From Ectobius pallidus (Eukaryota > Arthropoda > Insecta > Blattodea > Ectobiidae): a DNA stretch of 64,000 bases. The notes below the pieces were generated by a model, which was given only the letters and a program-made list of their open reading frames with translations, ran no database searches and was not told the origin of the DNA. A program made the translations under genes and the position numbers. Location: positions 116,453,938 to 116,517,937 of the forward strand of contig CAXKWD010000004.1 in assembly GCA_964059195.1 (NCBI GenBank), read 5' to 3'. Below, one piece after another: positions 1-64,000 of the stretch. Every line of letters starts with the position of its first letter. The first letter of the stretch is position 1.

Positions 1-235
1 GAACCCCTAAAACACTATATCACTTGCTTTTTTACTGTCCAGAGTTTGGAAGATTAAGGTATACTCTATCACCTAGACTTCTATAACAACGAGCTGGAAA
101 ATCCTCTGTTTCGTATATTCAAAAAACAATGTTATTACAGTATTCTCATTTGCTATCATTCATCAACAGTATCTTTAATAAGCTTTCATTGTAACGTTCA
201 ATCTATTATAAATCTTATGAAGTTATTATAAACTA
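1..235 (+). mobile_element. 3' end of a non-LTR retrotransposon (LINE), cut by window edge
   Basis: The first 90 bases translate in one frame into a stretch with the motif HLLFYCPEF followed by an arginine. It closely resembles the HLLFHCPLF zinc-knuckle tail that ends the reverse transcriptase/RNase H polyprotein of the LINE at 13603-15071 in this window. The remainder to about 235 is AT-rich and looks like a 3' UTR. Only the C-terminal tip is present, so clade and intactness cannot be judged. The end coordinate is approximate. Confidence 0.5.
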
Positions 236-291
236 TAACTCTAGTATGCTATGGAAATTCAATTTCTATGATGATGATAATAATATATACC

Positions 292-292
<1 letters not shown>

Positions 293-351
<59 letters not shown>

Positions 352-352
352 T
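293..352. repeat. (AAT)n microsatellite
   Basis: About twenty uninterrupted AAT units. It may mark the 3' tail of the LINE just upstream or be an independent simple repeat. Confidence 0.95.
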
Positions 353-1084
353 ATTTGGGGATGTTATGTGAAAATAATATAAGAAATTTTGAATTGCCTT
401 GTACTGCAACTTGGTGATCTACTTAAGATACGCCACATATGTCACCACCCTCGCAATGAGTATATTTTAAGAATTCGTGTGAATCCAAAAAAAATTAGAG
501 GATTAAAAAAGTAAAATATCAAGAAATGCCACATGGATGTGAGTATGAGTTATGATTGAGAGACGCGTGCCAGGATATTAGAGTTCAGTCCTAGATTTTT
601 CCACGATTCGCAAGAGAAATAAGAGTTTGCAGCAGCTGTCGCTGTTTCGAAATGCAGCACCGGAAGATGCTGAATGATGCCCCGGCCTTGCTATACAACG
701 AGGAAGCGAAAGCTGCAGAAGTGTTGAAATAGCTCCTACACTTGTCTGCTAACCAGAGCTATTTCCTTAATGGAGCATTGCATGCCGCAACATCGCTCAT
801 TCGCAAATACATTCCGCGCAAAAAGATATGAAAACTTTTGTAAGAAGTCAGTTTAAAAGTAACTTAAGGCATTGGCATCCAAAAGCATCAGTTTGTAAGA
901 TCGGAATTTGAAGGTAGTAAGCAATTATATAATCCACTCAAGAGTTGTACGATGATGAATTTAAACATGGGTGCCCACAGGGGGGTTAAGACGCAGACTG
1001 CGTCATAAAATTTCTGGGGGGGGGCAAAATATTATCGTTTTATGAATTTTCTGGAGGGGGTTGAAAATTGTTGCAAAATTAGCG
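353..1084. other. AT-rich stretch, nothing recognised
   Basis: No ORF, RNA or repeat boundary can be supported. A G-rich patch near 980-1060 leads into the tandem array that follows. Confidence 0.5.
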
Positions 1085-1620
1085 TTAAATGTGATTTTCA
1101 TTAGTTCAATATTTAAAAATTTCCCGGGGGTGGACACCCAACTTAGGTAAAATTTTCTTGTTTACATTGACATGTCTTAGAGTATGGTAAACAAATTTCC
1201 TGACTAGTTTTTTAGTCTAAAATAGCGTAAAATGTGATTTTCATTAGTTCAATATTTAAAAATTTTCCCACATAGGTAATGATTTCTTATTTACATTGGC
1301 ATGTCTTAGAGCATGGTAAACAAATTTCCTAACTAGTTTTTCAGTGCTAAAATAGAGTAAAATGTGATTTTCATTAGTTCAATATTTAAACATTTTCCAG
1401 GGGTGAACCCCCACTTAGGTAATGATTTCTTATTTACATTGGCATGTCTTAGAGGCTGGTAAACAAATTTCCTAACTTGTTTTTCTGTGCTAAAATAGCG
1501 TAAAATATGATTTTTCATTAGTTCAATATTTAAAACATTTTCTGGGGATGGACCCCCGACCCACTTTTTAGGGGGGTATTCCAAACCCCCCGGCACTTTC
1601 GACACTCCCCGCAATTATTT
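1085..1620. repeat. Tandem repeat, ~130-144 bp unit, four copies
   Basis: The core GTGATTTTCATTAGTTCAAT recurs near 1091, 1234, 1364 and 1507 (spacings of about 143, 130 and 144). Each is followed by an A/T tract, a short G-rich patch and a related TTTACATTGRCATGTCTTAGAG block. Copies differ by substitutions and small indels. The 93-aa ORF across it is a by-product of the repeat. Confidence 0.85.
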
Positions 1621-1769
1621 TCTGGCTACGACATTGTTGCACTTATTATATTATTAATATAATGTTACAAAGTGGCCCAAGAAGTAAAGGTGCAAAAAAT
1701 ACATTGATTTTAAAAATTGCCCCACCTAGAAAATATCATATGGGCGCCCTTGTCGACAGTCAATCAGGT

Positions 1770-1838
1770 TGGGGGTGAGCAATGAAGTTTGGGGGGTGAG
1801 CAATGAAGTTTGGGGGGTGAGTCATGAAGTTTGGGGGG
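1770..1838. repeat. Short tandem repeat, 21-22 bp unit, ~3 copies
   Basis: The unit GGGGGGTGAGCAATGAAGTTT is repeated about three times with one or two substitutions. It is G-rich against AT-rich surroundings. Confidence 0.9.
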
Positions 1839-2106
1839 CACCTCTGATTTAAATAAAGTATAATTGGGACGCTAGGACCTGAACCCAACACGCGCAGATA
1901 GCTTATCGTCCGCCGGTAGCAATGGAGTAGGGAGCAGAAGAGAATGCATATACTGTAGCCTACTATTCATTCCAAACTTTGCGGTTCATAATAGCCCGTA
2001 ACTATTGAAAACAAAAATAAAGTTAATAAAGTAGGCCTATTTATTTCTTTAGTTATGAAATATTTTTAAGTAATGGTATGTAACTCACAGAATATCGTTG
2101 TTGGGT

Positions 2107-3732
2107 CTACAAAGCTTCAACGCCAGACATAGTACCGGCGTCGTCGTCATCATCATCATCATCAACATAATCACCATCGTCGTCATCTGCGTCACTGTCA
2201 TCTCCCACTTGAATTGCCAGCTGTTCTGTTACTGCATCAGTGGACGGTTCTTGGGCAATGTACGTTTCTTCAATGTCTCGAACATGTCGGCATCTTGAAA
2301 TCCAGTCTTCGGATGTGTTGGACTGACATTTCTCTTGCATTGCATTGCAGAGCCCAAAGTAAAATGTACATTTTTCTTTTCCACGTGGTCTTTGAGTGAC
2401 TTCCAAATTCTATGGGGTTTAGGTCGGGGTTGGGGTACGCCGTAGCGTAGTGGTTGAGGCGCTTCGCTACAAACCGGAAGGTCGCGGGTTCGATTCCCGA
2501 TGAGGTCGTTGGAGTTTTTCAATTGGCCTAATCCTTCTGGTGGCACTATGACCCTGGGGTCGACTCAGCCTCCAACAGAAATGAGTACCAGGAGCAATCC
2601 TAGGGGTAAAGGCGGCCGGTGCGTAAGGCTTACAACCATACCACCTTCACGTGCCGAATGTCCAAAATCTGGGAGCCTCAACCTCCTGGAATCCTCTGGG
2701 CCTCCATGGCCTGTATATGGATCTTTTTTTTTTTAGGTCGGGGTGGTAAGGTGGAAGTCGTAGAACGGAATGTCCATGTTGAGAAAGAAGGGTGTCAATT
2801 TTGAATGTTTTGAAAGCGGGCTTTCTGAGTTTAATCAGTGAATATAATTCTGATTTCAGCACTTTCGAGTGAAATGTAGTGTAAGCCAATCCATCATGAC
2901 TGCTTTCCTGCATGAGGAATTTGGAGCGGGGTTAAGTTCTACGTTGTGGTATGGTGCAATATCGATTACCAGAACAGAGTTTTGGGGAAGGCTGGGCATT
3001 AATTTAGTCGTAAGCCATTTTTGGTAATTGACAAAATTCATGTCATCGTGGTAATCTCCTGATTTTGTACCCGATTTAAACATTAGAAGTGCATTGGGCA
3101 CAAAACCGTCTTCACCACCTGTATGCACAATTATAGCCCGTTTGTCCCTTCGAAACCGGAGCTAGCAGTCCCGTGTTACTGTTGTAACTCCATGCGTGTT
3201 TTTTGGTGTGCAATGAATGAACGTAGGTCTCGTCCATGTAGATTGTAGATGATTGGTCGCCCTTCTTCCTGTAGGTTGTAAGATATCGTAAATACTTTAG
3301 ACGTAAATTACGGATGTCCATTTTCTCAATTAATATCTTTCGGTTATTCACTGTTTTCCTCCACCTGAAATGTAAATCTTTCAACACTTGCCTTAAAGTC
3401 CATTTACCTCCAAAAAAATTATTTTTTTTTCTTTAGGACAGGTAATGGTGTTTTTAATGTTGGCCTTTCCTCATTTGTTTTGTGAAATTCATTCACCGTC
3501 CTTCTAATTACACACTTTTCAAAACCATCTGAGTCTGTTTTCACTTTTTTCTTGGACGTTTTTTGTGTGGAGTACTAAATCTCGTTCCATCTTGTACACG
3601 TTTCTCACCTTCTTTTACAATTCTCTTAATGCAGGTAAATGAAATTCCTGTAGCATCCGAAACACGCTGCTGAGTTGCATATTTATTGTCATCTTGGTGC
3701 ACCTGTTTAAATGGTTGTGTGCACATCGGCAC
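2107..3732 (-). pseudogene. IS630/Tc1-mariner-like transposase, broken by frameshifts and a SINE
   Basis: Reading the minus strand from 3732 downward, pieces of one transposase appear in order. First comes an N-terminal helix-turn-helix-like region (3541-3732), then a piece with IYMDETYVHS holding the first catalytic Asp (3112-3387). Next is a piece with the YHDDMNF motif and VIDIAPYHN holding the second Asp (2856-3128), then GHSVLRLPPYHPDL (about 2745-2850). After the SINE the frame resumes with NPIE, holding the catalytic Glu, then an IW..K stretch and a strongly acidic Asp-rich C-terminus (2107-2406). The second Asp and the Glu are about 75 residues apart, longer than in mariner, as in an IS630-related group common in insects. 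Frameshifts between pieces plus the SINE make it non-functional. It is the remnant gene of the element at 1857-4281. Confidence 0.8.
2431..2731 (+). mobile_element. tRNA-derived SINE with 13-bp target duplication
   Basis: The head carries pol III box A-like (TAGCGTAGTGGTTGAGGCG) and box B-like (GGTTCGATTCCCG) sequences, followed by a body with TCTGGTGGCACTATGACCC and a T-rich 3' end. Flanking copies of TTTAGGTCGGGGT lie at 2418-2430 and 2732-2744. The insertion interrupts the PYHPDL-NPIE motif of the host transposase, which proves the element moved in. A second, truncated family member lies at 41268-41370. Confidence 0.9.
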
Positions 3733-4555
3733 ACATGCACATCGGCACAGTATTTTTATCTTGCAATATCATCGTGCTCATCGCCACACCCCCTTCGTAG
3801 GGGTGGACATAGAGACAAAGTTGGAATTACCTTATCGTATTGAATGCAACGGAGTTCACAGTAACTGCTAGATAGACAGAATGGCAGACACTTCCTTTTA
3901 TAATTATAGATACATACTATGTACATTAATATTATAATTGTATTGTTTAGAAATCATTCATAAAGTAGTACCTGCCTGCGATTGAATGAGACTTTGAATT
4001 ACCTATATACATTCCACACTATTTCCCTACTGACTGTGAATCACTTTACTACCACCAGCCTCTTTGCTAGAATAACTACATTCGCCTTTCATTGCTCTTA
4101 TTAAAGTATCACACTTCACTACTGAATTCTGTGAGGCTAACTAAGATGTTTTTACACGGTCCGTACAGTATGAACTGGCAGGGAACATCACGTGCTATGA
4201 AGGTCAAGCAGGTGTAGATTGCGTCATCGTAACCTACTGCGCATCCTTTTGTTTGGCCCAGGTCTTACCGATCGAGTTATACGTACAACATTAGCCTCAA
4301 CGGGAAAACTAATTTTTTATTATTTCATCTGCTGTTTGTGAAAGAAAATTATAAGAATACGGATAATATTTTAATAAATTATGGTGCAAGTTTAGGGATT
4401 TTCCCCTGAGAATACTGCTCACTCGAGACAAACATCGTATTTGATTTTTTGTTTGTTTTTATCGAGGAATAAGCTGTTAAATATAAATAGTTATATTATT
4501 TCTATTCTGTTTACAAACGATAGGTGGAACCTTTCTATGCAAACACCTACTATTA

Positions 4556-4917
4556 CAGTAGAGTTCCACTAATCCGGACTAGATGGAACCGGACCCTATT
4601 CGGATCACCGGAAGTTCGGATCAAACGGATTGCCTTAAAATGCAAGTACTGAACTGTAGACCTAACACAAGTTTTAGATTGGTAAAATCGTAAAACTCAA
4701 TTTTTCATCAATTTTACTTTTCGTACAACTTAATTTTAGTTTTAATACTACCGTATACGTAGACCAAAATTTTTATCTTACGAGCTGATGTAGGATTAAC
4801 AAAATAAAAGCTCTTTGTGATTAAAATTCAAAATGTATTCATTGTTCAATACAAAAAAATCCATCCGGATTGACCGGATGTCTGGATGAGCGGGGTCCGG
4901 ATTAGCGGGAATTACTG
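4556..4917. mobile_element. Short pogo/Tigger-type MITE
   Basis: Ends are inverted repeats of about 24 bp: the left begins CAGTAGAGTTCCACTAATCC and the right, read on the other strand, begins CAGTAATTCCCGCTAATCC. Both continue into GGAC. The left end abuts a TA dinucleotide as expected for this superfamily; the right TA appears mutated to TG. The 362-bp interior has no ORF. Confidence 0.75.
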
Positions 4918-6148
4918 TGCCTTCATTGGATTTCAAACTAAAATTGATAAGTGCAATAATTTTCTTATAAAAATTGTTGTAATTCTATCTATTTTGATAT
5001 ACCTGTGAATTTACTAACTTGAAGGTAATAACTTTAAGGGTATGGTTTAATTGCCATAGAATATGAAATCCCCATAGAACTTTAACTAAAAATTCATCTT
5101 ATTAGTTGAAATGTTTTCATTTAGTGAACTTACTACTTTTTTTTACAGAACTTCGGAAAACATTTTTAAACCTCTCCATGTGCCGTTTCCAGGTAGGCAT
5201 CATTGGTATTTCTATCTTTCCGCTGATTTGTCGTCCGATCCGCCTTCTTTTTATTAGGACACTTCCCTATCTGCCTGTAACTACGTTTATTTATCTTCTA
5301 GACAGGCACGTGCTGTAAGACGAAACTGCAAGCTCTTTTTTTTCTGAACTCAGTAGCTCTTGTCTTAGCAGGCTTTTTCTTGCTACTTGCTTCCATATGG
5401 GCACAATGAAGATTTTTGCTTTTGAGAGCTAGATTTCATAAGTCTGTTTTACAATATTGACACAGTTGCCACATGACTTAATTGGAAAAAGTAATATTAC
5501 ACTTAAATTATTCCATAAAGAAGTAGGCCTAGAGTAAAAAAACTCTCTACCATAAAGGCCGTACAGCAGGAATCAATTTAGCCAATTCTCCTAGGTACGC
5601 ATTACCGTCGCTTTTCTATTTTTCCACTTCAGTACCAGAACTTTTAAATGTAGAAGGAGTTTTTTTTATATACTCACCAGTATCGGCGGGCACTGCAACA
5701 TTATTTATTGAGATTAGGCCTATTGCAATAGAAAATTAGGTTTTATACCAATTTTTTTTATCATTACTTTGAAACGTGGACTGTTAGGTAGAATTTGTTA
5801 TAGGAAGTAGTAGTGTTGTTATGGTAAATATTAAACACAGCAGAAGAATTGGGATAATGTCTGCTTCATTATATTTGCACTCCAAATTGCTAACTACTCA
5901 CCAAGGACTGGTGGTGTCAGCACCATACAAACACAGATACAGATTGAGAAACATACAAACGATATCAGATGTTCATTTGTTGGTTTACACAACTCAAGCA
6001 TGGGTACCAACAAGTAGGAGTGCATGTACGTTAGAAAATAATTTGTCTTATCGAACGGGGATCCCCCTGTAGAGTTTGTTGACTTGCGTAATATAATAAT
6101 TGTTAGTGCGATGCAGTGGATGAAAAATGTGTCTTTTTATTATTAGAG
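4918..6148. other. No gene recognised
   Basis: AT-rich sequence. ORFs at 5106-5318 (70 aa) and 5821-6072 (83 aa) show no motif I recognise and are likely chance frames. Confidence 0.4.
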
Positions 6149-6384
6149 TGAAACGCAGCTCGGATGGCGGATAGTCTGCTACTACTGCGCAGAACGAGAC
6201 AGAGCTAGAATACTTCTTGGTTCACGCGCATCCAATCCCAAGACGCTATCCCAGCTGGTTTCTACTCCTAGGATGCTGCTATTGGTTAAGAATGGAAGGG
6301 AAGGGAAGGGAAGGACCCCCACCCTTACTGCGATTATTGGTTCTCGCGCATCCAACTCCAACTACCATCCAAGCTGCGTTTTAC
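6149..6384. mobile_element. Foldback MITE, 236 bp
   Basis: The left end GTGAAACGCAGCTCGGATGG is mirrored at the right by the complement of GTAAAACGCAGCTTGGATGG (6364-6384). Inside, a motif TTGGTTCWCGCGCATCCAA occurs twice in direct orientation (near 6220 and 6340). There is no coding capacity. Confidence 0.75.
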
Positions 6385-8847
6385 TGTATCTTCTGTGTCT
6401 AATTGAAATTATTTATATTTTTAAAAATTAACTTATTATAAAAGTAGCCAGATAAATGTTATTGTAAAGTGTTAACTGATGACATATTTCATTTAGTTCT
6501 GTGAATTACGTTTATTATTTTTATTCGTGCTTATTCATCAAAATATCAATCCTAACCCACCTCAAGAAATCAAGATTTTATCTTAAAAAGACATCTTCAA
6601 AGTTCTTCTTCTTAAACTTACTATTCATCTAGGAAGTTCCATCACCTTCAAGTAGTCCCGGCCTTTTACCAGGGTGCCAGGGAACTAAATTCGAATCTCA
6701 GCGAAGCTGAAGCTATATTATGAAAGGATGAAATCTGGGTTTTTTCGGGACTCTCCCTTTTGTGTTCTCCAGTATTTCGAATTCCTTCCCATCCTAATTT
6801 CCCCGTGCCTCTCTTCGTCTTGTTCGTCAAATCTAGGTCTCGGAAATAAAATTGTCTAGCCTCAAAAGAACAATAGCGTACTTTTCTTTTGCATTTGTTG
6901 CATTTCTCGGCATTTGAATCTCTACTGGTAATTTTTTAGGAAATTTTCATTCTATCGTTGCAACACTGGGGAAATCCACGCGACTACAAGAGCACCTGTT
7001 CTTTGTCGGTATCAGTGTTAGTGAAGATTTTCAGATTAGGAAACAATGCTATTATATTCTTTTGTAGATAGACGACGGTTTGGGAGGAGGTCTTCTTAAA
7101 ATGTTACGAACAATGCTGCAGCCTTCACAGCTTCGTTCCGCGCAGATGCCTTGCCGATGTTCAACTTTATGGCCGAACAGTTGTTCAAAATTGTAAACCA
7201 CCTACCGTAGCCTATTTTAATTTAAAGTCAGCGTTCTTCTCAGACTTCGAAAGAACGTAAAGCGCACTGAGTAACACACTGTAGTGTTTTTCGGGTAATG
7301 ATAAAATAAAACATCCAAAATACTTTTTTACCCTTTGTATGACGGGTTACCAGATAGTTTTATGCAGTAACCAGTGATAATGAATACTAACATTTTTTTT
7401 TTCAAATTAACAGTAGTACTGTATATTTACTACATAGACCTATCTGGCTTTCTCGTTCTATTTCTATACTGCCCCAAATGATCCTTTTTATTTTTTTTAT
7501 TCCCTTCGCTTCTTTATTAAAAGACAAGCTTAGCCTAATTATTTTCACTCACCACCCAAAGCGCGTTGTAACCGCATTGGTCAGTCATTCAGTACTCATA
7601 ACCGATGTATGTTTACACGTTTACCGACAATACAAAAACAAATAACAGCTCATTTCAAACAGGCGTTTTATGTACCGAACTCTGTAAAGGGCACAAAATA
7701 TAATATAACGCATTTTAAATCGATTTGAACTCTTTTACTACATCAAAGAAAATAGCTCTCCCGAGTGAGATAACAAGGACAGTGAATGTATTGTCTATTG
7801 ATTCCGCTATACAGGGCTAGTGTGGAATATAAAAGCAGGCAATAATATAATTCTGTTTATACACGCAGTTCTGAGCATGTAATCATGTACCACCAACTGA
7901 AAACGGCAACGCAACACCTAAACAAACTATTCTGCTCACCAGAACAAATTCCCTAAACCGCAGTGTTTGTATTTGCTACAATTCAATTTTTACTTTTGCT
8001 GACTGTGTGGAACTGTGACTTGCAGACTGCAGTTTTACAAAAGCAAACTGAACTGCTAATATTATGAATACAAATAGACTTAATAGCGTAAATAAACTAC
8101 ATTAAACATAAATTTAAAAGTTGCCTGTGCCGGTATATGATCAACTATTGATGATCAATTATTACTCTATATAGGTTCCCTAAAAACCGCTCAATGGTAA
8201 TTTTTATTCTCACAGTACGCAGCTACCAGTAATGCTAGTAGCATTATAAAAACAGTATCAAAGTTAAAGTACTCCAAACTAAAGCAGACTTTCCCCAGAC
8301 CTGGTGTTTACGAACTCTACTTTATAATAAAAATAATCCCTTTAGGCAGGCCGACAGGCTGAGGTAGATATCAAAGTGCTTTTGGTTTAATTTATTGTCG
8401 CTGCGCAGCATCTTCTTCATTAGCCTTGGCATGACAAACCCCCAATAATAACTGAAAAAAGAGCACTTTTTCAAACATTCAAATATCGCCTTATATGGGA
8501 GCTTATTGATTTGTGGAGTACTCATCAGGAGCTTTTCAGCGATACCCTCAAGACGTGGTTTCAAACATTTCGAATTTCCATCCCCCCACCCCCACCCCCA
8601 CTCGTACCCCTAAAACCCCGAATAGTTGGTGTCACTGTGAACTCCATAGGGAGTACTCTAATTTATTCAAACAAAGTTTCACTCTATACTTCATAGGGGC
8701 CTAGATATAAAGTTTTCAAAATTTCAACCCCCCTCCCCTCCCCTTTGGCCAATTTTTCTCATTAACGAACTTGTCCGAACTATTGGGCCTAGAAATAACA
8801 TAATAAAATGTGGTTTAAATATCTTCAAAATTACGGCCGCTAGCGTG

Positions 8848-8848
<1 letters not shown>
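6385..8848. other. No gene recognised; possible SINE tail near 6655-6860
   Basis: A stretch around 6655-6860 (CTGGGTTTTTTCGGGACTCT and following) resembles SINE 3' bodies elsewhere in the window but shows no A/B boxes. The rest is AT-rich with a C-rich patch at 8575-8605. Nothing else is supported. Confidence 0.35.

Positions 8849-8889
<41 letters not shown>
8849..8889. repeat. (TA)n microsatellite
   Basis: About twenty uninterrupted TA units. Confidence 0.97.
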
Positions 8890-8891
<2 letters not shown>

Positions 8892-9602
8892 TAATTTTTA
8901 TTTTTTATTTTTTGTACGGGCGGTGGTTTCGTACTTAGGGAGGCATGAAACGTAAAATATGAAAGGATTTTTCAAAAATCATGACATGGTATCGATTGCA
9001 ATAGGTAGATTTTCTTCGAAATCTACCTAATAATAAACAGTTACGACGTTATTGTATTCCTATGAATATACACTGAATGTACTACTAAATGGTAGGCATA
9101 TAATTATATAGGATAGACGACACACAGGAATAAGTTTCAATAACTTAGTCATATTATGATTGCATAATGTCACATACTGGACATCTTAAGTAATCTCTTT
9201 CTTCGTAAGGAATGTAAAATATTGAAGTCATCCAAATGTCAGTTATATTTATTTATATCCATTTATATTTAATAATAATAGAATATATTAATCCTATAAC
9301 CTCTCCAACTAAGGGTACCTAATACAACTAACTGAAAAATGTAAATCGTCCATTATAACGTAATGAACAGTATTTGAACGGTCTAACACATCAAACTTTT
9401 AACATGAACTTGAGCAAACGTGTAAATACATACTCGTGCATTTAAACTTGTTTTCCGCTTATTAACGACATCCAAATAAGACACAATGTATTACAGTTTT
9501 ACCATTACTACGTAAATAGCCTATACAGCTGTGGTAAAAATACAAGCATGTGTTCCATAATTTTAAAAAAAACTGAACATATCCGTGTTCTAAACAATTA
9601 TT

Positions 9603-10832
9603 AACAATACGGTTGCACCCTTCCTTCTTGGCTGCAGTCGAGTTCAGTAAGTTTGCTCAACTGCATTTCCAGAGCCTGCGAACGTGGACGCGAAGGATAG
9701 GATTTTCTGTTATTCCTTTTTTAAACTTTAATGTAGTATCCGGTGTTGTATAATTTCCATAAATTTCCGTGAATATCAGGCCGATATGGAATAACAGACA
9801 TTAGGCTCCGTTATCGCTGTTGTGTATTAAACAAAGCAGCGATTCACCCAAGACCAGTTCTCACCTTTCTAATTAAATTTTATCACATGACCAAACCACG
9901 ATATGTACCTCGAATGAGCAAAGCTCGCACTCGGGACAGTTAAGTAAGAATGTAACAACGAATTATATATCATTTTTATGAATTTAGTTTGAGATCTGGT
10001 CTTAGGTCCTATAGAAGTTTTAATTACTTTTTACTTAACAATCTACATTAACGATTTTCATATCATAACACACATTAACGTAGTCAGCATTTCCCTTCTT
10101 CTGCAGTCTTCTGGAGAAAACCTACGCCTGCCTCCTTCAATTTAAATGTGATTTTTAGACCTAACATTATCTTGAATTACGTTATACTTTTGACACTAAA
10201 ATCAACATTATAATCATGATTAGTTCACGCTTACGTAGGAAACACTTTCCTTCATACGTCCGGCATAATGTTCGCATTCTTCCGTCCTATTGTAGATCCC
10301 ACGGCATCTGATGGTCGTCATTCCCATTATTCGTTGTGAATAAGGTCCAGGTAATTTTTTCAGTTTCCTGCGGAAATAAGTCGACCTAAATATTGCTTAC
10401 ACTCTAATGTTAAAGAGGAGCTATTAATTCCCTGGTAAGTTACACAAAATGATATACTTTTCAGATTGTGATATTAATTCAATTCCTAAAAGTAAATAGA
10501 CTGCACTTAAAACCTTTGCTTATGTTAGATCTATGTTGCATATTCACGTACAATATCTTTATGCAGTACCTTTCTCTGAAGTTGTTGAAATCTGTGATCA
10601 CTCCTGAAGATTCCTTTCTCCCTTTGCTGTAAATATCTCAATCCATATTTAGATTTGATCGATAACATACTTAATCCATATTTAGATTTTTTACCTATAA
10701 TTAATTCAAGTATTGAAGTATAATTTCCTTTAATTTTATTCGCAAAGTCGCATTCTGTTTCCCTGGAAACTGTTGTGAAAATATTACGGATTGTTTAGCC
10801 TCGAAAACAATAGGTTTCGCAGAACTAGTCTC
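9603..10832 (+). repeat. Unidentified dispersed repeat, copy 1 (~1.25 kb)
   Basis: It matches 38468-39742 in the same orientation from GCACCCTTCCTTCTTGGCT through TTTCCCTGGAAACTGTTGTG with only small indels and scattered substitutions. Neither copy holds a sizeable ORF, TIR or pol III box that I can see, so the class is unknown. Ends are approximate. Confidence 0.8.
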
Positions 10833-11517
10833 TATATCATCTGTCACTCTGCCCTGTCTCGGAAAATAAGTGAAACAACCTTCACCTAAGCAACAGAAAC
10901 CTCCGGTTTTGTCCGGTCTAGTAAGCAAGTATCTCTGTCTCACTCTTAAGTAAATACGAGTATTACGCTAGTGTGGGACAGACGTATTTTATCGAGCTAC
11001 TGGAATGGTTAACATGCGGAATGCCTTTGATATTTAATACAGGAGATAGCAATGTTCTTTATTTCCTGCCGCGCTAATCAGATTGTTACCTCAGGAATTT
11101 CAACCAATCAGAATCTAAGAATGCATTTTGACAGCTACATGTCAACTCCGCGTGAGTACTTGAGTACACGTGACAACAGCGCATTCTTATCGAGTGACAA
11201 GGCGGCGAAGAACAATAATGAGTCGCATGCCTTTGATGTACCGCATGTTAACGTTCTGAGTGGTTCGATTATACTTGTTTACTTCAGAGCAATCTAAGTG
11301 CAGACAATATCTACCCATTCCACTCTCTAAAACATTAGCGCGCCGACTATAGAGAACGTGTTATGCATTCTATAGCATCATCGGAAGAGTAGGCCTACGC
11401 TGTATGCAGACCTTACCTTGACTGTACAGGTCGAACATAAAACACAACAAATAACTTTAACCAAAATAAACAATAATATTTCGAACGTACTTAATACTCT
11501 ATTAGGGTTAAATTTGA
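10833..11517. other. AT-rich; holds a diverged relative of the 16.1-kb MITE interior
   Basis: Sequence around 11060-11180 (CCAATCAGAATCTAAGAATG, TGACAGCTAC, GTCAACTCC) resembles the interior of the MITE at 16063-16476. The block is flanked by GTTAACATGCGG at 11007 and its complement CCGCATGTTAAC near 11241-11252, possibly diverged TIRs. There is no gene. Confidence 0.45.
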
Positions 11518-11985
11518 GAATGGCATTCCCCAGGTCATGGGGAACGTATGATGATGACAATTACAGGTCTCTAGGTCAAAGGGTTTCAGAGGAAAATGCC
11601 AGCATACACAGATCTCAGGGCGCATTTAGAATAGTATAGATAGATAACAATATAGGCCTAGTCAAAGATTTAGTTTGTCTCCATAAGAAGGGTTAAGAAT
11701 GGCTGTTTATTCCGAACATCCGACGTAACTTTGTGGCTTCTGATTGGTTGAATCACTGGTGAGCTCCGTCAAACATGGCCTGGATGACGTTGCGGGTGAC
11801 AGGAACTGTGTAAAGACTACCACATACACATAAATAAATAGACTATATAACAAATAATAACAATCCCCAGATCATGGAGAACGTATGGTGAAAATTTCAG
11901 ATCTCTAGGTCAAAGGATCTCGGGGGAATAAGCGTACATACACACATTTTAAGGCGCATTTACTATAGCAATAGATTGATATCAA
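11518..11985 (+). repeat. Direct repeat pair of ~125 bp
   Basis: 11518-11650 and 11865-11985 share CATGG.GAACGTATG, TCTCTAGGTCAAAGG and GGCGCATTTA blocks in the same order. Copies are clearly diverged. The intervening 215 bp is unrelated and the source is unknown. Confidence 0.7.
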
Positions 11986-12434
11986 TTTAACTACTCTCTT
12001 TTTTATGACATCTAGGTGGAACGGATTATATTTTACGGAAACTTATTGTAACGGCAGTTGAATAATTGCAGATTCTGACTGGTGATAGATCGGTCTCAGG
12101 GGAAAGTTTGCTTAGCAAGCCAAGGGAACGGCACTGTCTGGCCTAATAGCACATCAATTACACAAGCGTGCCCGATACAGAAATTCCAGCCTTCCAGGGA
12201 GCAATTACCAATTCCAGACAAAGGTCAGCTTCTAACTTGCGAAAACATTGTTTAAGTGAGTCGTGATCAAAACGATCCAATAGGCCTATATCGTTTCCAG
12301 AGAAATTCACGAATGACGCTCACTCGCTATCGCTCGTTTTGTTAATTTCGTGCTTGACTGATAAGTACTATTAAAACGATCATACATCGTAAATAATTAA
12401 CTTGAATTAATTTAAATTACACTGAATAAAAATA

Positions 12435-13030
12435 TTGTGTGAAATGTTTACATTATTTTTCTCTACTATTCATATTCTTTCACTACCTATCAGATTATCA
12501 CGATCTCGGAACAAGATCCCATCAAAACACTACCTTATCTATTCCCCCTCACAATATGTATTTTATTCTTCATCCTTCACTGTCGGGACAGCTTGTCTGT
12601 GGAATTCCTTACCTGAGAATATAAAAAACTGCCGAACACTCAGAACGTTCAAGATGAAGTTAGTTGACCACTTGACTACCAACCATTAACATTTATATTA
12701 TATACCGGTATTACTTCCATGTTAAAATCGTTGCTTTTGTATAAGTTTCGTTTATTTTTGTTTTACTTTTCTTCTTTTTCTACCTATTATTATTATTTTC
12801 TCTCTAATTTGTTCTACTTCGATGTTGAAATTAGGCTATAGTTTAATATAGTTTTAATTATAGTCTTCGCTAACATAATTTACATTTATGTAGTATAATC
12901 ATGTTTCTCTTTATTTATTCTTAATTAGATTATTTGGTAAGGTTTGAATATATCCACCTCTGGTTAGTGGAAGAGAAGGCCTTAAGGCCTTAACTACACC
13001 AGAGGGAAATATAAATAAATAAATAAATTC
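12435..13030 (+). mobile_element. 3' end of a CR1/Jockey-like LINE
   Basis: The 84-aa frame at 12435-12689 contains ACLWNSLPENIKNCRTLRTF, the conserved C-terminal WNSLP...F motif that ends many insect LINE reverse transcriptases. After the stop, a 3' UTR leads to GAAGGCCTTAAGGCCTTAAC and a terminal AAATA-type repeat (13006-13029), the usual 3' tail. The upstream reverse transcriptase is missing, so this is a 5'-truncated insertion. Confidence 0.75.
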
Positions 13031-13602
13031 TGACATAGAGTGACTGCATTTCGGGGGTGCGCATTCAGTTCCCTCTATTCAGAGAATGTATACAAAAATG
13101 TTTGAATTCTTTTTGTTCGTTTCTTAGTACATGCAAGTTAGGTACAAAATGTAGACTTAATCGTTAGTTTTTTTAAATAAAAATCACAAATTAATACATT
13201 TCTTGATTTAAAGTGGTAGTAGAATTTTAAGAAAAGTCGTAATTGGGATTCGCATCATATTCTGGAAGATACAAAAACCTAATGTTAAAGTTAGTTTTAT
13301 AGCCTAAAATTTTACGTTTTTGCGCTATGCTGATCGACAAACACGGACAAGTCCGGATTTTTAGATTCTTATAAGTTAAATTCCATTCGCTTATAGCTAA
13401 ATCACACCCGACTTGTTGGACAGTCGTTGGACTGGTAAAGTATTATGAACCTTTCCGGAGTTGAACCCTGGACACTTGTAGAAAAAAATAAGATTATGTT
13501 CGTATACGCAGAGTATATAGTTTCTTCAACTTTTCTCACTCACAGAGGCGAAGGCCGGATTGAAGTTTGCTAGTCATCTAACCCTAAAATTTAAACATTA
13601 AA
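13031..13602. other. No feature recognised
   Basis: AT-rich sequence between two LINE fragments. No ORF or repeat boundary is supported. Confidence 0.4.
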
Positions 13603-15071
13603 ATGGTTGACAGCTTTTGCTATCTGGGTGTAATACTAGATACAAAGCTAACATTTCGATCACATTTGAATCACATTGCCAACAAAGCCAGTAAACAACT
13701 TCTTAACTTATCTAAGGCGTCCAGACCTAGTTGGGGCTTTAATTACTCCATACTGAAAATTATTTATCGTGGAGCGATTGAGCCTCTGCTTTTATATTGT
13801 GTTGCTGCCTATGAAGAAATTTTACATAAAAAATGGGCTCAGAAAAAATTACAGCAAATACAAAGAGGATTTCTTCTACGAATGATAAGAGGTTATCGTA
13901 CAATTTCTACTGATGCTGCCCAAATTATAGCTGCCATAGAGCCCTTATATTTGAGTGGTCTCTTCTTGGCTAGTATAAATAATATTAAGAGAGGTCGAAA
14001 GATCCCCGATATTGTCTCCCATTTACAACTACAAACACCGGTACATTGGAGTTTACTCGGCCATCCAGCACATTATAACACCAGTTTCATGCAATTGTGT
14101 TCTGAACTTATAGACCAACATTCTTACTACATTTATACAGATGGGTCACGTTACATTAATTGTGAAACTCAAGAAGTTATGGTGGGATGTGCTTTTGTGG
14201 TTTATGATAATAGTGTTTCTGGAATTTATTCTGCTTTGTATAAACTATCGTCACACTGTTCTGTGTTTCAAGCGGAATTGTTCGCCATAAAAGAAGCTGT
14301 TAAATGGTGTATTGATAGTAGCAATAGTGCTTGCATAAACAGTGACTCACAGTCGGCTTTACAAGCCGTAGGATGCACTAGCCACAGACATTAGACATGC
14401 ACTAAATACAAGCACAATTCATATTTGTTTAACCTGGGTCCGAGGTCACATGGGAAATGTAGGAAATGAGAAAGCAGATGAATTAGCTAAGTTAGGTGCC
14501 TCTTTAAATGTTAAAACTTCCTATAGTTTATGCCCTCTATCCTTCATTAAGAAAACATTAAGGGAACGTATGCACAGCCAATGGGATCGGATTTGGCAAG
14601 AAACGAATAACGGCAGCACAACGAAAGATTTGTTTTTCCCAAGAGTGCAAGATAGAATAGCTTGTACACTTTTGATTCCGGATTATATTATGACTCAATT
14701 CTTAACAGGGCATGGGAAATTTGGTGAATACTTACATAGATTTAAAATTTCTACCTCTGCAAATTGTAAATGTAAAGAGGAAAGTCAATCTGTTAGGCAC
14801 CTCTTATTTCATTGTCCATTATTTACGCACGAACGTTATCAGTTAATATTATATTTAAATTTTCTAAATTTTGACTTTACTACACCAATCTGCCGTCTCT
14901 TCTTAAATAAGCAAAGTTACAAAGTTGTTTTAAGTTTCATGAATAGTGTTTTTTGCAAAATTGTAATATGTATATGTAGTTTACTGTATACTCTGTATAT
15001 ATGTTTAATCTATAACCCTAATATGCCATCTGGTAAAATAGGGTTCTGTATTTTTTTGGGGATTCAATAAT
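13603..15071 (+). pseudogene. Non-LTR retrotransposon ORF2 3' part: RT tail, RNase H, zinc knuckle
   Basis: Frame 13603-14394 (263 aa) starts within a reverse transcriptase: the FCYLGVILDTKL motif and downstream thumb are typical of I/Jockey/R1-type LINEs. It is followed by an RNase H domain with YIYTDGSR (Asp), FQAELFAIKEA (Glu) and INSDSQSAL (Asp). A frame break near 14395 separates it from frame 14450-15070, which carries the end of RNase H (VRGHMGN..NEKADELAK) and a terminal CKCK...HLLFHCPLF zinc motif. The 5' half of ORF2 is absent and the break disables the protein. The region ends in a 3' UTR near 15071. It is an old 5'-truncated insertion. RNase H points to an I-like or related clade. 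Confidence 0.85.
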
Positions 15072-15151
15072 AACCCTAAAATTTATTTTCCAGTGTTTCT
15101 ACATGTGTGTATTGTCTTGCGAGGATCCCAACAGAGTGGCTCTCCGAGTGA

Positions 15152-15740
15152 TTGCTAATGCACGTTTTTTTTTATTTATTTTTTTTATTTATTGTCAGCA
15201 TGCTCCATTACGGAGTAATATTACATGCTTTATTTACAATTATTATGATTTCTATTTTAATGTATACATTGCTTGTTACTGATACTTTAGTACTATACCG
15301 TTGTGGCACAAGTTACTGATAACTTAAAATACTATTCAATACTGATACGAGTTACAGATGCTTAAATACTATAAAATTAATGACACTAGTTACTGTACTT
15401 GATACTTTAACTATTGTATAAGTACTGACACAAGTTACTTTAAGTTCTATACAATTAATGACACATGCTACAGGTACTTAATACTGTAAAATTACTGGCA
15501 CACGTTACTGATATTTTAAATTTTCTACATTTGCAGACACAAGTCACTGATGCTTTAAATACTATACACTTAATGCTGCATGTTTCTGATACTTGATACT
15601 ATAGGCTGCGAATACTGGCACAATTTACTGATACTTAAACCATTATACAATTACACAAGTTACTGATACTTTAATACTATACAACAATTAGTGTCAGAAG
15701 TTACTGTTACTTAAAAAACTATGCATTTGCTAATGCACGT
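15152..15740 (-). mobile_element. Retroposed insertion with 14-bp target duplication
   Basis: TTGCTAATGCACGT occurs at 15152-15165 and 15727-15740. Between them lies a T-rich start (poly-A plus AATAAA-type tail when read on the minus strand), a block containing TCCATTACGGAGTAATATTA, and then a degenerate tandem array. The tail and target duplication show the segment was inserted by target-primed reverse transcription in minus orientation. Confidence 0.8.
15271..15720. repeat. Degenerate tandem array, ~45-55 bp unit
   Basis: Around nine copies of a unit like GACACAAGTTACTGATACTT plus AATACTATACAATTAAT, each differing by substitutions and indels. It lies inside the retroposed segment at 15152-15740. 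Confidence 0.85.
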
Positions 15741-15859
15741 GTACCATAGATCATTCCCGTCCCCTACAGACTTTGGCTTGTACACGCCTTTGCCCAAGCG
15801 TGGATTAGTTTGCACTCGGAGAAAAATCTATTTCTTGATGTGCATTATGAATGCTTGAA

Positions 15860-15985
15860 CTCAGTTACTTTTTTAAAATTCAGCTGTGTTTATACTCCTT
15901 TACACTACGAGGCCATATCAGGAGTTCGGGATCTGTGTCTATACAGTAGGGTAGTCCATGGAACTATTATTTCTATTATTTGTGT
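15860..15985 (+). repeat. Dispersed repeat, uninterrupted copy
   Basis: CTACGAGGCCATATCAG, GATCTGTGTCTATACA and CCATGGAACTA appear here in order. They recur on the opposite strand at about 60063-60430, where a hAT MITE splits them. This copy therefore approximates the empty site of that insertion. Confidence 0.65.
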
Positions 15986-16062
15986 ATTTTAAGTAGTAAA
16001 GTTAAACTGATATTAATTTAAATAGATATGATACTGTATGAAATGGTGAGTATGATTTATGG

Positions 16063-16476
16063 TATACTCTGGTAATTCATTGCTTGGCCAGGCGGCTTCC
16101 TTTCGTTAGGAGGAAAAGTTTGCCGACAGCTCAACCCATGTTCTTTAATTTTACCGCACCAATCAGCTAGTTACCCCAGCCAATAAAAATCTAAGAATGT
16201 CCTGCGACAAATATGACAGCTACTCGTCAACTCCACGTGGAGTGGAACGCGAGGTTGCAAGATCTAGTTACAGTAAACGATAACACATGTGAATTGATTA
16301 AAGTGAGGGAAGAACTGAGGTCAGTGATAATAATGAGAGAATATTGCAACGTTGCTTTTGTTTTGGAAAGCGGAAACCAAGCCCTATATAGTCAGATCAA
16401 TTAACAGAAAGAAACACTGACTTAATGGTTTATCTCTTTGAAGCGGCCTGGCCATCCAATGAATAACTGGACTATA
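16063..16476 (+). mobile_element. MITE with ~37-bp TIRs (copy 1)
   Basis: The left end TATACTCTGGTAATTCATTG continues into GGCCAGGCGGCTTC. The right end, complemented, begins TATAGTCCAGTTATTCATTG and continues similarly. Another copy is at 58985-59391 with strong similarity throughout. The interior has no credible ORF. It abuts the next MITE almost directly. Confidence 0.85.
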
Positions 16477-16481
16477 TAGGC

Positions 16482-16843
16482 TAACTCGATCGGTAAGACA
16501 TGAGCCAAACACGCGCAGATAGCTTATCGTCCGCCGGTAGCAATGGAGTAAGAGCAGAAGAGAATGCATATACTGTACTATTCATTCCAAACTATGCGGC
16601 TCATAATAGCCCATAACTATTGAAAACAAAAATAAAGTTAATAATGGTATGTAACTCACAGAATATCGCTGTTGGGTCTTCACTATTGAATGCTGTGAGG
16701 CTAACTAAGATGTTATTACACGGTCTATACAGTATCAACTAGCAAAGAACATCACGTGCTATGAAGGTCAGGCAGGTGTAGATTACGTCATCGTAGACTA
16801 CTGCGCAGCCGTTTGTTTGGCTCAGGATTTACCGATCGAGTTA
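16482..16843. mobile_element. Internally deleted MITE of the 1.9-4.3 kb transposon
   Basis: TIRs of about 30 bp: the left starts TAACTCGATCGGTAAGACAT and the right is its near complement ending ACCGATCGAGTTA. Both ends sit at TA, the Tc1/mariner target. The left half matches 1880-2100 and the right half matches 4118-4281; the transposase region between them is missing here. It is non-autonomous. Confidence 0.85.
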
Positions 16844-16849
16844 TATGTC

Positions 16850-17000
16850 AATATCAAATTCGGCATTTGCCTTTACGACTGGGGAAACCATGAGAAACCC
16901 CATGTTAAATTAGCCGGCCACGGGATTTGAACCTGGGACCTCCTGAATGCGAGTTCAAGAATTTACCATCTCGGCCACCTCGCTCGGTACTTTTATTTTC
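16850..17000 (-). mobile_element. tRNA-derived SINE, minus strand
   Basis: On the minus strand it reads GTGGCCGAGATGGTA (box A-like), then box B-like GGTTCAAATCCCGTGG and a body including CATGG.GTTT. It matches the plus-strand SINE at 59819-59990 over its whole length. It is probably truncated at the 3' side near 16850. Confidence 0.85.
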
Positions 17001-17764
17001 GCATTGTCGCAATAGTTAATTCTATTAATATAGCGTACACTGATTTCAAATAATAATTATTATATCAGTGCTGAATTCATCAGCGGGCTCTTTTGTAAGT
17101 TTGAAATCGATAAGGAAAATTTTCGTGGCATATCTGGTTTCCATAAATCACAAAAGAAATATTTTAATAAAAATCCTCATATTTGTCATAAAGCGTTACT
17201 CTATTAGTCTTATATCTCTTTTTTTACTTCTTTTGAGATGACTCATTTATATCTCAGTAACAGTGAAAAGATTAAAATAACTACTATAACATTTCAATTA
17301 TGGTCCCGGCTATCACCAGAGTGCTGTCATTCAAAAGTGAGACGTGTGTCTAGCATGGTCAACCACCGTGTAAATAAGTGAGGTGAGCTAAATTACCGGT
17401 AAAGTGACAAATATCCGTGCGAGAGACACCTGGAGCCATGCACCATTCTATTTAACAGTTGATGAGCATGATCGATGACCGGAAGAGGCTAGCCAACTCT
17501 GTTCTGATCAATACTCCTCAGCCTCTTACTTATGCATCCCCATATCCGCTATTGCTTCAGTGTATTCCAGTATTTCAATCACTACAACATCAAACTTCTT
17601 CCTTCTCCTCCCTCAATCATCATTAACAAAAACAACAACTGTGTGTTTGATTGGTATTTTATGATTACGAGAGTAAGTGGATTAGAAGGTTTTAAATCTT
17701 AAGTTCATTTAGGCCTACAATGTCGAGAGATTTAAAAGATACTCAAGTATATTTTATATAAAAG
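17001..17764. other. No feature recognised
   Basis: AT-rich sequence with no supported gene or repeat. Confidence 0.4.
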
Positions 17765-18110
17765 CCTTGTTCGAAGCAGATTGGAATAAGCCTCAACTGT
17801 GTGGTGAGCTAATGTTATATTAAGGAATTGGAAAAGATTCAAAAGAAGTTTCTCTGGCATCTATATTATAAAACACATAATGAATATAATCAGAACATTC
17901 CTTATAGCCAACTTTTAAATTAATTCAATTTGATGTCACTCTACAATCGTAGAATAGTTACTGAACAGTTATTCCTATATAAACTTGCAAATCGCCTGTT
18001 GTACAATGAAGAATTACTTGAACAAATACATTTTAATGCCAGTAAAACAGATTTCATAAAAAGTTAATTATTTTAATTTGAGACACGTAAAGCATATTGG
18101 CATAAAAAAA
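17765..18110 (+). pseudogene. LINE reverse transcriptase C-terminal remnant
   Basis: Conceptual translation gives ELEKIQKKFLWHLYYK and then, after a stop, SLYNRRIVTEQLFLYKLANR. This matches the RT-thumb tail pattern (LE.IQ..FL, then L..RR......L.KL) of insect LINEs. Several in-frame stops show decay. No domain upstream is preserved. Confidence 0.6.
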
Positions 18111-18184
18111 ATCCCCTATTCTAAGAGTATGCTCCAAATACAGTGTATTCTCATATGTGGATCATGCCTTCATTTATATACAGC

Positions 18185-18704
18185 AGGTATGGGCAACCTT
18201 TGGAAAGATGCGGGCTAAACTTGACGATATTTATGAAGTCGCGGGCCGTAGATAATAGGTAGTTGTGAAAAAAATAATAATGATACGGTTTTTTATATTT
18301 ACAAAGTATAATGCTAAAGTTACATGAATGAGAACAATATCGAAGTGATTATGTATTTACTTACAATCAGCAGAAATTAATGAGAAGCTTGAGCTTGAAC
18401 TTGAGAAAAAAGATAATCAATGATGGCATCAATTCCACTAATACACAAGCGCAGAGTGTTTTCAAAATTTTCATCTGTTAGTCTGGTTTGATACTCAGAT
18501 TTAGGCCTATTGCAGCATTTTTCTAGGGCTGACCGGAAGGAACAACCTCGTAGTTCAGGCTTTTGTTTCCCCCTCTCACTCTGTAGTTGGCGAGAACCGA
18601 AAATATTTACTTTTTCGAGCGCAATTTTAAAATGTTCCGCGGGCCGGATCTAAAGTCGGGGCGGGCCACATTTGGCCCGCGGGCCGGGCGTTGCCCATAT
18701 ATGA
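18185..18704. mobile_element. Non-autonomous hAT element with 8-bp target duplication
   Basis: The element begins AGGTATGGGCAACCTTTGG and ends CGTTGCCCATATATGA, sharing inverted ATGGGCAAC ends. TATACAGC is duplicated at 18177-18184 and 18705-18712, the 8-bp footprint of hAT transposases. The right end carries the CGGGCC.CATTTGGCCCGC pattern common in hAT MITEs. There is no transposase ORF. Confidence 0.85.
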
Positions 18705-18712
18705 TATACAGC

Positions 18713-20481
18713 ATAAGAACCAGTTAATTGTAAGAGTTAATTTATTGCTTGTGATTTTTACTTTTATATTATCTATGATTATACTTTGTATGTTTTTCAA
18801 ATGGTATTGTCCAGTCTTGAATAATTATTTACTTGTTTGTTTTGTTTGTGTGATTGTTTGCTTTTAGTTCTGTTTAGTCTTTGTTTTGTTTGTTTCTTTG
18901 ATTGTTTGTTTCTTAGTTATGGCATATTTTAATTTGTATATTTCATGTATATTTAGCTACTCTAATTGGAACATTGCTCTGATATAGCAAAAAATAACCT
19001 CAATAATTAAATAAATGTGTTTAGGCCTATCTAGAACGGGCTTCCGCCTTCATGGGACATAATGCGTTATTCATTCATGAGTTCATTTATTCATGATAGT
19101 TAAGTGATACTATACTCTTTATAGCTTGCTGTTTAGTTGGTATGTGAGGCTAAATTTGGTAGGTCCATCGGAGATCCTGTAACGGGATGTACGCAGAGGA
19201 TTTCTTTGCCAGGGCACGCCAGTATACACAAGAAAATGGGTAGCTTTAAAATGTACCTCCCAACCCATTACATCTGTAAGGCTTGAACATTGTACTGAGG
19301 GAAGGGAGCACTGAAAATTCAGCGACGGAATGGCATCAATTCTTTTAAAAATAAACATATTGTTTTATTATCTTAGCTTAGAATATCTCCAGGTATATTC
19401 AGTTAATATCTCCCTTTGATGTTTTCATATATAATTGCGGACTAGACAATGATATCAGATAATTGAATTGTCGTTTACCCGGGCACTTCTGCCTTCCCAA
19501 ACCTCCTTATTCTAGTGTCTCGGAAACGTGGGTGGGTAATTTCAGTTTGTGAATGAAGGGAAAGACACGGTATATGACTTCTTGTTGATAACTTTTAGCT
19601 ATCCACTTCGCTAATTGTACCTTCCTAAACAATAAATATCGTACTGATACCGTTGCCGTCATGTATCCAAAACAATTACTCCATGTGTTGTATCCCGAGT
19701 AAGACGGTTGGCGGAGTTGAAAACGTTTTAAAAGCAGATTTTCCTAGGCAAAATGTCAAAATTAAACTCCATGCAATCGGAAGTCTACTCTTCATTCAGG
19801 ATTGATGTTTACGAAGGCAATCTGAAAGCAATTTTGAACAGTAAGTAAGGACCGGGATTCTAGATCCCTCCGTGACTACTAGCTTTCATGAATCTTCCCC
19901 TCGTTTGATCTCAACGTAATAATGTAGTGCAGCCTAAAAAGATATTTGAAATAATACAGATAGATTAAAATTTCAAACCCCTTGGTAACTTTATTTGAGA
20001 AGTTCGTTGTTATAACTAGGGCCGGAAGTTTATGAAATTCATATTATTAATAATGCTCTCTATTACATGCTAGTGTTAAAATGGGTACAAGACATGAAAT
20101 AAATAACAGTAAGTTCTGGTATATAATAATTGTACATATTTATTTAATTTGTCCCATTTTAACTCCATATTTCTGATAGCTTTTAAATACTGTGCATTAA
20201 AACATTTACACCATATTTTTCTAAGTGAATGTTTTAAGAACAGACAAATAATTGACAGTACATATCCTAATGTGACATAATATAATATATAGTATATTAT
20301 TTAAGCAACGTTTCACTTCATTAGTTTTCAATTAACTTAAATTTGTTGCATTGACCTTGTTTTTTAAAAGGTTTGTAATGTAATTAAGACAGCATCTACT
20401 ATTTGTTGTAATTTATAATGAATTCAGCTGACAAGAGAACGTATACTATTATAATTATTTAAATAATAGAGCATACTTCAT
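18713..20481. other. Host flank left of the viral locus, no gene recognised
   Basis: AT-rich. A 79-aa minus-strand frame at 19119-19358 has no recognisable motif. The sequence up to about 20472-20481 is taken as host because PolB similarity starts there. Confidence 0.5.
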
Positions 20482-21306
20482 GATTATGTGCAGGGTAATG
20501 TAAGCAATAGACAGGTCCACAGAGATAACAAGCCCTTGTCCAACACCTATAAGCTAATGAATAATAGTCTCTTCGGCAAGACTGTCGAAAATACCTTCCG
20601 ATATAAGAAATTTGTTGTTAAAAAAGCGACCGAGGCAGGTATGCACGGTCGTCGCAATGCTTTTCTCGCACAGGTAAATAATTTCCTCGAAGTGGACGGG
20701 CATTTTCTGTGCGAACTTAACAATACAAAGGTGCTCCTGAACAAACCGGTACAGATCGGGTTTACCATTTTGGAACTGGCTAAACTAGAGGTGTACCGGT
20801 TTTATTATAGTCTAAAGACCAAATTTGGTGACAAGTTAAATCTGTTGTACCACGATACCGATTCTCTTATTATGCATTTTCACAATTGCGAAACCCACCC
20901 TCTAAAGACAATGGCCTCCGAGCCGGACTTGTTGCGTTACCTTGATTTTGAAAAGGCTCCAGACGATTACGTAATTCGCACCAAAGATACAGATAAAGTG
21001 CCTGGTTTGTGGGCGGACGAAACCGGTCACAGACAGATACTGGAGTTTGTAGGCCTCAGAGCCAAGACTTATGCCCTACGGTTCGATGACGGCGATTCCT
21101 TGATGAAAAACAAAGGAATCACCGAAACCGCAATCGTAGATGCGAGTCGAGGTCGTATAACCTTTGACGACTACAAACGGTGTTTGTTTGAGAACCAATC
21201 GCTGTATGTACAGCAGTATCTTATCCGCTCACAAAACCACACCCTGTATAGCGTTCGCCAACGCAAGTTGGCGCTTGTTTCGGAGGATAGAAAACGGCAA
21301 GTGATG
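20482..21306 (+). pseudogene. PolB fragment (left block)
   Basis: It corresponds to residues of about 763-1037 of the complete polymerase at 24113-27277, including motif B (K..NNSLFG) and motif C (YHDTDS). It lacks the exonuclease domain, motif A and the last 17 residues. The 5' side runs out at about 20482 into host-like sequence. The 3' side stops after the codons for RQVM and joins a 12-bp AT filler and the left TIR. It is uninterrupted within but cannot encode an active enzyme. The reading frame continues by chance into the TIR. Confidence 0.9.
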
Positions 21307-21318
21307 ATACATATATAT

Positions 21319-21442
21319 ATTGTATATCGGCCGGTTTCGCGACCTGTTGGCGTCGTGGGCCCGGCCTGACTTTTTTCGTAAAATCGGCTTGTCGCGAAGG
21401 ACGCTTGGCAATGTTCCCGGATTTGCTCTGTGCTATATAAAC
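21319..21442. repeat. Left terminal inverted repeat of the viral unit (124 bp)
   Basis: It matches the complement of 27312-27435 at about 121 of 124 positions. It starts ATTGTATATCGGCCGG and ends with TATATAAAC. Inside are complementary pairs GGCCGG (21329-21334) with CCGGCC (21361-21366), and TTCGCGAC (21336-21343) with GTCGCGAA (21391-21398), which could fold. Terminal repeats are expected for a genome copied by protein-primed PolB. The exact molecular end cannot be fixed because neither copy's outer flank agrees beyond this point. Confidence 0.9.
21434..21441 (+). promoter_or_regulatory. TATA box in left TIR, driving the rightward genes
   Basis: TATATAAA lies 39 bp upstream of the ATG at 21473, so a start site 25-30 bp downstream would leave a leader of only about ten bases. 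The same box sits in the other two TIR copies. Confidence 0.7.
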
Positions 21443-21472
21443 GAGAAAATTTTCACTTTCCGATACATTGTC

Positions 21473-21919
21473 ATGTCGGCGCTATCAACACCGTCTGCCT
21501 GGCTAGTTCAATCGACGGATACCACCGAATTGCCCACGGAGGACCTCTACATCCTATTGACGGGCATATTCGTATCCGGAAACGCCAAGTTCGAACGTCG
21601 AGACAACGACTCCATTGTTTTACGCCTAACGTACTCCATTAAATTGGAGAATCTTTTGGAGAAGTTTGGGGAGTACCAGGACCTGCTTCGAGTGGTACCC
21701 GTCAGCCCGCACCACTCCGAGGACCAGTCACGACGATTTCTGGAGCTGATCTCCAAACGCAGAGTATATCCCACCAATTCTCCGGAGAGGCATCAACCTG
21801 GCAGCAGTAACACCCAGCACGGTCCCGGAAGCAGTACGGCCTTCGCAGAGGAGGACGTCAGGGGATTTCGTCTCGGCACCCCAAAAAGGTTCAGATCTTT
21901 TAAGTCATTTGATAAATAA
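21473..21919 (+). CDS. Accessory non-structural protein, NS2-position (148 aa)
   Basis: First gene of the rightward block. The frame is open from 21320, but the first ATG downstream of the TATA box is at 21473, so the upstream part is TIR read-through. The product is 148 aa with no domain I recognise. It has a mixed N-terminal half, then a proline/serine/glycine-rich stretch (about residues 95-125) and a basic end (KRFRSFKSF). It overlaps the NS1-like frame, which is open in another frame from 21750. By position it corresponds to the small NS2 protein at the start of bidnavirus VD1; similarity to it is not visible by eye. No HUH nuclease motif is present. An identical-looking copy is at 30137-30583. 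Confidence 0.65.
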   Translation: MSALSTPSAWLVQSTDTTELPTEDLYILLTGIFVSGNAKFERRDNDSIVLRLTYSIKLENLLEKFGEYQDLLRVVPVSPHHSEDQSRRFLELISKRRVYPTNSPERHQPGSSNTQHGPGSSTAFAEEDVRGFRLGTPKRFRSFKSFDK

Positions 21920-22670
21920 ATATAGGGCAACGTCTTACACGGCGTTGCTCGATCGTTGTACACCTGTAGAATGGGATTCTGTTTTAAATAAATACCAGAG
22001 TAACTCTTTGTTGACTAATAATATCAATATCTCCATATCCAGTTACATTAAGCGTAGACTTCAATTAGAAAGAGAAGACAGGTTTGGTTATTTATTAGAT
22101 TGTGCTAAAAATGGGACCAGCCACAGCAGAAATGCAATTAGTGAACTGTTTATTAGAAATCATATTGTTCCTACTCGTTTTGTTAGCGACCTTGAGAAAA
22201 TACTTAATGGTAAGGAAACGAAGATCAATTGCCTCTTCCTCCTCGGACCATCCAATGCAGGAAAGAGTTTTATAGCCCAGTCTATTGCGTCACATTTTGT
22301 GACGGGTTATGCCTCATGTGCAAATAGCATGTCCGAATTCACTTACGAAAATTTCCTAAATAAATCCTTGATATTGTTGGAGGAACCATTTGTAACAGAG
22401 GCGACGTGCGACGATATGAAAAATATTTTGGCTGGAGCCGCTTTACAAGTAGGCAAAAAATACATGAATAAACAGGACCTGTTCCGCACCCCTGTCATAA
22501 TGACCGGCAATCACGAGAAACTAGGTAAAGGATATTTGAGTCCTAGAGACGAGGAAGCACTACGTAATAGACTAATTGTGTATGAACTCCGTGAACCCTT
22601 CACCCCTTCTGTGTATATTACGCCAGAACAGTTTGCTGATTGGGTTTTGTTTATCTACAGGGACATATAA
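21909..22670 (+). CDS. NS1: NS1-like superfamily 3 helicase (253 aa from the non-ATG start shown)
   Basis: Predicted replication helicase. Numbered from 21909, Walker A is GPSNAGKS (113-120), Walker B LILLEEP (154-160), motif C PVIMTGNH (195-202) with sensor Asn 201, and a likely arginine finger lies in RNRL (219-222). This is the parvovirus-type SF3 core. Parvoviral NS1 is far longer and carries an HUH nickase; none is seen here, which fits a genome copied by its own PolB. Start: there is no ATG in frame before Walker A. The frame is open from 21750 and the given start codon is TTG. Expression therefore needs a +1 shift from the upstream gene, splicing or a non-AUG start. It ends in TAA that shares its last A with the capsid ATG at 22670. 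Confidence 0.85.
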   Translation: MINKYRATSYTALLDRCTPVEWDSVLNKYQSNSLLTNNINISISSYIKRRLQLEREDRFGYLLDCAKNGTSHSRNAISELFIRNHIVPTRFVSDLEKILNGKETKINCLFLLGPSNAGKSFIAQSIASHFVTGYASCANSMSEFTYENFLNKSLILLEEPFVTEATCDDMKNILAGAALQVGKKYMNKQDLFRTPVIMTGNHEKLGKGYLSPRDEEALRNRLIVYELREPFTPSVYITPEQFADWVLFIYRDI

Positions 22671-24058
22671 TGTTACGTAGTGGTGGCACCATGTCCCGTA
22701 AGAGGGCGCGGACAATGAGCAACCCCATAGAAACACCACCCCCTACATGGCATTCCGAAGAGGATGAAGAGGACGTCGTGGACAGTCCTCGAGCGATACG
22801 AGCCGTTGCAGGCAGCAGCGGTGGAACGGGAAATTCAGGACAACATGGAATACCACCAGGGGAGAGCGTGTCACCTGTGCCGCGACCTCTACCGTATAAA
22901 CATGTGACATTCACATTTATACAGAGATCGTGGGAGGAAATAGACACTTCCCTAAGTACACTGCCCATCACCATTGCGCTGTACCCCGTGCTGGACGATG
23001 AGATGTTGAAAGTGATAAAACAAGTGCTCCCGTGTTGTCTGGGATATCGTATACACAAACCTCATGTTAAGCTTAGCAATTTCATCATACTTACAGACGA
23101 AATGCAGGTGAGGGCAAACACGCCAACAGAAATGTCTTCCTTTGTACAACAAAGTAAGATCATTCACTACATGCCAAAGAACTTTGTAACTACTGGTTAT
23201 ACGTTATCCAATAAAAATGAGATAGCAGCAATAAAATACGGTGATTTGGTGGGACATAACAGACGAAATCAAATGGTGAAATTGCCTAACACTGACGATT
23301 TCGAAACCGTTAGCATATATGGCATAAGCACTAATATTCACGGTAATCTCGTGAATAGAAATAAAATGTATGAGGGGTATGTTTTAAATGCTCTGGAATC
23401 CCAACATTATGAACTGTTGGCGGCTGCTAACACCGCCGAGGATCTTAAATGGGAGAGTCTATCCTATGCCTACGGCATAGTAGACGAAAAAGGGGATTCT
23501 ACTAAAGTAGAAAGTACCTGGTCTATTGATAAGAGGGCCATATCGAAATGTAGGAATTTGGATAAGATTGAAATTGTGGGTGCCTCCGACGTAATAGAGT
23601 ACGACGTGGAGACCAACATAGAGGGAGATGTCCTGTATCCCGATACCCCGGACGGGTTTACACCCTCTCCTTTTTCGTATTTTATGGTAAAAGGCACAGA
23701 AAAAACCACCAGTCAAACGCTGTGGAAAGTGGGCTTTACGCCATGGCCAAGCACGTTTAATCCTAAAATGTATCGTAAAAACGCCGCATTGGGCGATCAA
23801 TGGCTCCAGGCAAAATACAATCCCATACAACACCATTTTTTCACCATGGTTCCAATACATAAATCTAATGGAACACTGATGAAACAACGGGCATCTTGTA
23901 TGGTGGAACAGAGTTTCCAGGTATCATTTATATTTCGTGATGAGGAAATTTCTGCTATGGCCCCCTTGGAAATGGCGCATATGCGCGCACGGGGATGTTT
24001 GAGGTCAGGAGTTCAGGATTACAATAATGCCAAAACAACACTACCATTTTTAACATAA
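22670..24058 (+). CDS. VP: Capsid-like structural protein (462 aa)
   Basis: Third gene of the rightward block. The open frame begins at 22640 with TTG, but the first ATG is 22670, overlapping the NS1 stop as TAATG; another ATG follows at 22691. From 22670 the product has a basic patch RKRAR (residues 10-14, possible nuclear signal), an acidic run (29-35), a Gly/Ser-rich linker (about 48-60), then a long globular part with beta-rich pattern. A Gly-rich linker before a jelly roll is usual in parvovirus-type capsids, and VP lies here in bidnavirus VD1. No phospholipase A2 motif is seen. The name rests on position and layout more than on recognisable residues. TTTATCTACAG just upstream (22650-22660) looks like a 3' splice site. 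An identical translation is encoded at 27998-29386. Confidence 0.65.
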   Translation: MLRSGGTMSRKRARTMSNPIETPPPTWHSEEDEEDVVDSPRAIRAVAGSSGGTGNSGQHGIPPGESVSPVPRPLPYKHVTFTFIQRSWEEIDTSLSTLPITIALYPVLDDEMLKVIKQVLPCCLGYRIHKPHVKLSNFIILTDEMQVRANTPTEMSSFVQQSKIIHYMPKNFVTTGYTLSNKNEIAAIKYGDLVGHNRRNQMVKLPNTDDFETVSIYGISTNIHGNLVNRNKMYEGYVLNALESQHYELLAAANTAEDLKWESLSYAYGIVDEKGDSTKVESTWSIDKRAISKCRNLDKIEIVGASDVIEYDVETNIEGDVLYPDTPDGFTPSPFSYFMVKGTEKTTSQTLWKVGFTPWPSTFNPKMYRKNAALGDQWLQAKYNPIQHHFFTMVPIHKSNGTLMKQRASCMVEQSFQVSFIFRDEEISAMAPLEMAHMRARGCLRSGVQDYNNAKTTLPFLT

Positions 24059-24075
24059 ATTGTATTTTATTGTGT

Positions 24076-24081
24076 AATAAA
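24076..24081 (+). terminator. Poly(A) signal for the rightward transcript
   Basis: AATAAA 18 bp after the capsid stop codon, in the 54-bp gap between the convergent gene blocks. Confidence 0.75.
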
Positions 24082-24111
24082 GCTTTCATATGTACACAAC
24101 CATGTTTGTTA

Positions 24112-24117
24112 TTTATT
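24112..24117 (-). terminator. Poly(A) signal for PolB transcript, overlapping the stop codon
   Basis: On the minus strand AATAAA overlaps the PolB TAA (24113-24115). Convergent transcripts thus end almost back to back. Confidence 0.6.
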
Positions 24118-27100
24118 TGTACTTCTGTCCTTCGTAACCATGAGGTAATGTTCCGATCCTATCCTCCATCACTTGCCGTTTTCTATCCTCCGAAACAAGC
24201 GCCAACTTGCGTTGGCGAACGCTATACAGGGTGTGGTTTTGTGAGCGGATAAGATACTGCTGTACATACAGCGATTGGTTCTCAAACAAACACCGTTTGT
24301 AGTCGTCAAAGGTTATACGACCTCGACTCGCATCTACGATTGCGGTTTCGGTGATTCCTTTGTTTTTCATCAAGGAATCGCCGTCATCGAACCGTAGGGC
24401 ATAAGTCTTGGCTCTGAGGCCTACAAACTCCAGTATCTGTCTGTGACCGGTTTCGTCCGCCCACAAACCAGGCACTTTATCTGTATCTTTGGTGCGAATT
24501 ACGTAATCGTCTGGAGCCTTTTCAAAATCAAGGTAACGCAACAAGTCCGGCTCGGAGGCCATTGTCTTTAGAGGGTGGGTTTCGCAATTGTGAAAATGCA
24601 TAATAAGAGAATCGGTATCGTGGTACAACAGATTTAACTTGTCACCAAATTTGGTCTTTAGACTATAATAAAACCGGTACACCTCTAGTTTAGCCAGTTC
24701 CAAAATGGTAAACCCGATCTGTACCGGTTTGTTCAGGAGCACCTTTGTATTGTTAAGTTCGCACAGAAAATGCCCGTCCACTTCGAGGAAATTATTTACC
24801 TGTGCGAGAAAAGCATTGCGACGACCGTGCATACCTGCCTCGGTCGCTTTTTTAACAACAAATTTCTTATATCGGAAGGTATTTTCGACAGTCTTGCCGA
24901 AGAGACTATTATTCATTAGCTTATAGGTGTTGGACAAGGGCTTGTTATCTCTGTGGACCTGTCTATTGCTTACATTACCCTGCACATAATCGTGCAGTAT
25001 GGGCGCTTGTTCGAAGATCCACACGTTGTGAACCTTTTCCACTTTCAAGCCCATCTGTATGTAATATTTTAAATTTTCGCTATGCAATAGATACCGATTC
25101 TTTGGTAAAAAGGTCGTACATAATCTGTTATCGTAATGGTGAGGGGCGAGTGGGAACTCGACGTCGCGATCGTGCAGTTCATTGGGATAGGTTATGTCCA
25201 CTAAGGCCAGGAAGCAATGCTTGTCGGTGGGCGACCAGCTTTCGAAGTCTGGAGGTAGGTCAGGTCTGTTGCAAACCAGTTCGCAAGGCAGACTGCCCAG
25301 CATCACTTTCGCATATAATGCATTCACATCGAGATACAATATATGATCTGTCTCGACGTCCTCGACCTTGGCATAACGTCTTATGCACTGAGAAACCCCG
25401 CCCCGGATCTGATTTTGAATTAAAGTGTATAAGAATTTTTCTCTTACGACTTTGAAATTTGTGGGGCTGTGCTTCAGGGCCAGTTGCCAGGTAAATGCCG
25501 GCGCACCCTGGAAATACACGGGATCTGTTCGGTATGCAGAATATGCGTTTTTTCGAAAGAGTTCGAATATGTCTGCCAGCAACAACACGTCCAGCCGAAG
25601 GTAATAGTTATGGTAATCTTCAAATTTAGCAAACCCCTTTTCTTGCCATATCGACATAGCGCGGTTTTTATCTTGCATTGCATCATGTAAATGGGAGTAC
25701 CAAGCATCATCGGTGTTAGGTAGGGGGTGGTTTAATTTAATTTTACTGTCAAACCATTCGTAAGGGAACGGAGCTTTTTCCTTAGCGTCGGATGGTGCGT
25801 ATTTAAAATCCGTAACCGTTGTGGTTAATTGTGCCAGTGAGGAGCTTAGGTAGTTATAAGTATCCAGGAATCGAACCCGGTTCCTCACGTTATCGACGCT
25901 TACAACGTCGAACTTTTCAAAATTTTTACCGGAAATTTTAACGTCGGTACCGAACCGGTGGATTAAATTCCTTATTATGTGATGACTGTCGTAGCCTCGA
26001 AAATTATGAAAATATATTGGGCACGTATTTTCGGGCACCAACCAACATCTTATGTGATATGAGCCGGGACGGCCGTCTATGTAATTTTTCCGACCCGAAA
26101 TGCGTTCGTCCGTCGCGTTCAATTTAACGCCACAGATTCCGCATTTAGGTGTTTCAATGCCAAAAGCGCATGACCAATCGTAAACATAGCCGATTATATC
26201 CTCAATGAAAGCTTCGGCCACGTCGTTACAATCATTAAGCGATTGCAGACCCTCCTTAACTATCTCACCATTGTATACCGCGACCCAACCGTACCCGGAC
26301 GGGATGTGTTGCTGCTGGTCTCGTTCTATGTACGATTCAAAGTCTGCATAACAAACAAGCCCATGCATGCAGTCTGGTTTGGCCCGAGGGCGTACAGTGT
26401 TGTCCTCGTCTGGCCCTATTGATACAACCTCCACTTCGCATTTATTGGGGACATGATACTTAAGACAATGTTCGCAAAAATGCCGGACTTCGCGGGTCCT
26501 ATCATTTAAAAAGGCATCCAATTTTATTATTAATTTGTATTTGCGAATTCCGCAATAATACAGATCTATATATTCCCTGTTACCGGGATCGCACCGTTTT
26601 TGATACAGAACATTACCTCTGTCATTGAAGATGCGAAGATTGAATCTGGCTGCCGTCTTATGCCAGGCCGGTAGCTCGGAGATGTGGACGCGAGCTGCAT
26701 TCTTTTCGTGCGGCGTCGCCTCCCGTCGTAACCATGCACGCACCTTCCTCCGACGCTGGTTGAGGTTGTCCCCGGGTCTTCTGGTATGGTGAAGAGCAAT
26801 GCACCCAATCAGCGTGTCGGAGGTCTTTGTAATTACGACGTCGGTGACGCCGCCGTCTACTTCGTCCACATCCATCACCTCATATTCCGAAGTCAGGACG
26901 TTTCTCGATGTCGGGACCGCAGTATTGTTGGGCTGGCACGGTGCAATCTTGAACCACCACCGGTCAATGCTGATAAATGCCATGCCTGACCCCGCTGCAT
27001 CTGGATATTCGTCGGGGTCGGTAAGCTTTTCGAACACCTCCCCGAAAAAGTCTTGGATTTGAAGTTCGTCAATGTCCAACAGCGTACTGACGGAGACCGG

Positions 27101-27277
27101 AATGTGCAGGAGGATCTCTTCGCCGTCCCTGATGAATAAAGCCGATGTGTGGATTACTAATTTTATAGTTTTTTCAATTTCTAAAAATGCCAAAATAAAG
27201 TTCACTGCATCGTCGTAGGACGTGGTGGTCCAGTAGCCTGCAGCTGGTTGAGTATCTGACCTCAATACGTGAGCCAT
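24113..27277 (-). CDS. PolB: Protein-primed-type family B DNA polymerase (1054 aa)
   Basis: Predicted to replicate the viral DNA. The start is the ATG at 27277, 43 bp downstream of the TATA box in the right TIR. Residues 1-300 are unassigned (a terminal-protein role is possible) and end in a Cys/His cluster, FCEHC...H...C (268-280). The 3'-5' exonuclease has Exo I ADFE (Asp312, Glu314), Exo II HNFRGYD (Asn425, Asp430) and Exo III Y559...D563. Between Exo I and II lies a second cluster, CGICG (379-383) with H408 and C411. Polymerase motifs are A LDVNALY (Asp650), B KLMNNSLFG (786-794) and C YHDTDS (Asp887, Asp889). This is the Polinton/bidnavirus type of PolB (DNA_pol_B_2). The gene is alone on this strand, as in bidnavirus VD1. 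All catalytic residues seen are intact and there is no frameshift. Confidence 0.92.
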   Translation of the reverse strand: MAHVLRSDTQPAAGYWTTTSYDDAVNFILAFLEIEKTIKLVIHTSALFIRDGEEILLHIPVSVSTLLDIDELQIQDFFGEVFEKLTDPDEYPDAAGSGMAFISIDRWWFKIAPCQPNNTAVPTSRNVLTSEYEVMDVDEVDGGVTDVVITKTSDTLIGCIALHHTRRPGDNLNQRRRKVRAWLRREATPHEKNAARVHISELPAWHKTAARFNLRIFNDRGNVLYQKRCDPGNREYIDLYYCGIRKYKLIIKLDAFLNDRTREVRHFCEHCLKYHVPNKCEVEVVSIGPDEDNTVRPRAKPDCMHGLVCYADFESYIERDQQQHIPSGYGWVAVYNGEIVKEGLQSLNDCNDVAEAFIEDIIGYVYDWSCAFGIETPKCGICGVKLNATDERISGRKNYIDGRPGSYHIRCWLVPENTCPIYFHNFRGYDSHHIIRNLIHRFGTDVKISGKNFEKFDVVSVDNVRNRVRFLDTYNYLSSSLAQLTTTVTDFKYAPSDAKEKAPFPYEWFDSKIKLNHPLPNTDDAWYSHLHDAMQDKNRAMSIWQEKGFAKFEDYHNYYLRLDVLLLADIFELFRKNAYSAYRTDPVYFQGAPAFTWQLALKHSPTNFKVVREKFLYTLIQNQIRGGVSQCIRRYAKVEDVETDHILYLDVNALYAKVMLGSLPCELVCNRPDLPPDFESWSPTDKHCFLALVDITYPNELHDRDVEFPLAPHHYDNRLCTTFLPKNRYLLHSENLKYYIQMGLKVEKVHNVWIFEQAPILHDYVQGNVSNRQVHRDNKPLSNTYKLMNNSLFGKTVENTFRYKKFVVKKATEAGMHGRRNAFLAQVNNFLEVDGHFLCELNNTKVLLNKPVQIGFTILELAKLEVYRFYYSLKTKFGDKLNLLYHDTDSLIMHFHNCETHPLKTMASEPDLLRYLDFEKAPDDYVIRTKDTDKVPGLWADETGHRQILEFVGLRAKTYALRFDDGDSLMKNKGITETAIVDASRGRITFDDYKRCLFENQSLYVQQYLIRSQNHTLYSVRQRKLALVSEDRKRQVMEDRIGTLPHGYEGQKYK

Positions 27278-27311
27278 TTTTGCGACTATGCATTTTACAA
27301 CAACTGCATCG

Positions 27312-27435
27312 GTTTATATAGCACAATGCAAATCCGGGAACATTGCCAAGCGTCCTTCGCGACAAGCCGATTTCACGAAAAAAGTCAGGCCGGGCCCACG
27401 ACGCCAACAGGTCGCGAAACCGGCCGATATACAAT
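27312..27435. repeat. Right terminal inverted repeat of the viral unit (124 bp)
   Basis: Complement of the left TIR at 21319-21442 with about three mismatches. Its inner end carries the TATA box for PolB. Outside it, 27436-27455 is a 20-bp ACTTAT-type filler before PolB sequence of the right block begins. Confidence 0.9.
27313..27320 (-). promoter_or_regulatory. TATA box in right TIR, driving PolB
   Basis: TATATAAA on the minus strand, 43 bp before the PolB ATG at 27277. It is the same sequence as in the left TIR, so both gene blocks use TIR-embedded promoters. Confidence 0.7.
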
Positions 27436-27455
27436 ACTTATACTTATACTTATTC
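27436..27455. other. Filler at junction of complete unit and right block
   Basis: Three ACTTAT-like units between the TIR end and PolB sequence. CTTATT also occurs in PolB just before the breakpoint, so the joint shows microhomology. The left junction has a 12-bp AT filler (21307-21318). Confidence 0.6.
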
Positions 27456-27943
27456 TGCATTTTCACAATTGCGAAACCCACCCTCTAAAGACAATGGCCT
27501 CCGAGCCGGACTTGTTGCGTTACCTTGATTTTGAAAAGGCTCCAGACGATTACGTAATTCGCACCAAAGATACAGATAAAGTGCCTGGTTTGTGGGCGGA
27601 CGAAACCGGTCACAGACAGATACTGGAGTTTGTAGGCCTCAGAGCCAAGACTTATGCCCTACGGTTCGATGACGGCGATTCCTTGATGAAAAACAAAGGA
27701 ATCACCGAAACCGCAATCGTAGATGCGAGTCGAGGTCGTATAACCTTTGACGACTACAAACGGTGTTTGTTTGAGAACCAATCGCTGTATGTACAGCAGT
27801 ATCTTATCCGCTCACAAAACCACACCCTGTATAGCGTTCGCCAACGCAAGTTGGCGCTTGTTTCGGAGGATAGAAAACGGCAAGTGATGGAGGATAGGAT
27901 CGGAACATTACCTCATGGTTACGAAGGACAGAAGTACAAATAA
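27456..27943 (+). pseudogene. PolB C-terminal fragment (right block)
   Basis: It encodes the last ~160 residues of the polymerase, starting just after motif C, through the natural stop at 27941-27943. It lacks exonuclease and polymerase motifs A-C and is therefore non-functional alone. The first 434 bp duplicate 20873-21306. The reading frame from 27269 joins unrelated TIR sequence and is not a natural start. Confidence 0.9.
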
Positions 27944-27997
27944 ATAACAAACATGGTTGTGTACATATGAAAGCTTTATTACACAATAAAATACAAT

Positions 27998-29386
27998 TTA
28001 TGTTAAAAATGGTAGTGTTGTTTTGGCATTATTGTAATCCTGAACTCCTGACCTCAAACATCCCCGTGCGCGCATATGCGCCATTTCCAAGGGGGCCATA
28101 GCAGAAATTTCCTCATCACGAAATATAAATGATACCTGGAAACTCTGTTCCACCATACAAGATGCCCGTTGTTTCATCAGTGTTCCATTAGATTTATGTA
28201 TTGGAACCATGGTGAAAAAATGGTGTTGTATGGGATTGTATTTTGCCTGGAGCCATTGATCGCCCAATGCGGCGTTTTTACGATACATTTTAGGATTAAA
28301 CGTGCTTGGCCATGGCGTAAAGCCCACTTTCCACAGCGTTTGACTGGTGGTTTTTTCTGTGCCTTTTACCATAAAATACGAAAAAGGAGAGGGTGTAAAC
28401 CCGTCCGGGGTATCGGGATACAGGACATCTCCCTCTATGTTGGTCTCCACGTCGTACTCTATTACGTCGGAGGCACCCACAATTTCAATCTTATCCAAAT
28501 TCCTACATTTCGATATGGCCCTCTTATCAATAGACCAGGTACTTTCTACTTTAGTAGAATCCCCTTTTTCGTCTACTATGCCGTAGGCATAGGATAGACT
28601 CTCCCATTTAAGATCCTCGGCGGTGTTAGCAGCCGCCAACAGTTCATAATGTTGGGATTCCAGAGCATTTAAAACATACCCCTCATACATTTTATTTCTA
28701 TTCACGAGATTACCGTGAATATTAGTGCTTATGCCATATATGCTAACGGTTTCGAAATCGTCAGTGTTAGGCAATTTCACCATTTGATTTCGTCTGTTAT
28801 GTCCCACCAAATCACCGTATTTTATTGCTGCTATCTCATTTTTATTGGATAACGTATAACCAGTAGTTACAAAGTTCTTTGGCATGTAGTGAATGATCTT
28901 ACTTTGTTGTACAAAGGAAGACATTTCTGTTGGCGTGTTTGCCCTCACCTGCATTTCGTCTGTAAGTATGATGAAATTGCTAAGCTTAACATGAGGTTTG
29001 TGTATACGATATCCCAGACAACACGGGAGCACTTGTTTTATCACTTTCAACATCTCATCGTCCAGCACGGGGTACAGCGCAATGGTGATGGGCAGTGTAC
29101 TTAGGGAAGTGTCTATTTCCTCCCACGATCTCTGTATAAATGTGAATGTCACATGTTTATACGGTAGAGGTCGCGGCACAGGTGACACGCTCTCCCCTGG
29201 TGGTATTCCATGTTGTCCTGAATTTCCCGTTCCACCGCTGCTGCCTGCAACGGCTCGTATCGCTCGAGGACTGTCCACGACGTCCTCTTCATCCTCTTCG
29301 GAATGCCATGTAGGGGGTGGTGTTTCTATGGGGTTGCTCATTGTCCGCGCCCTCTTACGGGACATGGTGCCACCACTACGTAACAT
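27998..29386 (-). CDS. VP: Capsid-like protein, second copy (462 aa)
   Basis: Reverse-orientation copy of 22670-24058 with the same translated sequence. The ATG at 29386 again shares a base with the NS1 stop. The frame is complete and the copy keeps its upstream genes and TIR promoter, so it could still be transcribed. The same caution about capsid assignment applies. Confidence 0.65.
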   Translation of the reverse strand: MLRSGGTMSRKRARTMSNPIETPPPTWHSEEDEEDVVDSPRAIRAVAGSSGGTGNSGQHGIPPGESVSPVPRPLPYKHVTFTFIQRSWEEIDTSLSTLPITIALYPVLDDEMLKVIKQVLPCCLGYRIHKPHVKLSNFIILTDEMQVRANTPTEMSSFVQQSKIIHYMPKNFVTTGYTLSNKNEIAAIKYGDLVGHNRRNQMVKLPNTDDFETVSIYGISTNIHGNLVNRNKMYEGYVLNALESQHYELLAAANTAEDLKWESLSYAYGIVDEKGDSTKVESTWSIDKRAISKCRNLDKIEIVGASDVIEYDVETNIEGDVLYPDTPDGFTPSPFSYFMVKGTEKTTSQTLWKVGFTPWPSTFNPKMYRKNAALGDQWLQAKYNPIQHHFFTMVPIHKSNGTLMKQRASCMVEQSFQVSFIFRDEEISAMAPLEMAHMRARGCLRSGVQDYNNAKTTLPFLT

Positions 29387-30147
29387 TATATGTCCCTGTA
29401 GATAAACAAAACCCAATCAGCAAACTGTTCTGGCGTAATATACACAGAAGGGGTGAAGGGTTCACGGAGTTCATACACAATTAGTCTATTACGTAGTGCT
29501 TCCTCGTCTCTAGGACTCAAATATCCTTTACCTAGTTTCTCGTGATTGCCGGTCATTATGACAGGGGTGCGGAACAGGTCCTGTTTATTCATGTATTTTT
29601 TGCCTACTTGTAAAGCGGCTCCAGCCAAAATATTTTTCATATCGTCGCACGTCGCCTCTGTTACAAATGGTTCCTCCAACAATATCAAGGATTTATTTAG
29701 GAAATTTTCGTAAGTGAATTCGGACATGCTATTTGCACATGAGGCATAACCCGTCACAAAATGTGACGCAATAGACTGGGCTATAAAACTCTTTCCTGCA
29801 TTGGATGGTCCGAGGAGGAAGAGGCAATTGATCTTCGTTTCCTTACCATTAAGTATTTTCTCAAGGTCGCTAACAAAACGAGTAGGAACAATATGATTTC
29901 TAATAAACAGTTCACTAATTGCATTTCTGCTGTGGCTGGTCCCATTTTTAGCACAATCTAATAAATAACCAAACCTGTCTTCTCTTTCTAATTGAAGTCT
30001 ACGCTTAATGTAACTGGATATGGAGATATTGATATTATTAGTCAACAAAGAGTTACTCTGGTATTTATTTAAAACAGAATCCCATTCTACAGGTGTACAA
30101 CGATCGAGCAACGCCGTGTAAGACGTTGCCCTATATTTATTTATCAA
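29386..30147 (-). CDS. NS1: NS1-like SF3 helicase, second copy
   Basis: Reverse-orientation copy of 21909-22670 with identical translation and all SF3 motifs. The absence of an in-frame ATG before Walker A is shared, so it is a property of the virus rather than decay in one copy. Confidence 0.85.
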   Translation of the reverse strand: MINKYRATSYTALLDRCTPVEWDSVLNKYQSNSLLTNNINISISSYIKRRLQLEREDRFGYLLDCAKNGTSHSRNAISELFIRNHIVPTRFVSDLEKILNGKETKINCLFLLGPSNAGKSFIAQSIASHFVTGYASCANSMSEFTYENFLNKSLILLEEPFVTEATCDDMKNILAGAALQVGKKYMNKQDLFRTPVIMTGNHEKLGKGYLSPRDEEALRNRLIVYELREPFTPSVYITPEQFADWVLFIYRDI

Positions 30148-30583
30148 ATGACTTAAAAGATCTGAACCTTTTTGGGGTGCCGAGACGAAATCCCCTGACG
30201 TCCTCCTCTGCGAAGGCCGTACTGCTTCCGGGACCGTGCTGGGTGTTACTGCTGCCAGGTTGATGCCTCTCCGGAGAATTGGTGGGATATACTCTGCGTT
30301 TGGAGATCAGCTCCAGAAATCGTCGTGACTGGTCCTCGGAGTGGTGCGGGCTGACGGGTACCACTCGAAGCAGGTCCTGGTACTCCCCAAACTTCTCCAA
30401 AAGATTCTCCAATTTAATGGAGTACGTTAGGCGTAAAACAATGGAGTCGTTGTCTCGACGTTCGAACTTGGCGTTTCCGGATACGAATATGCCCGTCAAT
30501 AGGATGTAGAGGTCCTCCGTGGGCAATTCGGTGGTATCCGTCGATTGAACTAGCCAGGCAGACGGTGTTGATAGCGCCGACAT
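30137..30583 (-). CDS. Accessory non-structural protein, second copy (148 aa)
   Basis: Reverse-orientation copy of 21473-21919, starting at the ATG at 30583 behind the TATA box of the third TIR (30615-30622). The translation from this ATG is the same as in the first copy. Function is unknown. Confidence 0.65.
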   Translation of the reverse strand: MSALSTPSAWLVQSTDTTELPTEDLYILLTGIFVSGNAKFERRDNDSIVLRLTYSIKLENLLEKFGEYQDLLRVVPVSPHHSEDQSRRFLELISKRRVYPTNSPERHQPGSSNTQHGPGSSTAFAEEDVRGFRLGTPKRFRSFKSFDK

Positions 30584-30613
30584 GACAATGTATCGGAAAG
30601 TGAAAATTTTCTC

Positions 30614-30724
30614 GTTTATATAGCACAGAGCAAATCCGGGAACATTGCCAAGCGTCCTTTGCGACAAGCCGATTTCACGAAAAAAGTCAGGCCGGGCCCA
30701 CGACGCCAACAGGTCGCGAAACCG
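30614..30724. repeat. Third TIR copy, outer tip missing
   Basis: Same as the left TIR read on the minus strand, but it stops at CGAAACCG (30724), lacking about the outermost 13 bp. It forms the right border with host DNA. One substitution (CCTTTGCG for CCTTCGCG) separates it from the other copies. Confidence 0.88.
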
Positions 30725-30947
30725 CATACAAATTTCTTCTTCTGATAGGTCATCAACTTCCGGACCTTAGTTATAATGCCGGCAATCATTATTTTAATTC
30801 TGTTTGCATGAGGTTAAGAACCTTCATGTACGTCTGTTATATTTTGTTGGTTTAAAGTACCTATCCGGTGTACTAGAGTTAGAATAAATTTGACATTTAG
30901 CAGTAGCAATAGTAAGTTAGTAGTAATAATACTTTCAGTAGAAGCAC

Positions 30948-30995
<48 letters not shown>

Positions 30996-33900
30996 CGATT
31001 TTAATGATAATGTACTATCTCTCTCTCCTTAGCTTGAGTTCACATTTCATCGCTGGAGCCATCGACTGGTTGAGGACTCTTCAGAAATCGGCCGGAAACT
31101 GTTTTTACGTAAAAATTCTGAAACTGTAAATTAAACAGACTACTAAATTAAATAAAGTAGGACCTACTTAATACACTCTTACATATATACATGGATATAT
31201 ACTGTGAATAACAATGCTTTTATGAATACTGAAAGTTTTCTTTTCAATTCATGGTAGTGGAAATGAATGATATTTCTGTAACATCACTGTAAGAGAAGTT
31301 TTTATTACTTCGCTATCTACTTTTCAACTGATTTGTCGACTTTTCCTTTAATGTAGTAGTTCTAAAAGTTTTCCCATTTATGACGGTCGACATCTATGAA
31401 AGTAAGTTACCCAGATATTATGGAACGAACAATATAGTCGAGGGATCTGAAACAAATATTTACAACCATTGCCATGTTTAAAAAAAAAATGGATAAGTAA
31501 CGAAAATGCACTTCCTCTGAACATGGATTCTATTTTACGAATAATAATCCATAAAAGGCGATGTCGGATAACTGTTTACACTTCCTCAAGTTTTGAGTCT
31601 CCGACAAAAATATCGGTGGTTTTATATCCTGTGACATCGTAGGCGATAAACCCACCCTTGAAAGAATAGAAGAATTTAGAATCACTCTAATTAAAGAGGA
31701 TTCGTTATTGGACTGCAATAAACAATCCCTAGCAAATTATAATAATCAGAATCGTTTTGACAGAATTAGGGTAAAATAACGTCAACATTTAGTGTATCAT
31801 AATTATTTCTTATATATAATATTGAAAAAATGTTATACTTGTGTAGTCACATACCTCAAGAATTTTGTAGATAGCTTATGTTAAAAATAGCCAAAAAAGA
31901 CATACGACACTAAAATTAAAAATAGCTTTTTATAGTAGCCTACTCTGTGTTTTGTTTAGTACTGAAATTCAAGGTCATTAAATCTACTTCAACTAATTCA
32001 AAAAGTGTTCCTTGAGTTAACCTTTCCTTGTATTCTAACGAGGTCAAGTGCAATCTTTCGTTCGGTTTTAATCGATTTGTTTGATGGCGGAAAGTGTAAA
32101 TGTATATTTTTCAAGTTCTAAGGACTAAGAAAAAATATTACAAACTGCAGTACGAATAACGCTAAGTATATTGTTACCTGAAATACGAAGAGAGCATTAC
32201 GAGATTGGTTAAAAGGTCTATTAAGTGGTATAAGAAAAAAGTTCAAAATAAATGCAGTGAATGTGTGTAGTTAGCGTATTTTGAAGAAAAAGCAAAACAT
32301 ACATATCATCAACAGTATGCGTAATTTAATTATTCAATGATTGAACTGTGGTTCAACGCCAAGAATAAGCAAGATATTACTAAATACAAGCTTATAATGT
32401 GAGACATATTTGTGTCTTTTCTTAACCTTTAATTTAAACTGTATGCTTTTAATTTTTATGAGCCCATAGGAAAAACCGGGGAAAGCATAACTGTTAACAC
32501 TGTATTTCATTTTTACTGCGGCTTGAACCTCTGCACTGTAAATTCAATGTAATACCAATTCAATAAACAAGACAGTTGCATAAACGTCAAGACAATTGTT
32601 TACCAGCGAATCTTTCCAATTGTCGATAAGGAATTCATTGGCGAGAAATTGTAATAATAATTTATTTAGGAAGAATAATATCGCGAACTCCTGAATTATC
32701 CAATGTCAAGAAATGAAAAATAAACTGAACGTAACAATAGTCCTTGCCAACTGTTTTTACTCAGTAGATATTCTGTGATCATTAGTTCATTGCCTGTATA
32801 TGCAATCATGAGCCTGGAGATGAGAAACAGAATTCTAGTGACGGCTGTGTCAGGTGTCAAATACCCTGGAGGAAAACCGGGCAAGGTTGGTGAAACAATA
32901 TCAGCCAAACTGCATCGTGCTCTGGAACGCAATCCTGAGTGAAGGATCATTATAAAAATTGCGGAGGTCCCTGAAGGAAGACAAGAAACAGCAGGAGCTT
33001 ATAGAACTTGGGCCAAGTGAAACTGCTTCATTTAGGTATTGCTCAATAACTTCATGCGAAGTAGACTTGATTTTCTGCAGATGAACTTACATAATCATAA
33101 TTGAGTGATAAATTAACATTTGAAATTTTTTATAAATATCTTGTCAAATGCAAATGGCGTAAATAACAATTAAAATCGAAGCATAATTTATCATATTTCT
33201 TTGTGATCCTTTTTAAACAGTTACATTCTTAGAGAGTTTTAATACCTTTTCGCCTACCTATTTTGAGGTTTTCTAATGCCCAAAAAGTCCACCCGCTTCT
33301 TGAGGTGCGTTTCAGTGTTAGTGAACATGAAAGAATGGCATTTATGGATTCGGGAGACCCTAGAACGTGTATTTAGCATATGTTAAATGACGGATAATAC
33401 TTCCCCTACCTATTATGTCTGTGGTATGTGTGAAGGAAGTAAATAATTATTTACAGCTCGACAAGGGATATAGAATTAGATGCCTGAAATTGGATGAAGG
33501 TAAGCATTTCTCTTGGTGTCATTCTCTACTCTGGAAGAACATCAGGCGCACTAAGAAAAAGGTACAGCTACTTCCTTGTGGTATTATCCGTACAAAGGAA
33601 GGTAACCGGCTTAGATTTCAATTAAATTATTTACTCTTGAAGTGAATTTATTATCATAACCTTTGTAATTTGTTGCCTCTGTCTTTCAAGAAGACTTCCT
33701 ATCTTTTGAAAACGAGCTGATCAGATAGAGAGAATCCAGCTGAAGATACGTCGCACGTCTTGATGTAAAATACAGATGCCACAATACAGAGCGGGATTCG
33801 TCATCTGAATAAGCATGCGCTTCACCTGCCAAGCGGAATATCTCAATCTCCGTGTTTTGTTTTTCTTACACAGATAAAGGTAACGTCATATGGTACTGTC

Positions 33901-34146
33901 TGTTTTAACAAAATTTATTCTGAACCATCTTCTTGTGAGAAGCACAGTGTTATGAATAAGACAAACCGCTTAATTTTAAATATTAAGATATTATTCAGAC
34001 AAGAATTCGAGATTCTGGACTAGAAAGGAATCATCTCCTGCTTCATATTGCCTATGATTTCTAATAGGATGTAATATATGTAAATATCCTCCTATAAGTG
34101 AATCCTTCTTCAGGAAACTATTCTTTGGCCGCCTATAGTATTTCTT
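30725..34146. other. Host flank right of the viral locus, no gene recognised
   Basis: AT-rich sequence with an (AAT)n run at 30948-30993. A short plus-strand frame from the ATG near 32812 (about 45 aa), a minus frame at 32696-32950 and a plus frame at 33415-33645 show no motif I recognise. Confidence 0.4.
30948..30993. repeat. (AAT)n microsatellite
   Basis: About fifteen uninterrupted units. Confidence 0.95.
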
Positions 34147-34153
34147 ACCGGAT

Positions 34154-35275
34154 ATGCCAGTCGCTATATTATTGAAAATTTATTATGCTACGGCGAGAGC
34201 AACAATGTTGTATGGTTCCGAACTTTGGGGGTGGGAAAAATTAGAGAGTTTAGCTCAAATACAGAATATTTTCCTGAAAAGGATTTTGAGGGCAGATAGA
34301 GGTGCGGCAAATTGCGGGGTGAGAAAAGAGTGGGGAATTACATGCGACACAACATTCTGCAAAATTATGACAATAAAATACTGGTTAAATTTATTGAAGG
34401 CTGAAGATACATCTTTAAAATTTATTTGTTACAATGAACAACTTGAGAATCTAGAAACAACAAACTGGGCGTCCAACATAAAAAGGGGTTTGGAGGGTAT
34501 AGGGATGGGGTGGGTGTGGGTGTGGGAGAAGGGGATTGAGAATAGAAAAAATATTTGGAAGGAGATAAGAGGGAGACTAATTGATATCGAGAGGCAGAAC
34601 ATCGAGGCTGATTGCAATAGTAAAGTGTCATTAGAGTTACAAGCAGAATTAAAGGCTAATTGGGGAAGGGAAGCATATATAGAGAGATTGGGTGCGGAAG
34701 ATAGAGCAGCAATGGCCTGGATTCGCCTGGGAAGATGGAAAACTCAGAGAATTTCGGATGAGAGAGGGGGGAAAATCTTCCCAATGTGCAAGGAAAATGA
34801 AACCTGGGTTCATATCTAGGCGGGATGTGGAGTTACAGAGCGCTGGAGAGTTATGATGCTACCCGACACATTTTTAAACTCGCAAAGAAGTAGGGAGGCA
34901 TGTCTAAATCTATTACTAGATGAGCACAATTGGCACGGGTTATGTAAATTTCTGCAGAAAGTTAGATGTATGAGAGAAAGCCTGGATTTACAGAATTAAG
35001 GAAATCTAAGTATTATTTTTTATTATTATCTTTTTGTTTTTTGTCTTAATAATGTCTATGTGTCTATGACATTTTTACTTGCTTGGGGTGGGGGGTTACT
35101 CGTAGTTATGTAAATAATAGAATATAGTTTTTTCAATTGGGTTTTTATGGGGTAATAATTTAAGTGTATGCAGTGAGCACGTATGGTCGACACCGACCCG
35201 TGCGCTGGTTAATGTAAATAATGTGGTTTATATGTGAGAATATTTTTGTGAGAAATAAATACACACTACTACTAC
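34154..35275 (+). pseudogene. LINE 3' remnant with RT thumb and zinc-like tail
   Basis: The frame 34154-34819 (221 aa) has ATMLYGSELWGW, the LYG..W motif after the RT palm of insect LINEs, then LAQIQNIFLKRIL. It ends near FPMCKENETWVH, a C...H zinc-like tail. No RT catalytic motif is present, so the element is 5'-truncated. A 3' region continues to GAAATAAATACACACTACTACTACTAC at about 35250-35275, a simple-repeat tail typical of LINE insertions. Confidence 0.7.
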
Positions 35276-36165
35276 TACCCTATATTTGAATGCATATTAA
35301 TGATAATTGCATAAGTAACATATTACGTTTCCGATATAAATACATAACTTAGTAAACGTTTTAAGTATTATCTCACATAATTTTTTAACCTAAACGATTA
35401 TTAGTATTCTGCCAAAAGGCAGATTCAAACCTGGAACAAAGGCTCTTTTACGCAAGGATGATACCGCAGATATTTGCCTTGTCTCAGTCCTGAATCCAGA
35501 AAGGGAATTTTCCCCTACTGAAAAATACCCGATGGAAGCTAGCAACTCCCCCACGGCGGAAATCTACCTTAAATATCAGCATATAGGTGTCTCAATGAAC
35601 GTTCTGATACAGAATAAGAGACCGTGTTGCAGGGAGTGCATATTCATATTTTCAGCTTCATTTGCCATGCAAGATGTAAGCCAGATTTTGCAGAAACTCG
35701 AACTCCCTTTTTAATTTTAATGAAAAAATCAAATAAAAGTGTTTAGCTATTAGTGTAGGCGCCTTGTGTACAAAATTTAAAGAAAACCGGTAGATAAAAT
35801 TGCGAAAAAAGAAAAAAGAAATTTTCTTCATGTAAATTGATAGTAAACGTAAGAAAATGCCGTCGCTGATTTTTGTGACACTGGTACAAGAAGTAAAAGT
35901 CTAATATCACTCCAGAAACCATAAGTATCAGTAACTTACTGTTATAAAATCGTCCTCCTGTAAATGAAACCGATAAAGCCCCCAGCAAGACTCGCCAAAT
36001 TTTTCTTGGTCGACTGTGCCTTTATTTTAAACTTATATTTTACCTCATATTGATGACAATTACAAAAGCAATATAGTATTACTCGGATACGATATATTTA
36101 TAATTGGTAAAAATGCAAATTGTGCTTAAACATGTTAACAATATGAAATGTAGTCCTATTAGAAT
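35276..36165. other. No feature recognised
   Basis: AT-rich. Small frames at 35532-35714 (plus) and 35743-35988 (minus) are not recognisable. Confidence 0.4.
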
Positions 36166-37734
36166 TTGCAACCTTGTACCCTCTGCAAAGCAATATCTTA
36201 TATAAATATCGTGTTAAAATATCTGTAGGATCAGGGGGCGTATTATATGTGATAGCGGACTGTAAAAGTCCCTAATACCTACACGAGATTGTAAATTTAA
36301 TTGTGCTTAACACTTTCCGTGCCAACCACAATTAATAAGATCTCTGGCGGAGGACCACCTCCATAATGGAGGAAATGAAATGAATAAGCTTTATAGCATA
36401 CATCACTCAATGAAACCTTGAATATAAGACATAACATTTAATCATAAGCTAAGCACACGAACAAATACACTTTCACTTGGTTGACAAAGTTGAAAACGAA
36501 GATAGTAGGTCTTCAGCTAACAGTCTTCTTGATGTAGCATTTATATATCCATACAATGGTTGACAATCTTCAGGTATGTAGAGTTTATGTTTGATGTAAT
36601 ATGTGAGTCATCTTAACGCATGAGATTGAATGAAAGTTTGTAAATAATGGAGTTGAAGATTCAGTCTTGAAATCACATAAAATCACATTTGTGAATAAAT
36701 ATATATATGTGTCCGTGAAGTGTGACACTTGTAGAAGTAGATTTCAATATGAGAAACTGAATATTAAGTCTGATGTATAAGCTATTTAACGATAGCTAAA
36801 TCTCAACAATAAGATCGATGTTTAATGCGTAGATGAATGGAGAATTGAAGCCACTTCTAGTAATACTATTGATAACTTACTTGAAGTGAAGTATATGTCC
36901 TCGTATAAATTGAAATTAGCAGAATCTTTACCTGCTGTAAGGATGAGCATATATGTCGTGATGTCCCAGCTATTTAGCAATTAGCAAAACACCACAAGAA
37001 CGCCATTTTGCCAGGCATAAGTTGAATGAAAGACAAGCACATTTCTTGATGCACTAGAAGTATTGCTTACTTGAAGCATATGATGAAGAAATGTAGAATC
37101 TGTAGGATATGTTATCCTTACAAATAGAATGAATGAAAGTTGATGTTCAAATTATATCTCAATAATCTGAAGCACCAGAGAAACACATCAATCCTTTCAT
37201 GTATAAGTAAAATGGAATTGTTGAAGTGAAGAAGAAGGAAGTCAAGTCAATGAGCAATATGAAACGCATATAAACTGCTCAAGAAGTGTATCCTGAAGAC
37301 TGGATACAAAAAATAACAATCAAATATGAATAATAAAGACAATGAATAGGAATAATAGCTTACAAGCTAGAAAATGAATGTTATTTAAATAGTAATATGA
37401 ATCAAGTTGACTACAGAAACAGGAACTGACAAAAGAAAGATATCCAAAGCCAACATGATAAGCTAAATCTAATGTTGAAAGTAAATGAACATAGGATGTA
37501 ATGCAATAACTAAAAATGTAAACTTAACAATAAAAACTAGAGAAAAAATAATAAATAGAATATACTGCTGTTAAGTTGGCAGCAAAAAATAATTAACTTG
37601 TACATAGCTTAAATCTATGATTGAACAATATCTTACATACATGTAATATTCCATTGCTATACATTGTATAATTAAAATTGTAATTAAAAATTGTGTACAT
37701 AAAATACACTCTCATATGGACATGCAATTATGAA

Positions 37735-37850
37735 CCACAGATTATTGTCTCTGTTGGACGTTAGATGATAATATTATAGCAGAAAAATTCCTCCGTCACT
37801 GGGATTTGAACCCAATCTGTGGTTCATGAATACATATAACTTATGTCCAT
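37735..37850 (-). mobile_element. tRNA-like SINE fragment, minus strand
   Basis: The minus strand has box B-like GGGTTCAAATCCCAGTGACG followed by GAGGAATTTTTCT. It shares both with the plus-strand copy at 38008-38110. A larger inverted repeat (ATGAACCACAGATT near 37731 against AATCTGTGGTTCAT near 37814) surrounds it. Confidence 0.65.
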
Positions 37851-38007
37851 CTTGAATGTTAACTGTACAATAACAATGGAAGCCCGGTCACAAAAATCAC
37901 TAATTAGTATGCCTCACAGTACTGCATAGCTATGACATAGAACATAGGTAGAACATAAAGGGCAATCAGTCATAGGAGAGAGATTCCATCTGGCGCTGTG
38001 AAGTGAA

Positions 38008-38110
38008 CTCTGGCTTAGCTCAGTTGGTAGAGCAGTGGCACGGATAGCCAAAGGTCCTGGGTTCAAATCCCAGTCTCAAAGGAATTTTTCTCCTATAATT
38101 CACTCTCTTT
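38008..38110 (+). mobile_element. tRNA-like SINE head
   Basis: GGCTTAGCTCAGTTGGTAGAGC (box A region, D arm) and GGTCCTGGGTTCAAATCCCA (T arm, box B) are excellent tRNA-like arms. The acceptor ends do not pair, position 33 is C instead of T, and the sequence continues into the same GGAATTTTTCT body as the neighbouring copy. It is therefore a SINE rather than a functional tRNA. Confidence 0.7.
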
Positions 38111-38467
38111 GTTTTTAAGTGCAAGTGTGCAAGAGTTTCAAAGAGCTGAGAATGGCATAGCCTATGCCGAAATGCATCTCCAGAAAGAATTAGGCCTACC
38201 AATGAAGAAGGACGTCACATTCTTTTAATTTACAAGATCTTTAATTGTACTAATATGTTTCTTTTACGTCATAACTTATCTTACTTTTATTGTGTGAAGT
38301 ACACGATTTGTTTAATACTGACTACACATAATGTATAATAATATAATGTAACATGACGTGTTTAACATCTTATTTATAGGAGGTACTACTTTGTAGAGGG
38401 TGTAAGGTTGCAAATTTCAATACATTAAACATTACTACCCTCTACAGAAATCAAGTTTATAAATAAT

Positions 38468-39742
38468 GTTAACAATATGATTGCACCCTTCCTTCTTGGC
38501 TACAGTTGAGTTCAACTTGTTTAACTGCATTTCCAGAGCCTGCGAACGTGGACGCGAAGGATAGGATTTTCTGTTATTCCTTTTTGCAAGTACCCGGTGT
38601 TGTATAATTTCCATAAATTTCCGTGAATATCAGGTCGTAAGGAATAACAGACATTAGGCTCCGTTATCGCTGTTGTGTATTAAACAAAGCAGCGATTCAC
38701 CAAAGACCAGTTCTCATCTTTTTAATTAAATTTTATCACATGAACAAACCACGATATGTACCCCGAATGAGCAAAGCTCGTACTCGGGACAGTTAAGTAA
38801 GAATGTAACAACGAATTATATATTATTTTTATAATTCCATTAATTTGCCAAAATAGTTGTTAATTACCGTAGTTAATTTTTATGAATTTAGTTTGAGATC
38901 AGGTCTTAGGTCCTATAGAAGTTTTAATTACTTTTTACTTAATAATCTACATTAATGATTTTCATATCAAAACATACATTAACGTAGTCAGCATTTCCCT
39001 TCTTCTGCTGTCTTCTGGAGAAAATCTACGCCTGCCTCCTTCAATTTAAATGTGATTTTTGGACCTAACATTATCTTGAATTACGTTTTACTTTTGACAC
39101 TAAAATTAACATTTTAATCATGATTAGTTCACGCTTACGTAGAAAACACTTTCCTTCTTACGTCCGGTATAATGTTCGCATTCTTCCGTCCTATTGTAGA
39201 TCCCACAGCATCTGATGGTCGTCATTCCCATTTTTCGTTGTGAAGAAGGTCCAGGTAATTTTTCAGTTTCCTGCGGAAATAAGTCGACTTTAAATATTGC
39301 TTACACTCTAATGTTAAAGAGGAGACATTAATTCTGTGGAAAGTTATACGAAATGATATGATTACTTTTCAGATTGTGAAAATCAAGTCAACTAATAAAA
39401 GTAAATAGACTGCATTTAAAACTTTTGATTTACCAAGTCTATGTGACATAATTATTCACGTACAGTGCATTAGTATGCAATACCTTTCCTTGATGGTGTT
39501 TAAGTCTATGATCACCCCCTGAAGATTCCTTACATTCTTTATTTTGAAATATCTCACTCCATATTTAGATTTTTATATGTAATGTATTTAATTCATAATA
39601 TTTTTTTTTGGCGTATGAAATATAATTTCGTTTTATTTTTATTCGCAAAGACGCATTATGTTTCCCTGGAAACTGTTGTGAAAATACAACGGATTGTTGA
39701 GCCCCGCAAAACAGTAGGTTTTGCAGGACTATTCTCTACATA
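38468..39742 (+). repeat. Unidentified dispersed repeat, copy 2
   Basis: Same orientation as copy 1 at 9603-10832, with small indels such as an extra block near 38840-38880. No ORF or terminal repeat is seen. It lies directly outside the right TIR of the 36.2-38.4 kb element. Confidence 0.8.
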
Positions 39743-41824
39743 AAGCTTTACTCACAGAATTTACTCTCATTCTCCCATAACTGGAACACATAATATTTTT
39801 ATTTTTATCTGTTTATTCTCCGTAGTAGGGACATTGGGCCCTGGAGTTTTAAAAATCCATCTTTCTTACTAAAATTTCTCTTTTTAACTCTCTACATTTC
39901 ACTGGTTATAAGTAATAATTAATAAGAACGCTGTATACCATTTGAAAATATCTGACAATGATCATGAATTGTAATATTTAGCTATATTATGTATGATGTG
40001 AGGCAATGGGACTTCATAATATATTTGAAACTGATTTTCCGCAGCGTCATTTAATGGAAGCACGGAATGTCTTTTTTCGCCGCGACACCTTAGGCACACT
40101 ATCTCAAAGCAGTGGTAGTAGGCTGTGGACATGAGGGGCGTAAAAAGTACAACAGATAAAGGACAAGGTAAACAGAAAAACTAGTCAAAATTCTTTCAGA
40201 CAATTGGTCATTAAACGGCTAAAATTATATTTAAAACAAATAGTTATTTATTAAAACGAAAAAAATTATTTTATTTCTTTCTATGACTCACATAATGTGA
40301 TTATGTCATTGTCGTTGAAGATCTGGTAACATAATAGTACGTCTTCAATGTATACAGAGAAAAAACAACGTAGGCCTACTCAAAATAAAGAAACATTTTT
40401 TTCTTCTTTCCTTTATAAATAGAGCCCACTTGATTTAAATCTGATCCCGGTTCCATATAGGCGTTTCCACTTTGGGGTTGAATTAGGCGGTCTTTAACGT
40501 CAATTTTATCTTAATTTCCCACAATTAGTTTACCGTGGCGCAGTTGGTTGAGTCACAGTGCTACAAACATAAGGTCGTAGGTTCCTCCCCCCGAAATTTG
40601 AAAAAAAAAACAGTAAAAATAATACGATGTAAATGCGAATCGGTACAACAAATTTTACATACCTATTTATTTCTGTGTTCTTTAGTAAATAAATTGTTTA
40701 TTTCTCATGAATTGAAAAGAGAGCATAATGGATTCTAGAATACAGAAAATATTAGTCCTTAGTCAACTTGTTCACAGTTCGAATTTCTACAATCAGTTGC
40801 TCTTAGATCCATTCTAACATTATCAACTAATTTTCATCTCGGATCTGCTGATTGTCATTTTCCTTCTGGTCTTCCCATTAAAATTAGATAAATGCCCCTC
40901 TTCACTCCCATTCGAGCATCATATAGCCTACAGTTCGTATTAACCACCTGCATTTAACTGATCTTACGTTATTTGGAGAGCGATACAGACTGTACATTTT
41001 ATTGTTGTGTACGGCTTTCTGTATTCCCCTGACATCCCATTCTTTTTGGCCCAAATATTTTTCTTAAAACATTGTTTTCAAATCCTTTCAACTTGTGCAC
41101 CTCTTGTAATGGTGATTGGACATGTTTCACATTCAAACAAAACTACTAGTAACATTACAGTTATGTAAACTCTTATACATATAAAATAACTTTTTTTTTA
41201 GTTTTAGTTTTCTTTCTATCTCCTCAAATCCCTCCCCAAAAGAAAATTCTACGTCCGCCACTGGTAGGTTCCATCACCGATGAGGTTATGGGATTCTGAA
41301 ATTAGTCAAATTCTTCTGGTGGCACTACGACCCCGGGGTCGAGTCATTTCTCAGTAGGAATAGTTAAAATAATATAACGCTTCTAAAATAATGTAGAAAA
41401 AATTAACTATATTAAGACAAAAAAAACTGAGCTTAAGCCGAAATCTATCTTTGGCTCATTGACATCATATCCTTGCACCTTACCGTGCAGAGAGCACTAC
41501 AGTTTCTTGCTTGAGCTAAGTCTCCGAAGACTTTTGATATGGCCAGCAAGATATTTTATTAATTGAAAATCTTTGAAAAGAAATGTAAATGTTGTGCATC
41601 GTATAATAGAAACGGTTTATTTTATAACACGCATCAATTTCAGTGGCAGTGGTTCTCGCACAGCACGTTGGAACCGTTCCGGATCTTCATTGCAAGGACT
41701 GAACTAAATTTGTAATGGTCCAGGCTCCATATAGTCTCATATAGACCAAATCTCCTTGCGCAATCTTTTTAGGTCAACCTTAAGCGAACTCTTTTATAGC
41801 GGCTTTAGGGAAGCTGATAAAGAG
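39743..41824. other. No gene; SINE fragments only
   Basis: 40531-40585 has a tRNA-like head (GTGGCGCAGTTGGTTGAGTC, then GGTCGTAGGTTCC). 41268-41370 matches the body of the SINE at 2431-2731 (GATGAGGT...TCTGGTGGCACTACGACCC). The rest is AT-rich with nothing recognised. Confidence 0.55.
41268..41370 (+). mobile_element. Truncated copy of the 2.4-kb SINE family
   Basis: From the box B region through TTCTTCTGGTGGCACTACGA and GGGGTCGA it aligns with 2498-2580. The head and tail are missing. Confidence 0.7.
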
Positions 41825-42008
41825 CACTACAGCAGGGGTGCTCAAACGGTCGATCGCGATCGACAAGTCGATCGCGAGTGCTTTTTGAGTAGATCTCGAG
41901 AAGAAAAAAAATTTTAATAAGTAGGTAGGTAACTAATAAAATAACACTGCTTGCGGCAAAAGGTGGCTTTATCAAAGGAACGCGCGGCACTTGTCAAAGA
42001 AAAGCCGC

Positions 42009-42050
42009 GTTGTTTCTAGACTAGACAGTGGAGTCTAGTCTAGAAACAAC
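42009..42050. repeat. Perfect 18-bp hairpin inside the hAT 5' region
   Basis: GTTGTTTCTAGACTAGAC is followed by a 6-base loop (AGTGGA) and its exact complement. It lies between the left TIR and the transposase ATG, in the promoter/leader region. Confidence 0.85.
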
Positions 42051-42218
42051 GAGAGACAGTACAGTCTAGTTTCGGGCGGCGCGTTTGACGGGAACATTCG
42101 AGACTTTCGTTCACGCCGATATAAATGTTGCGCCTGCAGGAATTGGAGTCATTCTGAATTGTAACTTGATGGCGATACTACGTCGATAAGTACAAAGTTT
42201 ATTATTAAATAGTGGAAA

Positions 42219-44060
42219 ATGAGTGCAGTGAAGAAATCTAAAACGTATCATTTTAATAAGGATTGGGAGGAAGAATTTTTCTTTTGTATGGTGAAGGATA
42301 AGTGCATTTGTGTTATTTGTCGTGCGTCAGTTGCAATACCTAAGCGTGGTAACTTAGAGAGGCATCATAAAACGGTTCATAAAAACTATGAAAAGGATTT
42401 TCCGCCACAGAGTGAATTAAGAAAACTAAAGGTACGTGATTTGATATCTTGTTTGAAAAAAGAACAATCCATGTTCACAAGACCAGTCAAACAATCAAAA
42501 GCTGCTACGATCGCGTCATTTAAAATATCTCATATATTGGCGAAACACAAGAAACCATTCGAAGATGGATCGGTGGTGAAGGAAGCATTTATTGAAGCGG
42601 GTGAGACTTTATTTGGAGATTTTAAAAATAAAACAGAAATCATGTCTGCTATTAGAGAACTTCAGTTATCTCGTCCGACTGTCACAAGGCGTATTGAAGT
42701 CATGAGCCAGGACATCGCAGATAAACTAAAACATGATATCATGGAATGTACATACTTTTCTTTACAGTTCGACGAATCCACCGATATGACAGACACTGCC
42801 CAGCTGTGTATTTTTATTCGGATGGTATTCAATGACATGTTGGCTAAGGAAGAATTTTTGACAATCATACCTCTGAAGGGGAAGACCCGTGGCGAAGATA
42901 TATTTGACGTTTTCTTCAATTTTGTAAAAAACTACGAGCTACCAATATATAAATTAGTGTGCATTACAACCGATGGAGCACCAGCAATGACTGGAAACAA
43001 AAACGGTTTTGTGGCATTGTGTCGAGCTAATGAAGAATTCCCTTCATTTTTTTCATTCCATTGCATTATACATCAACAAGTTTTGTGTTCAAAAGTTTTA
43101 AACACGGAGGAAATTATGGGCATTGCGACAAAAATTGTGAATTCCATCCGTGCACGTAGCTTGCAACGGCGGCTCTTTCAGTTGCAGTTGGAAGATAGGG
43201 AGTCAGCTGAACACACTGATTTAGTTCTTCACACGGACGTCAGGTGGTTGAGTCGCGGAAAATTCCTAGAAAGGTTTCAAGAATTATTGCCCGAAATAAC
43301 AGCTTTTCTAGACGAAAGAGGTGATGACACTCAGATTTTGAAAAACGAAAAATGGCTAAATGATTTGGCATTTTTGACTGACATCACAATGCACTTAAAC
43401 ACCGTTAACTTGGAGCTTCAAGGTAAAGGAAAAACTATTATTGAGATGATTAGCGCAGTAAACGCATTCAAAAGTAAATTGCAACTTATGATAGATCAAC
43501 TGAAAAGAAAGGATCTGAAACATTTTCCGTCTTTGAAAGCAAGGATTCCTCAGTTGAATTATGATACGTATGAGGCTGAATTATCAAATATTTTGGGACA
43601 ATTCGAAATGCGTTTTCATGATTGCAGTAAATTGGAAAATATAGCATCATTTATGAGTTATCCTTTTTCATGTAAAAACATTGAGGAATTAGCTACTGAA
43701 ATAGCCAGTCAGTTTAATATGAACTCATGTTCTGTTGAAAATGAGCTGGTGCAGATTATATCAGATATACATCTCAAAGCTACAGCATCTGATACAAATT
43801 TCTGGTGTTTTATATCTGAAGATAAATATCCGAATGTAAGGCAAATCGCCCTTCAACTGACGGCATTTTTTGGGTCAACTTACTTGTGCGAGTCTGCATT
43901 TTCTGAAATGAAGATAATTAAGTCAAAATATCGCAATCGACTAACTGACGATCATATGTCATCATGCTTGCGATTAGCACTCAGTGGTTACGTACCATCT
44001 TATGAAAAGTATGCTGAGGACATGCAGTGCCACGCTTCAACATCCAAAGCCACTCCTTAG
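42219..44060 (+). CDS. hAT transposase, ZBED5/GTF2IRD2-like (613 aa)
   Basis: It would cut and paste its own element. The N-terminus has a BED-type zinc finger (C31..C34, H49/H50...H54). The RNase H-like core has FDESTD (Asp185) and TTDGAPAMTG (Asp252). The C282..H285 pair and RW at 342-343 in HTDVRWLSRG are hAT hallmarks. The catalytic Glu is E558 in LCESAFS, within the C-terminal dimerisation region ending near residue 595. The length is usual for this family, whose relatives in vertebrates are the domesticated ZBED5 and GTF2IRD2. The ATG at 42219 is the first in frame and is followed immediately by a plausible N-terminus. A poly(A) signal lies at 44104-44109. No stop, frameshift or missing catalytic residue is seen. 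Confidence 0.92.
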   Translation: MSAVKKSKTYHFNKDWEEEFFFCMVKDKCICVICRASVAIPKRGNLERHHKTVHKNYEKDFPPQSELRKLKVRDLISCLKKEQSMFTRPVKQSKAATIASFKISHILAKHKKPFEDGSVVKEAFIEAGETLFGDFKNKTEIMSAIRELQLSRPTVTRRIEVMSQDIADKLKHDIMECTYFSLQFDESTDMTDTAQLCIFIRMVFNDMLAKEEFLTIIPLKGKTRGEDIFDVFFNFVKNYELPIYKLVCITTDGAPAMTGNKNGFVALCRANEEFPSFFSFHCIIHQQVLCSKVLNTEEIMGIATKIVNSIRARSLQRRLFQLQLEDRESAEHTDLVLHTDVRWLSRGKFLERFQELLPEITAFLDERGDDTQILKNEKWLNDLAFLTDITMHLNTVNLELQGKGKTIIEMISAVNAFKSKLQLMIDQLKRKDLKHFPSLKARIPQLNYDTYEAELSNILGQFEMRFHDCSKLENIASFMSYPFSCKNIEELATEIASQFNMNSCSVENELVQIISDIHLKATASDTNFWCFISEDKYPNVRQIALQLTAFFGSTYLCESAFSEMKIIKSKYRNRLTDDHMSSCLRLALSGYVPSYEKYAEDMQCHASTSKATP

Positions 44061-44103
44061 TTAAGTTTAACACCATATGTAACTCTTTTGTTTTGTAACA
44101 ACC

Positions 44104-44109
44104 AATAAA
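44104..44109 (+). terminator. Poly(A) signal of the hAT transposase
   Basis: AATAAA 44 bp after the stop codon, within the element. Confidence 0.7.
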
Positions 44110-44390
44110 CTCGCAATTTTGAATAACTATGAGTTTTTTCATTGATATTGTAGAGAAGAACCTAACTAAACCTAACCCAAACCTTGACTAAAATAATGTA
44201 CCTATACTGCGCAGAAAGCTAATATCTATATATGCTACGGTACGCCCTACCTAGGTAGGTAGGGTGTATCGTGTATGTACGACAACCCTGCATCACACAC
44301 ACCTGCAGTCTCTCAGAGTCGATCGTAAGTAGTCTAAAAATATTGAGGTAGATCGCCAGCAGTTCAAGTTTGAGCACCCCTGCACTACAG

Positions 44391-45102
44391 GATTAGAGTG
44401 CGAATAAATTTAGTAAACCCGACGATCTATTGATCTTAGATTTTAACGGCCTCCACTGTAACGTGAACTAAAAATAAAATATGCTACGTCTGCGATGTGG
44501 GAAGCCTTGCTTACTTACAACAACTTATATTATTCCACGAGGTAGCGGGAAGGATAAACGTTAAGTTAGGCCTACATAAGTATGGTAAGAACTAAAAGTA
44601 TTCCTAATGAGGTGTAAATATTGTTTTTATACTACCGGTACCTTTAAATAAAGTAGGTCTTTATTCAACTGATTATAAACAATAAAGTGGGTATTTTCTG
44701 TGATACTGAAAAGAGAAGTCAACTTAACTCTTTTCAATGAAACAAAGTTTTTCGCAGTCATCATTAAAAACAACAGAATTCATAGTGTTGCACACGACAT
44801 AGTAGGCCTACCATTAACAAACACAAAAAATACGCAATTATGCGTCTTTACACAACAGTATTATATTACATAACATTATTATTATTACATATTACAATGC
44901 CATGTGTTTTTATATTTCTCAACTCCACACAGGGTCACAAATCACTTGGAAACGAATATGTGGTGATAAACTCGATAAATTGAGCTTAGACGTACAAAAT
45001 TATATTTATGACTTCTTGATGGTTCTGAAGTGAAAGGGTTTCAACTGGAGGATCCACGCTGAAAATTTGTTTACCACTAACCCTGGCCTTCATGTTAAAA
45101 AA
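44391..45102. other. No feature recognised
   Basis: AT-rich with an ATT-rich patch near 44876-44890. Confidence 0.4.
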
Positions 45103-45114
45103 ATTGCTACCCTA

Positions 45115-45697
45115 GGTATAGGTAGGTATAGTGCAGGGGCTGAGCCCTAACGGACTCGCGGACGGAGGCCACATAGGCGGGCCCATTGCCCACCCCCTAG
45201 GAAACGAATGATGTGCATGCCCTAAGGCCCCCCAGTCAACAGACTCCACCACAAGCCCCCACGGAGCTCCCCTACATCCAACAAGAACCTGGTACCGTAC
45301 CCAGGGTCCCTCGTACAAGAGCCCCCTAGGCGCGGCACAACCAGACAAGCGCCGCTAACCCAGGGTCCCTCTGAGAGCCCCAAAGGCACGGTACACCACC
45401 AGCAACTCTTGACCACAAGCAGCGGGGCAGGACGGGGGAGGCCCGCAGCAGAGTCTGCAGCAGGAGCTGGCCCGAAAACCAGTAAAGGGGAACGGGATGA
45501 TAATGAGGGGGGAAAGGAAGTTGAAGTGGAGAGTGTTGGTGGAATGAATGAAGGGGGAAACGGGAGGATCCCCGAGAAAAACCCCCAAAGGTCACGGCTT
45601 TGTCCACCACAAATGACACGCCCGCCAGCCCCGAGATTTGAACTCGGGACCGCTAGCATGCCAGGCCCACGCGCTAAGCATGAGCCACCGTGACGGC
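45115..45697 (-). mobile_element. Long GC-rich tRNA-derived SINE with 12-bp target duplication
   Basis: ATTGCTACCCTA is duplicated at 45103-45114 and 45698-45709. On the minus strand the head has box A-like GTGGCTCATGCTTAGCGCG and box B-like GGTCCCGAGTTCAAATCTCG. The body is unusually GC-rich for this window and ends in a TATACCTACC-type tail. Several 70-145 aa frames on either strand follow from GC richness and are not genes. Confidence 0.88.
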
Positions 45698-45794
45698 ATT
45701 GCTACCCTAAAGGTACAATAGAATTCTCCATGCAACACAAAATAAATACACTTAAAATTCCTTCTAGTAAAATGATATTTATCGAGAACCAATC

Positions 45795-46060
45795 GTTTCA
45801 TTTCCGTCGGCCCGGGTTCGATCCCCTGTACCTCCCCGGATTTTTATGAGGTAAGGAGGTCTGATAGGGTGCACTCAGGCTCGTGATTCAGACTGAGGAG
45901 CTACTTGATAGAGAAGTAGCGGCTCCGGTCATGAAAACCACCATTAACGGCCGTGAGTGTCGGAATGCTAACCACATGCCCCCAATCCTGCCTATGGCAG
46001 ATGACGCAGCGGTCGGGTGGTAGGCCTTGTCCCTTCAGGGATGTAGCGCTATGGCGTTTA
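45795..46060 (+). mobile_element. Second SINE family, head partly missing
   Basis: It starts at box B-like GGCCCGGGTTCGATCCCCTG, then a body with GTGCACTCAGGCTCGTGATT, GAGAAGTAGCGGCTCCGGTC and GGGTGGTAGGCCTTGTCCC. Box A is not evident, so it is 5'-truncated or diverged. Confidence 0.65.
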
Positions 46061-49000
46061 GATTCGTTTTAATCGTTTCATTATGACAGACGTAACATGT
46101 AACAGCTATATTGGCACCCCTGTTTATTATAAAATCTTCGTTCATTGTTGACAGCTTGTTGTTCCTCTTCTATTACTCTCAACAATGATAAATAATATTG
46201 TGACAACATAATTATCTGTGTGAAACGGATTTTCGTAATATTTTGCTTCAACGAAAACAAAGTAGGCCTACAGAAATAATTGTCTTAATGCCGCATCTGA
46301 CATGAGGATTCAGTTGTCACTCATTACCCCCAACTTCAAGAAAATCTGTGATAGTAAACAGCAAAAATATCAATCATTTTGAATTTTCCAATTCCAATTT
46401 TATTGTTGTAATATTAGCATGACTTTTAAATTGGTTTGGTAACTGCTTTTTGAAAATTAAATTGAATCTCTTATTAAATAAAAACAGAACTCCAGGCTAG
46501 GAAGGATAGTCATAGTAAAAAAACTTCATTAAGTAAATAAATTGAATCTCTGATTAAAATTCTAACATTTATTTTAAAATATACTGCAGCAAAGAAATTT
46601 ATAATTTTTTACTTTGAGTATGAGTGTTCTACATTATATTTCCATGTACGAAGTGTTCCATTGCCGAAAATGTTTTGGAAAAACTTCTTTAGGCTATTCG
46701 CAATACACATTAATACAAATTCATAATAATTAAAGCGTCTCAGAAATGATAAACACAATCGTTCATTTAGAAGCAGGTAAATTTGTATTTGAATCCTTGT
46801 GTCACTTTGTATGAAATTAAGGAAATTAAGCCCAAGTTAAAGTGCTCAATAAATTTTGGCCATACTCGTCATATTACACGCTTGTGACATTATTACCTCA
46901 TCACTGACTTAGGTTGCAATTTAGATACAGGCTTATATAAACGCCGAAACAAAATACATTTCAAGCAATATTTTTGTATCCCAGGTACCCAAAAAAGAGT
47001 ATTAATGAGATTCTTTTTTTTTTTTTCTAAAAATTTCTGTTGAGTATAATCCTAACGTAGGCCTATAAGGAAGAGTAAAAGAAATAAAACATGCCTACCC
47101 CTCCTGTAACCACTCCGGTCTCTGGGGAATCCCTGAACATACTGTTTATTTCCTTTCATATCCAGTAACATTTCCAGTCACTCTTATAACATCCAAGTTG
47201 AAAAGTTCTACACGGGCCATCAGTTCCTATTTTCGCATTTCGATAGTAGTACAAAACATAATCTGGGCAATCGCCTTCAGATATAGAAGGTAGAAAAACA
47301 AGCAATATTTCACTTCTAGTCTCTCATAACGGAACATTTACAAATACGAATCAGTTCGGCTGCTCTAACTCGTCATGAAGTGACTGTATGTTCATAAAAA
47401 CACATTCTCATGGTAGTAGTAAAGAATCGTAAATCAATTACATTATTTGATAATTTGTTCAGTTAATGCAATTTATAATATGCCCATAGCCTATGCGCCG
47501 ACTTTATTGGAGCCATATTATTATTATTATCATTATTATTATTATTGTTGTGGTTATTTGCATACTTCTCAGCCAAATTTCAGGGAAATATCTGTTGGTC
47601 CTTGTTGTTAAAGGGTTTAAGACCGGACGAAACTGGTTACAGATTCCTCCTTAGCCCACAGGACACCCTTGTTTAATGTTCTTTTTCCTCGTAATATTTG
47701 AATACTTTGCAATGATATGGCAAGCATCCTTAAGACAACTCTTTGGATTTGATTTTGGTTCTTTTAAATAATGAATCAATTTTAAAATGTAAATTGATTT
47801 AATTAATTGTAGGCCTATAAGTATTTCTAAGGTACCGGTACTGGTGCCACGTGGGAAACATGTAGGCCTATTCGGTGGGCTTATCTATTGGATTAAGTAA
47901 TGGAATTATGTTAAAAAAAATTAAAAATATAGTGATTAATGAACCTGCCAGAGATTAAGGTGAGTAGTATTTAAAAACAATAAGAAACTGGCACTATCAT
48001 AAAATGATTATTGGGGAGATTCCAGTTAAATTCATTATCTAAATATAAAATGAAACCACAGAGTTTGCAGACGAGTATCATGAGTATTCTGTTTAACAGA
48101 ACAAGTTTAGCATGGTTAGATAAAAAATATATCACAAAAGAAAATCTCTAGCTACAAGCTAATGTATACAAAGAATGAAAACAAAGAACTAAAGGAAAAG
48201 TAAGGTAGAACCTATTTAAATTTTATTTAAATTTTACAGATCCATACACACTGTAAATATGTTATGCATTTAAAAACGTATATTTCTTGGAAGACGAATT
48301 TCAACTTAATTATATCTCGTGGCTGTTTATTAAAGGTGCCAGCACCAGAGAATACGTTTTCTTCAGTGCTGTTTATTTATGTAACAAATATATAGATCAA
48401 TTCAATATAACTTATGGGGACGTAGAAGAATATTGTTGTTTACATGATCCAAGCCTAGAACATGAAATGAGCTAAATTAATTCCGGATCGTCAGTTTTGC
48501 CTCAAAGCATTTTTCTCAGCGTTTGTAATGCAGCACTTAAAAAAAAAAGTAATGTCAATACTAAGGAAGATATTTCTATTCATTAATTTCCCTGTTCATT
48601 ATTAGGCCCCATTTACTTTTATACTTCCTGGAAGGTACAATTTCCGTATTAGTTCATTTTCGAGCTGCTGTTTGTGCTTGATTGAGCCGATAAAGACGTA
48701 AGTAGAAAGCTGAGCTCTTAAAAATAGTGAACATTTCCTCTCATGGTAAATTAATTATTTTCAGAAAGTAACAGACGTCAAAATCCAATTATTTTATTGA
48801 TGTAGGCCAACAAATTTGCCCGTCCTCAATGCAGCTCAGTGTAAGAGCATCTACTTACCAAGAAGAACGTTCTATTCCTTTCCCATGGAAGATTTTCCTC
48901 TGTACAGTATTAATAGGTTAATATGTTTCACTTAAATTTGATGTAACTGAAAATTTGTAGTGCTTATGAGTTGCTATGCGATCGCCCTATTGTAACGAAT

Positions 49001-51201
49001 ATTCGAATTCATGGATTCTCATTATAAATAAAATAGCACACATGTTATACAGCTTCCTGTAAACTCTTGAACTTGGGTTGTTTTATTTCTGTGGAAAGCA
49101 AAAGCTCGCTACATGTGAAAGTGCTGTCAGGTTGAAATGTCCCATTTCTTCTCACTTTCAACACGTCTTGCTGTTGTCTGTCTGTCTGTCTGTCTGCTTT
49201 CAACTTACAGTACATCACCAACAATTCTAGAGAATGAGAGACGTATGAAGAGTAAGTTTCTAGTTTTTATTCGAGTTAATGTGTTGAAAGGATGTGTATC
49301 AAGGCGAAATGCTCGTTTAGTATAACGAATAATTGACCGAGTGAAGTGAGGTCTTGTTTTAACTCGAACATTCAGCATTTCGTCTGCTTGTTTGTAAATT
49401 TGTATGTTACGCAGTCACGACCAAACGCGTTCTTAGATTTTCTTCCAATTTTGCATTAATGTTCTTGAAGAGATTAAAAACTACGTATGTGTAAGGAATT
49501 TTATTTTTTTATTATTGTCGAGATAAAGAGCAGATCTTAGAGTTTGTTTATTTTTAATGTGAGGTCTACTGTTCACAGAACTACTAATAAACATAAACCT
49601 TATCATTTCAGGAATCAAATAGTTTCTCAAAAGTTGAAGATATAAATCAAATGAAGTGTGAACAAAGTATTTTAGATAACCAAAACTGTTCATCTCCAGT
49701 GGTGATTTTCAGTGCGAACCCTCCCTTACTTATACTGCTGTCATTAAACTTACTTTTTCATTGATCTGTAAAATAATAAGCGTAAATTATTTATACAAAT
49801 CTAAAAATAAATAACTGATAAACAGGGTTAGGATTTTTAGGTGCGCACCTATTTTCATATGGCAAATTAGAGCTCCTGTGAAAGAAACCTCAGTGCGAAA
49901 TATCTCTATTGAGAATGGAATCAATTTTCTTGCAACGTTTCCCCCATTTTAGGGCCTTTATCTCTTTTTTCTTCACTCAGGCCATAATCCCCTTTTCTCT
50001 CCTTTTTTGTACAATAATGCAGAGTTTTAATCTTCTAAAGCGTATTTAACTGTGTTTAGCCTAAAACTATTGAGTTTCATTGCTCCTTTATTAAGTACCA
50101 GAATGGCACTCGATAAGATTGTGTGGGGGACGGGAAAATGTCTGTGGGTCCGTGTGTCTGTACACGCGGTAACTCAAATACGCTTTATCGGATTTTCATT
50201 TATAACGTCCATGGAAAGAAGCCTTATTCATATTGGACAAAATCGGTTGACCGGAGTAATGCCCAATTTAGTGCCTATTTTATGGTAATAATATATTATA
50301 AAAAAATTATCAAATGTAAATCAGTCCTCATGACAACACATTGTTTTACACTGATCATTTACGACTTTGGAAGTTGCAATACATTTAGCTATAACATATT
50401 TCTTCACATATGATTATCAAGCTAGTCATATGTTTCTTTATTTCGTTGATCAAGTTCAAATAAGTACTACATGAATACTGTTATATACAGAAGGTATATT
50501 CCTAAGAAATAATTAGACCTACGTGCATTAAGCGGAGTTCTTTCCCAGTGCATTTTGTGAAATGTTGACATATTTTAAGAATTTCTCATATTAATGTATA
50601 CGAGTTTGAATTAAGGTTAAGTATCAAACTTTAGACTTTTGTTCTTCCGCAAGCTCTGCTTATTGAATCGATCTGGAGTTTAACTCGGAGATAGATTACT
50701 AAAATAACTTATTGTCTGCACGTATTGCAATTGCAATTATCACTGATTAAGCAAAAGCATTCTGGCACTTTGTTACATCAGTTGACCTGATTTTATTATA
50801 ATATATCTAGGTTTTGTTACAATATCTAAGATCGTAAGGAACTTTAAGTTAACTTTTCAACAGCCTGCAGTGAACGTGGGAGTAGTGAGCCTGTTTTCAG
50901 TAAACGCAGGGCTGAAGTCCACCTGCAAGAATGAAAAATAATTATGTGTTCTATTCTTCTCCTTTTAATTTTACCAAAACTATTAGCCTGCACGCCTGCA
51001 AGAATGGAAAACATTTATTTGTATATTCCATTTTTCTTTTCAACTTCACTGGAATTAGTAGTAGTCTGCTGATTGTCAATGCAAGTGTGTTATGTAACGA
51101 ATTTAGTAGCACGTTCCCTATGTCTATTATTTTTAGCACCTTCTCATACGGAAATTCCACCTAATAATCCTAACCCTGCTGATAAAGAAACTTACAACCT
51201 T
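46061..51201. other. Repeat-poor AT-rich region, no gene recognised
   Basis: Simple repeats at 47517-47545 (ATT-rich) and 49170-49195 (TGTC). A 62-aa frame at 48287-48475 has varied composition but no recognisable motif and no ATG start. Sequence at 50145-50190 (CCGTGTGTCTGTACACG and following) is echoed near 52030-52060, suggesting a diverged dispersed repeat. Confidence 0.4.
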
Positions 51202-51344
51202 TTTTCAAATGGGAAGCGTTTTGTTCTTCTCCTTGCTTAGATACGCGGTCCAATCAGAGACGGCGAGACGGATATCCTGATAGCGATACTTCTTTAGCTC
51301 GTACACGTGATTGGCGGTGAAGGAAAACGCTTCCCATTTGAAAA
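51202..51344. mobile_element. 143-bp MITE with perfect 21-bp TIRs
   Basis: The left arm runs TTTTCAAATGGGAAGCGTTT plus T and its exact complement ends the element at 51344. The interior is short and non-coding. Confidence 0.8.
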
Positions 51345-53430
51345 TTACTGTACTGTTTCTGCGTCTATTAGAACACTTATGCCTATTTAGGTTGGACTGT
51401 AGTCTTTCGGCGTCATAACGATATTTCGGAACTGTAACTTTGGTTTTAAGCCCAAAGTGCGATGAGAAAACTCGAGTGGAGTGATAACTAATCAGACATA
51501 TTCCCTTGTGTGGAAGAATTTCCTTAAAATTGCAAAAAAAGCTTTATTGTTTTTCTTGTAATTTGCAATAATAAGTTTACATTCGTGCAATCTAGCAACT
51601 AGTGGCACTGTCGATACTGAAGATATCGTAAATAATTTCCTGTTTTCACATCTGTTTGTTTTATGTATGTTTCTGCTATGTTTATTAAGTTAGCGGGAAA
51701 AATGTCTGTCCGTCAGCATGTCTGTGAATACACACTTAATAATGGAATGACATGCGACAAATTCACACCAAATGAAAAAACTGCGTCACAGTTCCAACAT
51801 GCAGTCACATATGTTACAGGAAGGTGGCTAATATTTCGTCAGCAGACGAAGTGGACGATTGCTTCGCAATTGATGATTGACTAACAGCCCTACTAATTAA
51901 TTGGTTGGAGCTTCTTTCTTCAATTTGTAGACAAAAAGACTGCATAAATCTCAAAATATGTACGGTCACACTTTATTGTTGGACCCAATTTTTAACTCCA
52001 ACATTTCTCACTTATGTTATCATTTATTCCGTGTGTCTGTACGCGATATAACTCGAATATAAGTTATTTATGTGGTGCGGGGCTTTTAACTAACCATATA
52101 TATGTTCCTATGTAAGAGAATGAAAGCATCTCATAAAGTTAAGGTGTACGGTCCTGTAAGTAAAGTACGGACAGAATTTCTTTCGCTTACTGTTCTGCGC
52201 GGTTACGTTGTTAACACAGATTGGACCATGACATTGGTATATTCGATGATGCAATATAGTATTTCAATTTGAGGCTGGATTACAGAAACTACACTTTCTT
52301 TAGTATCAGTCCTAAAAAGCTTAATCAAATTCTGAAAAAGATTTTAAAACGATTGTTTTAACCTGAAAGTAGCCTAATTATTTCCTGAATTTAAAGCTTT
52401 AGATTTATTAAAATCATGCAAATATTTCTTATTTATTTATAGGCCTATGCATAAAGTTAAAAAGTTTTAAGATACTCCATTTAGGCGTATTTATTAAAAC
52501 AGAACAACCCAAATATAACATAGCCAAGTACGATTTTTTTTCCAAACCTAACGATACCGTTACCCTGGGAGGGTTTGTGATATCCCCCCCCCCCGTCCCG
52601 TTTCTCTATTTGGGACATCTTTTAGGCTCAGCTACGTTATCGCGATTGGGTGATGATGAAGTTAATTATATGAATGCCAGGAGAATCCTGAAATCTAAAT
52701 CCTTGATAATTAACCAGACCATGTCGTCCAGGGGAACCTACCTATGATTCTTTTTATTTCCGGACCGGGAATCGAACGTACAAACTCATAACTTGTAGAG
52801 AAAACTCATTGTATGTAAAGATAGCTTCACATTAAGAAGATAAACATATATAATAACAGCGCAGTACTTATTTTTCTAATAACCACATTTTTATCATAAG
52901 AGCTTTAGTAACATAGGCCTACCTCTGTCCTAATACTACTCAATACGGGAATTTGCAGGATAATTTATAGCTGACCTCACATTGAAGCCTGGCTTTGATT
53001 GTGTCTCCAGTACGCGTACGTTCCATTTCAATCTACCTGTGAACTAATATTAGCTATTACTGTCAAATCATCAGTCATTTTCAGTAGTTGACACAACAAA
53101 CAGTGTAGTTAACACAAGGGATTACTGAATAACACATCGCTTTGTCCTGTCAACCGTATATTCCTCCTTATACCATCCCAGTTATATTATAACATATTAT
53201 TTGTTGGGAAATGTGTTATTTCGAGCTTACTGGCAACAGTGATGACAGGAGTTAACTTTGTTTGCTATAGGCCTACAGTATAACAGAGTTGATCGCTTGC
53301 TTCATCTATTGGCCTAACTTATCAACTTTAGTTTCAGAAAAGTTAGGTCAATTTCTGAAACATTATTATCAATTTCGAAAGAACATACGATTATAATTTT
53401 TTATAAATTAGTACAAAAAAGAATGATTAT
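51345..53430. other. No gene recognised
   Basis: AT-rich with a C-tract at 52586-52595. A 73-aa frame at 51663-51884 is not recognisable. Confidence 0.4.
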
Positions 53431-54017
53431 CAGAGGCGCCAACTTATATGGGCCCATGGGGCTGAAGCCCACCCAGTAATCTGCCTTAGGCCTATTTTGT
53501 TAAATTATTTATTACCATTACTAAAGTATGTTTCCTTTTTGAATCGCCGGAAAGCTAAAACATTGCTGAACATTAAATTTTTACGTCCTAATCTGTTAAT
53601 GCAATTTCCACATCCACCGCCATATTTTTATGCTTTTTATGTATTCATAAAAAAAACCTAATCATATTGTTGATGAAAATATCAATAAGGAGAATGCGGA
53701 AAAGTTAAACATAGAATTGAGGTGAATAAAAATCACAAAAAGGATATTAATTTAAAGGACAAAGCAAGGAATTGTGATACAAGACAATATTATAAAGTTT
53801 GTCTTCTGAAATCATTTCATGAAGGCCTACAATACTATATTTATACCATAGTCATATCGATATTATATAAGTCTACTAGCAGGTGCCCGCGGCTTCGGCC
53901 GCGATAATTAATTCAAAAATAAAAAATTAAAAACAAATAATTAAAATACATTTATTAACACTTAAGCTACACACGAATCATTCATAAAATAAACTAATAA
54001 TAATTATAATGAAACAA

Positions 54018-54520
54018 CTAAAAATCCGGCTTTGGAGTGCATTCCATGATAAATAAATGATTTAAATAAAACATGTAGTTAGGTAAATAATCGCGGGGAC
54101 CTAGGTTCATTGCCGCATTTACCTGAGCCCGCCATTCAACCCTATTCTGTGCTAATTCCATCCAACCATCCCTCGCAAATCCTACTTGCTGTAAATCAAT
54201 CCTAATATTGTCCTCCCACCTACGACTAGGTCTTCCAAGTGATCTTTTCCCTTCGGGTCTCCAATTCATTACTTAATTGTGATATGTATTTCCCTCCATT
54301 CGCACAACATGTCCGGCCCATTTCATCCTCCTTGATTTAATTACCCTTACTATATCCGGTGAAGAGTACAGGTTATGAAGCTCGTCGTTATGCAGTTTTC
54401 TCCAGTCCCCATTTTCATCTCTGTTATGACTGAATATTTTCCTAAGCCCCCTGTTTTCAAACACTCTCAGATTATGTTCTTCCCGAAGAGTAAGGGACCA
54501 TATCTCATGTCCATATTAAG
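54018..54520 (-). pseudogene. LINE (RTE-like) C-terminal remnant
   Basis: On the minus strand one frame reads LRVFENRGLRKIFSHNRDE then SRRMKWAGHVVRMEG. After a stop/frameshift at about 54270 it continues PEGKRSLGRPSRRWEDNI, then DLQQVG. This ordered set (WAGHV.RM, GKR.LGRP..RWED) is the well-known C-terminal tail of a widespread arthropod LINE. No RT domain is present. Confidence 0.75.
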
Positions 54521-54589
54521 TTCTAGTCTATTTTTTTTATTTTATTTACGGTTCTTTTGTCCTAGTTCTAGTGATGAGTACGTGAATTT

Positions 54590-54950
54590 GTAAATTTCCG
54601 TCATTGTCTCAAGTTTTTTTCTGGGGTTTTTCCTCACCTGTGAGACAAATGTCGGGTAACTTTAGGCCCTTGTGGTCCCCGGATATCATCTTGCCGTCAT
54701 TATCATCTTCATCCCATCCTCGCCTTGTTTGGAGTGAGTGTGTGTGTGTGTGTGTGAATAGTGTGTCTCGTCCTACGCGTTTGTGTTGTCTTGGAGGTTT
54801 TCCCGGCATTGGGCTGTTCACTCATCCGGGGAGACCCTCCATGTCTTGTCTGGTCAAAAAGTATGTATGTAATCCAAAGATAATCCTTTTCCCGACAGGT
54901 CGCGGCCCTGTAAGGCCCGAGCTGCTTGGGTCGCTTAAATCCTAAAAGGG
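54590..54950 (+). mobile_element. SINE-like 3' body
   Basis: It contains CTGGGGTTTTTCCTCACCTG, ACAAATGTCGGGTAA and a TG-dinucleotide run, a body pattern shared by arthropod SINEs. No A/B box head is visible. The 113-aa frame here is not a gene. Confidence 0.45.
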
Positions 54951-55734
54951 AGAGGCAAAACTAAGATAAAGAAAGAATTCTCATGTTGTTTTGCAAACTA
55001 AATATAATTTTTCTTAATAATTATTTACCATATTATTGTTTGTTAATGGCATTTATTTATAATTAATACTAAACGGCACCCATACAAGGGCAAAGCTCAT
55101 TTCGGTGTTAAACTTAAATTCTGTATTTTGTGTATCATATATTCGAATAAACCGATAAACCGTGTATTGCATTCTAATTACTTGTCGGAAATGGGTTGTT
55201 TAAACAGGCGAGGGATACCAGATGAACGGATATTCAAAGACGATTCGAAGAAATATATATATTACTTCTTAGGCATATGAAATATTTTTCCAGTGTAATC
55301 TTGATTTAGCAGTTTATAATCAGTATTCTTCCTTAGTATTACGTATTTCAGAAAATAAAGACAAATAAAACACATATTATTCAAAAGAAAAGAGATTTTA
55401 GTATTGCTTTAGTAATAGTATAATGATTGGTTGATTTATACATTATTTCAGAGAATTTCGTTCGCGAGTTTATTAGTATTATTTCTCTGTAGGTAATTTA
55501 TTGTTTAAGCAAAGAAAGTACGACGATTACCAAACATAATGCAATAATTACCACCACCTAGCATGATACTTAGGTACCGGTACTTAGATATCTGGACCCG
55601 TATTAAAAGGCCTGTAAGTAACACATAATTCCAATGACTGTGTTGTTGTGAAATGATACATTTTTAACTGGATGAATTCGTGAGTTTTTCCTTGTGTATT
55701 CTGTATTTTATGTCTCTTATATTTCACTAACTTA

Positions 55735-56340
55735 AAGGCCCGGCTTCGCTTGGGTTTTGTATTTTGTAATTAGAAATTAACTTATGAAGGACTTATCGTT
55801 TTTCAAACTCTAGGTCCTTATATAGGTATTTAGTAGGCTATTTCTGAAATGAAAAACAGAAATTCCGGTAGCATAAAATTGTATTGTCTTTGCGGAATAT
55901 TTTATGTTTCACTCTCATGTTACCATACAACCGTTTTGGGGCTGAAATCAAATATAAATTCAATATGACTTTCATACTTTCCACCCCCAAAACCTGGGAC
56001 ATAATATTATACTGCGCGCATAGGACTAAAAATGTTCCATCCTATTTTGTCTCCTTTTACATGCTTAGGGCCTATGATAAACATCCATATTTCTCAACTA
56101 AAAATACAAAGTCTACACCTATGAATAACGTATCAGTGGATATAATTTTTTACAGACTTCTGATATGGCCTACTCATTGGAACACCCGGGCTGAGACAAT
56201 TGAAAATGCTTTCCCTGCATTACGAACTCTTATTCTAGCCTACATCAAAATATGAAGTGACAAAATGGTATTCTCTATGTCCAGGGCATAGAAAGTTATG
56301 TGATTGCATCACATTGTCCATTATTTTCGTGGATTTCATT
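55735..56340 (+). repeat. Retroposon body, copy 1 of a direct pair
   Basis: It begins AAAGGCCCGGCTTCGCTTGG and runs through CTCATGTTACCATACAACCG and AGGGCCTATGATAAACAT. It parallels 56855-57540 in the same order with substitutions and indels. The copies lie inside and outside the hAT shell respectively. The 123-aa frame at 55884-56255 lies wholly within the repeat. Confidence 0.8.
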
Positions 56341-56850
56341 TTTATTTATTTATTTACATCAATGAATTATATCGATAGCTTCTCTAATTTGTCAAAGTCC
56401 CGTATCATTTATTTCCAAAGCTACCTATGAACACTGCCAACAATACACTGTTGTCACGTGAACTGTACATGCAATGTGATTTGTATTTGGCATTTATAAC
56501 CAAAATTTTGCAAAATCCTTTCTTAGTGAGCACTTACATTAGGAAACGAAGGTACTGTCAAAATTCCAAGTCTCTGCATATTATAGTTCAGGATCTATGT
56601 TGATTGTCATATCAGTCATATATTTTCATGAACCAAGGGACTGGAGTATGAAATTTTTAAAATCTTTGAGCCCACCCAATGTTTTTCAAAAGTTGGCGCC
56701 ACTGATGATTATTATTATTAATATGCGATATGAAATCTATTTCATAATCCATGCCCTTAGTATAATGCTATCAGTTGCTAGGTTACAAGGCTATTAAACA
56801 GTTTATTGTAGCCAATTTCCTAAAAAGTTCATTGCATATTATTATATAAC

Positions 56851-57826
56851 TAGCTGAAAAGGCCCGGCGTCGCCCGGGCTTTGTATTTTTTAAATTGAAA
56901 TTAACTTATGGAGGACTTTCTATTTTGAAACTCTAGGTCCTTATATAATATGTATGTAGAACTTGAAATGAAGAAAAAGATTTATCACACTCAAACTATT
57001 CCATCAGAAAACGCTAGATATAGCTTTTTATGGCTCATAGAGGATGTCGAATGCTGCATTCTGTTGCTTCTACACATCATGCCTGGGAGGGGTTGGAATA
57101 AGAAGAAACATAAATTACATTTAAGATTGCACTGACTTGACGGAACATTTTATTTTTCATTCTCATGTTACCATACAACCGTTTCGGGGCTGAAATAAAA
57201 GAGAAATGCAGTATCACTTTCATACTTTCCTCCCCTAAAACCCGGGACATAATATACTGCGAGCATAGGACTCAAAATGTTCCATCCCATCCTTAGGGCC
57301 TATGATAAACATACCTATTTCTCAACTAATACAAAGCCTACAGCTATGGATAACGTATCAGCGGAAAGGATTATTTACCGACTTCTGATATAGCATACTC
57401 ACACACTTAAGTTGTCCCTGCAATACGACCTCTTATTCTACATCAAAATGTGAAGTGAGAAAATATTTCTTATGTCGATGGTAGAGAAAGTTATGTGACT
57501 GCATCACACTGTGCTTTATTTTCGTGGATTTCATTTTTCAGTAATTATTTTCGCCAATATATTACATCGATGGAATCATAATTCGTTAAAGTCCAGTATT
57601 ATATAGTTGCCAAAGTCCTATGTGATCACAGTAAACAATACACTGTTGTCATGTGAACTGAACAGCATTTCATTTTTTTCAGTATAATATTCTCAGAAAT
57701 TATATAATTTTCAAGGGAAGGAGTATTTTGTTTGAATTTTAATGTTGACCGCGTTACTTCCCGGGCTTAACAGGGTATGTGTGCAAAATTTCGTGTAAAT
57801 TGGAAATGTAGATTTGTATAAGGAAC
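56851..57826 (+). mobile_element. Retroposon, copy 2, ending in an ATAC microsatellite
   Basis: It starts CTAGCTGAAAAGGCCCGGCG and ends GTGTGCAAAATTTCGTGTAA then a short spacer and the (ATAC)n tail. A start resembling AGCTG..CCCGGC and a CAAATTT..-plus-CATA tail is common to a class of insect retroposons. No ORF of note. Confidence 0.6.
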
Positions 57827-57979
57827 ATATATACATACATACATACATACATACATACATACATACATACATACATACATACATACATACATACATACAT
57901 ACATACATACATACATACATACATACATACATACATACATACATACATACATACATACATACATACATACATACATACA
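57827..57979. repeat. (ATAC)n microsatellite, ~150 bp
   Basis: About thirty-seven near-perfect tetranucleotide units. The repeating frames on both strands (YVCM, THIH) are artefacts. Confidence 0.98.
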
Positions 57980-58820
57980 CACTTTCGATTTTATATGTTA
58001 GATACAGGCATTACTATCATGTGCCCGCATCTTTGCCCGTACTTATTTACTCAACGGCTGGATGTCTTACTTAAATAATTTATTTAACAGAGATATAATT
58101 AAAACATTATTTATTAACACTGACATCGTTTCTACACAATTTTCATTAATTATATAATTATATTCTTAATGACATTGCTTTAGCTAGTAGCGTAATTAAT
58201 CGAGTAAAAATCTGATCCGAAATGAAACTATTAAACCACACATTCCTGAACCTTACTTAAATAAAGCATAAACAATTAAAACGATTGATAATTAAGAAGC
58301 CAAAATCCCGGCTTCTAGGTGCATTTCACGATTAAAGTGCGTCACCCGGGGAAAAACATCAAATTCGAGTTCCCCTATCCCTAAAGAAAACCCGCATAGT
58401 GATTTCGTCCAAATCATTCACTTCTGTCCCATTTAGGCGTGCATTCATTATTCCTATCACTTTCTGTCCTTCTATGAAAAAAATCAGATCTCTTCGTGTC
58501 GTAATGCTATAAACAAGAAGAGCGGGATAACAAAACCGAAACGATCGAGATATTGATTTGTTATATTGCTAGCAATTGACTTCAGTAGTGCTCTTTTTCC
58601 CCGATTTCTATGTCAACCAAGAACAGCCACCTTCAATTAATTTCACAATTTAATATGGTGTGCACGTAAACGACCGCTCAAATATTATATTAAATACATC
58701 TGATTAACAACGCTTTGAAGGTAAAGATTTCTCCTCCCACTAGGCTATATGCTTAAGAGTGACTTCAGAAAAATCGATACCGAACGAGAAACTTCCATCA
58801 AACTAATATCCCTACACCAT
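57980..58820. other. AT-rich, no gene recognised
   Basis: The segment around 58300-58345 (ATCCCGGCTTCTAGGTGCAT) resembles 54025-54050 (ATCCGGCTTTGGAGTGCATT), a hint of a shared LINE 3' UTR. Nothing else is supported. Confidence 0.4.
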
Positions 58821-58975
58821 GGAAGGTGACAGTGTATGAATGCTTCAACGACATAGTACCCACGTCCGTGAAGAAATATAACCGTGCTTTACCAGAGTCC
58901 CCTATCTGCGGAAAATGTGGTTCTTTGAATACGCTGAAACATCGTGTTACGATGTGTGGCAGAGGACAGAGGTCA
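58821..58975 (+). pseudogene. LINE C-terminal zinc-knuckle remnant
   Basis: The translation contains PICGKCGSLNTLKHRVTMC, the C..C...H....C knuckle that ends R1-type and related LINE ORF2 proteins. It is cut by the MITE that follows. Confidence 0.6.
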
Positions 58976-58984
58976 AAACACTAC

Positions 58985-59391
58985 TATAGTCCAGTTATTC
59001 CTTGCATGGCCAGGCGGCTTCCTTTTGTTAGGAGGAAAAGTTTGCCGACAGCTCAACCCATGCTCTTTATTTTTACCGCACCAATCAGCTAGTTACCTCA
59101 GCCAATAAAAATCTAAGAATGTCCTGTGACGGCTGTGTCAGCTACTCGTCTGCTTCTGCGTGGAGCGAAACTTGGGGTTGCAAAATCTAGTTACATTAAA
59201 CAGTAACACGTGCGAATTGATTAAAGCTAGGGAAGAACTGAGGTCAGTGATAACAATGAGAGAATATTGCAACGTTGCTTTTGTTTTGGAAAGCGGAAAC
59301 TAAGATCAAGATGAATTAACATAAAGAAACACCGACCTAATGGTTTATTCCTTTGAAGACGCCTGGATATGTAATGAAAAACTCTACTATA
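58985..59391 (+). mobile_element. MITE with ~37-bp TIRs (copy 2)
   Basis: It starts TATAGTCCAGTTATTCCTTG and matches copy 1 (16063-16476) through the interior (CCAATCAGCTAGTTACC, GAGAATATTGCAACGTTGC). The right TIR is diverged (CTCTACTATA). It lies directly beside the LINE remnant. Confidence 0.85.
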
Positions 59392-59818
59392 CATAGGATA
59401 GAGCTCGATTGTAATCCTAACATAGTATATCGTACACTCGTATCGTTAGATCCGTCCACGCGAGAAAACACATTTGTGAAATCATGGCTCGCGGCAGGAG
59501 TAGGCCTATTGTATTATGAGTTAACCGAGGGGACCGCAGAAGTAATGGCCTTCTTGCAGATGCTAAGAGAACAACGCTGGTCAAGGGTCGTCGAGTAATC
59601 TCTACCAACTCACTTTGCTAGATATAGTTAGGTGTATACAAGATCAGTCTTTGGAATTTGTGTCTATTATAAACTCATGGGCTGAACAATTCAAAGAACA
59701 TAAATTTTGAGAACGTGTACTGTGATTTTATGTATATTTGTGGAGAAAGGAAAAGTACTGATGACGATTAACAGTATCCATTTAATATGTATATAGTAAG
59801 ATTATAAACAATTAAGTG

Positions 59819-59990
59819 TTTAAGGTGGCCGAGATGGTAGCGTCTTGATCTCGCATTCGGGAGATCTCAGGTTCAAATCCCGTGGTCGGCCAACTTGACA
59901 TGGGTTTTTTCATGGTTCGCCAGTCGTAAAGCCAAGTGTCGAATTGGATATTTACATACCCTGAATCATCCTCGCTATTTCATCCTATAT
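59819..59990 (+). mobile_element. tRNA-derived SINE, plus strand
   Basis: Box A-like GTGGCCGAGATGGTAGCG, box B-like GGTTCAAATCCCGTGG, then CATGGGTTTTTTCATGGTTC and GTAAAGCCAAGTGTCGAATT. Same family as 16850-17000 in the opposite orientation. Confidence 0.88.
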
Positions 59991-60062
59991 CTTATCCATT
60001 TCAAATAATATTAGTTGAAATTTACTCCATAAAGTACTCCAACAATATTAGATAATTGACTA

Positions 60063-60430
60063 TCATTAGTTCCATGGCCTAGTGCAGCTTTTCTCAACCA
60101 TTTTGAACCCGGGGACCTCTAAGATGTCTAAAAAATTTACGGACCCCTAATTTTACATCGCATTTTTAAAAGAAGGCCTATATTCTTAATATTTGGGGTG
60201 TTAATTATAGGTCATTATAGCGAAATATGTGAAAAAAAAATTTACTTCTTTACTTTCTACTTGCTTTATGATATTTTTGTATTATGTCTGCGGATCATCT
60301 GCACCATCTTCGCGGACCACTGCCGCGGACCACAGGTTGAGAAACGCTGGCCTAGTGTATAGACACAGATTCCGAACTGATATGGCCTCGTAGCTGAAAG
60401 GAGCATAAAAACAGTTTAATTTTTTTTAAT
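60063..60430 (-). repeat. Dispersed repeat copy interrupted by a hAT MITE
   Basis: Read on the minus strand it matches 15860-15985, with 60085-60349 absent from that copy. It provides the flanks of the MITE described next. Confidence 0.6.
60085..60349. mobile_element. 265-bp hAT MITE with 8-bp target duplication
   Basis: It begins CAGCTTTTCTCAACC and ends GGTTGAGAAACGCTG (inverted). GCCTAGTG is duplicated at 60077-60084 and 60350-60357. The right end carries the GCGGACCAC pattern typical of such MITEs. No ORF. Confidence 0.9.
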
Positions 60431-63400
60431 CGGTGTCTGATGATGGCATGAGAGGAACTTCGGATAAGAATTCCTGCACCGACATAATTATATAAGGCAA
60501 CCAAAGTGTACAACAATAAAATTATAATGTAACCTAAACCACAAGAACAGCAGCAAAGCTAGGTTGCATGAAGATTCAGCGTTTTACATATTCATTCCAG
60601 GATGTAATAACTTATTCATAATACAGTCTCACATATCATGTTGAATAAAATCGAAGATCTATAGGCTCGTTTAAAATTCCTTTGATTGCCTTCATCTGTA
60701 TCACGAAACATGCCTCTGACCTGAGTTAAGGTCATCCATGACGTCAACCAAGTGAGGGAGAGGAGCAACAAACAGTTCAATAGTAACCGATTCATTCCAA
60801 AATCGAAACTGATTACACTGGCGTTCTTTTTGTTGTTGCTTCCTGTTGACTCGCTCTCTTTGTTCTGCCTGGAGCGGCTCGCATCAATAAAACACCACAC
60901 ATTCATTCTACAAATTTAACCGTTTTCCTAGCAACTCATGAGTTAAATTACTTTCTCTAGGAGTAATATCCCAAGCTAGTACAGGTCCCAAACCTTATAG
61001 GTAAAAAAATTGATCTGTTATACTTACATAATATTCTCTATCCTAAGCATGGGCAATACATCTCTCTCATTTCATGTTCTGATATAAAATAAGAGGCCAT
61101 ATTGCATGGAATGCGTATTCAGTTGTCTCAGACTCATGCAAAGATGTATTGTTCGTCGCGTAAGTCAAGTTCATGATTTTTTTTATTATTATTATTATTA
61201 TTTTTTTTTTACGAAAAAATACTTCAGATACAGCCTATACCGGTAAGTATAAGCTACTCTCTACTAAATTTTAACAAAATCATTAGAACCTTTTAGAGAA
61301 AATGGCAAAAAGTTACATTTTTCTTTGTGTACAGTGGCAGTAGATGCAAGAGAAAGTCGTCGCGAATATTCGTAGCACGTCAAAAGATATCTAACCTGAA
61401 TATCAAAATAACATTTTTCTGAAGAGTGTATATTTAGATTCAGAGAATCTCAAAACTTATATTAATGCTGAAAACGCTATTTAGAATTTCAAGGTCAAAA
61501 ACAATAGCCTACAATATCCATAGCACTTCATTTTACAATATTTTCTGCATCTGATCAAGTCAGACAAAGTCAAGCAATTTAGTAAGTACCTAAAATAATT
61601 TTTTAGCAAAATATTTAAATTCTGTGTCAGATAAAGATAATAGGCAGAGAAAATATGTAGAAAAATAACTAGAAATACATTTAATTTTATGCTTAACCCG
61701 ACGGACACAATCGAAAATATTTTCGCCGAAAATATTAAAATATTTTCAACATATATAAGGACAATAATTATAATTTGTTAATATGTAATTTTCCTCAACA
61801 ATTTTGTCTTAAACAAAACAATGTTGACCAGCAGAGAAACCTGGTTATTCTTTAGGTACGTCCCTTGTTCATATTTAGTCTGGCTGCAATTAAATTAATT
61901 TAGCCATGTCATATTATATAACTTACAGATGTTCAATCAATAAACGAAATCAAAGACATGCTATTAGAACCCATACATTTTAAGATTAAGACTTCTCTTA
62001 AATTATATTGTAGTGCACTTTCCCGGAATATGACCCATTCATTTTTCACTTTAGTGCCGTATACATCATAAAAATTGCATTCACAATGAAAACATGATGA
62101 CAAAATATTATGTTTTATTGTATTATTTAGACAAAGAATATTAGAGTTTTTGAGAATATAGAACTCATCCTAACTCACTTTCAAGGCTCTCTATCTTGTA
62201 TGGCATATGATTCTTAAAAACTAACAAGTCTCAAAAGCTCCTGCGAAGGCTAACAAATCTGGGTTCATTGAGTTAATATATAGTTAGGAATGTTTATACA
62301 ACATTTGGTCATGCAACCAAAATAAAAAATTACTTACATCTTTATGTTCAGAAGAAAATAAATCACAGTTTTAAATGCAGGTTTTCCGAAATTTAAGGTT
62401 ATAGATGCTCTTAATCTTTTTACTGTTACATGCGTCGCCAGAAATAACTGCATAAAAGCAGAAATATCAAAATAATGATTTAATGTGTTGTGCTAGTATG
62501 TGGGAGTTTTTAAGAAATCAGCTTTCTACGCGATTTTCTTGTAAAGACTCTGTTCTGTTTTAATTTTGAACACCAACTATTAGTATTATTTAATTTGAAA
62601 CTTCTTACCATTGTAAGTTGCCTAGAGACAGAGTATAACTTAATACAGCTCGTATTTTTACCGTAAATTAGTGTTAGAGTGTTACAATAATGTAAAATAG
62701 AATAACTAATGATAGCATAACTAGTTTCCAGATGTCACAAGCATTAAAATGTATAACAAAAATTATCAGAAATTGAAATATTACCTAAGTCATAACAATG
62801 GTCTCTATAAATATGTAGTGATCCTTAGGGGCTAGAAGAACTATAGTCTTCAGTTTCTGCAGGTATAGTTGGAAGTGCTTCCAGATGACGTGGAATATTG
62901 TGCCTCGAACTGCTATTGACATACTTGTATTTCTTTCAGGTGGTATTTCTCCAGGTATTGTGTTATGGAATAGTAGGCTCATAATATTATATTAGTCGTT
63001 TCTCCTTATCGATCTCTTTTGGTCGAGACTGTGTTTTTTTTTCAAATCTTATAGTTTGGTCAAGAATGTATCCCTTTGACAAATCTTAAGCATAACGTTT
63101 CGCATAACGTTTCTATTAAACTAATTTTTTCATAACATTGGAACCACTGAGTTCTAGAAGTTAGACCACTGCAGTGTTGCATGACAAAGTTATACCGGCT
63201 GTACTTGGTATCCCAGATACATTTTGCAGCGACAGGTAAAACATGCATAACTGTTTTCAAGAAAATCCTTAAGCTGTTCCTAAATAAGAAAGCCTTAAAG
63301 AAACTTTAGCCTGTTTTTTAATACTTTGATGAGAATTTCTACGTAATTTATAGTGGAGAATAATGCCACACTTAAGTCTGTTTTAAACGCAACTATTTGT

Positions 63401-63944
63401 TACTTTACTCAGGCAATTTAACTGCGAAGGCTGCTAGCACAATATTGATTTGCATATATTTAAAATTGAGTTTGCGAGGGAAGAAAACACGGCAGGGTGT
63501 ACGTTATTACTCACGATGCCTTCGCACTTGCAGAGAGCTCATAAAATACCCCACCATTGCAGCGACAACACACAAATTAAATAGGTAGCACGCTCTGATA
63601 TTTTATGCCGCCATTTTCTTACATCACAACATACAGCCCACGTCTTCCAGAAGTCTGGTAAATCCAGAACAAAATATTTAATGGCATCCTGAAAAATTAT
63701 CATAAAGTAAAAGTCTTGAAAGAAATTCTTTCAAGATAACTTGCTACTGATTATAAGTTTTCATAATTATCTGTTAAAGTATCAAAATTGAGTTCCATTA
63801 ATAATTTTGATTAGATCAATACACAAGTATGTTTAAATGGTTTAAAATTGCATCTATGCAACTTTTATTTTGAAAAATGAGTTAGTATATATATATTACG
63901 TATACATATTAATGTGAATATATTTTCATGACAATACATATATC
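60431..63944. other. AT-rich region, no gene recognised
   Basis: Frames of 60-96 aa (such as 60616-60906 minus, 61481-61708 minus) have no recognisable motif. An ATT/T-rich run lies at 61179-61210. Confidence 0.4.
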
Positions 63945-64000
63945 GGCTTCGGTGGTAGGCTACATAGCAGCGTTCCCGCCTCTAAATCCGATTCGCGGAT
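63945..64000 (+). mobile_element. Possible tRNA-like SINE head at the window edge
   Basis: CGGCTTCGGTGGTAGGCTAC resembles a box A region, and AATCCGATTCGCGGAT could be the start of a diverged box B. It is cut by the end of the window. Confidence 0.35.

What the first reader, a model, noticed from the sequence alone, without database searches (positions are those of the whole stretch)
21319..27435. Complete endogenous bidnavirus-like genome unit with TIRs and intact genes
Seen: 124-bp TIRs enclose an accessory ORF, an SF3 helicase and a capsid-like ORF on one strand and a 1054-aa PolB on the other, all uninterrupted. Known: among described viruses, the combination of parvovirus-type SF3 helicase and capsid with a Polinton-type PolB defines Bidnaviridae, and VD1 of Bombyx mori bidensovirus has this order. 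Inference: this is a VD1-like genome integrated in an insect chromosome, or a virus-derived mobile element. No VD2-type genes (NS3, P133) are seen, so either the relative is single-segment or the second segment is elsewhere.
Basis: partly seen in the sequence, partly recalled or inferred. Interest (0 to 1): 0.92.

Follow-up and report, generated by a model that had tools for sequence, protein, structure and literature searches.

The report
Multi-copy endogenous bidnavirus-like genome
An insect chromosome carries a whole small DNA-virus genome of the silkworm-bidnavirus type (a parvovirus-like helicase and a coat-like gene plus a polymerase from another virus group), and the same insect genome holds many near-identical and older copies, so this little-known virus lineage seems to have entered the germline again and again.

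Summary
Window 21319-27435 is a 6,117-bp unit with 124-bp TIRs and four open frames in the order of BmBDV VD1. Inverted partial copies flank it (20472-21306, 27449-30724; 99.8-99.9% identical). In the 2.1-Gb host genome 17 places, two in the window, cover a 2,001-bp probe at >=98% identity; capsid relics reach 50-63% protein identity. PolB sits with bidnavirus/'monodnaparvovirus' PolBs, apart from Polintons/adintoviruses (100/100), and shares their lost vOTU active site. Against the window, old copies show omega 0.08-0.25 in helicase, capsid-like and PolB genes, bar one capsid row at 0.60. (AT)>=2 abuts 19 of 22 intact ends and 0 of 11 truncated ends, or 1 of 11 if a phase-shifted run is counted. 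Copies are often joined as inverted, imprecise multimers. Best reading: linear genomes of a protein-primed VD1-like virus captured repeatedly by host end-joining. Open: the capsid fold (model unusable), a second segment (search did not complete), how the ATG-less helicase frame starts, and whether an AT-only target duplication exists.

The parts
21319..27435 (+). Full-length element E (6,117 bp)
   Evidence: other full-length single copies at C359, C5 and C9
21319..21442 (+). Left terminal inverted repeat (124 bp), ATTGTATATCGGCC...; TATA box at 21434 (+)
27312..27435 (-). Right terminal inverted repeat (124 bp); TATA box at 27320 (-)
21311..21318 (+). (AT)4 tip abutting the left TIR
21473..21919 (+). 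ORF1 (148 aa), in the position of BmBDV VD1 ORF1/NS2; no Pfam match
   Evidence: 15 synonymous and 4 non-synonymous changed codons summed over parts of 4 other copies
21750..22670 (+). SF3 helicase (NS1-like) open frame; homology starts at 21909 (TTG), no ATG before Walker A
22670..24058 (+). Capsid-like ORF with N-terminal Gly-rich stretch; fold not established
24113..27277 (-). Type B DNA polymerase of the protein-primed kind (1054 aa): N-terminal region, degenerate vOTU-like site, exonuclease, palm
24059..24117 (.). Convergent 3' ends: AATAAA at 24076 (+), 24117 (-) and 24071 (-)
20472..21306 (-). Inverted partial copy, E 3683 to 2849, 99.76% identical
27449..30724 (-). Inverted partial copy, E 3289 to 14, 99.91% identical, 3 differences in 3,276
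27436..27448 (.). 13-bp joint beside the right TIR, ATAAGT-type repeats in place of (AT)n

Best explanation
The unit is an integrated linear genome of a bidnavirus-like virus with the VD1 gene set. While free, the genome is copied by its own PolB, whose N-terminal domain acts as the protein primer. Priming slides on short terminal repeats, which leaves variable (AT)n tips. Transcription starts at a TATA box in each TIR: rightwards for ORF1, helicase and capsid, leftwards for PolB; the two transcripts end convergently near 24.08 kb. None of its four long genes is an integrase. Free or damaged linear genomes are captured by host double-strand-break repair, singly or several joined at once, mostly in opposite orientation, with lost ends, short fillers or microhomology. 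This has happened many times over a long period, and the source lineage kept the tested genes functional between captures. Shown: anatomy, copies of many ages, tips, joints, selection, PolB placement. Inferred: protein priming, encapsidation, end-joining as the route, promoters.
For: Gene set and order as in VD1 (BmBDV layout from PMC6521256 passages). PolB on the bidna-like side (39 rows) of a 69-row tree, split from 30 Polinton/adintovirus rows at 100/100 (labels taken from the sides of the first tree); 74 versus 47 rows in the 121-row tree, 100 SH-aLRT. Both vOTU catalytic positions kept in 18 of 18 Polinton/adintovirus rows and changed in the window and 12 of 12 bidna-like rows that I chose. 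PolB N-terminus modelled at pLDDT 86, pTM 0.57; the first 7 BFVD hits are densovirus/parvovirus-named, best E 4.6e-36. 17 rows cover the 2,001-bp probe at >=98%. 14 of 16 full-length capsid matches have no stop. Omega against the window: helicase 0.17-0.21 (4 usable rows of 6, one with 43 codons only), capsid 0.15-0.24 (4 of 6 rows), PolB-N 0.08-0.25 (9 of 9), dS up to 0.81. Tips. Of 8 joints between pieces at 7 of 18 loci, 7 are inverted and 1 direct. C7 and C6b mates are different variants, 7 and 14 differences.
Against: No particle, free-DNA or RNA evidence. The capsid fold is unproven (no PDB sequence match worth keeping). 3 of 22 intact ends lack (AT)>=2, and one of the 11 truncated ends (C2c, E base 3) abuts a TA run in shifted phase. 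At 4 of the 5 loci read with both outer ends intact (C359, C9, C6a, C13; not C5) ATATAT stands on both sides, so an AT-only target duplication cannot be excluded. The window's two large copies are identical over 2,701 bp, which also fits fold-back copying of one molecule. Omega between pairs of old copies is higher than against the window: usable helicase pairs 0.25-0.30, capsid pairs 0.26-0.53, PolB-N pairs 0.10-0.59; capsid rows with C3_151 are 0.51-0.81 and 0.60 against the window, part of that piece being misaligned.
Confidence: 0.76

Rival explanations
1. A self-synthesising transposon of bidnavirus ancestry that moves inside the genome, inserts at (AT)n microsatellites with an AT-only duplication of about 6 bp, and needs no virions.
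For: 4 of the 5 loci read with both outer ends intact (C359, C9, C6a, C13) have ATATAT on both sides. High copy number and many ages.
Against: None of the four long genes matches an integrase or transposase family (shorter frames were not scanned). (AT)n also abuts 4 of 5 intact ends at internal joints inside other copies (C6a, C6b, C7, window left; not window right), where there is no host target. C5 lacks it. The capsid-like frame is under purifying selection, which a capsid-free life would not need.
Confidence: 0.15
2. Old endogenous copies multiplied by host segmental duplication.
For: Many near-identical copies.
Against: The 40-45-bp flanks printed for the loci differ by eye, and E similarity stops at the element ends or tips. 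Low omega against the window at dS up to 0.8 with few stops.
Confidence: 0.02
3. A Polinton/adintovirus remnant with a chance helicase.
For: Shares PF03175 PolB and TIRs.
Against: PolB tree split 100/100, changed vOTU site, parvovirus-type helicase, no integrase among the four genes scanned.
Confidence: 0.02
4. Assembly artefact: episomal viral reads wrongly placed in chromosomes, with false inverted arrays.
For: Inverted near-identical pairs are a known assembly hazard (recalled).
Against: The family lies at the 18 loci read with differing flanks, there are decayed old copies, and the joints are imprecise and differ. Read support could not be checked.
Confidence: 0.05

Closest known systems
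Bombyx mori bidensovirus VD1 (Bidnaviridae)
   Same: NS2-NS1(SF3)-VP and PolB order; stand-alone SF3 helicase; long TIRs; dinucleotide repeats at the tips; TATA near the TIR; converging VP/PolB ends (PMC6521256 passages; PMC4061559 section 3 part 1)
   Different: Integrated and multi-copy; (AT)n rather than GTGTGTGT tips; helicase frame without ATG; second segment not tested; capsid kinship unproven; no direct sequence comparison with BmBDV was possible
PolB-bearing 'densoviruses' / 'monodnaparvoviruses' (False wolf spider monodnaparvovirus, Phylloscopus inornatus densovirus, Fresh Meadows densovirus 3)
   Same: PolB 42-46% identical over residues 380-880; many unnamed rows of the same clade come from 6-7-kb contigs
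   Different: The window plus P0015 form a separate branch; their other genes were not seen here
Vesanto virus (bidna-like, up to 12 segments; PMC8363768 passages)
   Same: Same side of the PolB tree
   Different: PolB 34% identical; multi-segmented
Polintons / adintoviruses
   Same: PolB family, TIRs, chromosomal copies
   Different: PolB on the other side of a 100/100 split; vOTU Cys and His kept; larger, with other genes (recalled)
Relatives in Periplaneta americana, Diploptera punctata and Ischnura elegans records
   Same: Helicase matches 81% (Periplaneta) and 85% (Diploptera) over 32% and 23% of the query; capsid matches 62%, 77% and 58% (Ischnura) over 41%, 42% and 97%; on long contigs
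   Different: Unnamed predicted proteins, partly chimeric gene models; their elements could not be fetched

Membership tests
Bidnaviridae (VD1-like) | Protein-primed PolB of bidnavirid lineage | tested here: met
   BmBDV itself was not among the rows, Vesanto virus and a record named 'bidnaparvovirus' were
Bidnaviridae (VD1-like) | Stand-alone SF3 helicase, parvovirus type | tested here: met
   Parvo_NS1 E 1.2e-16 on a frame separate from ORF1; fusion with ORF1 by splicing or frameshift not excluded
Bidnaviridae (VD1-like) | Jelly-roll capsid protein | tested here: inconclusive
   AF2 mean pLDDT 34 with 7 sequences; no PDB sequence relative; Gly-rich N-terminus only
Bidnaviridae (VD1-like) | N-terminal extension of PolB with inactivated vOTU | tested here: met
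   criterion from PMC11071308 passages
Bidnaviridae (VD1-like) | Second segment (VD2: NS3, P133) with a shared terminal sequence | not tested
   TIR pattern search of the genome did not complete (last try)
Bidnaviridae (VD1-like) | ssDNA in 20-24 nm particles | not testable with these tools
   needs virions
Polinton/adintovirus | PolB in the Polinton/adintovirus group with vOTU Cys/His | tested here: not met
Polinton/adintovirus | Encoded integrase | tested here: not met
   None of the four long proteins matches an integrase family in Pfam; shorter frames not scanned
Parvoviridae | HUH endonuclease N-terminal to SF3 | tested here: not met
   No HUH family match for ORF1 or the helicase frame in Pfam at E <= 1; a very divergent domain is not excluded
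Transposon with fixed target duplication | Constant-length direct repeat of target | tested here: inconclusive
   None seen by eye beyond the AT tract at the 5 loci with both outer ends intact; ATATAT on both sides at 4 of 5

The most novel reading that the evidence does not exclude
A bidnavirus-like virus lives as a long-term heritable resident of an insect germline: a young family of coding copies, often in inverted arrays, coexists with a replicating source lineage that re-enters the genome without any integrase of its own, by end-joining of protein-capped linear genomes with (AT)n tips. It would be a deep, possibly single-segment branch beside the known bidnavirus-like viruses.
Probability: 0.4. 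Interest if true: 0.82.

Novelty: new variant of a known kind. Interest (0 to 1): 0.66.

Why it matters
Bidnaviruses are a rare case of a virus family assembled from unrelated virus groups (PMC4061559 abstract). A series of integrated copies of many ages in one host would be a fossil record for them; nine literature searches (titles and abstract starts seen) listed no such report. It makes testable how protein-primed linear genomes keep their ends, how they enter chromosomes without an integrase of their own, and whether the single-segment or the split genome came first.

Tried and rejected
Viral-contig scans with the helicase and with the capsid alignment found no relative; with the PolB alignment one distant contig, L001, 30% identity. 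tblastn of PolB against phages: none. The capsid fold model was too poor to search with. TIR hairpin: DNA folding z -0.43, no special structure. A -1 frameshift from ORF1 was considered (CCCAAAA in ORF1, read), but the helicase lies in the +1 frame, so it was dropped; splicing and TTG start remain open. In one search three rows were dropped because the fetched piece holds little or none of that gene (C3_160 and C3_151 helicase, C9_86 capsid; omega 0.85-0.93); the C3_151 capsid row (0.60) is kept though the piece holds only part of the capsid. The last printed line ('False') comes from an off-by-one slip; one search holds the valid comparison. One search lists only ends that lie inside a TIR; deeper truncations, and the two C1 joint ends and one C7 joint end inside the TIR, were not in it. 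The 441-bp direct repeat (20866-21306 = 27449-27889) was considered as a target duplication and judged a by-product of two separate fragments. The host could not be named: Blattodea is likely because Diploptera and Periplaneta matches are closest.
Full report
WHAT IS THERE. The unit at 21319-27435 has 124-bp TIRs at 97.6% identity. Plus strand: ORF1 (ATG 21473), an SF3 helicase frame and a capsid-like ORF (ATG 22670). Minus strand: a 1054-aa PolB. Pfam gives Parvo_NS1 (E 1.2e-16) and DNA_pol_B_2 (E 1.7e-27); the other two proteins match nothing at E <= 1. Each TIR holds a TATA box about 40 bp from the first ATG (21434+ for ORF1, 27320- for PolB), and AATAAA signals lie between the converging capsid and PolB ends. 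This is the layout of BmBDV VD1 as described in PMC6521256 (passages).

THE ARRAY. The unit is flanked by inverted partial copies: 20472-21306 (E 3683 to 2849) and 27449-30724 (E 3289 to 14), with 12 and 13 bp between them and the full unit. The larger copy differs from the full unit at 3 of 3,276 bases, the smaller at 2 of 835.

THE FAMILY IN THE HOST. The window lies at C4:116453938-116517937 of a 2.12-Gb assembly. A 2,001-bp head probe gave 50 rows (40 of 60 candidates scored); 17 rows cover the probe at >=98% identity, two of them in the window. A 1,701-bp PolB probe gave 50 rows (40 of 48 candidates scored) from 100% down to 72%. The capsid protein gave 78 rows (90 of 105 candidates scored); 16 are full length, 14 of these without a stop, two of them in the window; relics lie at 50-63% identity, and a few weaker rows lower. 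In the pieces of nine other young loci, open without gaps are 11 of 11 full-cover helicase pieces, 10 of 12 capsid pieces, 11 of 12, 5 of 7 and 10 of 10 PolB pieces, and 7 of 11 ORF1 pieces (3 of the other 4 have a 3-base gap).

ENDS. One search lists 33 ends inside TIRs from 18 loci. (AT)>=2 abuts 19 of 22 ends that reach E base 1 and 0 of 11 that start later (Fisher p 1.9e-6). One of the 11 (C2c, E base 3) abuts a TA run in shifted phase; counting it gives 1 of 11, p 3.0e-5. Ends at one locus are not fully independent, and one end (C6b inner) was extended by eye by 4 bases. Four of 5 intact ends at joints inside other copies carry (AT)n too (C6a, C6b, C7, window left), so the tract most likely belongs to the element tip. 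C5 has extra ATTGTAT units instead, and the window's right joint has ATAAGT-type repeats. BmBDV tips are GTGTGTGT (PMC4061559 section 3 part 1). Short terminal repeats of variable length are what sliding-back in protein-primed initiation would leave (mechanism recalled, inference). No target duplication shows by eye beyond the AT tract at the five loci with both outer ends intact, but at four of them (C359, C9, C6a, C13) ATATAT stands on both sides, so an AT-only duplication is not excluded.

JOINTS. Ten loci, window included, were read through and eight at their ends only. Seven of 18 show joined pieces, with 8 joints: 7 inverted, 1 direct; loci read only at the ends may hide more. Joints are imprecise: C1 joins E6087 to E6106 with 3 shared bases, C7 has a 20-bp filler, C6b joins E4710 to E6113. 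Over E300-3000 the window pair is identical, while C1, C7 and C6b pairs differ at 5, 7 and 14 sites; C7_tail is nearest to the window and C5, and C6b_tail to C7_head. So at least two arrays join different variants, which fits end-joining of several free genomes better than copying of one; the identical window pair fits either.

AGE AND SELECTION. The 14 young copies compared differ by 0-0.56%; at recalled insect rates of a few 1e-9 per site per year this is below roughly a million years, a rough inference. Against the window, omega is 0.17-0.21 for helicase (4 usable rows of 6, one of 43 codons), 0.15-0.24 for capsid (4 rows of 6; C3_151, partly misaligned, 0.60; one dropped) and 0.08-0.25 for PolB-N (9 of 9), with dS 0.805 in a copy with 4 stops and two frame-breaking gaps in 548 codons. 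Between old copies omega is higher (usable pairs: helicase 0.25-0.30, capsid 0.26-0.53, PolB-N 0.10-0.59; capsid pairs with C3_151 0.51-0.81), as expected if each decays after insertion. Most divergence from the window was therefore gathered while the genes worked, the capsid-like one included.

KINSHIP. PolB residues 380-880: best named hits are Phylloscopus inornatus densovirus (46%) and False wolf spider monodnaparvovirus (44%), among the 120 listed of 1,068 hits. In trees of 121 rows and of 69 chosen rows the window and P0015 (57%, unnamed) form a branch on the bidna-like side, split from Polintons and adintoviruses at 100/100 in the second (midpoint rooting, group labels taken from the first tree). 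The vOTU Cys and His are kept in 18 of 18 Polinton/adintovirus rows and both changed in the window and 12 of 12 bidna-like rows chosen, matching the description of bidnavirids in PMC11071308 (passages). The N-terminal model (pLDDT 86) finds densovirus/parvovirus-named proteins as the first 7 BFVD hits, best E 4.6e-36; an adintovirus protein follows at 3e-12 and Macrobrachium rosenbergii bidensovirus PolB only at 5.4e-4; OTU folds in the PDB match weakly (E 0.16 and 0.40). Helicase and capsid relatives occur in Periplaneta americana and Diploptera punctata, and the capsid in Ischnura elegans, so the host is probably a cockroach relative.

WEAK POINTS. The capsid fold is not shown. The helicase frame has no ATG before Walker A, and TTG stands at the homologous site in 17 of 17 other matches. 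No helicase tree was built. The second-segment search did not complete (last).

LITERATURE. Nine searches (titles and abstract starts seen) listed no paper on multi-copy endogenous bidnavirus-like genomes. I saw passages of PMC10145552, PMC8363768, PMC11071308, PMC6521256 and PMC5013282, and the abstract plus section 3 part 1 of PMC4061559. PMC5013282 says that its parvovirus-related sequences were all closer to parvoviruses than to known bidnaviruses.

VERDICT.

Noticed in passing
window 21909: Helicase homology begins at a TTG that is the same in 17 of 17 other matches spanning it; no ATG in the frame before Walker A.
   Followed up: partly
C5:154163209-154169318 (L027, L028): Copy whose tips carry extra ATTGTAT units instead of (AT)n.
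   Followed up: partly
window 42213-44057 (+): 615-aa hAT-type transposase-like frame: DUF4371, Spin-doc zinc finger and hAT dimerisation matches, some below Pfam's cut-off.
   Followed up: no
window 13588-15067 (+): LINE-like remnant with weak RNase H and zf-RVT matches, in two frames.
   Followed up: no
window 38009-38081 (+): Rfam tRNA match (36.7 bits) that ARAGORN does not call; perhaps a SINE head.
   Followed up: no
window 9588-10837 and 38457-39741: 1.3-kb direct repeat at 84% identity, probably another interspersed element.
   Followed up: no
G000 C9:22.37M, C6:39.60M, C1:31.13M, C1:42.72M, C4:165.63M: Old capsid relics at about 50-63% protein identity: earlier lineages of the same virus group in this host.
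   Followed up: no
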